Shown: piece by piece, positions 1 to 64,000 of the stretch
Numbering within the stretch: the first letter of the stretch is position 1
Layout: every line of letters begins with the position of its first letter
Assembly (NCBI GenBank): GCA_022575985.1
Contig: JAKSXM010000231.1
Location: 188,501-252,500, forward strand
Source: Anagrus nilaparvatae
Taxonomy: Eukaryota > Arthropoda > Insecta > Hymenoptera > Mymaridae
Direction: 5' to 3'
DNA length: 64,000 bases
Notes under the pieces: generated by a model
What the model was told of the DNA's origin: nothing
Databases searched by the model: none
Seen by the model: the letters and a program-made list of their open reading frames with translations, nothing else
Position numbers and translations under genes: made by a program

Positions 1-431
1 GAGTCTCATTGTCTCTCGAGCAAAAAGTACTAAACACGAGCCACATTTACTTGCTTCTTTCCATACAATAAACATGTGACACATGACCCACATAGAGTTT
101 AAATTCTCCGTACTCCGACTCTACAACAAGCAGCTACCTTGCGTTTAAAAAAAGCTGCTTTTTCAAGCTTCTGAAGCTTTTAACGGAAAAACGTATTTCT
201 AATTATGTTATTAATAGTATACTCCATTCTTGAAATATTTATTATCTTTGGAAGTTTACTTAATATGCTCCAGATTTCATGGTCCGCCATGTTGGAAAAA
301 TGAAAAAAATTTGTTTGATGATTAAATTTTATAAATTTTACAGGTATTTAAAATACTTTTTTTACCGATTTAAAATACCACGAGTTAAAATCCGTATTCT
401 TGGTTAAAAATTATAGAAAAAGAAAAAGCCA
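1..431. other. AT-rich sequence, no gene seen
   Basis: No convincing coding sequence on either strand. Around 281-300 there is a short match to the 'GGTCCGCCAT(A/G)TTGGAAAA' repeat that recurs near 31.4 kb and 57.6 kb. Confidence 0.5.
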
Positions 432-813
432 CACTGTAAAAAGTAACTTTCTTAAATTTACAAAAAAAATAGAACTTTTTTGAAAAATTGGTGGATTTTC
501 AAAAAATTTTGTAAATATTCGATAAAAATCGTAGTATATTATCGAAAAATTCGAGAATTCTCGATTTTTTTTAATGATTTTACGAAAAAAGTTGCAAACT
601 GACAACTATTTTTTGTAAATTTTCGAGAAAAAAATTTTAAATTATAAATTTTTCTTGCGAATTCACAAAAAAAAATCGAGAATACTCGAATTTTTTGTTA
701 ATATACTGAATTTAGATTTTTTTCGAATATTTACAAATTTTTTCGAGAATTTACTAATTTTTCGAAAAAGTTCAATTTTTCTTGTAAATCTAAGAAAGTT
801 ACTTTTTACAGTG
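432..813. mobile_element. Foldback MITE with 'CACTGTAAAAAG' termini
   Basis: The left end CACTGTAAAAAGTAACTTTC is the reverse complement of the right end GAAAGTTACTTTTTACAGTG. The inverted similarity continues inward for roughly 60 bp each side (for example ATAGAACTTTTTTGAAAAATT against AATTTTTCGAAAAAGTTCAA). The interior is A/T-rich with repeated TCGAGAATT-like motifs and no plausible gene; the open frames in it come from the repeat. I cannot define a target-site duplication with confidence, so the superfamily is open. Confidence 0.7.
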
Positions 814-3177
814 CATAACTATTTATGTTTATATTTATTTCTTAACGTTAAATAATTGCGCCAGGAGTAATTTTTTTTTTATCTAGAACTGATTGTAACT
901 AAAATTTAACGAATTATTAAAATTAAAATGTTATTTAAGGGCGAGTAGGCGTTTTATTTTATTTTATTTCGATTGATGTTTTATCATGATTATTTAAAGT
1001 ATAAAAGAAAATGTCTCATGCGTAGGTGTTTTTTAGAATTTTTTCTTTATTTTTGTACATAGTTTAAATTTAAAGCTCGTTTTATTTAGCGTTTACATAA
1101 ATAGTATTTCTGTTTTTTCCGCGGCATAAAAATTATAAAAATAAAAATAAAAATAAAAAAATTTTATTTTCAGTTATTAGAATTAATCAAAAAAAAAAAA
1201 AAAAAATTTCTAAAATCTGTCAGTTAAATTTGTCAATAATTTTTGATTTTTGATCGCTTGCCAAGAAGAATTCTTCGAGTTCTCAACGTATTTAACATTT
1301 TTGACTCGTATTTTCTAAAAAAAATGAATTAAAAACATGTAACGCGATAATTATCTGGTAATCTGGTAGCAAATAAATGCAACTGAAATATCTGCTTTTA
1401 AAAAAATAAAAAATAAAAAATAAAAATTTTCAAAAATAACTTATTTTTAGCTCGACGATTCTAATAATTATTTTTATTATGATTATTTATTACCAATAAT
1501 GATTACATTAAAATATAAAAAATTTCGACATAGAATAATAGAAAATATTTTGTATAGTTAATAAAATTATAAAATTATTTATTAAAAGATGATTTTTAAT
1601 AATTCATTTTTTATAAGGGTTTGGTAACTTGTATTGAAAAATTACTGCTTTCTTTATTTTTGCTATTTTTATTAATTTATTTCTAGTTATATCTAAGAAT
1701 CGTCTATTTTCATTATTAATATTTCGAGTTTCGCAAAGAAAAAAAAAAACAAATTAAATCAGTTTTAATTGATTAATTGAACCTTGAATATTTAAGAGAT
1801 TTTCTTGAATATTTCCCCTCTTATTATCTTAATTTTTAAACTCTGATTTCCCACGGCAGCGCGAGGGCGCTCTAAAAATAGTTTTTTTGGCAAGAATGCG
1901 TAAATTCCGTTTTCTTAAAGCTCAAATATCCATATTGCATTATATTTTCTACTTTATACTCACGACAGCGACCTAATTTTTTAACAAATGACTATATATG
2001 TGTGTGTATATTTTTTTATATTTTTTTATATTTTTTTATTTTTTTATTTTATTTACGGAACTTTGACGTTTCTTAAAAATTAAAAAATTTTATTCAAAAA
2101 TTGCGTTATTAATATAAAGCGGATGCGTGTTAAATGCTTTAGTACTTACGGCCAAACTTTTTGACATTTATAAGCCATAGTAAACCCAACTAGAAGCGAA
2201 AACATCGGTTAGTTATTAGGATATTTTTTTCAATCCAATAGAAAAATCTTCTTTTTTCTTGAATGCTTTAAAATAAAAAAAAATAAGCTGCGTAACACTC
2301 ACAAATGTAATTTTACTAATTTTTTAATTATGCAAAACAGCTAAAAAATATATTAAAACTCTTTGATTCAGATTTAAATCCACACTGTATATTTATATAA
2401 CCGCGCACTTTTGAGACTTTTATCTCAAAATCCAAGTTTTTTTACAAATTTTTAAAAATTTTCTATTTTTATCAATTTTTTAATTCTCTTACCTACCCGA
2501 GCGTTCAGAATGACGCACGTCGAATGTCTAATAACCGTCGGGTTTTGTCTTTTCAACGTTCCAACTAATTTCGGCGATTTTACGATTTCCTTCGCTCGAG
2601 TAAGGGAATTAATCTGGTGGGGAAAATCCAAAAATGGCGTGTACGTTGAAATTTCTCTTACACTCTTACTCAAAAGAGACAGAAGCTTTAAAAGAGTTAA
2701 GCTCCAGGGAGGTATCATGACAATTATTAAAAATTAACCTACCATTTGCTTGTAATCGAACATTAAATATTTGGAGTCATTTACAGTATTCACATGAACG
2801 CTAAAATAATTTATATCCTCATTTTTATGCGTTTTACTCCATAACTTACCCTCGTATCATAATATATATAAATATATAAGAAATTCCACGCCAACTGAGC
2901 CCAACTTGAACTGAAGGATCACAGAAATCGGGACAAAAAATTTTTCTAGATATTTTCACTTTGCAATTAAAAAAAGTAATTTTTTCGAATGAAACTTTCT
3001 GAAAGCAGAAGCAATCAGTTGATTTACTATTATCTTTGTCGGTTTAACCGAAAATTAATTCGAATTCAAAAAGTTATACTTATATTTACTGACTTGGGGA
3101 AGCCCTTATTAAGTTATGTAAAAACAAACATTCAGGTAATAATTTTAATTGTCAAATTAAAAATTATTTATTTATTA
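814..3177. other. AT-rich intergenic stretch
   Basis: Mostly A/T homopolymers and simple repeats, for example 1136-1160 (AAAAT)n and 2007-2050 (TATTTTTT)n. The only compositional exception is the less AT-rich block at about 2490-2715, listed separately. No gene recognised. Confidence 0.5.
2488..2718 (-). other. GC-enriched island, possible noncoding exon
   Basis: This block is clearly less AT-rich than its surroundings and open in more than one frame on both strands. On the minus strand it ends with TCGGGTAG followed by GTAAGAG, a good splice donor, which would fit a 5' exon of a gene lying to the left of the window. The translations have no recognisable domain. It is a guess from composition and one splice-like site only. 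Confidence 0.2.
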
Positions 3178-3181
3178 TTAT

Positions 3182-4093
3182 CCCTTAGCAGCACGGGTGC
3201 CTTCCGAAAACGTTAGAGCACGGGGGGGTCTAGCGGATCCCAGCGACTTTGTAAGTCTATAATTCCTTCAAAATTGGTCCAAAATTAACTTTTTTTTTTT
3301 ATTATTTAGAACGCGAAAGAGCCTGTTTAAAGATATTAAAAAATGAAAATTTCTTCTCATTATAAAAAGGGTGATTTTTTTAAATAGCAATAAAATTGGT
3401 TTAAAAAATTATAAATAACTTTTTAACCACTAAACGGGAAATGCCAATGGGTAAACTTTAAAGAAATTTAAGTAAGAAATTTCAAATTAAAAAAAACATG
3501 AATTATTCCCTTGAATTAAAATGACACCTTTTTATAAATTTCTATATGCATAGTTTTTTTTATTAAAATAGTTTTTTTATTTTAAAAATATAAAAAACAA
3601 ATGATGAACTAATTCCACAAATATTGAAACACATTTCTATCATATTCTTTATAACCTTGAAAGCATACCCGAAGTATATATCTTTGCCCATTGCGTTTTC
3701 TGAATTTTATGCATTAAATTTTCAATTTTCTCACCAAATAGGTATTGGGCAATATTTGCAATGTTTAAATTATTTGAAGAACATTCTTTTATTGAATTTT
3801 CATAAAACATTGATTTATCAATCAGATAATTAAAAAATATTTACAAAATTACAATTATTTTAAAGCAAAAAATAATACGTAACTACACGGGGGGTCTAGC
3901 GGACCCCAAAAAAATTTTTCAAAGCGCATTCAACCAATACACGAAAAGTTCTGGGGCTTTTATAGATGTAGATGAGTAATACAACTACTAGAATGAATTA
4001 CCAAACATATACAGAAAGTGCCATTATAGATTTAAGATAATGTCATGTTTTTTAAAACTACCAAGGGGTCCGCTGGACCCGTGCTTCTGAGGG
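3182..4093. mobile_element. piggyBac-like non-autonomous element, TTAT target sites
   Basis: The left end CCCTTAGCAGCACGGGT and the right end (reverse complement CCCTCAGAAGCACGGGT) form terminal inverted repeats. Both ends are flanked by TTAT (3178-3181 and 4094-4097). Ends starting CCC with TTAA-like four-base target duplications are the hallmark of the piggyBac superfamily. Subterminal motifs GGGGTCTAGCGGA(C/T)CCC occur at 3223-3240 and 3891-3906, and inverted at about 4064-4080. The 912-bp interior has no transposase that I can recognise; the only open frame inside (3624-3833) resembles nothing known. The TTAT instead of TTAA target is unusual. Confidence 0.75.
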
Positions 4094-4660
4094 TTATTAT
4101 TATTTGATGGAAATTATTATTTGAAATAAGTAAATATGATAATAAGTAATAATGTAAATAAGACTGTAAGATAAATAATTCACAAGCTATTATTGGTAAA
4201 TTTATATTACTTAAAATTTGATTTTTGTCTATGAAGCTGACCCTATATAGGCTATAAAACTGGAGCGCGCAGCTTCATAGCAAAATACGTTTGCTCTATG
4301 GGCCGGCTTATAGCCTATAAAACCGATACTTAATTATGACACAAGAAAACAACCCCAAAATGTCTTGTATGCAGCTGTGAAGAAAATTTTGTTAGCCATC
4401 GACTATTTTTTAAATTAAGTCAGGCAAGTATGGGATCTTTATCAAAAATCATTGATAACATTTTAAATTTGAGAAAAAAATGTAAAAAATTTTTTGCAAA
4501 AGAAAATACCGTTATCTATCAGTATGACTTTGAAAATATACTTTTTACGCGATTATAGATAGAAAGAATAAAAATGATAGAATACCTAAATTTTTATTCT
4601 TAAACCAATTTGAGTACAAGTTTAGCGATATAGTAGAACCTTTACCTAATTATTTTTAGA

Positions 4661-4810
4661 GCACTATGCTTTTCAAAAGGTCAATGGTTAATAAAAGATG
4701 ATTTACAAGATGATTATAGAAATCCAATTACAGTAGTAAAAGAAATACCAGAAAAGACTGCCAATGTACAAAACAATGTACTAATGTTTTTTATTTATTT
4801 TTTAATTTAA
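4661..4810 (+). other. Orphan coding-like stretch (possible old exon)
   Basis: Directly after a splice-acceptor-like TATTTTTAG there is a 49-codon open frame. Its first 42 codons look coding (ALCFSKGQWLIKDD...) before running into A/T-rich sequence and a TAA. No start codon and no partner exon found. Could be a fragment of a transposon protein or of a decayed gene; I do not recognise it. Confidence 0.2.
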
Positions 4811-5461
4811 ACTTATAAAATTAATTTAAATAACTATAGTTATATATAGCTGTGTAATTTATACATTTTGGTATCTCTCTACTTGTTATTACTGCTTACT
4901 AATTTTGAAAATTTAATATGCATACTTAAAGTACTTTCAATTCTAATATTCAAAAAAAAAAAAAATTAATTAACTTTCGATGTTAAAGCATCTACTAAAT
5001 ATACATCATTATTTTTAACATAAGATTATTGAAAATAACGAAGATTCATTAATTTAATTAATTAAATATTAATCCACAATTTTCTTAGTCTGTCTTGAGG
5101 GTAATCTCTATTATCATACACTCTAATAAATAAACATCCTCTAGTAATAATGAGTCTTCCAACCAATTTTTACAGTGCTTCAGTTCAGACATTATAGGAT
5201 TTTGATTTAAATTTTTTCTTATCATCAAAAATGGGAAGATGCCTTAGCACATGGCAAATTTCTTCAGTTGCATCTGCTGATTATTGTGACTTAATTCAGT
5301 GCATAAACTCAATCAAACCAATTCATATGATTCAATTAAATGCCAGTCTTTTATTAAGTTTTTTATACAGAAAACGCTAACTTACAATTTATTTACTATA
5401 TTTATAAAAATGTCAAGTGATTTTAATAATTATCTTTATTTAATATATTCATTTTTATTAA

Positions 5462-5539
5462 TCCTTTAGTGAGATTCAGAATCAGTATAGGAATCCCATG
5501 TATTTATGTCGAGTATACTCCTCATACCGCACTAAGGGC
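5462..5539. mobile_element. Possible miniature TTAA-flanked element
   Basis: A 78-bp segment flanked by TTAA on both sides (5458-5461, 5540-5543). Its ends TCCTTTAGTG and (reverse complement) GCCCTTAGTG match at 8 of 10 positions. The layout fits a tiny piggyBac-type MITE, but the ends are short and TTAA is common in AT-rich DNA, so chance is possible. Confidence 0.3.
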
Positions 5540-6756
5540 TTAATCCAATTTCCTACATTTCCCCATTATTTTCCAAGAAAATATTACAAAAATTATTACT
5601 CATTATATAATAAAACTATGAAAACAGCCAACTAAATAAAATAATTAATTTAGATTTTTTTTACCCTAGCTAAATAATACTGATTATTATAATTCTATTA
5701 CATCGAACCTTATTTTTTATTTGTGATAAATATAATATATAGCTCATATGTATTTTTTAAAAATAAGAAAATAATCTGAAGACTAATTCTGTTTTTTCTA
5801 CAGACAGGAATTTATTCAAGAGAATTAAATTCTATAAAATAAAGAAAATATATTTTAAGATACATATAATTTTTAGGTAGAGCGAGTCTGAATTATTTAT
5901 TTACATAGGTTATATAAAATAAGTTAGGAAAATGAGGTGCGAAATTAAATGACTATAGCCCTAAGCCCACAGATCACGTTCCCATTTTTAGGGGTAAAAT
6001 TGAATTTAAGTGAATCTGTTACAAAATTAAAAAATTTAAGCATTAGAATAATAGCTGTTTTTGCAGTTAATTAAAAATTAAAATACTAAGAATTTTTTTA
6101 GTAAATTCCAAAATTTAAATTATACTTAGTTTCGTCAATGATTTTGATCTTTTTTAAAAAATAATAAGAGATATACGTACAATATCTTACACAAGAATTT
6201 CACTTTTTTTGATTTCCTGTTTTGAAAAAAATCAAAAAAGTAAAATTTTACCAATGGTTATTCAAAATGTTTTCACAAAGTTATTTTATTAATAAAAATA
6301 TTACTATTTTAACAGGTATCCGTTAATTGTAATTAGATTGAAAAAATCATGAAAGAATCATAGTTTCATTAATCAGAGTTTTCAAAATAAAATTTTACTA
6401 ACAAAAAATTACAAAAATTTTATTTGTTCAATTTTAGTAGTAATATTTTATAAAAATTGAAAAGAAATTAAATTATTCATAAAAAACCGTTTTATCTTTT
6501 AGCGCCTGCATGCAGGCAATCTTCTCTCATGCTTATAAACGACCCTAACATTTTTACTTGCATGCATTTTGCATTACGTATCTTGACGTATCTTTTGAAC
6601 TGACACTAAGAAGCGACAAAAAAAGCTCATACGCTTTTTCTGAAATTTTAGGTATTCCATCCGTTATTTTAACGGACGGTAAGATTTAGAAGACTCATCT
6701 ACAAACATAACGTATTTTTAATATTAACTATATATATATTTATCTTTAGTCATGAT

Positions 6757-7204
6757 AAATAGAATTAGATCTGGCCATACTTTAACAAAAAACAACATCT
6801 TTTCAGGTTCAACATTGGTAATTATCTCAATTATGTTTGTGGTGAAGAAAAATCCGTTGAACATATTATATGGCAGTGTGAAAGATTTGACGAGCAGAGA
6901 AAAACACTTATAAAGACTATAAATAAGTCCTTAGGATTAGGACCTTATAATCTAGAATATATTATTAAAACTAAGAATATAAATGTAATTAACGCACTTA
7001 TTTCATTTATTAATTCATTAAATATTTGTATTTAAACATTTTAAATTAAGACTGTAAATGCTTTTGTCATATTCATATAGAAATCTAAATGACCGAATGT
7101 AGTTTATTTTACATGTATGTATATATTATTTTTGATACCATTGGTTGTATGGGCTAGTACCCAAACCTTGTAACTTACTTTTTTTTTCTCTTAATAAAAA
7201 AAAA
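6757..7204 (+). mobile_element. 5'-truncated non-LTR retrotransposon, 3' end of ORF2
   Basis: The frame 6808-7035 reads FNIGNYLNYVCGEEKSVEHI... with a CGEE..EHIIWQC block and ends in TAA. This matches the C-terminal Cys/His zinc-binding region after the reverse transcriptase in Jockey/R1/I-type elements. Just upstream, in another frame, RIRSGHTLTKNNIF is the usual preceding motif, so there is a frameshift near 6803-6808. The first Cys of the usual CxC(G) pair is missing. After the stop comes a ~165-bp 3' UTR containing GGCTAGTACCCAAACC and ending in an A-rich tail (7192-7204), as expected for target-primed insertion. A dead fragment. Confidence 0.7.
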
Positions 7205-7562
7205 AGTCAAAAATACTCTGGGAGTAAATCTTAGTTTTCAGCATTTTTTAATTTAAGGGTGTCTAAAGTAGGCAAAATTAATTCTAAACTCTTGCATGTG
7301 AAGAAATTTTAAAAACAAATTTTTTAAGACTTTGTAAAACTATTTTGGTACTAAGGAACCAGAGATATGAATTTTAAAAGAAAAATTAGAAAAAAAGAGC
7401 GTGAAAAATAAATAAATTAAGAACAACGTGAAGAAACGCAAAAAAGGAACAGCTCCGATTTTCTGCCAAACGGATTCTGATTATATTTGGTCTCTAGAAT
7501 ACTTCCCCTCAGACAGAATTTTGTGATATATTTCCCGCGCACTTTTGAACTGTGCCGGCCAA
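7205..7562. other. No gene seen between two transposon fragments
   Basis: AT-rich until about 7480, then less AT-rich up to the SINE-like unit. The open frames that cover 7417-7821 on the minus strand run through the SINE sequence and are not genes. Confidence 0.4.
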
Positions 7563-7812
7563 GTATGGGCCGAAGTTCGGGCGACGTTCGGCAAAACGCT
7601 TTGCCGACGTGTGGCGCACGTATAGCATAGGTCCTTTGGTACACATCTCCGCGACGTATGGCACATACTTCTGCCCACGTATGGCAGAAGATTTTTATTT
7701 TTTTTTTTAGTAAAAAAAAAAAAAATTTACTTGGTTCAGGAATTGAACCGGAGACCCTCTTTAAAATTTTAAGAGGATTGAGGATTATACGAGTGCGGCC
7801 ATAACACAGGCG
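7563..7812 (-). mobile_element. tRNA-derived SINE, copy A
   Basis: About 240 bp here are nearly identical to 11227-11468 in the same orientation. Read on the minus strand, the right-hand part contains GGTTCAATTCC, a good pol III B box (tRNA T-arm), preceded by a TGGCCGCACTCG block that is a passable A box, with an imperfect stem CCTCTTAAAATTTTAAAGAGG between them. This is the head of a tRNA-derived SINE. The body has GC-rich CG-containing sequence unlike the surroundings. An internal poly(A/T) tract at about 7690-7725 separates head and body. The exact left end is unclear. Confidence 0.6.
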
Positions 7813-8489
7813 TTCAGTCAAATTTTAATGAAAATCTCATTTTTTTTTTCTAAGCTAACAAAATTTTGTGTATAAGGGTATTTTTGCATGCAGAATTCAA
7901 AAAAAAAGTAATTCCTGTGGATCCCGACCTTGAAAATTCGGGAAAATTAGACCCAACCATTTCCTTGGGAGGAAAAGTAGGAAAAGCGCGACAAGTAATG
8001 AAAATATGAAAATTCTGTATGCACCATTCGAAAAAGCAGAAAGTTGTACGTAAATTTCATAATTTATTTTTATATAATTTTTATTTATATATCAAGGACA
8101 AAGGTCTTAAAAACAGGGCAGAAAAAAATATTCCAGACAAAATGTGGGCGGGGTGGGTTTGAAAGCTGTTGTCAGGCTGGGATTTGCTCTACTATATGTT
8201 TTTTGGGCCGCTGAATCCGAATACGGAGTCCAATAGGGCTGGAAAATTGGGGAACACCCTTAAATCACCAAAAACTACCCCTTTTTATGGGATTTTTTCA
8301 AAAATTTCGAAAGCAAAGCTATTATGGTCAAATATATTTTATTTTTTGCTGATTAAATAAGAAGATATTGCGATTTTTTTATAATTAGCCAAAATTAGGA
8401 TATAGGGGGTAATTATAGAGGGCGAAAACTAACCCCAAAATTTAAAAAATAGAAGAAAGATGTTAAAAGTTTATTGTTTTAATTTTTTT
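7813..8489. other. AT-rich stretch with a MITE-like remnant
   Basis: No gene. Around 8195-8290 the order 'GGGCCGCTGAA...GGGG(T/A)...ACACCCTTAAAT...AAAACTACCCC' parallels the arm of the MITE at 55620-56112 ('GGGTCGCTGAACACG...CACCCTTAAATTTGCAAAAACTACCCCC'), so this is probably a diverged relative. Confidence 0.4.
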
Positions 8490-8915
8490 TTGTAGAGTCA
8501 AATATTTGAAAATAATTTATGCTATTTTAACCATCGTAAAATGTATTCGCCCCCCCCCAAGAGGGGTAGGGGTTTATACAACCCCTAAATTTATAAATAC
8601 ATAAAATTTTATTTTCTTGACTTTTTTGTGGAGTCATGCTATTTTAACCATCATAAAATGTATTCGCCCCCCTCCCCCATGAGGGGTAGGGGTTTATACA
8701 ACCCCTAAATTTATAAATACATAAAATTTTATTTTCTTGACTTTTTGTGGAGTCATGCTATTTTAACCATCATAAAATGTATTCGCCCCCCTCCCCCATG
8801 AGGGGTAGGGGTTTATACAACCCCTAAATTTATAAATACATAAAATTTTATTTTTTTGACTTTTTTGTGGAGTCAAGTATTTAAAAATTTTTATCCTAAT
8901 TTAACCATCATAAAA
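8490..8915. repeat. Tandem repeat, unit about 118 bp, ~3.3 copies
   Basis: Three near-identical units start at GCTATTTTAACCATC (8521, 8638 and 8757; spacings 117 and 119 bp). Partial units lie at both edges (from about 8490, and 8893-8915). Each unit has a C-run next to a G-run (ATTCGCCCCCC...GAGGGGTAGGGG) followed by ACAACCCCTAAATTTATAAA, so each can form GGGG/CCCC hairpins. The second and third units are most alike, indicating recent expansion. It lies just beyond the 3' end of the PIN/CXC pseudogene. Confidence 0.85.
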
Positions 8916-9032
8916 TAATTTAGGGGTTGTTTTAAAATATATAGTATAAATACAGGTTAAATAAATTAAAAAAATATTTTTTTTCTTTAAATTTTATTTA
9001 AAGTAATAGTACAATTTATTACAAACGAATTT

Positions 9033-11227
9033 TTAATTTTCTTGCATTAATTCATCACCATCTATATTAAATTCATTTTCCTGATCATCTTCTTCATTTT
9101 CTGAATCATATAATGATAGGGAAATCTCATCTATGGCTTCAGTAAAATTTTCTTCTACTTAATATTCATCTTCAATTTCATTCCATTCTTCAAGTGTATC
9201 TAATCCTAAATTATCATTTTCATCAATTTCAACATTTTCGCTGTTTTCAATTTCCTCTGACCTTTTTTCTGCAGGAAAATTTTTGCATGATTCTGAGTCG
9301 CAAGATCCACAAGCATCTGAGCACAATAATCCTGCTTTTCTACACCCACAAGCTTTTCCACAACCTTTTTTGCAATTACAGAATAACTGCTGTAGAATTT
9401 CTTTTGGAGCTGGATCCTTACTCATTAGTACAGGAGTATAAATTTCGTCCTTTTCCCAACCCCATTTCTCCGGCGGTAAATCATTTCCTAGCCATTTTTG
9501 TGTCTGCAGGTATACCCTAAAAAAGTGTTGTTTAGCAGAATCTGATGTTGGTGGTAAAGATTCAAGTTTTACAGCTTTTTTTTTAGAAATACCCTTTTTA
9601 AACAGTTTAAATCTATGTTTATCCAGGGTTTTTATTGTTTTTGGTGCACTATAAAGCGCTAATATGCATTGGTTACCACTTTTAAATATATCATCAGCTG
9701 AAATTTCGCCCTTTTGGAAATTTTGTAAAGCTTCAAATAAATGCGGTTTTTTTTTAGCCATGTTTTCAAATTTTTAAAAAAAACTGATTTTACCTTTATT
9801 AGCAAAACTTGAGGTCGTATCACAACCTGACATGGCATGCAAAGCAAGAATATTTTCTTTACAAAATGGATATCCATTAAAACTTTTTGAAGAGTAAAGA
9901 ATATCTGGTGTTTTTTGTTTGCCAGGTTTTTTTAAATAAACTTTCTTATGACTTGGTGTTAAAGCTGTCTATAAAACTAATATGTCTGTGTCATTAGCAA
10001 CTATAACTGGTGTTTTGTAACTGCATGTATTAAGAGCAGTCTTAACTATTAAATAATCTGCATCATCAACAGCTTGTTTTACTAAAATATTTGCTCTTGT
10101 AAGATAATCTGTTAAATGCTGTATAAAGCGTTTTTTATTATTTTCATTGGAAAGAAATCTTTCTCTTGAAACAGTTGTTACCATATTATCTGTAAATTGA
10201 ACATCTGCTGATTTAGTATATCTTCTGTTTCTTTCAACTGATTTGATGCTAGTATCTGAATCATAGCCATCAAATACAACAATTATGTCATTACTAGCAT
10301 AATGATTTTGAATGTAACTAACGTATGATCTAAAAATGCTTGCAAAATCATTGCCTGGCTGCCAGAACACCATGTGGAGTAACATACCCCCATCAATAAT
10401 ATAAATACAATTCTCAGGAACTAATATGTCCTCATATGCTTCAAAAAGGCTGTACAAGGCTGATTTGGCGGTTTTTCGTAATAACCCATTGTCAAATATC
10501 GACATAAGATACGGAGCAAGCTCATATTGAAAATATGTTTCCAAATCCGAATCCGTTTTTTTATGTACACAGATACGTTGAAACAAAAGATTTGGGTCTA
10601 TTGGTAAAATCTTATCATTCATTTTTATATTACTGTGCAGAGCTTTTAAAGGCAAAACTCTCTTAGATTTTTGAAATTTAATACTTTCAAAAGGTAGACC
10701 AATAATATTTTTAATTATACCAGTTCCTACGTTAAAAACATCGTAAGTATTAAATTCTTCACCACCAACAGCAACAGTTGCTATATTTATAAGAACTTCA
10801 AGGAATGGAAATGGATCATGCACATCAAACCATTCATCTATGTAGACCATGTCTTGTGTATCTCTACTAATTCTTGAGTCTCTTGCATCAATATGCTGAT
10901 CAGTTGTTACAGCTTTTAGCCCAACAAATGCCTCCATTATATCAATTATTTGATTTACAAGTGGTGCTGTTAATATCCACCTATTTTCCACACTGGAGGT
11001 ATAGCCCCTGTTAGTGATTCCTTGACGCCTGCATTTTGCACAACGAATCAAAACTTGCTCAATGGTCATGTCAGGTGAATTTCCAGACCAATGACTATTG
11101 GTCCTCCTAATACAACCACACCCCTTGACAACAAATGCATCATACTCATCAATAGCCTTTGCTATTTTTTCGGAAGCCGGACTTGTACCATTAAGTATGT
11201 AATTTTTTAATTTTTCTATTTCTCTAA
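9033..11227 (-). pseudogene. Decayed gene: PIN/FEN1-like domain plus CXC (tesmin/TSO1-like) zinc domain
   Basis: One frame can be followed across the region on the minus strand. The first part (11227-9972, about 419 codons) carries nuclease-like acidic motifs typical of PIN/FEN1 folds: IYIIDGG, IIVVFDGYDSD, VDDADYLIVKTAL and VIVANDTDILVL. Then comes HAMSGCDTTSSF (about 9840) and, near the C-terminus, a Cys-rich CXC domain (CNCKKGCGKACGCR...CSDACGSC) at about 9390-9280, followed by an acidic tail ending at TAA 9033-9035. Breaks: TAG at 9969-9971, TAA at 9774-9776 and TAA at 9159-9161, all in the same frame. The middle stop lies between an 8-T run and a 9-A run. One base fewer in the first and one more in the second would keep the frame open (SFFKNLKTWLKK...), so two homopolymer indels are likely there. 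The 5' end is lost: at 11227 the frame passes into a SINE. From memory, similar long proteins are multi-copy in arthropods and cnidarians; function unknown. Confidence 0.75.
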
Positions 11228-11468
11228 TGGGCCGAAGTTCGGGCGACGTTCGGCAAAACGCTCTGCCGACGTGTGGCGCACGTATAGCATAGGTCTTTTG
11301 GTACACATCTCCGCGACGCATGGCACATACTTCGGCCCACGTATGGCAGAAGATTTTTATTTTATTTTTAGTAAAAAAAAAAAAAAATTACTTGGTTCAG
11401 GAATTGAACCGGAGACCCTCTTAAAAATTTTAAGAGGATTGAGGATTATACGAGTGCGGCCAACACTC
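11227..11468 (-). mobile_element. tRNA-derived SINE, copy B (truncates the PIN/CXC gene)
   Basis: Near-identical to 7563-7812. It has the same order on the minus strand: A-box-like block, stem, B box GGTTCAATTCC, A/T tract, GC-rich body. Its left edge (ATGGGCCGAAG, 11227) abuts the coding remnant, so a long open frame on the minus strand begins inside the SINE and continues into the pseudogene. The two copies lie 3.66 kb apart as direct repeats flanking the pseudogene and the tandem repeat. Confidence 0.65.
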
Positions 11469-11858
11469 GTATTTGAAATTTATTGCTACATGACTGTAAA
11501 ATGTTGTATCTTATTGTATTTAAATTAAATTGATATCAGATTTTTCAAGTTCATTTAGAAAGTACTTCGAAAAGAAAATGATTGTTTTTCACAACCGGAA
11601 TATTTTCCAGTTTTCCCAAGATGACGAAGTATAAATTAAAATACTGATCTAAGATCCATAAAATAAGGGCAGGTGCAACGATATAAAATTTAGTTTGAAA
11701 ATTTTTTTGGTTTTTCCAATATGGTGGACCATAAAATTTATTTAAAAACTTCTATAAGTTATAAATATATGCTATACGTGCGTATACACAGTTCAAAAAT
11801 GCGCGGGTATGCAAATAAAATATCATTGATATCATTATATGAGTCGATAGAATATATA
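11469..11858. other. AT-rich, no gene
   Basis: Contains one copy of the 'TTTTCCAATATGGTGGACC' repeat (about 11714-11732) known from 31.4 and 57 kb. Nothing else seen. Confidence 0.4.
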
Positions 11859-12351
11859 CAGTAGTTCCTCGACTTACGAACCCTCAACTTACGAACTTTC
11901 GAACTTACGAACTTTTTTTTAGAACATGAAAAATTTTGAATTTTATAAAAATACAGTTCAAAATTTGTGTGAAATGGGATGAGAAATAATACTTTAGAAA
12001 AATCCCTATTAACTGTTTACAATTAATATAAGTAAGCTTATTAAAATATAGAATCCTGACATTTTCTGGAATTTTTAATTTTTATACCATTGCTTTATAT
12101 TTTCCTCTAGGTTTATTTTATTGTTTATAATTTTTTTTTAATTTAAAATAAAAGATTTTTTTAATAAGCTTATCTATTTTTCAGACGTTTAAATTCAGTT
12201 TTTGCCAGTATTTAATTTTGTCTATAATATCAGTTATCTACATACTACTCGACCTCAAAATACTTTTTTTTTTTCATTTTTCGACTTACGAACTTTTTGA
12301 CTTACGAACCAATTTTTGGTCCCAAAAAGTTCGTAAGTCGAGGAACTAGTG
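11859..12351. mobile_element. Tc1/mariner-type MITE (Tigger/pogo-like ends), TA target
   Basis: The left end CAGTAGTTCCTCGACTTACG and the right end (reverse complement CACTAGTTCCTCGACTTACG) match over 22 bp or more. Both are flanked by TA (11857-11858, 12352-12353). Further GACTTACGAAC motifs are repeated inside each end. 'CAGT..(T/C)CCTCGACTTACGA' ends with a TA duplication are typical of pogo/Tigger and related mariner elements. The 493-bp interior is A/T-rich and has no transposase, so it is non-autonomous. Confidence 0.85.
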
Positions 12352-12353
12352 TA

Positions 12354-13180
12354 TTAAGTTTATTAAAGATAGAACTATATAATTGTGATTATCAAAGTTC
12401 ATTATGGCTCCCCAATCTTAAATGATGAAAACCTTAAAAACTTATGTACTAAATTTCAAGCCTGCTACGGTTCTGTTGAGTATAGGGTCTCCAAATAATA
12501 GAACCAAATAATAAATAAGGTAAAACTAATGTTTTAAAAAGAATGGAAAGAGACCTCGGTGATCTAAAGTCATACGTCGAGCGTTTAATAAGACCAATCA
12601 TTCTTAAGGTTGTAGATCGGATCTCAACAAAAAAATAATCGACTTTTGTTTTTCATTCAGGACAGGTATCTAATCAAAAATACATGAAAAAATCGATAGT
12701 AGTAAATCGGACAGACACTCTGTATCAGACCTGATTATAAAACATTTTCAACTAATCCTAGTAATTTTATTGGAAACATCAGAATTTTCGTAATTTAACT
12801 TTTAAGTATCCCAAAATGTGGAATTTTCGCCTTTAAAAGCTTATGTAATTCTTAAACATGAATTGCTTCAAAACTTTGGATAGCACAGAAATAATACGAG
12901 TTTTAATAAAAAAACCCAATTTTCCCTATTAAATTAAATATACTAAAAAAATTCAGTTACGGAAAACGGATTTTTTTTAGTAAAAATGAAAATTAAGAAC
13001 TAACATATTGAATTAATCTATAAAAATTGATATTTGAAGAATAATAATTTTTTTATACTTTTTAAAAGTTTATACCGCTCAGGACACGGAGGCAGAAGGG
13101 ATAATTGAAAAATACGCGGTGGTGCTCAGGGGGTGGAGAATATAACATTCGGGCGGGCCGGTTTACTTACTTGCCTTCAA
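12354..13180. other. Intergenic, no gene seen
   Basis: AT-rich. No convincing coding or repeat signal apart from a short less AT-rich patch near 13080-13170 leading into the RT remnant. Confidence 0.4.
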
Positions 13181-13189
13181 AACTTTAGC

Positions 13190-13490
13190 ATGATATTTTT
13201 GGTTAATCTAAAAAATAAAAAAGATTGTAAGTCATCTGCATAAAGTATGTGTCATACATTAGATGGTATGTGTAATTTTACGTCATTAATATACAGACAA
13301 AACAGCAAGGGTCCGAATACTGAACCTTGGAGCACCCCAACTATTATTAGCTATTACTTTCTGAGGTATACCATCATCCGTAACGGAGATGAAAAGTGAG
13401 CTACCACCAAAATAACGTCATTGAGACCCGCGAGAATTGAAAACCTTGTTTAATCGTATTAGAAATTAAATAATCGATGTGGTTAAGGTA
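13190..13490 (-). mobile_element. Non-LTR retrotransposon reverse transcriptase remnant
   Basis: On the minus strand about 13340-13215 reads GVLQGSVFGPLLFCLYINDV...HILYADDLQSF, the palm-domain blocks (GxPQGSxLGPxLF and the YADD catalytic motif) of a Jockey/I/R1-like reverse transcriptase. There is one in-frame TGA between the two blocks. Upstream, YFGGSSLFISVTDDG sits in another frame, so there is at least one frameshift. A dead fragment, opposite in orientation to the fragment at 6757-7204. Confidence 0.75.
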
Positions 13491-14320
13491 TAAAATTTCA
13501 GATGAGAAATAAGACACTTCAGCAAGGAATTTCTTAATTTTAATCTAATTAAATACTAAATGCACCAATTCTCATTTTAAAAAAAATATGTAAGTTAAAA
13601 TTAATTTGCTGTAATAAACAATACGCACTGATGAGTAAAATATATAATCCTGAATTATTAGTTGGAAAAATGAAAAATTAAAATATATAAAAATAATATA
13701 TTAATATTAATAATTAAAATGCTTCACGTTATAATATATCTCATTATAATATCCTACTAAGAAAAAAAATAGTTAAAGGAATTCATTATGTTATATTAAT
13801 TTGTTCAAATCAAATTTGCGAAAAGGATTTAAATAAATAACGACTAATTAACATTATGCATTTGCTCGGAATAAACTTTTAAATTATTTTTCTTAAAAAC
13901 ATCAATTTTTATGGCTTAATTTCATTTATTAGATCTTAATCTTCATTAAAAAAAAAAAAGAACCTGTTTGCGACAACTGAAATTTATTTTAGTGTAGAAT
14001 GCAGAATTCTTGAGTAATGCTAATTTTTGAATACCCAGATTAAAAATCGTATGTTTTAATGTTGGTAACCCTGAAAAATAAAATTTGTCTCTTTAGAAAT
14101 AATATCAAATTATTGGTTTTTTCTAATTTTTATTTACTTTTTTCAAGCTTAAAAACCATTAAAAAAAAACCATTGTTTAATAGGTACACATTAGAGTGAG
14201 TCTTATTTTTTATTTTTCGATATTTTTTGGCTCCCCCCATTTTTTTCGAATATTTTGGTCATAAAAAACTCCCAGCTCCAAGAATTTTGATTTTCGATTT
14301 TTTTAACCCGTGCCGCCGAG
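13491..14320. other. AT-rich intergenic
   Basis: No gene recognised. The block 14190-14320 (AGAGTGAGTCTTATTTTT... GGCTCCCCCCATTTTTTTCG) is different in texture and may be part of a further transposon next to the palindrome, but I could not pair it with a right-hand end. Confidence 0.35.
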
Positions 14321-15390
14321 CACTTGAAGTTTCCCATTTGAATAACATGGGAATTTTGGCTTTTAAGCTACACAAATTTTAACAGAGGTCAGAAAGCTTT
14401 TTAAAAAGCTAATTTTTACTAGAAAACATTCTTTTATATGTTTCAAGACATAAAAACAGCCCTGCATTGATCCCCAAGGGAATTCTACGGCTAAAAACGC
14501 AAATTTACATGTTGGCGCAATCTTATAAAACAGGGTTGTTCTACTTTTTTTGGTGCAAGTGTCACCTTCCAAATGCCGTAAACCGCGTTCTTTTATCATT
14601 GATCTTTTCATCACTATAGCCAATTAACCAACCGGTAATTTTTGACTAAAAATGATCAATTTTTGAATTTTTTTAAATTGCTGTCAAAATTGAGCTTTAT
14701 AGATCTTAAAAATTTTTTACAAGTTTCAAATTTCCAAAAAATTTTTACTCACCGCTTTTCAATAAATTATTAACCAGAGATGATAATTTAAAGTCAGAGT
14801 CCCAATTTCAGAGTTTTAAAAAAAAATCAATTTTTATCATTAACTTTGAAAAACGATATCTTAAAAACTATTTAACGAAAAGAGACAAGTAAAATATTTT
14901 TGGAAACTTGAAACGTGTAGAAAATTTTTAAGTCCTAAAAAACTCAATTTCGTCAAAAATTACAATTTCGGCAGCAATTTAAACAAATTTAAAAATTGGG
15001 CTTTTCGGGTCAAAAATTACCGTTAAGTTAATTGGCTACAGTGATGAAAAGATCAATAATAAAAGAACGCGGTTTACGGCATTTGGAAGGTGACACTTGC
15101 ACCAAAAAAAGTAGAACAACCAGAAGTGTTTTGGTTAATTTTTGAGGTTGCAGCGTTTTATCGAAAATTACTGAAAAACCCTGTTTTATAAGATTGCGCC
15201 ATGTAAATTTGCGTTTTTAGCCGTAGAATTCCCTTGGGGATCAATGCAGGGCTGTTTCTATGTCTTGAAACATATAAAAGAATGTTTTCTAGTAAAAATT
15301 AGCTTTTTAAAAAGCTTTCTGACCTCTGTTAAAATTTGTATAGCTTAAAAGCCAAAATTCCTATGTTATTCAAATGGGAAACTTCAAGTG
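14321..15390. mobile_element. 1.07-kb palindrome (foldback element)
   Basis: The left end CACTTGAAGTTTCCCATTTG is the reverse complement of the right end CAAATGGGAAACTTCAAGTG. The pairing continues through most of both arms, for example ACATGTTGGCGCAATCTTAT with its partner at about 15185-15205, and TTTTATCATTGATCTTTTCA with its partner at 15045-15065. The centre is near 14850. The right arm carries about 55 extra bases (15123-15178) that the left arm lacks. The open frame at 14363-14623 on the minus strand is the repeat itself. Right of the element begins another repeat family, so insertion into an older copy is possible. Confidence 0.8.
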
Positions 15391-16189
15391 TGTTACATTT
15401 TAAGTTTTTGGGGTCGGTGATCACGATTCCGAGGTCAGATTTTTAATTTTCAAAATAGCGGGCTAAAAATGGTGGATCCCTAACCCCAAAATCGCCAATA
15501 AGAACTATTTTAAGCATTTAAACCTCAGAATCGTGATCACCGACCCCAAAAACTTAAAATGCAACACGCTTAAATACTTAAAATAGCATTTATTGTCGAT
15601 TTTGAGGTTACGAATCCGTCATTTTTAGCCTGCTATGAAAATTAAAAATCTCACCTTGGAATCGTGATCACCGACCTCAAAATCTTAAAATGTAGCACGT
15701 TTTAATGCTTAAAATAGCATTTATTGTCGATTTTGAGGTTATGAATTTGCCATTTTTAGCCCGCTATTTTGAAAATTAAAAATATGACCTCAGAATTTTT
15801 ATAACTGGTCCGAAAAACTTATTAGACAACGTAAATATGCTTAAAACAGCATAAATCGCCGTTTCTGAGGTTAGAAACACGCCATTTTGAGTCCGCCATT
15901 TTGTTTTTTATAAATCGGTGTTCAAAATCGTGATCAGCGACCCCGAAAACCTTATTGGGGTACCTAAAATAGGCTCAATTAGCTATTGTTTTCAAGATAT
16001 TACCAATCTTGCTAATTTTTTGCCGATTTTTTATGACATAGCGTCCATTACTCAAAACTGGCCATCCGAAAATGGATGAAACCTTCAAAATCGGTTTCAG
16101 CGACCAAAAATACATAAGTTTCAATGAGGTGCATCCATTCTAGTGCTGAAAAAATTTTTGGATGCATTTAACATTGCTGGCGCCTTGAC
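15391..16189. mobile_element. Partial palindromic element of the 'GTCAAGGCGCC' family
   Basis: The right end ...CATTGCTGGCGCCTTGAC is followed by TA (16190-16191) and matches the right arm of the complete element at 42647-43576 over several hundred bases. Shared blocks include AACTGGTCCGAAAAACTTA, GCTTAAAACAGCA and AACTGGCCATCCGAAAATG. Within it the motif GTGATCACCGACC recurs at about 15416 (inverted), 15535, 15665 and, diverged, 15935, giving a tandem/inverted patchwork. The left arm is missing, replaced by the 14.3-kb palindrome. Confidence 0.65.
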
Positions 16190-16191
16190 TA

Positions 16192-17489
16192 TTGAGAGCA
16201 TGTTATATATATTTTTTTCTGAAGGGTGCGTGTGATTGAAAGATAGCTTAAGAAATTCTATCTTATAACAGAGTCTCTATTCCGTCACCCGCATTCAATG
16301 GTTTATCTTAGAGCTATTTGCGGAGCCAAAGACCGAGGAGTCTTCAGGTTACTCCAGCATGCTACAATTTCGCTACCGATTCTTTATAATAATAATAGTA
16401 TCAATAAAATGAATAAATTGTAATTTTGCATCTGATACCTGGCAAAATTGTATTGTAGTTTAATTTACTAGAGTGCTCTGAGAGTAAAAATAAATCACTA
16501 AGTATAGGGAGGGTTTTGTATATGAAAATTTTTCCTAACTTCCCTCACGAATTTTCGAAATATCTCTCATGATTTCCGGAGATCCCTGAAGTGATCGCAA
16601 AATGAATTATTAATAAATTATAAATATTTATAAAAATTATTAATGATCAACTAATTAATATTTTTTATTAATTTACCTATAATTGTATTTCCTATGGAGA
16701 CGATTCCAATAATAATTTTTATTATAAGAGAATTAATAAAGTTATTGATGTACTAATAGAAGCATTTTTTAAATTTAAATAATGTCAAAAAATAAGGTAA
16801 AAGAATCAATTTTGTCGTTTTACAACTTTGCTTAATCATTCTAAACATTGTTTATAAATTTTTTAAACTTTTTTTTTACCTCTGGAGATTATTACTTTAG
16901 ATCTATTTAAACCTCTAGTAATCTCCAGAGATCAAAAGCAATCTTCTAGAGATCTGAATTGATCGCAAGGAGATCATAAGAGATGTTTCGAAAGTTCCTT
17001 GGGTTTTGGCAAGTTTTCTGATTAAGATGAGCTCTACGACATTGTGTATTTTAGTTTTTAAAATATATTTTATGTATAAAACGTTCTCGATCGAAAAGTT
17101 GTAAAGAAAAATTTTTTTTCTCTTTACGTTTTAGTAAAGTCTGGGAAAAGTCTGGGCAAATAAATATTAGAGAAAATGAGTTTGTTTAAAAAGTTTTTAT
17201 TAATTTTTCATAAGCTTTGATAAAATATAAATATATCAGTGTGCATACTGGAATGTTTTGTATACAAAAAAATGGATCGTGTTAAATAATAAGTTTAATT
17301 AAATAGAATTATTTACATTAGAAAATTTCTCTGGTAATAAGGTATTAAAAAAGTGCAAAATTCCGATTAACGTAACAAAAGAAAGAAAATGTCGAATTGC
17401 TAAAAAGAAGTAATTAAGTTACTAATTTTTGGAAAGCACATGGTAAATTGGCAGAATTTTAAAATTTAATTGTAAATTTTAATAAACGT
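16192..17489. other. 3' flank of Tm1, including the likely last 3' UTR
   Basis: AT-rich with no gene. On the minus strand an AATAAA lies at 17201-17196, about 290 bases after the stop of the most distal Tm1 exon, a plausible poly(A) signal. A run of GAGATC-type motifs (16550-16985) is weakly repetitive. Confidence 0.4.
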
Positions 17490-17572
17490 CTAGTAAATGG
17501 CGAGGTCTGCAAAAGTCTGGTCCATTTCCTCGGCGATGGCTTTGTACTTACTTCGTTCGTTTATCAGCTCGT
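17490..17572 (-). CDS. Tm1: Tm1 terminal exon 9d (ends ...FADLAIY)
   Basis: 83 nt with TAG at 17490-17492: [20 protein letters not shown] then ADLAIY. Acceptor TTTTTTTTAG. Muscle-type tropomyosin tails often end in a Tyr-containing segment; which tail is used in which tissue cannot be read from the sequence. Confidence 0.95.
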
Positions 17573-20500
17573 CTAAAAAAAAGTAATAGAAAAAAGGAAA
17601 TTTAGTAATTGTTAGTAAGGATGACTAGTGCTAAATTTAAATGAAGTTGAATGTTAGTTTATAAACGTTAATGATCGAGCGTAGTTTTGGTTTTGGTATA
17701 AATTAAAAGACAGAAAGGTGTTTCATCGGATCGAAGAGATTTTTTATTAAAAATTATTACAGTTGATTACAATGAGATTTATAAATTATTATTACAATTA
17801 TTAGAATAAATTAGAAATAACAATAAACTTAGATCTAACCAACCAATTCTGTAAAAGTGAGGTCCAGGTCGTCGCAGATGTATTTGTACTTCTCTTTCTC
17901 GTGAACGAGTTCATCTGTAAATGGATTAAAAGATTTAAACTTGTTGCTAAGACGAGGGCTTTTTCTATAATTTTACCAAAAAGTGATTAAATTTAATGTA
18001 GCATTAGTAAAAGCAATATATTTATTGTTAGACGTCGTAAAGTTCAACGAATGTATTATCGAGTCCATCCCCGATTTCCTTGTACTTTTCTTTCTCTATT
18101 ACCATTTCATCTGTAAGCAAAAAGAGTAACTCGAGTAAGCATTATGCAGCCGATCAGGCCATATGGTAAAAAGTTAAGTAGGCAGAATAAATTAGTAGGA
18201 AGAAAACAAGATGATATTAACGATTTACTTACCTAAAGAAGTTGGAAAACATTAGTGAAAGAGACAAAATAAAAATAAAAAATCGAAATTGAAATTAAAA
18301 ATATACAATAGGTAATAAATTTATTTTCATCTATCAATCAATTATGTCATCTATATATTATAATAATAGGTAATAATAGGTAATATTAGTCTTGTTATTC
18401 ATTCCAAAGACTCTAAATTCTAATTAAATGCTAACAAAATTTTTAGATTGCCTTCTTTTTGGAATGATAATAATTTCACAACTTTCTTAAAAATACAATA
18501 ATTATAAAAAATAGTAATACGAAAATTAAATGTAACATAGATTATCCTTTAACAACTAGTAGTAACTAAATTGCTCGAGAAGAAAAAGTTAGAAAAGATT
18601 CATTTTTACGAATTTCAAGCAATTCGTAATAGTTTTTGAACAACGTTTTAAAATTACCGGGCAATTTAGTTGCGAATATCTACTTTTGACAAAACATCCT
18701 TTCGATGTTGCGGAAAGAAAAAATGTAAAAAATTTAAAAAAATTTTAAAAAATTTAAAAAAATTAATAAAAATTTGACTCGACTGGACGGTTTGAGAAAA
18801 ATTTCTTATAGATTTTCAAGATATTAATAGTATTATAAATTGATCGTATCCGATTCTCTTAATTACTATACAGCATTTTAATATTTATCATTATTTTGAT
18901 CATTTGATTTGCTTTTGAATTTCTTGCACCACAAATATAAAAAAAAACACACAAGATGTTATTTATTGTCTGTTATTTTTTTTACGATTACATATTCTGG
19001 ATATCATGCAAGGTCGCCTCCATTTCATCCTGCAGCATTTTGTTTTTTTCCCTCTCGGCCACAAGTTCGTCTGTAAAGATTAATGGTTAGGGACACTCGC
19101 GCAAATGCAAATTATAATATAAAAAATTTATTTGCATTCTAAAGATCAAAATGAACTTTTAATTTTGACGTCCCTTTTTTTTATTTTTATCTAATGCATA
19201 TTTTATTTTATGGAGAAAAAAGGACGTCAAATAAGTTGCTTGAAATTTACAATGCAATGAAATAATAAATATAAGCGTTTAGCGTAAATAAAAGAAAAAC
19301 ACACTTATTGCGTGCGGCAATAAAATAATAGAAAAAATTCTTAACAAAAAAACAATAGAAAACTGTTAAAATATTAAAATTAAACAATAAAGAATATAAA
19401 GAATAATATAAAACACGAGAAAAAACATAAGACAACGATTAGTTGCGATAACAGGTAGGTTAAATCGTTAGGTTTTATCAATCGTTTGGCTCGTTTTTGA
19501 GGATTCTCATTTCTTATCAACTAACTTGTACGCTTTGATTATATTCTTTAATTTATATTATGAATCATGAGTTTGTTATGACTAAGAATTTAAATATGCC
19601 GATTTTAGAAATTGAAATTTAACGACAATCGGCATATCGAATTTCTTAATAAAGATATTAAATAAATGTTTTTTTCTTTCTCGTTTAATAAAAAATAGTA
19701 CGCACCTTCGAGCCTGTCGACTTCTTTCTGGAGTTTTTGCACTGATCTTTCGGCAAATTCGGCACGGGCTTCAGCCTAGAAAAAGTTGATAAAAAAGTTA
19801 ATACTGATCGTTAGAATTAAAATCAAATCGTTATTTTTCATTAAATTAAATAAACTTTCATGCCAAACTCGTTATTTTTATTTACTTTAGCTGTTAGAAT
19901 CCACACGGTCATGCTTAACAAACCATACCTGAACTTTTACAACTTTATCAATTTTAGACTTTCCTACCAATAACTTGCCATCTTCCTCTTTTTTAACCCC
20001 GTTTATTATAGAATTAAAAAAAAATTAACTATCATACGATAAATAAACTTGGAGATTATATTTCCAATTACTAGTCTTCCTGCTTCCATTGCTACAGTCA
20101 GCTTACGATTCTAAATTATTATAGCAAAAACCTTTAAAGAACTATAGGTACCCGACATGAAATTTTCTTTTCAACAATCAAAATTATTAAAAAGTTTAAA
20201 TTTAAGAAAAAATGAGGCCGTATGTTTTATGCCAAAGTATTCAAAATTTAATAATGGAAAAAGTTTCCACGAAAGCAAAAAATAAATTTATTTCAATTAT
20301 TAGCGACCACGTGATAGAATGGGGCTGTATGCTTGAATTTTGATTAACAAGATTTTAAATTTAATTTTGTTTCCTTAATTCGCGAGGATTTTATCGATTT
20401 TTGTCTAATATTTTGTAAATATAAAGGGGTTGAAATAAATGTATCGCGGCGTGACAGATAATTTTATAATAAAGCACAAAAATTTTAATAGATACACTTA

Positions 20501-23500
20501 TTTCAAGTCCCCCGTATCTATACTCTGACGATCTGTTAAACCTACCTCTTTCAATTGACTGTCCAGAATCTTAACTTGTCCTTCGAAGGATTCTTCCCTT
20601 TGTGTGGCCTTTTTGTTATTGATGTTGAAGGTAAAATAAAATAAAAAGAAAACAAATCGAATTAGTAATGAAGCACACAGTATAAAAAAAATTAATTATT
20701 TATCATTATTGAGTTAATTATTAAAAGGTGGGTTTATCGATTAAAAAATTCAAAAAAATTAGTGTTATAAAATGCAGCAAAACGTCAAGACTTAAAGGCA
20801 TTCCCGAATAACGGTAAATTATTTATTTAACCTCCTTTAGACGAGTTGTCAATGTTTTAATTTGATTCTTGTATTCTTCCTCACGTTGGTTGGCCTGTTT
20901 GTAATATTTCAATTATTGAATTATTTTTCAATTTTTTTTCAATTTTTCAATTTTTAAATATTTAAATTTTAAATTAAGGGTCGCGTTTACTTTGATTTAA
21001 AAATTTTTTTCTGCAATTTATACGGCCTTTGTCCATGTGTATAGAATGCCCCAAATCGGCTTAATTAAGCTCAATCAAGGCAATTTACCTGCGATTTGGG
21101 CCATTCTTTACTTTTCTGGACACGAACACCGTAAATATACTATACTTAAAAAATGATTTTTACCTTTTCTTCGGATACCTCGAGTGATTTCAAGTTGTTA
21201 CCCACGACTCGTAACTCCTCCTCCAATTCAACAATTTTTCTGAAAAAATAATAGAGTCCATATTGTAAATATTTGAATAATTTTTTGTGAATTTTATTAA
21301 TAAGTCAAGCTTAATTAATTAATCTCGTTAACAATGGTAATAACAGGATGTCTACGAGATTTTTACCATCTTTTTAACAAAATCCGAAGTATGGGGGCTT
21401 TTTTCACAATACCGTATAATACAAGTTTTTTCAGACTTGTAATTTTACAAAAATACCAACTAAATAGTTTTTATAATTTTTCCTGGACCGAAAAAAAATG
21501 CGTTTCCAATTACGTTACGAATATTGCACATGATTTTAAAGGTATTATGGTTGATTTTCAGCCTCTGCAGGAAACTAACAGTAATTCAACTGTAAATAAT
21601 ATTATTGCTGAAAGCCTTGAAAAAATCTTTTTTTAATTTCAAGGGTATTTAATATACGTTAAATTGGAAAATCTTTGGAAAAAATTTAAAGATCCTGTAG
21701 ACATAGAAAGTAACGACAATCTGTTTGATACTCATTGTCAGAATTTCTACTTAAAATAAGCATTAATAAAAAGAAAAAGCATGCGAGCTGCCGCGAACTT
21801 ACCCTTCAGAAAGTTCGGCCTTTTCTTCGGCTCTCTCGAGGTCCTGTTCCATCATGACTAGTTTACGGGCAACCTACGTTAAATAGCCACACAAAACAAA
21901 AACAAAAAATTATCATAATCATGCTAACAACAAGAACAATTTAAAATATAAAAAAAATTTAATTCTTTTTATTTATTGGGATTCATGCGAGGAGTTAGAA
22001 TAATGTCTTCTTTATTAAATAAATGCAGCTTCGGTGTTCACCTTTGGTTCGCCTCCAGACTCCTAGTCGAGCAACGTTTTCTCTTTTATTATCATGAATT
22101 AGTAAAAAAAAAAAAATTTTAATATATCAAAAGAAAAAAAAACACAAAAATATACTAATATGCAGGTGACGAAAATACTAAAATTAATTAAAACAGAACG
22201 ATGCTTACGACTCGCCAGCCTCGGCACGTTCTTCTGCACGTTCCAAATCAGCTTCGACCATGGCCAATTTACGAGCTACCTAAAGTATAAAGAAGGTGAA
22301 AATTTATTCAAATAAAATATATAATTGAGTAATTGCTTTGAGGAAGTTGAGACAGAAAAAAATCCGCTTACCTACCGGAAGAAAAATTTATTTTATAAGT
22401 TATGGTAGGTAAAGGGAGTTTTTTTCAGTAAAGCATTAGGATAGTAGGATTCCACTCATCAAAAAGAAAAAATTAGTGATCACTGGAAATATAAAAATGT
22501 TAATTTCTTGTTAATCTTGCTGAATCGTCCACGTAAACTGTTAGTATAAAAAACAAAAATGCAATCACAGCGGAACTGAAAAAATATATTTTTCAGCATA
22601 TATCAGGCAAATCCAAAAATAAAAAGCTGAAATTTATATTAGGGGGCATTCATAAATTATATAACGCCTGAATGGGGAAGGGGGGTTCAACCATTTTGTT
22701 ACAATCAATGTCAAAAGAATCAGCAAAAGCCTTATGTTAAGGGAGGAGGGGGTTAAAAAAAACTTAACTTTTGCGTTACGTAATTTATGAATGACCCCTT
22801 TGCAATTAATCCTCTTGAACGACAAGGATATATTTTTGAAAGCATCAATTAAACTGCTGTAAATTGGCTCTAAGTTTTGAAAAGAAACCTTTTTATGGCA
22901 GTTAGATTTTCATGTTTAAACTACAGGCTATCCATCTCGCAAAAAAATTTTCAAAATTTTAATTTTAAAATATATTTATATGAATACACATCCAAGAAAC
23001 AGAAAAACGATTAAAATATCTTTTTTGTAGTTTATGCATGAAAATTTTGTTGCTTTAGGTCCTGTGCCTTTTCTCAATTTTTCGCTTTCATCCTTTATTA
23101 AGTAAGAAAGTGAAAGTGAACATTTTCCTCTAAGAGAAATAAATTTTTTTCTTAACGCAGAGAATATGCTCCAAAAACCGTGATTATCAATAGTTGCCCG
23201 CTAGTAAGTTTCAAGAAAAGCATTTCCAAATACATTTTTCAAAAGAAGCCAAACTTTCAAATTAAAAAAAAATCCAATGGTTCTTCTTTAATTAGAAAAA
23301 TTTTTCATCATTTGGGGAACCGTCCGTAAAATCTCAAATTGAAATACAAGCGATTAAAATTTATTTTAGGAGTACTTATCCAACTCAAGTATGTTAGCGT
23401 TTAAGTATTTAATTTGTTATATTTTGTTAACAATAAAAAAAAAATGATTTTAGAATTTTTTTGCTTCTGGAACCCCTTAACCGTAGTGTTTTGATTACTC

Positions 23501-26500
23501 TATTCATACTATCCAATTACAATTTCTCTGGCAAAAAAATTAATTATTTTTTTGTGCTTTTAAAGGCTTAAACTCGGCTTAAAATAAAACTAAAAATTTT
23601 AAGTTTAAAAGAATATGTACCAAACGCTATTACATATATTTACCAACCATCATTTGAATATTTTGCAAAATTTAAATCACATAGGGTATAAATATTAATT
23701 TAAAATTGTGTATTTAAATTTACTTATAGTACCTGGTTTTATGTTTAATAACTTAAAACGAAATATTCTTAATTTATATTAATTTTTCTTGTTTATTTTT
23801 AACCATTTTAAAGAGAATTAATCAATTTAAATGATTTTTCGTCTAATAAGTTTAAATATAATTTTCTTCAATGAAAAAAATAAATTTATTTTCTATTTAC
23901 CTCAAGTAAACTGATTTTTTGAAGAAAAAAGAGCTCCTTATTTGTCTTAAATAGAAAGTACATTTGCCGCAATAATATCAACTTAAATAATCCTTATTAT
24001 AATCCTCATTAAAAAGTTCATTTTTCTTAAAACAGTGAAACTCTAGTTTAACTCCATTTCCAGTTTTTGGAAACAAAACGAACAAACCCGATGCTACTTT
24101 ATTTTTTTAATACATTCAGGTGCTTATAAAACTAGTCTTTATTTTTATTTATTAGCTTAACGTATAATCCTTAGGTAATTTCTAAAACTTAAACTTTATT
24201 CTATAAATATAATATTCTGCTAATATAATGAACTGAAAATCAATTTAATATTTACTATTTAAAAAAATATATATGTGTTCTATGTACTTTAACGCTAACA
24301 TCTACATAAATCCTATAACACTGTAATTTAATTAAACATGCCATCGCTTCATTAACACATTTTCCTAGGGTAAAGTTTGTTGGATAATTTTGAAAATGTA
24401 AATGGAGATACCCAGCTTATTTATGACAGTTATGGAGCTAATCCTCATGCTTCTCTTGCATTTTGACTGACACAAGAAAATCCTCTTTATCGCAAAATAA
24501 TATTCAATTAAAAAAAACTTGCCTCAGCCTTTACTTTGCCCTGCAGCTTATACTGTTTTTATGATCAAAACAGCAGCAAAGAAAAAGTTTATGATAATCA
24601 AAGTTTCCTAGTTTTTATTATAAAAAAAAAGTTGAAATAATGTTAACTCTCGCATTTTTTTCATTTTAGCAATAAACGTATTATAAAATTTTGCATTGAA
24701 AGATAAATTTAAAATATAAAAAAAATCCAAAAATTATCACTTATAAAATAATTCACTCTTTTTTAATAAAAAAAAAAAAAAAAAAAAAAAAAATAATAAT
24801 AATAATAATAATAATTATTAATAATTATAATACAATAATATAATGTAGCACCTTCTTTAAAAAATAATAAATTTAAATAAACTATTTATAAAAACCACAA
24901 TTTTCATTAACCCAAAATTAATTTTATCACTTAAAAAGGCACGTTTTTTTAAAACACAAACAAGCACCAATGAACACTTGGAAATTTAATTTTGATTCAT
25001 CCAAAAATCGACTCGTTCAACGAGTAGTTAGATAATCAAATATTCTTTAAGCACCACAAATACTAGTAAATATAATAAAACCCTATTGAAAATAAAATTT
25101 AACAAAAACTAATCGCAAGTAACAATTATAAAGCACTTGTTTTTGATATTTTTGGCAACTGTAAATATAAATCCTTTAAAAAAAAAAGTATTTATATATA
25201 ATATATAATATATACTTTATGTTGTAGCACAAACAACGCAAAATTATTATTATTGACTTGTCGTTCATTTGATTAATTTATTTTTTGAATGTTAGGCACT
25301 TTTTTGACTAAAGACTAGGAACCATCAGTTATTATATCGTCACACTAGAAAAATTATTTTTTTCAATATCTGTTGGTTCGCAAACCTCATCATATTTTTT
25401 ATCAGCTTCTTCGGCAAGGAATCTTGCTTCTTTTAATTGATTTTCTAAAGCATCCATACGTTCTTCATCTGCCAAACTTCGGTTTTCAAGAATCTTCCTT
25501 GCACTTAAAAGATATTAAGATTAATGAAAAAATAATAATAATCATTAAATTATATTATTAATTGTTTAATTAATATTTGTTTTAATCTGCCACACTGTCT
25601 GCTACTTCAGCACCTAAAATTTTTAAATTTATATAGCTCGCATGACAATAATTGATCAATAGTCAGAAATTAGAACTGGCTAATATTTTTATTTGAAAAA
25701 TTGTGATAACATAAGAATGCTGATGTATGATCAATTATTTATCTAACTTAAAAATTAAAGGGAAAGGGATGGAAGGATTGAGATAAAAATTAAATTTTTT
25801 TTCTATTTTCCCTTTGACCCACCTCTTCATATTTTTTGTCAGCCTCTTCTGCAATAAGTTTAGCTTGTGCCAGTTGTTGTTCTAGTAAACTCACTCGGTC
25901 ATCCTCCATATTTGTGCGATTTTCAAGGGCCTTACGGATCCTAATATTTTTGAAAGACACGCAATAATTGTTATAAGTTTGGAGAAACAATAAAAAATTT
26001 TTAAAGGCTTCGGGAAAATATGGATATTTTTTTTTGTTTGTGGAAAGTAATTTTTTAAAGATAATCATTTCTAGAAATAACATTAAGTTTGCATTTTTTA
26101 TTTTTAGTGAGTTACTTTTGGCACTGATAAGGAGGTGCAATTAAAATATTATTTCTTTTGTTAATTGTGCTTTAAATATTTATTTCAAGTAATGATGAAG
26201 AGACAAATAAGAAATATTGAATTAAAAATTTTAAATAATTAATGTAGAATAACATTAATTTTTTTGATAGTAGTGAAATAAAAATATAAATAAATAAATT
26301 ACTTTCCATAGAATTTGAAAATTCCAGTTTATCATTGACATCTTGGCAAAAAAATAATTAAATAAAAGTTATACTTAATTCTTGAACTTTCAATTACTTT
26401 ATTTGTAATTTATTAGTAATTATTAGCCAAAATGCAATGACTCAATTTTTGATAAAAATTTGTTAAAAGAGCAAATTATGTAAATCAGCCAAGAGAATCC

Positions 26501-29500
26501 TATTTTTATACATAGTTATAATATATAAGAGTAATTTTTCTTTTCTATTTAAAAAAATTAGAATTATTGATAATATAACATGAAGGTTAAAAATTTTTTA
26601 TTGATACATGAATCATAAGTATATTTTTAAAGATGCTGTTTAATAAACGTCTCATTTAAATGTTTAGAATTAATAAGCATTCCTTTTGTATATTTTATTG
26701 TTTATAATAAAAAATATATTTATTTAATAAAAACAACTTTCTATTTTAACAAGTTTCTCTAAAATAACATTGCAAAATTCAGTACTTAATTAACATGATT
26801 TATGTAAATATTAAATAAAAAACCTATCCAAATATATAAATTAAAAAAAAGTTAAATCCTTTCTTAGAAAAAGAATCTTCATATATGTAACTGATGATTT
26901 CATCAACAACCTTGGGGACAAAACCGTTGCTATGTATACAATATACATTTATAAAGAAAGATTTTGGTTTAATTTAAAATCAAAGAAACCTTGAATTTAA
27001 TATAAAAACTAAAATCATTTAAAAATAAGGATTTTCTTTTTTTAAGAATATCAATAGTAGGCTAAAAAGACATTGCGATTAATCATATCTTTCTGTTGTT
27101 TTGTTACAAGAGTTGATCGAAACTAGATGTTAAGCTTCATGGCTATTTTATTTTAAGCTTTTATACTTCATAATAAAGAAAAGAAGTAACAATTGGAATA
27201 TTTCTGATAGAATATAGTCTAAAAATTGTTCGAGGAAAAAGCATCTGCATCAATATTCAACTCGTTCCTAAGGTTAATTTAATTCAATGAGCACATTTGA
27301 GATTTTGAATTTATCTTTGCATATTTTCCTAACAAAATCAAATACTCGTTTAATTAATTTCAAAATTTTTACATAAATTTGTTGAACCTTAAGTTAAATA
27401 ATAGAAATATAAGATTCTCTTGTTGAATTTACCTTAAACTAAGAAATTAGTAAAAGATTAATGTTTATGTAAGAATGTATTAACAAGTTTACCGTTCACT
27501 TTCATCTGCAGCTTGAGAAGCCTCCGCTAACTTAGCTGTTGCTGTGGCTAAACGTTCCTCAGATCGTTCTAAATCTTCTTCCAGAAGTTGGATACGTCGG
27601 TTAAGGGCAGCAACTTCAGATTCAGCCTAGAAAAAAATAAAAATAGTTGAATAAAAATTATTTTTATAAAAGCGAAGTTATTTTTTTTCTACTTTTTGAT
27701 AAATTATAAATTAAAAAATGTTTGTATTCCTTTGGATACTATTAAGTATGATTGATTTCATTGATTTTTCGTTCACCGGTTTTACGCAATAATGAACGCA
27801 ATTTATGAAGAACAATTAGTTAAGTAAAATAAACAAATCAGAAGCATTCAATTATCAGTTGAAAAAGCTCAGAATAAAAGAACAAAATTAAAAATGACAA
27901 TAGTAAAAATATATTATTATTTATATTTAGTAATAGTTATAGCAAAACAACTACATGCACCATTGATTTTTTACTTAAAAAATAAAAAAATAATGATAAT
28001 AATAATAATAATAATAATGACAAACGCCCGGAAATCCGTGGTGTACGCAAAATGATTCTTTGCTGTCCATTACAGAATTTTATTTTATAGTTATTATTAT
28101 CATTTGAAGTCAGTGTAGGTATAAAAATACATAATTAAAAAGGATAAAAAAATTAATTTTATATTGACAGGTGTTTATCCTTGTATAATTTATTAGCCTT
28201 TACTAATTCTAATAATTTTATTTACCTATGATCATTAAAAAACAGGAAGGGAAGTGTTTATTTTTTTCTATATCAAAAAAGATAATGAAATATAACTTTT
28301 TACTCTTGAAAAATTCAGGGAAAAAGTCTTCTTAAAATTTAAAAGTACATATAATTATTTTAATACATATAAATTTTCAGATGATAAGAGTATAGAATGT
28401 AAAATTGCAGTATTTTTTTTTTATATACTTTTTTTTCTTCATTTATCTCAAATTTCAATTCTCTTTTAAAATATTTATGTAGTCTTATTAAATTACAAGA
28501 AATCATGAATTTTCTACTTAAAATTCCTATGAAAAATTTTTTGAAACATTCTCTATTATTTATCATGTGGAATAATTTTAAAAAATTAAAAAAGCGAAAT
28601 CAAATATGATTATATTTTTTTATCTAGTTTAAGATAAAGCAATAATAATTAAAATGAAATAAGGAACAAGGTGATAGTATTTTTAAGTGTTTTTTATCGA
28701 TAATTATTTCAACAATGATGAAAAATATTTTTTCTACTCAACTAATAGAATTCCATATTAAAAAAAAAAATAATAATCAATCTTGAAATTAATTTTCCAT
28801 TTATGGATTTTTTATCCAACTAAAACTTACAATACTCATTCAGTCATAAAAGATTTAATTTGCTGTCATTGTTATGATCACTTTAATCTTTCAAACCACG
28901 CCTTTTTTACGCTTTTTAGAGGTTATGATAGTTAAAACTTCAACAAAATATGCAAATATTCGACGAAAAACTTGCATACTTGCATAAACGGAGTCGTGCT
29001 CCAAAACATAATTGGTTATTTATACCTGTAAGAGAAAATGGAAGACTTTTTTTATACAACTAGACTAAGACCCAGACATTTATTAAAGAAAATCTTTCAG
29101 AGTTTTTTGCCGGTTAAATCCATGTTAAATGTTTAAAAAGTGGGATATGAAGAAAAAAAAGAAGAAAGCCCGAAAGTTCGTCATCGTCGCCGTCGTTGTC
29201 GATAAGGTTAAGGGGCCCCTCCCCATTACCTTAAATTCTCTGGACAAATACACATACAAGATACAACAAACTACATGACTACTCTCTTAACTCTTATAAA
29301 TTCTTTCTCCTTGACTTTTCGTAGGCGGCTACAAAAGTATATCAAATTTATATCATAGAGATGCTAATTTTAATTTTAATTTTCATACACAACAAAAAAT
29401 AATTTCTTTCTTGGCTACATTTAATGAATTTAGCAAAAACGTCGAGCACTCACTTCCTCGCGTCGAAGCATCTCAACCTGGAGCCGCTTGTGATAATCAC

Positions 29501-32500
29501 CGCATTCGTCCTTGTATTTCTCCATTTCTTCTTTAGTTTGCCGCATTTTCTTCTTGAGCACGTCTAATAATGTACCTCCTTGGATTTGAGTCGTCATCTT
29601 TTTTTGTTATATGTATAATACAGTAATAAAAATCACTTGCAAAGGATATTTTGTATTAAATCGATCGTACAAACACGCACAAATACACTAGAGCACCAAA
29701 AGGAATCCTAATGGTATACAATCGAGTTATAGTTTTCCGGTTTACCGGCTTTATACAATACAATATGACGCTCTTTTATTTATTTTATTATTATTAATAA
29801 GAAAAAAAAATAATATTCAAAGGCACTTGACTAACTTAAGCCATACACTATTATTTATCAAAGCTCGTTTTCAACAATAAATCAAGCAACTTATTGTGTT
29901 CATTTAGCTTCACAAATTTTTAAGTATATTTTGCAACAATTAAAGCGTTATCTTTAAAAATTCTCTATCTCTTTTTGACCTTATTGACATGAAACTTATT
30001 TATCTTAATGGACAATGTTAAGTTTAAATAATTTTACTTGTAATAACCGAAATATTATGCAAAAATACTTAAAAAATACAAAAAGGAGCGACGTGTTAGA
30101 GCTGCCTTTACGACCACTGGCTGCTCTCTCTCTTTCTCTCTCTCCTAGTATTCTCAATACAATATGGCGACTCATGGGGTGCGCTAAATACCGCATATAC
30201 GCAGCACAATGGAGTTAGACCCCTTTTTATTTTTCTTTATATACAACGATCCATCCTAACCATCGAGATATCCTAAAAAGTACATGTCATTGATAAAACA
30301 ACTATATTACTATTTTCTTTACATTGGTTTGGTACAATAAAGGTACATTTACATATGGTCTTCTTATGCTTCTTACTTCTTATGCTTCTTAGCGCTAAAA
30401 TTCAAACTTTTTTTCGTTTTTTTAAATTCTGCACCATAATTTAAAATTTTTTAATTAAATAATGTATTTTTACAATGATTAAACTTAAATAACAATAAAA
30501 AAATTATTTTTCATTAAAAATTACATATAAAACCGTTTTTTTACGATTGTTCGAATAACATAACCTAACTTTCTATAATACTGATAATTGCATTTAAGTT
30601 ATATAAAAATTTATTAACATGGTTTATTTGATTAATATTAACTAAATTTATAAAAATAAATATTTTTCAGTATGTAAATTAAGAAAATAAGAGAATTAAA
30701 TAAAATTAATTTGAATTTTTGCGCTAAGAAGCATAAGTAGACCATGTAAATGTACTCTAAGAATAAAATTAAAATGCAATAAAAATTTCAAACTTCAATT
30801 GAAAAATTTTTTTAAATATGTACTCAAAATTTAATTTTCGCAGATTGTAATGAACTAATTTTGAAAATTCAAAATCTTTATTCCATTGGTTATAATTATA
30901 ATACGCAATTAATTATAATTTGCATAATTATTAACAAAATATGATCTATGATTTAACCTGATAAAAATGCATTTTTAATCGCAATAAATCCGCTGAAAGC
31001 TCGCAAAAATAGAGTGAAAATAAAATATATTGCAGTTTTTAATATTCACCCCTCTCCCAGAAAAGATTTCTGGATACGTGCTTGTCTATAATGTAATAAT
31101 TATGGGAAGTAAAAACTTATTACAATAAAATCTGAGAATAAAAAAGATTCCAAATTCACAATTAAATAATTAGATTTTTTTCAGTAGCTTTTTTTAGATA
31201 AGAATAGTATATTTACGGCTCGTGTCCAGAAAAGTAAAGAATGGCCCAAATCACACGTAAATTAGTTCATGGTAAACTGCGATTTGGGGCATTCTTTATT
31301 TATGGACAAGGGCCGTATATAAAATTTTTCTGCGGCAGTAGCAAGAAATTTCGATTTTCTCGGCCGCGTAGCATCCAGAAAAGTTCATTCTATTATATTA
31401 TTTGGTCCGCCATATTGGGAAATCAAAAAATATAGTGGTGTGAAAAAATGAATATTTTCACCCATAAAAACGTTTTTCTCAACCTCAAAAACCCCCCAGG
31501 TAATTGAGAAACTTGCTTTGTTAGTGCTTTTAGGTTCGCCATCTTGGAAAATCGGAAAATATTTAAATAACCTTTTTGGGTCAATAATATTATGAATGAT
31601 CACGAAGATTTTGAACTTAGAAAATGCATAACTGGGTTGAATTTCATCGTAAAATAATAATTTTATTTTAAATCAGTTAATTTTTCCCTGTCAATTTATT
31701 TCATTAAGAAAAAAAACTATTTTAATGAACTAAAATTTACTTTTCAAGTCAAAAACTATTTATAGCTTCAAATAGCAGGATTTATTTGAGACAGTTTTTA
31801 TTGGTTTTTGACGTGTAATTTAAAATTTAGTAGATGAAAATAATTTTTTTCTTGAAGAAATTAATACTCAGGAAAAAATTAATCCATTTAAAACAAAATA
31901 TATTATTTACGATGAAAATATTACATATTTTAAGTTTAGAAACAGGCTTTTTTAATAAAATTGCAATATTTGTTAAGACGAATTTTAGCAAAATCTTAAA
32001 TTTTCGATAACTTGGCTAAATTTTATCGTAAAAATAAAAGTTTCTTTTTCTTCAGGAGTGGTTTTTCCCTGTAGCCCAAGATCTTTATCTATTTCTATAA
32101 ATTTTTTAAAAATTCATTTGTAAAAAATTAATTTTTCTGATTTTGATCTCTCAGTCAGCCATAAAATTGACTAAAAGCTTTTTAGATAAGCAGATTCAAG
32201 TTACTGCTATGAAAATTCGAAAATAAAAAAATTATTTCCAAAAAGTTTTTAAAGTCAGATTTCGTCATTTTTTTTTTGCTTTTCGCTGGTTCAAGCTTGG
32301 TGTGTGCCCACTCTATTGGAATTCTAATGGAAAAATTCTCGGAAAAATTCTATACAATTTTTTTACGAAAAAAATGTAAATTTCTCACTAGGATTCCATG
32401 ACTGTCTCTGCTTCCAAAGGAAAAAAAATTACCATGTATATAAAAAATATAAACTGGGGGCAATCTTCATCTGTATATAGAGCTCATGCATAAAGGCACA

Positions 32501-35500
32501 TGAGCGCGCGCAACCACTGACTCCCACAAGTTTTGATAAAATACATATACAATGATACTAATACTATACATGCATGTTGGTAATAATAATAATATTAATA
32601 ATAATAAAACCTATAATAATTACGCATTTCGACTCTCTTTTTTGACTTTTTTCCGAGCTTTTTTCTATAAAATCAGGATTATTCCGTAGGGCATGGCTCT
32701 CGGGATGGCACAATAGTATGAATATTTTTTTTTAAATTTATTTAGATGTAAAATAAAAAACTTAAAATCTTATTTTTAATATGAAAAATAATAATTGCAA
32801 ATAAATTTCTTTTCAAGCGCACATTTGGTTTGGCTTAAAAATTGTTTATAAAATAATAAATGAGCCAAATGCAGGCCAAATGTGAAGTCACGATTGAAAT
32901 ACGCGTAATACAAGAGTAACTTCCCCGATCGGGTATTTAATGCTGGAGCATAGTTAAGTATCATATTATAATAAATGATCACGAAGGTATAGTATATTTT
33001 AAATGACTGATTAAAAACATGAAATTAAAGGTAAATGCAAATAAATGTGTCGCATAAATACAGTTAAAAGTCTTTCGTAAATAGGGAATTAAATCAAGAG
33101 ATGCACTCTTACCGGTATTCCCAACAAAAAATTGAACAAAAAATAATAATAAATGATAAAAATGTATGAATGTGTTATCAGGTATACCAATTTTTTGCGT
33201 TACCACAACAGTATAAAAAATGAAAGCATTGACAAATAAGTGACAGTGGCAAAAAGGTCGTAAAATATTATAATAATAATAATAAAAAAGTAATGATTCT
33301 GATACATAATAATTTATTATAACAGAAAGAGGCTTTTTGAAAGGACAGGATGAACATGCCGCACCCTTTTAACATTTAAGTTAGTTTTCAAAACACGTGT
33401 GAAATTCATATGCACCCAGCCAGGAAACCAATATATTGAATAGAAAAACAATTTATTTTTACATCCTATATTTACCGCTTTATCATAGATTACATTCAAG
33501 CTCTGGCTCAATAGCTAAATAATTATGTGTGGACAGTATTAAATCTTCAAACAGTGTGAAACTGCATAAATTTGTTGTATTCAAACTTTGAATTCTATTG
33601 AATGCTTCATAGTAAACCTATTTTTAAGTATATTTGAACAAAAAGAATATAATTTTATAATCTAATCACCTAATATTATTTTAATGCATTTTCTAAATTC
33701 TTGTTTCTGTATTAGTTTTTAAAGGGAAAAGTTTTTAAAGTTAATACTCGAGTTAATAATGGCTTTAAATTTATTGCTTGTTATTTTAGAAAATAAATAG
33801 CATGGATGAACATGTCAATTTGAGTCAAGTATATATATCTATTTTACAATTTAAAAGCTTATATTTTTTTTATGCCTAAGTTAATTTTATTAAATTATTG
33901 AAATTGATTAGTTTTTGCATTTGAACTAAAATATTTTGAAACTTTTCATTTTCATTCACTATTCATAAATATTCAAATTGTATTTGCAAATAGATAAAAG
34001 GGACACAAATAATAAGGCATAATTTATTTTGTCAAAAACTAAAAAGAAAAAAAAAAACTCTCAAGATAGCTTCTGTATTTTCTCACTTATTTAGAAAAGA
34101 AACTTTAAACTGCGAATAACTATTTTTACAGATATGCTGGTGTTCTTATATGTATCTTCAATCATTAAAATAAAAAGTAAAGAATATAAACAAAGAAAAT
34201 TAAAGTAAAAGTATATATACTTTAACTTAAAAAATTTTTTGCTTGCATCCAATAAAACTCATGAGAAAATTCCTAATTAAAGCTCAGCGTTTTAAAATGA
34301 TATAATACCATTTTTAAGGTGCTTTTAATATTCTAACACAATATTATTCAATACTAATCATAAGTACGTTAACCATCATACTAACCCTTTTTAATTGATT
34401 ACTGGTAAGATTTTTAAGCTCATTTCTAATTAAATTAAACTTCATCATGGTATCACTTGAAAATATCGAAAATCCAAAAGCAAGACCAGGATAATCGGCA
34501 CAACGCTTTCTTCTCCTAGCTTCTCTTTCAGATTGTATTTCAGTTCGTTCGCTTGGACATCTCAGCCTGATCAACTCAGCCATTTCAGGATCTTCCTCGT
34601 TAATTGTACTCTCTTCATCCGAAATGCCATCACCCTGAGCTCTTGCGACAGCGTGCTCAAGCTCAGGGCTTTGAATATCTTGTTCTTCCAAATTATAAAC
34701 ATATTTCCATTGCTCTGAAGATTCATCATCGTTATCGTTATCGTTATCATCTTGGCCACACTGCGCGGGCCTTTCATTATCAATAAAATGATCTGGAGCA
34801 GTTTCTTTGATTTTTGGAGCACCAATTATTTGCCTTGGTGACGATAGATTTATGTTAAAAGTATTAATTTTTTTTTTAGGCGATGACTTTGCTCTATAAT
34901 TTTGTAGGTTAGATGAATTGGCAATTGGTTCCCCGATGGGGCCACACTGCGCGGGTCCACCATCAGGAGATAAAGAGGTACTGAATGAACTGTTATTGTT
35001 GTTTGTTAGTGACTGCGAGGTCTGAAGTTGATCAAGGCGCCGGCGAGTCGTATGTCGAGGATGATGTTGATGACCACGTCTTCGAGTATTTGAAGTTTTT
35101 GTCACGGACAATGGTTCCATGAGTCTTTTTAAATTTTCTTGCTATGTACTTATTTTCTGTTATATTTGTCATCGGAATTGCCGTTATTTTAACTTCGTGG
35201 GTGTTAAATTACCATAAAAATCGCTAAGGATACTGTTGTCGATATCGGGGGCAATGTTATTATTACTATTATATTTTTTTATCTTGAATCATCTTGAATT
35301 CGTATTTCGTCAGCGCATCAGCTGAGCCACTCACACAACCATAGAAGTCGCCATCTTTTTTTAAATCTTTTATATTCTACAAGTACTATTTGATTAAATT
35401 GACGCTAGATGGCGTAGTAATTCGTCGCTATGGTAGAAATTTTATTTTCTAGAGCGGGAAAATTAAAATTTAAAAATTCGTATCTTAATAAAAGAGTGCG

Positions 35501-36507
35501 GTGCGGTATGTACGATGCATGAGCAACGACTACTGCTTGTATTAACGTGGAGAGAAAGAAGGCGAAGGTCGTTTTTTTGAGACGATGACGAGAAGCTACG
35601 AGATGGGGCTGGCCATATACGCGGATTTAGATTGAGAATATAAACATATATGCCGGAAAGATGAAAATAAGTAAAAGTAGTATCGAACGGAAAATTTTTC
35701 GAGATCGGGAAATGTAAAAAATAAATAAAATAAAGCAATAATAAAAAATATTTGTGAAATATTTATATTTGACTCCCACATTATGAATGACAAAGAATTT
35801 AGTTGAAAATGTTGGAATAAGCTCTGAGTTCAAAAATAACTTGTATTACATTGCTTAAATATAAAAATAGTTTTTTTTGAGTAAAAAAATGAACGTAGAA
35901 ATGAAATTCAAAAAATGAATAGCTTACACGTTAAATTTGCCAACGTCATGGAATTCATAAAAATATTACGAAAATTTCTGTACTACTTTTTTATGTAAAG
36001 CAAGCACCTTGTAATAAAATTGATTTTGATTTTGTAATTTTCTATTTTTGCAAATATTTAAAATATATAAATCATCAAAAAGTAGAAATTAAAATAATGA
36101 AATGTAGTTTTTAAGTCCAAAAAATGGATATAATTTGTACTTACATTTTGAAGGGCTTTATCTTTTTCTTCGAGCTTAGCGTTAACTTGCATTAAAGCTT
36201 CCTGAGTCTGGTCAAGTTCATTTTCGATTGTCTGGATCTTTTTTTGAAGGGCTCGGGCTTCCTCTTCGGCCTGTATTATAAAATTTATCAATCATCGATT
36301 TCTACATAATAATTTGTTAGTACTGTGCCTATATGGGTCAAGCTCAAAAGATAAAAGGGACTGAGTTTGGAAAAACTAAATCAATTAATTCACCTTCTCA
36401 GCTCGTGCATTAGCATCCCGAGCTTGTTGCTCGCAGAGCAATGCACGGTCCATTGCATTGTCCTTCTCCAATTTCATTCCCTGCATCTTTTTCTTGATTG
36501 CGTCCAT
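17490..36507 (-). CDS. Tm1: Tropomyosin 1 locus (whole gene, three starts, alternative exons)
   Basis: Tropomyosin is the two-chain coiled coil that lies along actin filaments, gating myosin in muscle and stabilising actin in non-muscle cells. Exons on the minus strand give, in order: exon 1 (114 nt), 2 (126), 3 (134), 4a/4b (118 each), 5a/5b (71 each), 6 (76), 7a/7b (63 each), 8 (70) and one of four last exons (83, 83, 80, 83). Lengths of alternative exons are equal and all phases fit. The long form is 284 aa, the canonical length. A second start (29597) gives a 252-aa short form, and a third (35120) adds a 245-aa disordered head (449 aa). The heptad-rich sequence ([20 protein letters not shown]..., [20 protein letters not shown]...) is unmistakable. 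Three promoters, pairwise exon choice and four polyadenylation regions match the Drosophila Tm1 type rather than the simpler Tm2. Introns hold several MITEs. Confidence 0.97.
17835..17914 (-). CDS. Tm1: Tm1 terminal exon 9c (ends ...FTELVG)
   Basis: 80 nt with TAG at 17835-17837: [20 protein letters not shown] then TELVG. One codon shorter than the other three tails (283-aa long form). An AATAAA occurs at 17748-17743 on the minus strand. Confidence 0.95.
18028..18110 (-). CDS. Tm1: Tm1 terminal exon 9b (ends ...FVELYDV)
   Basis: 83 nt with TAA at 18028-18030: [20 protein letters not shown] then VELYDV. Acceptor CTTACAG. AATAAA lies only two bases after the stop, so either the 3' UTR is very short or another signal is used. 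Confidence 0.95.
18111..18987. other. Tm1 between terminal exons 9a and 9b
   Basis: 3' UTR of the exon 9a transcript and intron sequence. AT-rich, no other feature recognised. Confidence 0.4.
18988..19070 (-). CDS. Tm1: Tm1 terminal exon 9a (ends ...TLHDIQNM)
   Basis: 83 nt including TAA at 18988-18990: [20 protein letters not shown] then HDIQNM. This tail is the type used by non-muscle/embryonic insect tropomyosins. An AATAAA on the minus strand lies at 18967-18962, about 20 bases after the stop. Confidence 0.95.
19071..19705. other. Tm1 intron, no other gene
   Basis: AT-rich intron between exon 8 and the first terminal exon. Open frame 19247-19435 is chance. Confidence 0.4.
19706..19775 (-). 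CDS. Tm1: Tm1 exon 8 (last common exon)
   Basis: 70 nt: [20 protein letters not shown] then RLE and one base (G) of an Asp codon. Acceptor ...TTCTAG, donor GTGCGT. Every one of the four last exons begins with AC or AT to complete GAC/GAT (Asp). Confidence 0.97.
19776..20425. other. Tm1 intron, no other gene
   Basis: AT-rich; nothing recognised besides the MITE that starts at 20426. Confidence 0.4.
20426..20512. mobile_element. Small palindromic MITE in a Tm1 intron
   Basis: Left end GGGGTTGAAATAAATGTATC pairs with right end GATACACTTATTTCAAGTCC(CC). Only 87 bp long, with imperfect arms of about 22 bases. No target duplication was assigned. Confidence 0.6.
20546..20608 (-). CDS. Tm1: Tm1 exon 7b (mutually exclusive)
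   Basis: 63 nt, 21 codons: [20 protein letters not shown] then E. Acceptor AACAAAAAG, donor GTAGGT. The two versions differ in charge and in the presumed troponin/actin-facing residues. Confidence 0.95.
20832..20894 (-). CDS. Tm1: Tm1 exon 7a (mutually exclusive)
   Basis: 63 nt, 21 codons: [20 protein letters not shown] then E. Acceptor ...AACAG, donor GTTAAA. Same length and phase as exon 7b. Confidence 0.96.
21015..21147 (-). repeat. Hairpin repeat 'GAATGGCCCAAATC', copy 1 (Tm1 intron)
   Basis: Minus-strand copy of the multi-copy hairpin family. ACGG..TTCGTGTCCAGAAAAGTAAAG and GAATGGCCCAAATCGCA are followed, after a short loop, by GATTTGGGGCATTC and ATGGACAAAGGCCGTATA. It sits only 17 bp downstream of the exon 6 donor. 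Confidence 0.75.
21164..21239 (-). CDS. Tm1: Tm1 exon 6 (constitutive)
   Basis: 76 nt, acceptor TTTTTTTCAG, donor GTAAAA. Completes the split codon and reads [20 protein letters not shown] then VSEEK. Highly conserved tropomyosin segment. Confidence 0.97.
21240..21802. other. Tm1 intron
   Basis: No other gene. The open frame on the plus strand at 21334-21636 is most likely chance: it has no homology that I can see and no GT/AG logic on that strand. I cannot exclude a transposon fragment. Confidence 0.35.
21803..21873 (-). CDS. Tm1: Tm1 exon 5b (mutually exclusive)
   Basis: 71 nt, acceptor ...CGTAG, donor [26 protein letters not shown]... followed by LSE and a split Gly. The last codon is GG|A, giving Gly where exon 5a gives Ser (TC|A), both completed by exon 6. 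Confidence 0.96.
22209..22279 (-). CDS. Tm1: Tm1 exon 5a (mutually exclusive)
   Basis: 71 nt, acceptor ...TTTAG, donor [26 protein letters not shown]... followed by AGE and a split Ser. Equal in length and phase to exon 5b. Confidence 0.96.
22643..22799. mobile_element. MITE with 'GGGGCATTCATAAATTA' ends
   Basis: Left end GGGGGCATTCATAAATTATA and right end (reverse complement GGGGTCATTCATAAATTACG) form inverted repeats of about 25 bp around a 157-bp element in a Tm1 intron. The same ends occur at 56192-56269. No target duplication could be assigned with confidence. Confidence 0.7.
24770..24830. repeat. Poly(A)/(TAA)n microsatellite
   Basis: A run of more than 20 A followed by (TAA)8-like units and TTATTAATAATTA. 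A likely site of length variation and of assembly error. Confidence 0.9.
25386..25503 (-). CDS. Tm1: Tm1 exon 4b (mutually exclusive)
   Basis: 118 nt, acceptor TTTTAAG (AAG type), donor GTTTGC. Completes the split Arg and reads [20 protein letters not shown]...ADKKYDE. Same coiled-coil segment as 4a with different surface residues ([20 protein letters not shown] against [20 protein letters not shown]). Confidence 0.96.
25823..25940 (-). CDS. Tm1: Tm1 exon 4a (mutually exclusive)
   Basis: 118 nt, acceptor ...ATTAG, donor GTGGGT. Completes the split Arg and reads [20 protein letters not shown]...ADKKYEE. Same length and phase as exon 4b, 320 bp away, so the two are exchangeable. Confidence 0.96.
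25941..27492. other. Tm1 intron, no other gene
   Basis: Uniform AT-rich intron sequence. I see no second coding exon, repeat family or RNA gene in it. Confidence 0.4.
27493..27626 (-). CDS. Tm1: Tm1 exon 3 (first common exon)
   Basis: 134 nt beginning GCTGAATCT after ...TTCTAG and ending ...GAACG|GTAAAC. Encodes [20 protein letters not shown]...AADESE plus two bases of an Arg codon completed by either exon 4. All three starts splice to this exon. Confidence 0.97.
27627..29453. other. Tm1 intron, no other gene
   Basis: AT-rich, with a (TAA)n run near 27988-28018. A less AT-rich patch at 29165-29230 (CGTCATCGTCGCCGTCGTTG...GGGGCCCCTCCCC) stands out and might be a splicing or promoter element for the nearby short-form exon. 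Open frame 28360-28566 is chance. Confidence 0.4.
29454..29597 (-). CDS. Tm1: Tm1 alternative first exon (short, cytoplasmic-type start)
   Basis: ATG at 29597 opens 48 codons: [20 protein letters not shown]...VEMLRREE, followed by a GTGAGT donor in phase 0, joining exon 3. It replaces exons 1 and 2 and gives a 252-aa product, as in the short non-muscle forms of insect Tm1. AAAAAAAG just before the ATG may be leader sequence. Confidence 0.95.
30098..30215 (-). promoter_or_regulatory. Candidate promoter of the short Tm1 transcript, GAGA tract
   Basis: About 520-600 bases upstream of the ATG at 29597 lies a less AT-rich island. It contains a CT-rich tract CTCTCTCTCTTTCTCTCTCT (30124-30145), which is GAGAG on the transcribed strand, followed by ACAATATGGCGAC. 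GAGA tracts bind Trl/GAGA factor and mark paused promoters in flies. Placement is suggestive only; no TATA box or start site could be fixed. Confidence 0.35.
31206..31600 (+). repeat. Hairpin repeat 'GAATGGCCCAAATC', copy 2, with downstream GGTCCGCCAT unit
   Basis: Starts GTATATTTACGGCTCGTGTC, then the hairpin (GAATGGCCCAAATC ... GATTTGGGGCATTC), GGCCGTAT and TTTTTCTGCGGCAGTAGC. It continues with GGTCCGCCATATTGG and GTTCGCCATCTTGGAAAATC units. The full ~390 bp is nearly identical to 57398-57800. It lies in the Tm1 intron upstream of the short-form exon. Confidence 0.8.
34386..35120 (-). CDS. Tm1: Tm1 alternative first exon: 245-aa disordered head (Tm1-I/C type)
   Basis: ATG at 35120 opens 245 codons ending ...[16 protein letters not shown] exactly at an AGG|GTTAGT donor, phase 0. 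This is the phase needed to join exon 3 ([11 protein letters not shown]). The head is low-complexity and polar: Arg/His-rich start, N/S-rich stretch, acidic DNDNDNDDE run, then a more conserved-looking block [19 protein letters not shown]...[13 protein letters not shown]. As known from Drosophila, the Tm1-I/C isoform has a long disordered head on a truncated tropomyosin rod (about 440 aa in total) and acts with kinesin-1 in oskar mRNA transport. The computed product here, 449 aa, fits. Two PAQCG motifs (residues about 57 and 118) come from a repeated 14-bp DNA core. A separate intron-nested gene is the alternative, but the in-phase donor argues against it. Confidence 0.85.
35121..36144. other. 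Tm1 intron and probable 5' region of the head-exon transcript
   Basis: No other gene. The stretch 35270-35350 is less AT-rich, and on the minus strand contains AAGATGGCGAC (about 35357-35347), similar to a motif often found just downstream of metazoan start sites. It could be the promoter/5' UTR of the transcript starting with the 35120 exon. Open frames at 35463-35833 look like chance. Confidence 0.35.
36145..36270 (-). CDS. Tm1: Tm1 exon 2
   Basis: 42 codons, phase 0 at both ends: [20 protein letters not shown]...KDKALQN. Acceptor ...TACAG, donor GTAAGT. Used only with exon 1 in the long form; skipped when the 29597 or 35120 starts are used. Confidence 0.97.
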
Positions 36508-36537
36508 GATTGTATTTTTTTTTTGTTGACTTTTTGA
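36394..36537 (-). CDS. Tm1: Tm1 exon 1 (long muscle-type start, MDAIKKKMQ)
   Basis: ATG at 36507, coding to 36394 (38 codons, [20 protein letters not shown]...RAEK), then GTGAAT donor. This is the conserved N-terminus of long tropomyosin that forms the head-to-tail overlap. Upstream of the ATG there are 30 untranslated bases and a splice acceptor (TTTTCTTTTCAG, ending at 36538), so a further noncoding 5' exon lies upstream, not located. Confidence 0.97.
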
Positions 36538-36904
36538 CTGAAAAGAAAAATGAATTTTTTTAAAATCTTTTCTTTAGAAATATAATTTTTTTAATTCTCA
36601 TGACTTATAGTCGGTCAGTTGGTTTTATCGGTCTCGGAAACCTACCTATTTACTAATTTATAATCTTTATGAAATGATTTATGATTTTTCACTAGCTAAG
36701 TATATTACAGAAAAGCACTATTTTTTTAAATAGAGTAATATTGAAAGAAAAGGCAGTTTGCAGTCAATATTATTATTCTACTAGCGGTCAATATTCAATA
36801 TAATGAAAATATTCAAATTTTGAGCGATCTTCATTGTCCCTCAGTCGCATTTGCCAAAATAATCTTTTTTAAGTCCCGTTTAAGAATAGTGCTATTCTGG
36901 TATA

Positions 36905-37259
36905 GCGATCTTACTCAACACGAAAAAAATTGAACACATAACTTTTGAACACCGAAATTAAAACACAGAAAACTCAACACAGTATATTTTTAACACTAAT
37001 TATTGCACACGAATTAAATTAAACACAGAATTTTCCAACACATTTTATTTGACACAAATTAAACACAAATAACTGAAATTCAATTAGTTTTTACATAATT
37101 TGCAAAAAAAATTTAATTTTTGTGTCGAATAAAATGTGTCAAAAAAATTTGCGTTGGATTTAAATGGTGTGCAAAAAATAGTGTTAAAAAATAATGCGTG
37201 TTTTATCTTCGGTGCTCAAAAATGATGTGTTCAATTTTTTTCGTGTTGAATAAGATCAC
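36905..37259. mobile_element. TA-flanked foldback MITE with 'CAACACG' ends
   Basis: Left end GCGATCTTACTCAACACGAA and right end (reverse complement GTGATCTTATTCAACACGAA) are inverted repeats. The pairing runs on through AAAAATTGAACACAT and GTGTGC/GACACA blocks, so most of the 355 bp is an imperfect palindrome. Flanked by TA (36903-36904, 37260-37261), which fits a Tc1/mariner-type target. ACACA/ACACG motifs recur throughout both arms. Confidence 0.8.
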
Positions 37260-39260
37260 TACTGCATATTGCAGTTAAGTCGTGATTTTAAAAAGTATAA
37301 GGGCTGTTTAATTTCAGTTAATTTTGGAATCGTCTGTAAACGTTGAATTATGGCTGCATAAGCTATTGAAAATTGAAAAATTCTGCTCAAATCGCTTGAA
37401 AGAAAAAAAAGAAATAATGAATACAGAAATTAGTATTTCTAATTTTATAAATATAAAAGCAAGTATTTATAAATTCCCAAGAAAGTTTAATGACGTAATT
37501 TGATTGAGAAAAAAATAGAACGTCGAAAAGATTATTTTTCATTTTTTTATTTTTATTAAATTTTATTTTTTTCGAATTCCAGCAGCAGAGAACAAATTTA
37601 GAATTCAAAGTTTCTGATCTAATACGCATGCGCGATTTTATATTTATAGAAAAAGGCATTAGCTGATGAAAAAATCTGGATTAAAAATAAAAATAAAAAA
37701 AAGAAAAATAAGAAAAAAATTGATGTTGCTCCAGATATAAAATTACTTATAAAAAGTTTTATTTAAAATTGGAGATTTTGCCTTGAAAAACGTTCCAAGT
37801 AAGGAATACACCTTGACACTATTGACGTGAGAAAATTTATAAAAAATAAAATTGTCATCTAATCGAATAATTTTGATCTAATTTTACTTTATCTATTTAT
37901 AAAAAAATAAAAAATCATCTGAAAAAACAAGTTGTGCGAGTAAAAATATTTTTAGACGATGTACAAATTTAGATTGACTCGTGCTTGAGAAAAAAATGAT
38001 TATTTAAATTCTGATAATCTAGAAAATAAAAATTCTCGTTGATTCGCTGAGACCATTTCAGGCCGCATTCGTTAGCCTGGTGTCCCCTTACATTCGCATT
38101 TGACACCTCCCCCACAGATGATTTATTATTTTTTATTTTTTATTTTTTTCTTTATTTTTTTGATGATTGCATAAAAATGTAAAATGAAAAATAGGTCATT
38201 GCCATACTTGTTAACGATTTTTAACAAGAGTAATTTTTACATCACAGGGCAAAATTTATTAATGTCATTTTTTATAATATTTTTTTATTTTTCTGATATT
38301 TCAAAAAAATAAAAATTGCTTGAGACGAAAAATGCAAGAAAATTTGTAAAAAAATTTAATCGTCTTTGAAAAATATAGTTTTAACTAGGTAATTAGAGTT
38401 AGAGTAAGAGTAAAAAAAAAACAATCACGTTGTGGTCACTTGAATTCAAATCCTAACACTCGCGACCTCTGTAACACTGAATTTAAAAAACTTATGGCAA
38501 TAAATTAAATTCTCTGGTCAGGAATTTCCTTGGAAAGTCAGAGAATTAAAAAAGAAAGAAAGTAAAATTAAGAAAAAAAAGAAATAATTTCTTTAATTAT
38601 CACCTTTTTTTTGCACGTATTCAACTGTTGAGAGTTTATTCTCGACTAAGTTGGTTAAATCTTGCCGAAAACCTCGCGAGAGTTACGAACCACGAGATCT
38701 CCCACCTTCTTTATTTTAGGGAAGCTTCGAAAAACACCAACACTATCGTACGTAAATGATGACTTTTCTGAAGTTTAATTTTATTTTACTTTTATCCTCT
38801 TTTTGCACATTTACGATCTTGTCGTGCTTGTAACTTAAACTTAACCCCCCCGAAGACTTAATTTTTCTAAAAGTAAATTCAATTTTTTCCTCTCTCTCAG
38901 TCGCGCATTTTTATCGAACATAATTTAAAATATCTTTTCTTTGTCATGTCGATCTTGTAATTTTATACTCCTGAATTATTATGACAAACTTATTAACAAA
39001 CCGGTTAAAAACTCTGAGGACTTCAATTTCTAACGAAAAGTATTCAGCTAAATTTTATTTCTCATATAGAACAATATGCAGTAGAAAATTTTTGGAGCCA
39101 ACGATTAGGAGATCTATCATTTTGAGAATCTAATTTGGTAGCTAATTCTGTAAATGGCAATTTTTTAAAATAAAGGCTGTTTAAAGAATTTTTTTTCCAA
39201 GCGCACAAGTCCAAAGGCAAATTACCAGTAAAAAATGTTGCTGAAAATTTAAATAATCAT

Positions 39261-39458
39261 TTACTGTTTATATAAAGCTTTTTTGTCGATTTCGATAGAA
39301 AAGTAAGATTCCACCTGATTTAGCATCGATTGGCCATTAGTTAAAACTAAAAAATTTCCGATCACTTGGACATACATTTTTTTGTCCTTTTTATAGGTAT
39401 GTCCCATCTGATCCATTATTTTTCTTGCTCCTTGTACGGTTAGCCTAAATTTATGCAT
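39261..39458 (-). other. Small open frame, 65 codons, unknown
   Basis: MHKFRLTVQGARKIMDQMGH...IEIDKKALYKQ has a fairly protein-like composition for this AT-rich region, with few of the F/I/K/N runs typical of chance frames here. It has no recognised domain and no obvious splice sites. It could be a real small gene, an exon remnant or chance. Confidence 0.2.
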
Positions 39459-40600
39459 TTCTTTATAGATAGAGCGTTAAAATAATTTTTATTTTCGGAT
39501 ATTCAGAGGATATTTAGAAATATTATTATTTATTTTTTTGAACTAACAACAGTTTGTAAAAATTTTACATTCGAACCAATATTAATATTCTTACAAGCAA
39601 AGACATACGCTAAAATACTTATTTTTGGATTTTTTCTGTAATGTGGAAAATCAACTCAGGGTCTGAGTAAATCACATATTTGAAAAAATCTGTAAATATT
39701 TTTGAGCGTGGATTAAAAAGGTTCCTTAAAAGAGACCTTTATTCGCAATTAATGGGTGTCTTACTAATTTCCAAATTGGCGTAAGAGAAATCTATTAACC
39801 ATTTGAAAATTATCAATTAATAATAGATTAGAAGCCCACTAAAATTAGTAAATTAAAAATAATTTATTGTTTGCACTAAATTAATGTGATTAAGATTTTG
39901 CTTGTTGAAAGACATAATCTCATGAAAAGATCGAAATAAAAGACATTGTGTATATTTTTATTGAATGCAAATCCACAAACTTTCATTCCGGGTTATAAAA
40001 AAATAAAAAAATGTTGATTTTAAATTTAACCATATAAGTTCCCTTTAGGAATTTCTCATTCAAGGATCTTCTTAAATTCAAGGCCGTAACGCAGAGAAAT
40101 GGAATTCAATGATAAGGTTAATGGTTCGAAGAGCTTCCAGACTCGTTATTTCATTAATAGCTGCAGGATCAAGTTGAAAATAATAAAAGGTTCAAATTAA
40201 ATTAGTTTAATTTATTTACAATAGATAAGTTGAAATTGACAAATTGCTAATTAGCTAATTACAATAAATATAAGTTTTAAGTACAAAAAAGTAGAATGCA
40301 CGAAAATAAGAAAGGGACGGCATTTATTAATTTATTAGTTTTTTAAGCTAAAAATATTTTTGGCAATAATTTTTTAATTTTTAATTTTTTTGTTCACAAA
40401 TAGAGTATTAAACTATCAATATTATTTACAGATGCACGTTGGTCCTTAAATTCATTTCTGACTAGACTTCTACTTCTATTCGTCCAAACAATTAACGACA
40501 TTCTCGATATGTTTTCAAAAATTTTTTTTTTTATATTTACAAACTCTCGTCACTTATTTGTACTAATTAATTAACCCTCTTCATACGCATCCTCGGTTCG

Positions 40601-40711
40601 TCATAGCTTTGTGTGTTTTACACTGTCTGTCCAATAATTTTGTATCGTCATTGCTTCCAACGAATTAAGGAACGAATCGTTATCCAGGCTGTACATTTCC
40701 TCTGAATTTTC
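40601..40711 (-). CDS. Membrane protein exon 5 (C-terminus)
   Basis: 111 nt with TGA at 40601-40603, acceptor GTTTTAG. Encodes ENSEEMYSLDNDSFLNSLEA then MTIQNYWTDSVKHTKL. Confidence 0.85.
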   Translation of the reverse strand, partial: ENSEEMYSLDNDSFLNSLEAMTIQNYWTDSVKHTKL

Positions 40712-43700
40712 CTAAAACATTTATTACTATAACAATCACTCTTCCTAAATCCTCATTTTTTTTAATAACTTACTCTTATCGTTGAATCGTCAATGTATCC
40801 GGAACTGTCGGGATTGCTGCATTTGTCACTGTTGAGCGTTTGCGGGGGGTTCAAATATTTTCGCCTAGTAGTTAATAATAATTTAAATGAAACTTAAATA
40901 AAACATCCTGATTTTAATGAATTGGTCTTACCTGTACATTATGAACCCGAGACTTCCAACTGTGCTCAAAAGTATAACCATGGCTAAACAGCTTCCTGTG
41001 ATTGCTGCTATTTCAGTAGCGCTCGTATTGCTTTCGTGGCTATCCTTTATAACGTTATTGCTGTTGTTGTTGTTATTATGTCTAATGCGATCGTCTCCAT
41101 AAATTTGATTTCTTTGTAACTCGTTGCTGAATGTACCTCTTGCGCGGCCTAACCTTGTAGCATCGCTCGATCCACCTTCGAAATATAAATTTAATCATTA
41201 CTTGTTAGTTTTTATGGCTACACATTTTTATGACTAATCAATATAGTACATGTTCGTCACGTGTAATGCAATGCCGATTGATTTTAAATCTCCAATTTTA
41301 GATATGAAAATAATGACCATCTCTATTTTATTTTTTTCCTCGTCTATTATGACACTGCAATGATAAAAAACTTTGCCTTTTATGAATTAAATTAGAACAA
41401 TGTTGTATACAAGGGATTCTACGTTAACTGGGCCCTCGTTCGACCCAAGTGTCGCGGAAATCGGTGAAAATTATTTTTCTCCCTGAATCTAATTCTCGAT
41501 TATTTTTTGTCTTTTGCTGCCAAAAAATTGTCAACCGAAGGTTCGTCTCTTTTTTGGTCCCTCATTTTCTTTCCCGTAATATTGATCTTAAATTTTTTGT
41601 TTTTCCATGCACTACAATACACTAAATCTGGTGAATAGTTACCAGACTTACAATTAGTTTGAATTATAGCGATTGCTTCAAATTTCAATAAATTAAATTA
41701 TTATAATTTTCAATTATTATGCGAAATTTTTCATTTTTAGGCTTTTCCTGTCAACCAATAATTCTGACTCGAGTTTTGGATTCCCGTATACTTTTTTTAT
41801 GGAAAAATTTTGACGAAAAGAAAAGAAATTTTATGCGTGAAAAAATTTTACTTATATTTTGAGATTTGGGTAAAATTTTAATTTTTGAATTATTCACATT
41901 TTCCATTTGGATGTTAATATCTAATATTTTTTTTACGGGAGTCTATTATAGTCTTAGGAAATCCGTTATCACTGGATTTTTTTAATCTGCTACTTAAATT
42001 TTGAAAAATTTTGCATCAAAATATAAAAAAAAAATTATTTTTTTTCTTTTTGTGCTTTTGGATGTATAATACCTCATTTTTTAAAACAAAACTATATTAA
42101 TTTTAGGAAATTAATTATCACTCAATTTTTCGGAACTGATATCGGAATCCACGAAAATTTTTGCTGTAAAAAAATAAATAGTATATTTACGGCTCGAGTC
42201 CAGAAAAATTATGAATGGCCCAAACCACACCTATAAACTGTGATTTGGGACACTCGTTATTTATGGTCAAGGACCGTATAAAATTTTTCTGCGGCGGTAG
42301 TGAGAATTTTCGAGTACTTTAGTGGCTACTGTCCAAAAAACTCAATTTTTTTGTTGAGGTAATATAGGATTTTTTGTGGGAGTTTTTTTATATCTCAGGT
42401 AGAAACGAAAAATGGTGAAAATTTTGGAAAAATTTTATGAATATTTGCTATTATTTGAGAAATAAGTATTTAAATAAGTTTTTTTTATATCTAAAAATTT
42501 TCCAAAAAGAGTTTCGTTATTAAAATTTGCCAAAAAATATTGATTGAAATGGCTGATTATGAAAAGTCATTTTTTGAAATTACTTAAAATTCAAATACAA
42601 TAAAAAAGAAGAATAGTAAAATTAATCCTACAAATTTTGTAAATTAGTCAAGGCGCCAGCAATGTTAAATGCATCCAAAAATTTTATCACCACGAGAATG
42701 GAACCACCTCAGTGAAACGTATGTATTTTTGATCACTGAAACCGATTTGAAGGTTTCATTTATTTTCGGATGGTCAGTTTTGAGTAATGAACGCTATATC
42801 ATAAACAATGGGTAAAAATTTGCTAATTGAACCTATTTTTGTTACCCCAGTAAGGTTTTCGGGGTCGCTGATCAGGATTTTAAAGAAAGATTTTTAAAAA
42901 TCAAAATGGTGGACTCAAAATGGCGTATTTCTAACCTCAGGAATACCGATTTATAATGTTTTAAGCATATTTACGATTTCTACCAAGTTTTTTGGACCAG
43001 TTATCACGATTATATAAGGTCATATTTTTAATTATCTGATTATTAAAAATGTGACCTCAGATTTTTGATCACCGATCCCAAAAACTTATAATGCAAAACA
43101 TTAAATGCTTTAAATAGCATTTATTGCCGATTATGAGGTTAGGAATCCACCATTTTTAGCTTTTTATTTTGTAAATTAATAATAAGACCTCATAACCGTC
43201 ATAACTGGTCCGAAAAACTTACTAGACAACGTAAAAATGCTTAAAACAGCAAAAATTACCGTTTCTGAGATTAGAAATACGTCATTTTGATTTTTAAAAA
43301 TCTATCTTCAAAATAGTGATCAGTGTCCCCAAAAACCTTACTGAAGGTACCGAAAATAGGCTCAATTAGTAATTTTTTTAAAGAATTAACCGATCTTGCT
43401 AATTTTTTGCCAACCTTTTATGATGTAGCGTTCAAAACTGGCCATCCGAAAATGAATGAAGCCTTTAAAATCGGTTTCAGTGACCAAAATTACATATACG
43501 TTCACTGAGGTGGATCGATCCATTCTCATGCTGATAAAATTTTTTGGGATGCATTTAACATTGCTGGCGCCTTAACTATAAATATACAAATGAATAAATA
43601 AATGTAAATATAATTATAAACAAAAAGTTAGTAAATTTTACTAAAAAATTTTGGTTATACATAAATTTTTTTGTTGCGTGTATTTACTAAGAGAAAGTAA

Positions 43701-45261
43701 ACGGGAAGCGTTTTAATAAATTCTAGATTTAAGTTGGAAATTTGCACAATTTTAAAAATTTGAAAAATACTGATATTTCTAATCTTATTAAAGTTAGAAA
43801 TTCAAACTGTGCTCAAGCAACTCAGGTTTTTTAAATATCCCTGAGTTTTACTTTGGTTTTAGGCTTAAACTAATTAATTTCACTAAGAACTAAAAAATTT
43901 ATAGACAGATTATCTGGCATTTATGATAACAAATTATAAATTTTTTTACCATCTGATAAAGATGTAACAGTAGCGACGCTTTCACTCGTCATTGAATCAG
44001 TCCAATTAATTTGGCTTTGAGACCAATTAGTTGTCTCGATATTCCCTAAGCTTTTTGGCTTTGCTTCTTCAACGCTTTGCAGTGGTACAACAGCCATAAT
44101 TTCAGCTTCGTGGCTTGGGATTTCTTGAGACTTAGGCCTTAAAGGTTTAATCGTTATTTTATTAGCTCTGATATCTTTTTTAGGCCCAACTGTATTATTT
44201 TCTAAATCCTCTGAATAATTTAATGTCGTTGTCTTTAATGATGAGGAGATAGAAGATGAGGATGCGATTGTTGTCGTAATAATGTTTCTTAATTCATCTG
44301 CTGTTTCGTTGTTATTGACATTCTCGGTAGTTAGGTTTGTTAATGGTAATGATAATGTAGGAACTTGAAGATTAACTGATTTGGCTCCACGGTAATTTCG
44401 CTGTATTTCTGCTAAAATTTCTGTTGTCTGTGAAATGTTTAATGAAGTATTTTTATAAGCTGGATTTTCTGTCGTTGCATTTGTACTAACTGGTGCTAAT
44501 GATGGCATTGGGCTAGTTAGAGTCACTGTTGAAAAAATTAAATATTCATTAAAATCAGAAATTACGAAAAAACTTTTTTATAGAAAAAGGAATTTCAAAA
44601 AATTATTCCAAGTTTATCGTTATCGAAAATTTAAAGACTACCGCAGATTATAATTTTCGGTTGATTGTAAATTAGATTTTCCGTGAGGTAAATTAAAACT
44701 TGCTGTAGAAGCACAGAAGAAGTAATAAATTATATTTGGATACTATATGTAAATAGACACAAGAATAAATGTGGGTTTTCCAGATTTTAGCAGAAATTTA
44801 GTATCTATAAATTGAAGATTAAATAATATTGTAAAATAAAATAAAAATATGATCATTAATTTGCGTGTTAGAGATCGACATACAAGTTAGGCAACGTAAA
44901 ATTTTATGATTTGGAATGTCCCGTGTGTCCCGTGTATTAAATTTCATTTTCCAAACATTTTCAATATAGAGTTCTTCTAAAACTGGACTAATGTTTAAAT
45001 TTTTTTTTATTTTTACACTGAGAAATCTTTCTGCTAAAGTTGTCAAAATTTTGGAGAAGGAAAAATTTTTTTAAAAAAATTTATTAGAAAGTTATCCGGA
45101 ATCTTTCTTTCAATCAAGTTTTTAAATTGTACCTTATTTTTTCAACGAAAAATTAAAAGACCGCACTGCATTGCCTAATATTAAAAAATATGTTATTGCT
45201 GCGCTTTACCTGCTACGTGCATCGTCACCCAAAACCAATGCATCCACCAATGCAACGTCAT
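40601..45261 (-). CDS. Type I membrane protein, five coding exons, family unknown
   Basis: Joining 45261-45210, 44525-43950, 41175-40932, 40864-40774 and 40711-40601 gives 1074 nt, 357 aa, with all splice sites GT/AG and all phases in agreement. Residues 1-20 (MTLHWWMHWFWVTMHVAVTL) are a likely signal peptide. Residues about 21-265 are Ser/Thr/Asn-rich with at least nine N-glycosylation sequons (NAT, NTS, NIS, NLT, NET, NYS, NNT, NWS, NWT). Residues about 266-289 (IAAITGSCLAMVILLSTVGS...) form one membrane helix, followed by basic YRRK, giving a cytoplasmic tail of about 67 residues. The tail is not low-complexity (SDKCSNPDSSGYIDDSTIR, MYSLDNDSFLNSLEAM) and may be the conserved part. No catalytic or adhesion domain seen; a mucin-like receptor or cell-surface protein is the simplest guess. 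I give no gene name. Confidence 0.8.
40774..40864 (-). CDS. Membrane protein exon 4 (cytoplasmic tail)
   Basis: 91 nt, acceptor ACTACTAG, donor GTAAGT. Encodes RKYLNPPQTLNSDKCSNPDS then SGYIDDSTIR. Confidence 0.85.
40932..41175 (-). CDS. Membrane protein exon 3 (juxtamembrane and transmembrane)
   Basis: 244 nt, acceptor TTCGAAG (AAG type, weak pyrimidine tract), donor GTAAGA. Includes an Asn run (HNNNNNSNN) and the hydrophobic helix CLAMVILLSTVGSLGFIMY. Confidence 0.85.
42180..42345 (+). repeat. Hairpin repeat 'GAATGGCCCAAA', copy 3
   Basis: GTATATTTACGGCTCGAGTC, CAGAAAAATTATGAATGGCC, the complementary arm TGTGATTTGGGACACTCG and ATGGTCAAGGACCGTATAAA, then TTTTTCTGCGGCGGTAGTGA. The loop is shorter than in other copies. 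Confidence 0.75.
42647..43576. mobile_element. Complete 930-bp palindromic element, 'GTCAAGGCGCCAGC' ends, TA target
   Basis: Left end GTCAAGGCGCCAGCAATGTT and right end (reverse complement GTTAAGGCGCCAGCAATGTT) are inverted and continue as an imperfect palindrome through both arms. Examples are AAACCGATTTGAAGGTTTCA against AAAATCGGTTTCAGTGACC, and CATCCGAAAATGAATGAA against its partner at about 42757-42774. Flanked by TA (42645-42646, 43577-43578). The interior has no transposase. Its right arm matches 15391-16189. Confidence 0.85.
43950..44525 (-). CDS. Membrane protein exon 2 (Ser/Thr-rich ectodomain)
   Basis: 576 nt, acceptor TTTCAACAG, donor GTAAAA. Encodes most of the ectodomain, with TTTIASSSSISSSLKTTT-type runs and most of the N-linked sequons. 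Confidence 0.85.
44526..45209. other. Intron of the membrane-protein gene, nothing else seen
   Basis: AT-rich. The open frame at 44819-45046 has no coding character. Confidence 0.4.
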
Positions 45262-45285
45262 CGCTTCATTGATGTTTTTCCTAAA
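45210..45285 (-). CDS. Membrane protein exon 1 (signal peptide)
   Basis: ATG at 45261, 17 codons plus one base, donor GTAAAG. Acceptor GTTTTAG precedes the exon at about 45286, so an untranslated exon lies upstream. An earlier ATG (frame ATG AAG CGA TGA) closes at once and would be a minimal upstream open frame. Confidence 0.75.
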
Positions 45286-46296
45286 ACAAAAAAATAGATT
45301 TTTAAATTTAATTTTATAAAATTAAAGAAATTCTTATAGGGCTTCAGATTGAATATGCAAGATCTCAAAAAGACTCAATCGGAGTCTATATTTAAATATT
45401 TCAGTCGATAACTTGCCAGTGAAAGCCCAAGCCATTTTCAGTTAATGTAAAAATGAAAAACAATAGAATCATAATAAATAATAGGTATCAGTTATTAGTT
45501 ATTACTCCATCGCTTTTTATCTAAAATTTAAAATAGTTTATGTTAAGACTATCGGCGGTCATGCTTCCTTGATGACATGATACAGAGGATACATAATCAG
45601 CAGAGAGGAACTGAAGGAATTAAAGAGAGCGCGAAAAAACAAAAAGATTGATAGTTGTAAGAAATGAAAGAAAAAAATAGCTATTTCAACGAGGATATGT
45701 CGTAATTTTAGACTGAAAAACAGAAAACGGAAAGTGGAAATAATGATTATTTATAATTTATTTAGCTCTTTGCTCCAGAATATCTTGTTGAAATAAGATT
45801 TTGGTAAATAAAATCAGCGACTTATCTCAAAACTATCTTCCTTTTTTATTATTTTAAATATTAAATTAGCTGAAATCAGCATAGAATATTGCGTGCAAAA
45901 TTTTAAATTATTCTCAGTGTTTTAAAAAATAGGTAAGCAATAATAAATAATATTGTCATGCGTTTCTCCTCTGAATTTGTAATTAGGAAAGAAATTAATG
46001 AGCAAAACTATTATTAATAGAAAGTTACGTTAAACAAAGTAACGCCAACTTGTATATTTTATGCAATGTTCTATAGTTTCAACTTTTATTCTATAATATC
46101 AGAATATTTATTTTTTTTTGTCAACTTTGCAAAATTAGCGTGAAGGTGAGCATGTAAATTATGAGCGTAACAAGAGAAAAATTACTCTATTGGCATTTAT
46201 TGTGGACGTGTACAGAAAAAAAATCAACAAAGCTAACGTTCACTTTTTGGTCTCCTCCAAGCGTGACAATAGTAAAAAAAAATAAAAAAAAAATTG
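45286..46296. other. Upstream region of the membrane-protein gene
   Basis: AT-rich, no recognisable gene. Probably contains the noncoding first exon and promoter of the minus-strand gene. A purine-rich GAGAGG/AAAGAAAG patch lies at 45600-45680. Confidence 0.35.
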
Positions 46297-46369
46297 CGAT
46301 CCTGCCAGGATTCGAACCTGGAATCTTCTGATCCGTAGTCAGACGCGTTATCCGTTGCGCCACAGGACC
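46297..46369 (-). tRNA. tRNA-Arg (anticodon ACG)
   Basis: Reading the minus strand: acceptor GGTCCTG pairs with CAGGATC(G), D-arm GGCGCAACGGATAACGC, anticodon stem TCTGA/TCAGA around loop CTACGGA (anticodon ACG), T-arm CCAGG-TTCGAAT-CCTGG. 73 nt, no intron, no encoded CCA. A/B boxes TGGCGCAACGG and GGTTCGAATCC are intact. It is followed by T-runs (46293-46283 and beyond on the minus strand), a normal pol III terminator. The full cloverleaf can be drawn, so it is probably functional. Confidence 0.97.
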
Positions 46370-47847
46370 GAATTGTTAAGGCTGTTTCTACGGCGAAACG
46401 TCTTGTGTACATTAGAGCGTTTTTAGATACGTTGCGCAGTATATTTTTTGATTCGAGGAATCTGGTCTCTGGAATTGTCTACTGCGCGCAACGTAATCTT
46501 CGTTTCTAACAAATAAATAACGATATAAGAATAAGCAACGATAAAAATGATAAAAATTACCGTTGCATTATATTAATAATTTATTTAGTACTATAAAATA
46601 AAGGCAAGTAAAATTCAATGATGATAATTTAGATAATAGAATTAATAATAGCATTACTCAATTAAGGAAAATATAAGTTACAAAAGAAAATTAGGCCAAG
46701 CTAATAGGAAGTATAATATATTTATATATAAATAATGAATAATAAATAATAACAACAATATATAATAACTCGTGCTTTTACTTTTTCAAGCGTTACTATA
46801 TTTTACATCAATTTTACAGCCCGATGAATTCTGTACAGTGTACACACTGATTTTCGCTGTACTAATAAGAGTTTCGTCTAAAATTTTTGACTATAGTTTA
46901 TTGCTCAAAATCAAGAATATGATAATTGAGCCTTTCTAACTGCAACCCGAATGACATTAGAAATTATTTTAAAATCGATTACAAATTAATTATTTGTTGC
47001 GCGCACTCCTACAAAAGAATAATTATCTGATATTTTCAATTATTTGCAAAGATAGAAATTAAAAATTAAGACGATCTTTGTTTTCGGAAAAAATTTAGGA
47101 AGTTGGTCTCAACTCCTATTTTTTCCCCTAGTTTAATATTTTACGTTTCCAACTTGTCAGAATTAAAGTTAAATATTATCTCTTAGGAAATCAATTCCTA
47201 TGTATATTAATAATGTTGATCATATGTATGTTATTTTTGACTCGTTTTGACTTATTTACAATTTATCAACCGTAATGACAAAAAAATTTATATAATATAC
47301 TTGAAGATAAATTTAACTCAAATTACAATTCATTTAAAAGAATCTTTATTTTTTTAAACTTATTTCTTTGTATATTTTTTCATAAGCAATTTAAATATTT
47401 ACCCGCCAATTTTAAGGAAACGTCATAGAAAAAAATAACACGTACTAGATGGGGACTGTCCACGGGTACGCTATACTTAAAGCATTGTTACGTGATTTAG
47501 CCCGAAACCCTTATAATAATCAAATAATTATAAACGGCGTTCAGATATTTTTATTTGTGGGTCGCATTTTTTATTGTAACTGATAATTGTGATTTTTGTA
47601 CTGATGAAGCTTGATGGTCACTCTTAAGAAAATTCAAAATACCCTTTTTTGCATAATTTTTTTTTCACAATTTCAATATTTAAAAATTATTTATATTTTT
47701 TTTTTTTTTTATTTTTTTGTATTTTTTTTAATTTTTAAAATCAAAGTTTCAATAAAATTTCGTTTTAATCGAAAAGCAAACTACTATGGGTACCTAGTAC
47801 CTATACGTTAATTTCAAAGAGATACCTATAGATTATTAGTATATTAC
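46370..47847. other. AT-rich intergenic region
   Basis: The first ~130 bases (CTACGGCGAAACGTC, TACGTTGCGCAG) are less AT-rich, probably tRNA 5' flank. Beyond that no gene or repeat was recognised; 47690-47740 is an extended T-rich run. Confidence 0.4.
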
Positions 47848-48076
47848 GACTCATGGTATTTAAAAATAAAGAATGGCCCAAATTCCACGTAAATTACCTT
47901 CTGAGGCGAAGCCGAGGATGGTTAACTGTAATTTGGGGCATTCTTTTTTTATGGCCCAGGGTCGTATACGATTTTTCTGCATCAGTGGCGAGAGAACACG
48001 TCTTTGCCGGGCACGCAGCGGTCGGGAAGTACGTGCTTTCTGGCCGCTGGCCAGATAGTACATTTTTAACCAAGGG
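47848..48076 (+). repeat. Hairpin repeat 'GAATGGCCCAAATC', copy 4
   Basis: TACGACTCATGG, GAATGGCCCAAATTCCACG, then CCTTCTGAGGCGAAGCCGAG, arm TGTAATTTGGGGCATTC, and GGGTCGTATACGATTTTTCTG. The following GCATCAGTGGCGAGAGAACACG and GGCCGCTGGCCAGATAGT are shared in diverged form with copy 5. Several overlapping open frames here are repeat artefacts. Confidence 0.75.
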
Positions 48077-48084
48077 AACAATAG

Positions 48085-48554
48085 TAGGGATGTTCGATAT
48101 CACCAAAATATCGAAATATCGGACATTCGAAAAAATTTGGCTTAAAATTATATCGATATCGAATATCGGACTCCAGATATCGGAAAATATCAAATATTCG
48201 ATATTTAAAAAAAAATTTTTTTTTAAATAAAAAAATCATTTTCATAAACTGGTTTCAATCATTCAATCATTAAAAAATAAAAACTTTCATTAGAAATTAT
48301 ATGGAAATCAGTCAACATTGACCCTTAAGGGATAAATTAAATTTTCTATTACATTGTTTCTCTCAAACCCTTGCTCAAACCTCTAATTTCTTTATTTCCC
48401 AAATTTATTTAAAAAAAAAAATTCGATATCGATATTGGCAAAAAAATATCAGATATCGAATATATCGGATCTTCAAAATATCGAATGATATATTTCGATA
48501 TCGGAATAAATATCACTCGATATAAAAAATATCGAATAATATCAAACATCCCTA
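48085..48554. mobile_element. hAT-type MITE with ATATCG-rich ends, 8-bp target duplication
   Basis: Left end TAGGGATGTTCGATATCACC and right end (reverse complement TAGGGATGTTTGATATTATT) are inverted repeats. The element is flanked by a perfect 8-bp duplication AACAATAG (48077-48084, 48555-48562), the signature of hAT transposons. Both arms are filled with short ATATCGAT / TATCGGA repeats; the centre is A/T-rich without coding capacity. It was inserted just upstream of hairpin repeat copy 5, separating it from copy 4. Confidence 0.9.
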
Positions 48555-48562
48555 AACAATAG

Positions 48563-48830
48563 TATATTTACGGCTCGAGTCCAGAAAAGTAAAGAATGGC
48601 CCAAGTCGCACGTAAATTACCTTCCGAGGCGAAGCCGAGGATGGTAAACTGCGATTTGGGTCATTCCTTATTTATGGACAAGGCTCGAATAACATTTTTC
48701 TGTGTCTGTGGCGAGAAAACACGTCTTTTTTGGACGCGTAGCGTCCGGGAAATACCTATACGTGCTTTCTCGACGCAGACCAGAAAAAATATTCTCGCTC
48801 CCTCTTTTTTCGAACTTCGAAACTTGATTT
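48563..48830 (+). repeat. Hairpin repeat 'GAATGGCCCAAGTC', copy 5
   Basis: TATATTTACGGCTCGAGTCC, AGAAAAGTAAAGAATGGCCC, CCTTCCGAGGCGAAGCCGAG in the loop, arm TGCGATTTGGGTCATTC, then CAAGGCTCGAATAAC. Continues with GTGGCGAGAAAACACGTC and a GACGCGTAGCGTCC palindrome. Confidence 0.8.
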
Positions 48831-48941
48831 GATACTCGTCCCATCAAGAGCGTATGGACTTTAAAGTAATTAAAAAAAATAATTTAATTATTTTATTAAA
48901 AATAAAATTCTAGAACATTTTAATTTTATCTTTTATTACAA

Positions 48942-49568
48942 ACCGGCCACACTATAGGAAGAAATTTAATTTAATAAAAAAATTTAAAAATTATCAATGG
49001 AGGGGGAAACCGCGCTTTTTAAAATTTATTTATTTACGTAATAATTAATTAAAATTAATAAATTATTAACTATACACGTAATTGTTAGTTAATTAAGTGA
49101 TTTATGATAAATATTTCATTTATTAAGCTAAATTTTATTAGATTATCGATGAAATAACAGTAGTTTCCCCCTCCAAGAACTTCTGAAATTTTTTCATTAA
49201 ATTAAAATTCTTCCTATTGGGATTCATGATTAAACACATGCACGCGCGTCGGTGTAAGTAAGATGGCTACCCTAAGGTATGAATTAACATTGTGCATATA
49301 GACCAAAAATTAATATTTTTAATAAAATGAATTAAAGGTTTAAAATTTTTACAAAAATAAAACAGTGTATATTAGAAATAGTATTGTGTTAATAAATTTA
49401 TGTGCTTTTTTCAATTTAATATCTTTATTTTAACTAATAATGAACTATTTGTTACTTTTCCTATGTTATTCATGGAAAAAGAGTAGCCATGTTTTATACA
49501 CACCTACTTGTGGAGGGGGTAAAAATGTAAGCATGAATTTAATCGTGATTCCCAATAGTGTGGCCGGT
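48942..49568. mobile_element. Element with 'ACCGGCCACACTAT' inverted ends
   Basis: ACCGGCCACACTATAGGAA at the left and (reverse complement) ACCGGCCACACTATTGGGAA at the right are inverted repeats 627 bp apart. A further internal copy of TTCCTATTGGGATTCATGATT (about 49210-49230) suggests rearrangement. No coding capacity seen; target duplication not resolved. It lies immediately upstream of the SMYD4-like gene. Confidence 0.65.
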
Positions 49569-49909
49569 CTGTTAAGAAATTAGTTTATTTAAATTAAAGT
49601 AAAAAATTATTTTAAAAAATGGTATTTTAAAACTTATGTTCAAATCAAACCTCTTGGGTGTATCAAGTTTCAGCGATTGCCGCTAGAAGTAAAGAAAAAG
49701 TGGGAGGCGCTGAGGCGCACATCCACCACTTCTCAAGCGAAGATTCAACCAGATTCAACCTCTATACATATAGGTATTTTATTATATAAAAGTAACAAGA
49801 AAATAATTGGGCGATTCATCAATTTATTTCTTGAATTGGTGAATTTCGGATTAAAGGTGTAATTATTTATATTATTTAGTGTGTGGTATTTTGTCAGAAT
49901 CTGAAAAAC
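49569..49909 (+). promoter_or_regulatory. Probable promoter / 5' UTR of the SMYD4-like gene
   Basis: A less AT-rich block at 49670-49770 ends in CATATAG|GTATTT, a possible splice donor. An acceptor-like TTTTGTCAG precedes the first coding ATG by 12 bases, so a spliced 5' UTR is likely. Transcription start not identified. Confidence 0.35.
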
Positions 49910-50828
49910 ATGGATTTTCAAGAACTAGATAACAATCCGATTATTGAAGAAAAAAATGCTAAGCTATCAACGAAAATTCGCAAAAACGCCAATGATAAAT
50001 ATAAAAGCTTTATCGAGTATAACCAAGGAAAATTTATAGATATTATTAATGATTATTCAAAAAGTCTGGCTGTAGCACCATTAGGATCTGAAGAATATGC
50101 TTTGGCTTTGAGTAACAGATCGGCTGTACTATTGAAAATTTTTAAATACAAAGAAAGTATAGCTGATATTAACACAGCCTTACCCATTTCTGAAGACTCA
50201 ATGTTAAGGTTCAAGTTGTTGTGTAGAAAAATTGAATGCTTAGCTAATTTAAACAAAAAAAACCAAATATATGAATACTATGATGAAGCTTTAAAAATAG
50301 TAAAGTCGTTAGATAACAAATTTCATAATTGTTGTTTGCAAAAATTAAAAAGCATTATTCACATAAAACCTAGCCAAATGCTTATCGAAGAAAAAGAATG
50401 TATACAGACTAGAGATTTAGTTTCTGACAGTATCTCATGGACTTATAACGAGAAGCATGGCAATCATATCATTGCCAAAAAAGACATCAAAGTTGGTGAA
50501 CATCTAATAGTTGAAGATTTTTATTGTGGGTATCCAGATACTGATAGGTTACATGTGATTTGTACAAAATGCTTAAATTTAACATTTAACAGTATTCCAT
50601 GTGACTCTTGTGCTCATGCTGTTTTTTGTTCAGAAAAATGTAAAGATTTCGCATGGATTGAATTTCATGAAATAGAGTGTGATGTTTACAAAACATTTTT
50701 CACATACTTTGGTGTACCATTTAAAATTAATGATCTTTTATTTTCAATCAGATTATTTATTGTAGCTGTAAAGGAAAAAGGTCTACAAGGATTGATAAAA
50801 AAAGTTCAGGAATTGAATAAAGTTAAAG
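49910..50828 (+). CDS. SMYD4-like exon 1 (TPR-like, SET-N, MYND)
   Basis: 306 codons plus one base; donor G|GTAGG. Ends ...KVQELNKVK. Contains all eight MYND ligands. Confidence 0.9.
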
Positions 50829-51923
50829 GTAGGAAAGGTATAATTTTAAAAATTATTTTCAGTTTGATAATTGCTTAAAATTTTATAATCTCGATATTTG
50901 CAGATAAGTTGAAAACAATTTTTTCTGATGCTAGCTTTAAAAACAAACATAAAAGCTTTGATTTTTGTTGGGGTTTAACAAAAATAAACTCAAATATCAT
51001 AGATCATAGTGTGAACATTTACGAAGAGTTTAGTACTGCTGCTTTTAAAAGTTTTAAAAAATCAAAATATTTAGGAGAAAAAACTTTAATAGACAATGCT
51101 GAGTTATTTAGAAATGTTATTCTACTTGGTTTGTTGGACATATTGCATGGCAATACTATATGTGTGAGTTATGTTATTTATTTAATTTAAAATGCTCAAG
51201 TATTTAAATGTTATCGACTTTCAGAAACAGGATCCTCGTTACCATAATGCCGAAGGAACAGAGTTAATAGCTCTTGGACATATCTTAGTACCAACTACAA
51301 GCTTATTTAATCACAGTTGTAATCCCAATGTATCAATAGTGAATTCGAAAGACTCAAAAATTATTGCTTATGCGCTGAAGCCAATAAGCAAGGATGAACA
51401 AGTAATTGAATTTAGTTTTTTATGTTTTTCTTATTTATATAAGTACTAATCTTTGAAAAAAGTTATTTATTTCATATGCAGCTAATTTGGGTAACGTAGA
51501 GAATAGAAAAGATCATTTGAGAGAAAAATACCATTTTGTTTGTGACTGTATTGCTTGCGAAGAGAATTGGAAAGAGATTTCAGTAAGTTGTTGATGATAA
51601 TTTAATAAAATTAATTTAATTAACTTATCATATTCATGTTCTTATAGCTACCAAAAGAGCAAGCTGTCCTGAAGATGCAAAATTATGAGATATGTAAGTT
51701 TTATGAAAAGATGAATGTTTTCAATGAAAATTATTTTTATTTTAAAATTAAATCAAAGAAAAAGCAAGTATCCGAAGTGTGTAAAATAATTGAAAAGGGA
51801 CATTTGATACTTTCTGAATACGATAGCATGTTAGCTCTTAATACATATAAATCTTACCTTAATACGCTTTACTCATATATATATGGCCCAGAAGAGCTTG
51901 TTCCTAAATCTTTGCCAAAATAA
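49910..51923 (+). CDS. SMYD4-like protein-lysine methyltransferase (SET + MYND), whole gene
   Basis: Five coding exons (49910-50828, 50904-51163, 51225-51401, 51463-51582, 51648-51923) join to 1752 nt, 583 aa, all phases consistent. Residues about 15-150 are helical and TPR-like (NDKYKSFIEYNQGKFIDIIN..., YALALSNRSAVLLKIFKYKE), as in SMYD4. A split SET domain follows, interrupted by a complete MYND zinc finger at residues about 218-257 (CTKC, CDSC, CSEKC, HEIEC). The SET core has NHSCNPN (about 422-428), the cofactor-binding knot, and ISYAANLG. A post-SET CDCIAC (about 479-484) supplies zinc ligands. The family transfers methyl from S-adenosylmethionine to lysines. SMYD4-type proteins are diverged in insects, so histone targets should not be assumed. 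At 583 aa it is shorter than vertebrate SMYD4 (about 800). Start chosen at 49910 (MDFQELDNN), the first in-frame ATG after an acceptor. Confidence 0.92.
50904..51163 (+). CDS. SMYD4-like exon 2
   Basis: 260 nt after ATTTGCAG, donor GTGAGT. Reads KLKTIFSDASFKNKHKSFDF... and LLGLLDILHGNTIC, the helical linker between MYND and the SET core. Confidence 0.9.
51225..51401 (+). CDS. SMYD4-like exon 3 (SET core)
   Basis: 177 nt, acceptor GACTTTCAG, donor GTAATT. Contains GHILVPTTSLFNHSCNPNVS, the most diagnostic SET segment. Confidence 0.92.
51463..51582 (+). CDS. SMYD4-like exon 4 (end of SET, post-SET cysteines)
   Basis: 120 nt. I place the start at an AAAAAAG acceptor because this gives LFISYAANLGNVENR, the expected SET sequence, and keeps the phase. 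The more obvious CATATGCAG 18 bases downstream would break the frame. Donor GTAAGT. Reads ...YHFVCDCIACEENW. Confidence 0.8.
51648..51923 (+). CDS. SMYD4-like exon 5 (C-terminal helices)
   Basis: 276 nt after TTCTTATAG, TAA at 51921-51923. Lys/Glu-rich helical C-terminus ending YGPEELVPKSLPK. A possible AATAAA poly(A) signal is at 52170-52175. Confidence 0.88.
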   Translation, partial: LPKEQAVLKMQNYEICKFYEKMNVFNENYFYFKIKSKKKQVSEVCKIIEKGHLILSEYDSMLALNTYKSYLNTLYSYIYGPEELVPKSLPK

Positions 51924-54900
51924 AAAGGAAAGCTATTCTATCATTATTTGCATTATAGATTCTAAATGATATTTTTTGATTTTGTTATAAATTTGATAGA
52001 GTACAGCATTAGTATGTTAATATAATAATCTTGAAAGATGTAAATTATAAATTCTATTTAATATGCAGAACGAAGTGGTCGTTAATATTTTTTTATGCAT
52101 AATAGTTTAGTTAATTCACCGGATGAATCGCAATAAATTCTATAATATAATAACATTGACAAGGTAAAAAATAAAAACTACGTAACAAAGTAAAATGCTA
52201 CACGTAGATTTCTGTTGGTAAAAAAAAAAATGCTAAAGAAAAAAGAAGCTTTTTTTGAAATAAGTAGGGAATAATATGTACCTAGAAACTTAATATGAAA
52301 AGTGTGGTTTTTTTTAAATAAAAATGTATAATATTACCTTTTTAAGTTTATAATGCAAGGTAATATTAAAATATTGTTTTACTTATTATTTTGAAGGGCT
52401 CTATACCAAACAAAGGAAAAAAGTTATTTTTTTAAAATGTAATTTCAATGTAAATATTTACATAACGCATTCATAATTATAAATATATGAAAAAATCTAC
52501 AGAAAAATTGCGCTTAGGATCGATGATCAACGATTTGAAGGAAAAAAAATTGAAGTCGCACTTTACTGACAAAAGACTAATAAAAGACGTATTCCCTGGT
52601 AATTGTTCCCGTAAAATCCGAATTCACTAATCTCTAACAAAAAAAATCCATTTTTTTCGTTTTTTATGCAAACTTTGCAGTTTTCAAGAAAAAGCTTTCT
52701 GTATGATAAATTGTATTTATCGGTCTTTACGATAAAAAGTATTATTCTAAATAATATAAAAAATTTTCTGAATAATATTTGCTAGAGTTACTTATCTATT
52801 TTTTCATCGAGGATTCGATGAAACCACTAGTATTTTCATCCGGAGTTTTAAATTTTTATGATATATATAAAATTTTCTTTTATAAATGAATAATCGGGGA
52901 AAAACTACACGAAAAAACACTAAAACATTTCGTCTTATAATGAAAATTCATTAACTTGTCCAATTTTAAGTAATTGGACCTCAAGTATCGTGAAATTGAG
53001 TTTATAGGAAAGCTATTGCAATAACTTTAGTTAACGATAAAATTCCATTATTTTTCATAAAAAAATTCGAAAAAAGAAAGCGTTTTTATAATCGAAAGAT
53101 CTCCATTACGCCTAATGTTGAAATTTCTTGAAATTACAAAATTTATCTAAAAGCATACTCAAATTTGAATATTATACGCACAAAAATTAAGCACTGGAAC
53201 TGCAGAGAAGCTATATTTCAAAGATTTGACTACTATTTTTTAGGCGTGGATTGGATCAAATTTAACCCTTTCAGCTAAATCCACCCTAAACAAAATAGGT
53301 TGAGCGTGGATGGAGTCCTTTTCTTTTATATTTTCTCGAGTAGTACGTTTTTCCTTGACAATTCATTTATGAAAAAAATTTTTGTTCAGTTCCTCACTTG
53401 TTCTTGAGTTTATATTATGGAGACGTATTAGCAAGATTCCTTCAAAAAGTTTATAATCCTAAGCGCAATCTATTTGGATTTTCTCATGATAATATTATTG
53501 ATTGTATTAAAAAATCTTGGATGTAACAGAGGAAAAGTCTAGTTTTTATCATAAATAAAGTTTTACCAGATTTTCAGTTTTTGTAAATGTTTTGTTGATT
53601 GAAATTAAAAGTTTTGAATAATTTGAAGGAAAGATTTTGTTTAATTTGAGTTTATACCGTTTAATTTTTAATTGCTGAGCAAATGTCATTACAAAAGTAT
53701 TATAAGAATGAATCAGAATATCGGAATTGGGGGGATTGCATTGATAGTCGCATAGATAGTCAGGTAGGCAAGGAGCTGATATAGCTATACCTATATAAAG
53801 ATGACTAATAGTTTTTAACTGTGTTAGATAAAGAAAAAAACCAGTCTCCAAATAACCGGTTTTACTGTTCGAAAAGAAAAAAAAAGAACAATTGAAAATA
53901 ATTGCATGTTTACGTGTATTTATCGATTCAAATTTAATATTATATAAAAATAGAACCTCAGTCTGCGACAATTAACATTCGCTTGATAATAATTATGACA
54001 TGATTTTATTTATTCTTACTTGGACTGAATATGTAATTTAAATCCTGTTATATACAAGTGCGTATTAACAATAAATTCGTATCGATCTTTAAAAAGCATC
54101 CCTTTTCTTTTTGCTATCTTGAATTGCGAATCGCGAATTGCGATTCACCCCCTCCTTTTACTTCAAATGTTCTGCTTTAATAATAGAATGAATAGAACCA
54201 TATCAAGGTTGCGATTTGACTCTTTGCTCAGGACACTTGTCAAAAAGTTTGCAAAAGCTACTTACCCTCAATGAGACTCGTTAATTAAGGTACTTTTTCT
54301 TTGTACTTTTTTTTATTAAAAAACATGTTTTATATATTTTAAAGTAAATCACAGAAAAAAACAAGCTTTTTATCGAGCACGACGTGGATATAATCGAGCA
54401 AAGGCGCGCCACGATACTGTCGTCAACTACAAAACTAAACTCGCCATTTTGCCTCCAGTTTAAGCGCAATCTCCTGCAGTAATATTATAATAATAATATA
54501 ATACATAGGTATTCCCTCCTACTCTTTCCTTATCTCGATGTAATGTAACACAAGGAAGAAAAAGGTGTTCCTGTTACTTTCTAACATACAAGATGCATAC
54601 AAGGGAAAGGCCTTATCTGGCCTCGTGTACTTTAATGTACTACAGGTATATACTAAGTTTCTACCATTTATATGAGCGAATCCTCAAAAAACTTTGCAAA
54701 ACTCGATTCAGTTTTTGTTATCCTCAAAATTCTAGCTCACAAGACTACTTCATACTAGCTAGCATCAAAATCTTCCAAGATATTCAAAAATTGTAAGCAA
54801 TTATAAATGAGGGTAATATTCGATGCTCTCTTTAGAATTCTTTTATAGCAGATGAGCGTTACATCAAAACTTAAATTACATTATTTTAAAAACTGCATGG

Positions 54901-55619
54901 AACTACCAATATCTTTGCTAATATAGATACCAGCTGACGTACATTTTTTAACCGCATGCGCCCGACAGGTGTTACTTTTTCATCCCTTATTTTTTATCAA
55001 AGCAAGTTTTGTTTCTAGTTTATACAAGTGTTGTTTTTATACCTTTTGCATTTATTCAAGATACTATACCATTCATTCTCAATCCTTGTCAGTTTTCAGA
55101 ACCGCGAAAATCAAGTATCAGAAGATATCAAAATTCCTAAAAATGAATTTAGTCTTAATAAAATATCAGTAATTGGGAGAAAACAAAAATTAAACGTATA
55201 TGCAAGGTTTTATAAAATTAGTTTCGGAATTTAACCTTTTCTCGACCTTTTCTGTACTTTGATGCATTCTGATTTTACAAATTTGGAATTGAATTTTTCT
55301 GGAAAAGCTATTCATGGATCTGTTTTTGAAAAATTTAGTTTTCTAGATACTGAGAACTGACGCGGATGAACAACGATAATTATGACCAGTAAATGGCGCC
55401 CAGAACACTGAAACCCCAATAAAATAATCCATATATTATGTATTTAGGTGTTATAACATATATGTGTTTTAATAGGCCATTTTTCATAAATCGTTCAAAG
55501 CTTATCAAAAGTTACATGCAAATATCTCAAATATCCCGAGGAATCCAAGCCTTTTGTCAGATTTTCATTTAGTCACGTGACTTGGCTGGTATTCAAAAAT
55601 TTGAAGAAAAAAAAATTAT
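51924..55619. other. Intergenic region between the SMYD4-like gene and a MITE cluster
   Basis: 3' UTR of the upstream gene, then AT-rich sequence. No gene recognised. The 140-codon open frame on the minus strand at 53549-53971 and those at 54281-55234 show no domain and have composition like the background. (TAA)n-like runs lie at 54480-54505. Confidence 0.4.
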
Positions 55620-56112
55620 TCCAGTAAAAATACGGGGACGGAGGGAGGGTTGTATTATCACTGGCGAACACCAGAATTGCTCTACAATAGGTTTTCTGGG
55701 TCGCTGAACACGAAAATCGGGGTCATTTGACAGAGAAATTGGGGCTTCACCCTTAAATTTGCAAAAACTACCCCCAAAAACTGCGAATATGTTAAAAAAA
55801 AACCTTTTTGGGGGTAGTTTTTGCAAATTCAAGGGTGATGCCCCAATTCTTCTACCAAATGACCCCGATTTTCGTGTTTAGCGACCCAGAAAACCTATTG
55901 TACAGCAAATATGGTGTTCGCTAGCAGAGGCGGATCTAGAAAATTTTTTGGGGGGGTCAAACTGGTACTTCTCGTTAATTATGTAACGTAAAATTACCTA
56001 AAAAAAGGTAAAACTGACCGCTGAGGGAGGGTCATTTGACCCCTTTGGGCCCCCCCTGTATCCGCCACTGTCGCTAGTGATAATACAACCAAACCCGTAT
56101 TTTGACTGAAGT
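55620..56112. mobile_element. MITE with 'GGTTGTATTATCACT' ends, interrupted by a nested element
   Basis: GGTTGTATTATCACTGGCGA (55649 on) pairs with TCGCTAGTGATAATACAACC (56071-56090). Outside this, CCAGTAAAAATACGGG and CCCGTATTTTGACTG extend the inverted repeats to about 50 bp. Inside, AATTGGGGCTTCACCCTTAA... and AAAACTACCCCCAAAAA form a second hairpin. The right arm is split by the 146-bp element at 55925-56070. Diverged relatives are seen near 8195 and 63590. Confidence 0.8.
55925..56070. mobile_element. Nested hAT-like MITE, CAG(A/T)GGCGGAT ends
   Basis: Ends CAGAGGCGGATCTAG and (reverse complement) CAGTGGCGGATACAG; such CAGNGGCGGATC ends are typical of hAT elements. TCGCTAG is duplicated on both sides (55918-55924, 56071-56077), or 8 bp with one mismatch. 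Removing the insert restores the TGGTGTTCGCTAGTGATAAT arm of the outer MITE, which proves the order of insertion. Confidence 0.85.
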
Positions 56113-56191
56113 AAATAGTAATTCAATAAATATCATTTTTTGGTCAACAGCTTTCAGGTTAACGATCTCAAAGATTTTTTTTTGGTTGATA

Positions 56192-56269
56192 AGGGCTATT
56201 CATAAATTATGTTACGCTTGAAAGAGTAAAAGAGGGGAACAAACGTTACGTAATTTATGAATGCCCCTA
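56192..56269. mobile_element. Short MITE with 'GGGG(C/T)ATTCATAAATTA' ends, second copy
   Basis: AGGGCTATTCATAAATTATG and, at the right, CGTAATTTATGAATGCCCCT. Only 78 bp, an internally deleted relative of the element at 22643-22799. Confidence 0.7.
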
Positions 56270-56779
56270 ATAGGTTACGAAACAAAAAGTTTAAGCAGAA
56301 AAAGCTTTCTTAAAAAAGCTTCTATTTTTTAAGTAGAAAAAAATCGAAATTGATGCATTTTTCGAATTTTTTCCAGAGAAAAGCGTAATCCAAATGAAAT
56401 TTTGAATCCCGGAATCGAATTTTGAGGGAATCTGCAAAATAAGCCCTTGAGAATTTAAAAAATAAGAGTATTAAGAGCCAACTAACTAAAGTAGACCAAA
56501 AAACAAAAAAGAGATCGGTCCAAAAAATCGAGATGATTATGCTTGAACCTATAGCATGGCAGCATCTTTTTAGAAGTACTTTCAAGAGTCTAATATTTGA
56601 AGACTCAAACATAACGTTTAGTCCCAAATCGCATAAAAACTAATTTTAAAATATCTTAATTAATTCTTTTGTTTATAAAGTAGGAGCTAATTTAGGAAAG
56701 CTAAGCAATTTTCAGGCTAAAGGGATGATATCGATTTTAGATGTTGCATTTTGATTGAAATTTTAAAGCGGACCTCATG
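56270..56779. other. AT-rich spacer in the repeat cluster
   Basis: No gene seen. The open frame 56322-56627 on the minus strand has no recognisable features. Confidence 0.35.
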
Positions 56780-57397
56780 CCCTAGAAGTTAGTTTTAACA
56801 TATTTTCCGATTTTCCAAAAAGGTGGACCAAAAAATACAAGCAAGTGAATTTTCTGCATTTCCTGGAAGAGTTGAAGGTTTAGAAAAATGTTTATATGAG
56901 TGAAAAGGTGCACATATGTACCCCTGTTTATTTTCTGATTTTCCAAGTTGGCGGACCAAAAAACATAATAGAAATTCATAATTTTTAAATTACTTTTTAC
57001 TTTTGAAAATATTTTTAAGTTTGTAAGGTTAAGAAAAACGTTTTTATGGATGATAATATTCATTTTTTCACCCCAAAATATTTTTTCTAATTTCCAATAT
57101 GGCAGACAAAAAACATCAAAAATCCCCCAGGAAATGAAGAAAATTTACTTTTTTATATTTTTTGGCCCACCATCTTTGAAAATCGGAAAATATTTTCGGA
57201 TAAAAAAATAAAAAATTTTCTCTATTAAAACGTTTCTCTCATCCTCAAAAATCCTCAGGTAATGTAGAAAGTTGCTTTTTAAATGCTTTTTAGTCCGCCA
57301 TCTTGGAAAATTGGAAAATATGTTAGGGTAAAAAAATAAAATATACTATTCCTCTATGAAAACGTTTCTCCCATCCTCAAATATCCCCAAATAATGT
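56780..57397. repeat. Degenerate tandem/inverted array of 'TTGG(A)AAATCGGAAAATAT' units
   Basis: On the left (about 56795-56960) the units read TTTTCCGATTTTCCAAAAAGG(T)GGACC. On the right (57165-57330) they read GGCCCACCATCTTTGAAAATC and GTCCGCCATCTTGGAAAATT with AACGTTTCTC..ATCCTCAAAAATCC between, at about 110-120 bp spacing. So the array is inverted about a centre near 57.1 kb and merges into the hairpin repeat at 57398. Confidence 0.6.
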
Positions 57398-57800
57398 AAA
57401 ATAGTATATTTACGGCTCGTGTCCAGAAAAGTAAAGAATGACCCAAATCGCACATAAACTTTCCGAGGCGAAACCGAGGATGGTAAACTGCGATTTGGGG
57501 CATTCTTTATTTATGGACAAGGGTCATATAAAATTTTTCTGCGGCAGTAGCAAGAAATTTCGATTTTCTCGGCCGCGCAGCGTCCAGAAAAGTTCATTCT
57601 ATTATATTATTTGGTCCGCCATATTGGAAAATCGGAAAATATAGTGGTGTAAAAAAATGAATATTTTCATCCATAAAAACGTTTTTCTCAACCTCGAAAA
57701 CCCCCCAGGTAATTCAGAAACTTGCTTTGTTAGAAGTTTTTAGGTTCGACATCTTGGAAAATCGGAAAATATTTAAATAACCTTTTTGGGTCAATAATAT
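57398..57800 (+). repeat. Hairpin repeat 'GACCCAAATCGCA', copy 6, with GGTCCGCCAT units
   Basis: Near-identical over ~390 bp to 31206-31600, including the order hairpin, CTGCGGCAGTAGCAAGAAAT, GGTCCGCCATATTGGAAAAT, AACCTTTTTGGGTCAATAAT. The loop contains CTTTCCGAGGCGAAACCGAG. Confidence 0.8.
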
Positions 57801-59715
57801 ACACCTTATGGTTAATCATTTGGTTTATCAAATGGAAAACCATTATGGTTCTTTTTATGTGAGATTTTTTTCTTTTTTCCGCCGCCCCCATGTCCTACAC
57901 CACCACTGCCTAGTCCCCCAACTTGCTCTCCCTCTTCCTCTCTCCCTACCAGTATACCTTTCGGTTTCGGTAGGGTATATTTTTAAAAGCATTTTGACGA
58001 GACTGCAGGTATAAAATTTTTTGTCAAGATTTCGTTTACGGTAACCCTATAACTAGGGATCACCCTTTGATGTGTAGCTAGTGGTAGTAGTTGCAAACAA
58101 GTTTTTTACCGAAGCATCTGATTTCTCAGAAGCATTCAAAGGCTCAAAAGCATGGAAATCTTTTAGTAATTGGGAAATCAAATAACTGTCAAAAAAGCAA
58201 GAAGCCAAGTTGCTTTTATTATAAATGCTTGTTTTTGACTAATAAATTGCAAGCATCATTATACAGCTGGAAAAACTTTTGAAGTAATTTTATTTCTACT
58301 GCAGGTAGCTTTTGTTGACTTTATTATTTAAAAAGCTTCTAATTTAGGCTGGTTCAAAAGCTTCTCAAATATTTATACAAGCTTATTCCTAGCTATAGCA
58401 TTGGAAAAGCTTTAGCCATATGCAGTGAGCCACGGGTAAGCAAGCTTCATTGGATTACTGGAGTTTTAGCAGCCTAGCTTTTTTTTAAATCTTTCTCACA
58501 CTCTAGAGATTAGCAACGATCATACAGGCGTGCATATAAGATTACATACTATAAAGGAGTAATCTTGTAAATTAATAATATAATGTAGCAATCTTTTTTT
58601 TTTCTGTGCATCGTAAAATGTCGTAAAAAGAAAAGCAATGAAAAATTTGGTATTAAAAGCAAGAAAAGAATGTAAAGATTGGTTAAAATTTTCCTGACTA
58701 AGAAACGTTAAAGTATCGTTGGAATTATAAGCTGTACAGAGTTTTTTAAAATCTCGTAAAACTTGTCTACGTCCATCGAATGAAAGTGAATGCACGAGTT
58801 TTCTTTCATTCGTCTGTCTGGATTATAATGAAATCGAATGAAACGAATAAATGCCTGGATAGTTGAGAATTTTTTTGAATGTCGCAATATTTTTGGCTAT
58901 ACTTTCTAAAGCGCGGCGCTAAATTAAACGTTAATGCAGCTGAGATCTGAAAAAATCCCTATCGTCCTTCGCTCGAGGTTGAAATGCGTTAACGAAACAA
59001 GTTATGGAAAATACCCGATAGTAGGCATGTAATATCAAATATCAATACGGCCAGCACCGACTTCCCCTTTACCTACATTATCTTAACTTTCGAAACTTTA
59101 TCTATGAATTTCTTGTCTTTATCTATAGGATTAATAATAAGTACATAAGATAACGACGATGACCGATCGAATATTGAATAAAAAAATGAAACAACTAGCG
59201 AGTCTCCCTTTTCGCAAAGACCGCGGTTGTTATTTGTTGTTGTGTTATAAATAACTTGTGCGAATGTTAATAAATGCCTCAGTCGAGACTCGTACATTGG
59301 CGACGGCGGATTATTAAATTCTGGAGAGTGCTTTAAGTTTATTTTTTTAATAAAAGCTAGATTTTAAGTCAATTAGTCGATCCTGAGGAATCATCGAATA
59401 ACTGGTATTTTTATAACTCTTTGATATAAATTAAAAAGCAGATTTATTTTTGGTAAGAAACAAACAAAACAAACATTTACTATGGAATTTTTTTAATAGT
59501 ATTCCAAAAAAGTGTGGAATCTTCCTAGCTTGCAAATCAAACAGGTTTTACTTGGATTCTCAAAAGTTAAATCTCAATCGCAAGATTTAGTTTTGAATTT
59601 CTCGCGTAGAAGCCGAAAGTAGTTACAATGACCTCGCGTGTGTCAATTTGAAAAATAGCTTTTTCAATATTTTATAATGGCTAATAAAGTTATTTAATAA
59701 TTATTAATTTTTTAG
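57801..59715. other. Intergenic region and 5' region of the SDR gene
   Basis: C-rich patch at 57880-57960 and a less AT-rich region at 58890-59310 that probably holds the promoter and a noncoding first exon of the SDR gene (an acceptor TTTTTTTAG precedes its ATG exon). No separate coding gene seen; open frames at 57808-59297 look like chance. Confidence 0.35.
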
Positions 59716-59863
59716 GACAGTCATGGTTCAAGCTTACGATGGTTTATTACTAGCAGCGGACGTATTCGTATTGCTCTTGAAAGTTTTTTATTACATTCTG
59801 GAAAGCACTTATCGATTGTTCTTCCCAGTCGAAGAAAAAAGCGTCGCTGGTGAAATTGCACTG
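59716..59863 (+). CDS. SDR exon 1 (membrane anchor)
   Basis: ATG at 59723 after acceptor TTTTTTTAG and a 7-base leader; donor GTAATT. Reads [20 protein letters not shown]... ending AGEIAL. Confidence 0.92.
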
Positions 59864-62800
59864 GTAATTTTAATTTTTTAACTTTTCAGACGCATGAGAA
59901 AGCTATTAAAAAGGCAGCAATGCCCCATTGCGAGATATTTAATAGCACCTTTCGTTTTTTAAAATATTCTATTATTATTGAGTAACTTGATCTATAGAAA
60001 AGCAGGTAATTCGATTTCTGCTTATTTTCACCCGTCTCACCTTGGCTTCTCGAAATAATCAAATCTTAGTCAAGTAAAAAAGGGAGTATATTATCAATAT
60101 AATATTTAGGCAAAGAAATATAATGAAAAAGGCCCTGTCAGCCTAAGGAATTTAAGCTTCCCTAGAACCTAAAAAAAGGACACGTCGATGATATGAAAGC
60201 TTTTAATCGACCTGCAAAATAAAATAGTTTATTTATGAGCTTGATCACCCTGATCCAAAGTGACTTGCTATTTATTCTAAAAAAATATAGTTTAAGTATA
60301 AAATATTAAAAAGCTAGCTTCTTTTCATAAAACAAAAGTATTAATTGCAAGTAATTAAAAGTTTATCAAGAATATTATTAGAAAAAGAACCAAAAAGCTA
60401 GTATTTTGGAAAAAGGCATAAGGATTTTTTTTCAACTTGGATTAAATTTTCAAAATATTTATTTTGTTTTTTTTTTCGGTTTTAAAAATTAAAGTCCTTT
60501 CTACGTCAAATTAAAAGTCATTAAATCTGGTAGCTTTTAAAAGTTATATAGTGTTTAGGATTAATCATAAAAAATCCCCAACTATACACTATATAAATTT
60601 AACTATACTTAAACTAGCTTTTAATAAATAAATAAAAGTTACTTTGGATGATTAAGCTAATAAAGCAATTGCTTTGCTTTGCAGACCAGAGGAGCAAAAG
60701 CTTTTCAAAATGAAAGACGACGAGGGAGTGTCCTTTTTTTAGGTTTTAGGAAAGCTTAGCTTCCTTCTTCTATTTCTAAAATGATACTATCTTTTTTACT
60801 TGGGTACTTTTGAAGGTTCAAATAATTCCTATTCCATTAATTTTATTGCTGTTGACAGATCACAGGAACGGGTCATGGCATTGGAAAGGAGCTGGCCTTA
60901 AAATACGCTTCCTTGGGTGCCACGGTCGTTTGTTGGGATATCAACGAAGCCAATAACGAAGCTACCGTCAATGAGATCAAGAAAATGGGTGGTGTATCGG
61001 CCCACGGCTACAAGTAGGCGCATTAAATATTTAATTGAAAACAGGAATTTGGTGAAAAGTAAAAAGAACTGAAATGCCGGAATTTGTTTGACTCGATAAA
61101 GCTTTTATATTTAAATCTCTGATAAAATTCTTTCCATTAATTCTGAGTAACGTGTAAAAAAGATTCACTTCCCTGGTCTTTGTCAGTCTTAACTTTTAAT
61201 TAAAAGTTGTAAAATCCTGTTAAAATGCAATGGTGACGTAAGCGAAATGAAGTTTCTTCGATGACCTTGACTTTTGATATTTTTAATAATTTAAGATTAT
61301 TTATTATCTGTTATCTGCGTGCATGCTTTTTTGTTGGTAGTCGGTACTGATCGTCGATATGCCATTAAAATTATAGAAACAACCTTTGTTCTGAATTATA
61401 GTAATCTACGTTGCTTGTAATAAGAAAACGTTTTTTGTTTTTTAATGAAATAAAAGATGTAATTTAAAATTTTTTATTTTGCCATGATAAACGCATGCAA
61501 TATTTCACAATGTTTATAAATAAACGTCAAAGTTATTTTTTTCAATTATTAATTATCAATGTTACTATAAATAAAGAAACTCATCTTACATAATTGCAGA
61601 AGCATTTAAATGACTTTTTATAGTTATCTTGGATTTTAGATAGACCTCATTGAAATAGTTATTCCGAGTTATTCCAACACTGACTCGTCTTATCACTATC
61701 GCTTTATTTTTTAAAGGTGCGATGTCTCGAACAGAGAAGAAGTTATCAGCACGGCACAAAAGGTGAAAGAGGAAGTTGGAACCGTAACGATACTAATAAA
61801 CAATGCAGGAATTATGCCGTGTCGACCTTTCTTAGAGACTTCTGCTGAAGAAATCAGAAAAATGTTCGACATTAATGTTATGGCACATTTCTGGGTAAAC
61901 TATAATATAAAAAGCTCTTTTTTCTTTTTTTCTTCAAAAAAACAGAATAGCCCAGATCACACGTTAATTACCTAGCTGCTAAACTGAGATCTGGGCCATT
62001 ATTTTTTCCCCCCATGGAAAAAACGAAAATAGCTTTTTTTTAAACAAGGGACAAAAATTGGTTTTGACTTTGCATGCAATATTTTTTTAAGACGTCTCCA
62101 TAGGCTGAAAAATAAGCCTTTTTTCGCTTTGTCCATGGGACCTCGGATCTTAATTAAATTTTCTATTTCAGGTACTTCAAGCTTTTTTACCTGATATGCT
62201 AGCCAAGAATCATGGTCACGTTGTTGCATTGTCATCAATGGCTGGTATCGTTGGAATAACTAATTTAGTACCTTATTGTGCTACTAAATTTGCTGTCAGA
62301 GGTAAGTACCTCTTTCCTGCTTTGCTTTTGTAAATGCCTACCTTAATAGCATTTCCTACCTAAATCAGGTTTGATGGAAGCGATTAGTGAAGAATTTAGA
62401 ATCGCTAGTTCGGTTGGGGGCCAAGCTTCAAATGTTAAGTTTACAGTTATTTATCCCTACATGGTTGACACTGGTTTATGCAAAAATCCAAAGATTAAGT
62501 AAGCCAAAAAGCGGAAATAAGTTTGCTTTAATAGAGTTTCCATCGAATTGCTTTTTTCACCCTTAAAAAAAGGAAAAGTAAAACAAGCCAACCCGAATTA
62601 AAATTGGATGGAAACTCGATTGAAGCAAATTCCAGATCAGTGTGTTACATTGAGTTTTTCTTTTTGAATATAGGTTTCCAAGCCTTATGACCATTGTTCC
62701 TCCTCAGGAAGCAGCAGAGAGAATAATCAAAGCACAAAGAAGAAACGTTACAGAGCTAACGATACCTAGTCATTGGTTGACAGTTAATAGCTTCTTAAGG

Positions 62801-62944
62801 TAAATCTTTAAGCGTCTCTAACCAAGCTATTTTAATTTAAATGCCTTTTTTAATTTTTCATATGCTTTTTAAAGAAACTTTAACGAAAAAGTGGCAAGGT
62901 CAATAAAAGATTTCATTGATAGTGGTGTTGCAGCTGATGCGTAA
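59716..62944 (+). CDS. Short-chain dehydrogenase/reductase, epidermal retinol dehydrogenase 2-like (SDR16C type), whole gene
   Basis: Seven coding exons (59723-59863, 60859-61013, 61717-61894, 62172-62301, 62369-62498, 62674-62799, 62875-62944) join to 930 nt, 309 aa, in phase at every junction. 309 aa is the usual length for SDR16C5/RDHE2. Residues about 5-30 ([20 protein letters not shown]) form an N-terminal membrane anchor. TGTGHGIG (49-56) is the NAD(P) dinucleotide-binding loop. A CWDI segment at the end of the second strand follows the Rossmann pattern. NNAG (127-130) and the catalytic Ser180 and YxxxK (Tyr193, Lys197) are all present, so it should be active. The family oxidises or reduces retinoids and other lipophilic alcohols in the ER or on lipid droplets. 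The true substrate in an insect is unknown. Introns contain a hairpin repeat. AATAAA follows the stop directly (62945-62950). Confidence 0.95.
59864..61716. other. SDR introns 1 and 2
   Basis: Apart from exon 2 (60859-61013) these contain AT-rich sequence only. Intron 1 has many AAGCTT-containing short motifs. Nothing else recognised. Confidence 0.4.
60859..61013 (+). CDS. SDR exon 2 (cofactor-binding loop)
   Basis: 155 nt after GTTGACAG, donor [26 protein letters not shown] and [20 protein letters not shown]. Confidence 0.95.
61717..61894 (+). CDS. SDR exon 3 (NNAG motif)
   Basis: 178 nt after TTTTTTAAAG, donor [15 protein letters not shown]...[18 protein letters not shown]...[10 protein letters not shown]. 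Confidence 0.95.
61944..62012. repeat. Short hairpin repeat, copy 7 (SDR intron)
   Basis: AGAATAGCCCAGATCACACG and, after TTAATTACCTAGCTGCTAA, ACTGAGATCTGGGCCATTATT. This is the bare hairpin core of the 'GAATGGCCCAAATC' family, without the outer CGG arms. Confidence 0.6.
62172..62301 (+). CDS. SDR exon 4 (catalytic Ser and Tyr-x3-Lys)
   Basis: 130 nt after TATTTCAG, donor GTAAGT. ...[20 protein letters not shown] then CATKFAVR. Confidence 0.95.
62369..62498 (+). CDS. SDR exon 5
   Basis: 130 nt after TAAATCAG, donor [24 protein letters not shown]... and [19 protein letters not shown]. Confidence 0.94.
62674..62799 (+). CDS. SDR exon 6
   Basis: 126 nt after GAATATAG, donor [26 protein letters not shown]..., the substrate-side C-terminal region. 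Confidence 0.94.
62875..62944 (+). CDS. SDR exon 7 (C-terminus)
   Basis: 70 nt after [30 protein letters not shown] then DA and TAA (62942-62944). Confidence 0.93.
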
Positions 62945-63194
62945 AATAAAAGCTTCTAAATGATTAAAACTGTGTGATAAGAAGCATTTTTTAAAAGTTT
63001 CTCAGATTAAAAGCTAAAATGCTTCTAATAAAAAAAAAAGTCATTCAAGAGATTCACGTTTACTCACGATTACTTTTCATGTAACAATTGAGTGAGTTTT
63101 TTATGAATTAGGTAGTGTTAAATATTTTTAAGTACTTTTTATATATTGTTATAAATATTTTTGCACTTTGTATAATCCGACGGGGTTATACTGA

Positions 63195-63247
63195 CTTGAG
63201 AGACCTTACGGGTTACCCTCTCTCAAGGTCTCTCAAGGGTTTCTAAA
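63195..63247. repeat. Hairpin, 13-bp perfect stem
   Basis: CTTGAGAGACCTT (63195-63207) and AAGGTCTCTCAAG (63235-63247) are perfect complements with a 27-base loop. It lies about 250 bases after the SDR stop codon. Confidence 0.7.
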
Positions 63248-63589
63248 GCTATCTAAGAGACTTGAAAAAATTTTTTTGCCCTTTTAGTAAGCCTTCAATT
63301 TATAGATTAGACCTTAGTAAAAAGATTGAATGTTTTCTAGTAAAACCTAAATTTTTATTCATTCATGTCAGGAAAAAAGAAATGCCAAATTTTTGTTGCA
63401 AAAAGAAAAAAACAATTGCAAATAGTACTTAATTAAGATCTAATCAATTACATGATAAATTTAAATTATAAAAATTGTTTATATAATTATTATTATTCAC
63501 TTATTATAAAGATAATACTAATAACTTATAACAATTGTAAATTTTTTTTATTATTCTTATAAATAAAGATAATTTACCTGTGCGTTGGT

Positions 63590-63815
63590 ATTTCACTCAA
63601 ATTGACGATGCTTTATTTTTCTATTTACTCCAGTTAAATTACGATTTAGCGTGTTTAGTTACTGGTCGTCATGAGCTTTATGGCTCGCTGATTACAAATT
63701 TCGGGGTCTTTTCTGAGAGAAATTCACGCTTCACCCTTAAAAAGGGTATTTTCTGTGTATTTCATTTTTTATTTCTATTCAATGCAAATTAAGGGTGAAG
63801 TGCGAATTTTTAGTA
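63590..63815. mobile_element. Diverged MITE related to the 55.6-kb element
   Basis: Internal palindrome AATTCACGCTTCACCCTTAA against TTAAGGGTGAAGTGCGAATT, with GGCTCGCTGATTACAAATTTCGGGGTC resembling the GGGTCGCTGAACACG...TCGGGGTC arm of 55620-56112. Ends not defined. Confidence 0.45.
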
Positions 63816-64000
63816 GACAAATACTAAATTATATAGGTACAACGTATGCAATCTCATTTTTTTATTCTTTTTTTTTTATTTAGAGGTAGTTTTTTTAATA
63901 ATTGTAATTTTAAAAACAATTCTTATAACTTAAATTTCCAGGGTTTTGACTATTTTTTCCAAAGCAAAATCCCTGACTTTCCAGACCAAAAGTGTAAAAT

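Follow-up and report, generated by a model that had tools for sequence, protein, structure and literature searches.

The region at 34386..35120 on the minus strand is very probably an alternative first coding exon of the hymenopteran Tm1 gene, encoding the head of Tm1-I/C, the atypical tropomyosin. It lies within a 64,000-nucleotide stretch of Anagrus nilaparvatae DNA, hereafter the window. Judged by its sequence, the wasp exon is the hymenopteran counterpart of an isoform already described in Drosophila.

The coding part of the head exon begins with an ATG at 35120 and runs through 245 stop-free codons (MEPLSVTK...SNQLKR, phase 0) to 34386. It is followed directly by GTTAGT (34380..34385, minus strand), a predicted splice donor that has T, a non-purine, at its +3 position and stands at the junction position found in relatives. 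An in-frame stop is the eighth codon 5' of the ATG. If left unspliced, the frame stays open for 13 further codons past 34386, the stop being at 34346-34344. The 64-kb window was simulated 200 times with a first-order Markov model. The longest frame from ATG to stop had 101 codons on average and 162 at most, and frames of at least 252 codons appeared in 0/200. The head frame is longer than chance would give. GC content is 0.40 in the exon versus 0.26 in the intron toward exon 3. A preliminary description had claimed a 245-codon frame that ends at GTTAGT in the phase required by tropomyosin exon 3. Frame, donor and phase were all as claimed, and the sequence and the gene models of relatives agree on a phase 0 junction between head and exon 3.

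The tropomyosin gene was mapped on the minus strand. Muscle-type exon 1 (MDAIKKKMQ) lies at 36394..36507 and muscle-type exon 2, which ends in phase 0 before exon 3, at 36145..36270. A probable first exon that also ends in phase 0 before exon 3, which we take to be of the non-muscle type, occupies 29454..29597. The head exon sits between the muscle first exons and this one. All three alternative starts have phase-0 ends and fit the single acceptor, also phase 0, of common exon 3 (27493..27626) at 27626. Downstream are exons 4a (25823..25940) and 4b (25386..25503, 118 bp, the type found in chain A of Drosophila 7BJG), 5a (22209..22279) and 5b (21803..21873), 6 (21164..21239), 7a (20832..20894) and 7b (20546..20608). 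Exon 7b stands behind 7a with a weak acceptor, AATAACAAAAAG, and an exon like it is found in Bombus and Apis isoforms. Exon 8 (19706..19775) is followed by four alternative last exons ending in ...LHDIQNM (18988..19070, its end counted from 27 codons plus stop), ...FVELYDV (18028..18110), ...FTELVG (17835..17914) and ...FADLAIY (17490..17572). With the same later exons, the three starts give proteins of 449 aa (head), 284 aa (muscle) and 252 aa (non-muscle). The length of exactly 449 aa for the spliced model of head, exon 3 and later exons is the one that the preliminary description had predicted. The canonical tropomyosins of the gene, muscle and non-muscle, have exon 3 onward in common with the head isoform, but they start with MDAIKKK (exons 1-2) or MTTQIQGG, whereas the head replaces both of these N-termini.

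The window also holds repeats and other open frames. Self-complementary palindromic repeats at 432-813, 14534-15121, 31642-31917, 36903-37261, 42636-43590 and 55661-55924 resemble transposable elements of the hairpin or inverted-repeat kind. Pieces of a dispersed repeat family, 68-91% alike, were found at 31203-31590, 57400-57800, 48558-48752, 42177-42313 and 21019-21148, and one copy of this family lies in the intron that directly follows exon 6 of the tropomyosin gene. An open frame at 49880-50878 on the plus strand contains a MYND zinc finger (Pfam, E 1e-6) and is, we presume, possibly part of a SMYD-like gene. Two long minus-strand frames of 204 and 472 aa at 9159-11387, which had no Pfam match at E 0.01, may be mobile-element genes. 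Near them, a 237-bp repeat occurs at 7565-7801 and 11227-11462 in copies that are 97% alike.

The head was compared with proteins of known structure using phmmer. The head alone had one significant match in the PDB, chain C of 7BJS (E 3.2e-7), in which residues 215-245 of the query align with residues 2-32 of the chain and 23/31 aligned residues are identical. The first mismatch probably stems from a tag on the PDB chain. This match bears on a protein alignment of the head end, to which the preliminary description had looked for a check: the last 31 residues do match Drosophila. When exon 3 was added to the query, the match extended to 76 ungapped columns (E 1.2e-32) and passed straight through the junction, QLKR followed by AESEV. 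The next PDB matches, 7BJG and 7BJN, carry the same Drosophila product name. For the ordinary tropomyosins among the PDB matches listed, the best-matching stretch begins at a residue number of at least 237. A sortase, 4ux7, was discarded as a relative of the head (E 0.47, not significant). A Pfam scan of the head gave nothing above threshold, the YqgQ-like family being sub-threshold at E 0.27.

In 7BJS, Tm1-I/C is bound to two kinesin heavy chains (PMC8247605). The Drosophila Tm1-I/C head (aTm1; 7BJS, 7BJG, 7BJN) enters exon 3 at the same residue as the wasp head, and both proteins have the same type of exon 4b. The long form of D. simulans, P0239, has an internal methionine exactly 281 aa before the junction. 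Counted from this methionine, the G of GRSIF is residue 252, which agrees independently with the published construct Tm1 252-334 (PMC10948360). By sequence comparison, the wasp model contains a counterpart of this kinesin-binding segment, which consists of the head end and exon 3. The Drosophila head, with an inferred 281 aa, is longer than the wasp head of 245 aa, and the middles of the two heads are not alignable.

Because the rod exons are common to the other isoforms, the protein might be real yet work in this insect chiefly as a tropomyosin that forms filaments or associates with actin and carries an N-terminal extension, and not as a kinesin adaptor. We consider this unlikely, since neither muscle exons 1-2 nor the non-muscle first exon is part of the head isoform, and since the part of the head next to the junction, which falls within the construct of the kinesin complex, is among the most conserved. 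In addition, fly Tm1-I/C does not accumulate on the actin of the egg chamber (PMC5286366). A Tm1-I/C-type protein is the preferred reading.

Relatives were collected by three protein searches in which only the head part was scored, and which returned 759, 662 and 388 proteins at E <= 0.01. The best 120 of each search were counted, giving 347 distinct proteins with isoforms kept separate; these counts are not independent samples because many isoforms per species are included and the gene models are largely automated. The named rows among the matches listed are Hymenoptera (bees, ants, wasps and a sawfly) in the first list, apart from P0001 (Aedes), Diptera (mosquitoes, sand flies, gnats, fruit flies and Drosophila) in the second, and ants, bees, wasps and the lacewing Chrysoperla carnea (P0300; Neuroptera) in the third. 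Identities between the head and the listed matches reached 223 residues in P0002, 145 in P0106, 138/245 in Copidosoma and 137 in Xylocopa. By such best matches the window is hymenopteran and perhaps chalcidoid, but Xylocopa, a bee, comes within one residue of Copidosoma. The Aedes albopictus model P0001 contains the conserved head block twice, perhaps through duplication in the assembly or the model.

Among the matches listed, 165/347 continue from the head into exon 3 (AESEV). A valine comes right after LKR in 167/347 of the listed proteins, another residue in 13/347, and 2/347 end at the junction. Valine is encoded by GTN, so its presence at the junction fits a splice donor that was left unspliced. 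In the first list 108/120 of the matches enter AESEV, 104 of these with 203-205 aa after the junction. Together with the ungapped match across the junction, the 165 listed relatives that enter exon 3 uphold the layout proposed in the preliminary description, a disordered head on a tropomyosin rod, as in Tm1-I/C. A separate nested gene, read unspliced through 34386 to the stop at 34344 and producing a small stand-alone disordered protein, is therefore rejected as very improbable. Such a gene would be consistent with the 13 additional open codons and with the unspliced head-only products that occur in several databases (e.g. P0002, P0106 and P0108). However, the junction is conserved among the relatives: the valine falls exactly there in the 167/347 listed proteins and is followed by unrelated sequence in those inspected, the 165/347 go on into exon 3, and the crystallised Drosophila protein is continuous across it.

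The exon is thus best regarded as part of Tm1, and automated annotation already includes the isoform for many bees, ants and wasps, without the name Tm1-I/C. Hymenopteran models called 'tropomyosin isoform Xn' at NCBI (e.g. Bombus, Apis, Camponotus, Copidosoma and Cephus) have the same head type, junction and kinds of alternative last exon as the wasp, and differ from it mainly in the variable middle of the head. Camponotus P0057 even has the same length as the wasp model, 449 aa. Their names make no mention of Tm1-I/C. Other relatives go under names such as 'hypothetical protein', 'golgin-84', 'nucleoporin GLE1', 'homeobox protein 2-like' or 'mediator of RNA polymerase II transcription subunit 1', so that many proteins with a Tm1-I/C head are misleadingly named in databases. 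The expectation that automated annotation could call the exon a separate hypothetical gene was borne out by such names. The exon had also been described as hidden. This holds insofar as none of the names listed says Tm1-I/C, but it is too strong because NCBI already models the head as tropomyosin isoforms in many Hymenoptera. In the Bombus models P0089 and P0090 the head is joined not to exon 3 but to a short last exon, NLTMHDRPTKDTYCIGLLYGDNG, which yields head-only, rod-less protein models.

Conservation within the head was examined in a 47-row alignment. Invariant positions were found at its two ends only, R15, G16, H17, Q18 and H20 (with R27) near the N-terminus and a block from D177 to R245 before the junction. 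On the basis of the alignment and the relatives, the head was divided into an N-terminal basic block (codons 1-30; 35031..35120, minus strand), a variable linker that is predicted to be disordered and has two PAQCG motifs (codons 31-170; 34611..35030, minus strand), and a conserved block (LRCPSERTE...; codons 171-245; 34386..34610, minus strand), the last 31 codons of which match the Drosophila Tm1-I/C chain. The conserved part before the junction comprises about 60-75 residues. The preliminary description had singled out the block beside the junction (...LIRNELKN) as the part most likely to be conserved, and the invariant positions from D177 to R245 agree with this. The N-terminal RGHQHHPR motif is an addition to it. 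Net charge is +6 in the first 30 residues and -12 in the middle of the head.

AlphaFold2, run with the same 47-row alignment, predicted helices at 178-186, 189-206 and, confidently, 222-242, and none before 178. Mean pLDDT was 84 and 89 in the blocks 221-230 and 231-240, and 43-65 in the other 23 ten-residue blocks. The head is thus predicted to be long, disordered and of low complexity, as in Tm1-I/C.

The N-terminal motif (K/R)RGHQ(H/Y)H is present in 314/347 and plain RGHQ in 328/347 of the proteins among the matches listed. The 33 relatives without the longer motif include variants of the RGHQNHPK type and proteins with another or a later start in the first 70 residues. RGHQHHPR also occurs in the N-terminal region of the long forms of D. 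simulans and D. ananassae (P0239 and P0234 among them). The string GHQHHPR was not found in the literature texts searched, and (K/R)RGHQHH as a hallmark of Tm1-I/C is an observation of the present analysis without a literature source.

PAQCG occurs twice in the window head, at codons 56-60 and 118-122. At least two AQC motifs were present in 163/347 relatives among the matches listed, and none in Drosophila P0234 and P0239, the lacewing P0300 or Bradysia P0157, so the paired motifs of the wasp head are missing from these two Drosophila proteins. At the DNA level, the GC-rich 17-mer GCCCGCGCAGTGTGGCC that encodes the paired motifs lies at 34754-34770 and 34940-34956, with one mismatch in the second copy, and occurs nowhere else in the AT-rich window at <=2 mismatches. 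Gene conversion or a signal at the RNA level may account for the DNA identity of the copies.

Against P0002, the closest of the matches listed, identity was 30/30 in codons 1-30, 119/140 in codons 31-170 and 74/75 in codons 171-245. Decay or disuse of the exon in this lineage is scarcely credible, for although the window block deviates from the alignment consensus in places (NLTS versus NIMG), the exon retains its frame, its start, its donor and both conserved ends, and these ends are identical to P0002 at 104/105 positions, compared with 119/140 in the middle.

The length of the protein after the junction differs between fly and wasp. Drosophila Tm1-I/C has 441 aa (PMC10948360), which after subtraction of the inferred 281 leaves about 160 aa, versus 204 aa in the 449-aa wasp model. 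A short tropomyosin domain is also reported for Tm1-I/C in PMC5286366. Among the 165 listed relatives that enter exon 3, 144 have 202-206 aa after the junction, 6 have fewer than 150 and 15 have more than 220. Exon skipping was considered as a source of the 160-aa Drosophila C-terminus, but no combination of exons was compelling and none of the 165 listed relatives has 160 aa. In view of the difference between 204 aa and about 160 aa, the last exon of the 449-aa model is a provisional choice.

In Drosophila, Tm1-I/C binds the tail of the kinesin heavy chain as a third, antiparallel helix (PMC8247605), recruits kinesin to oskar mRNPs (PMC5286366) and binds RNA (PMC10948360, PMC5286366). It also inhibits the motility of kinesin. 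This inhibition requires the N-terminal region of Tm1-I/C and the AMB domain of the kinesin tail, and Tm1 252-334 alone leaves the tail unperturbed (PMC10948360). The available text of PMC10948360 gives no finer mapping of the inhibitory part within residues 1-251. In follicle cells, too, basal localisation of mRNA depends on Tm1-I/C (PMC9606379). Judged by search results alone, the literature search found nothing on Tm1-I/C outside Drosophila or on the N-terminal motif.

Because the kinesin-binding segment is nearly the same in sequence and the junction is the same, we infer that the wasp protein acts as fly Tm1-I/C does, in splicing, kinesin binding, RNA cargo and motor inhibition. The transcript would start upstream of 35120, bypass both the muscle exons 1-2 and the first exon of the non-muscle type, and be spliced from 34386 to 27626. 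Its product would consist of a long disordered head, conserved at both ends, and a tropomyosin coiled coil behind it. By homology with Drosophila, the head end and the exon-3 helix would lie antiparallel to the tails of two kinesin heavy chains and pack against them, and the wasp protein would serve as an adaptor and brake of kinesin-1, a light-chain-like subunit, for mRNP transport.

Only two short stretches of the head are common to the fly, the lacewing and the wasp, and this makes them the obvious candidates to carry the inhibitory or RNA-binding activity. We propose, tentatively and with somewhat less than even confidence, that the head is a two-point regulator of kinesin-1 that dates at least from the ancestor of Hymenoptera, Neuroptera and Diptera and is not tied to oskar. 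RGHQHHPR and the LRCxSERxE segment before the kinesin-binding helix would be the only fixed points of a free-running disordered linker, and one of them would carry the motor-inhibiting (or RNA-binding) activity. Such deep conservation narrows residues 1-251 of Tm1-I/C to two short stretches.

Bees offer a comparison, since oskar is reported to have been lost in A. mellifera (PMC8662646). Both conserved ends of the head are intact in A. cerana, A. florea, A. dorsata and A. laboriosa. The heads of these four species, beside the loss of oskar in A. mellifera, suggest selection for something other than oskar transport. The comparison yields a pair of fixed points conserved in the head, and shows the head to be present in a bee genus with reported oskar loss. 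If that loss is genus-wide, a general role in mRNA transport or in the regulation of kinesin, as in fly follicle cells (PMC9606379), would be the likelier object of selection.
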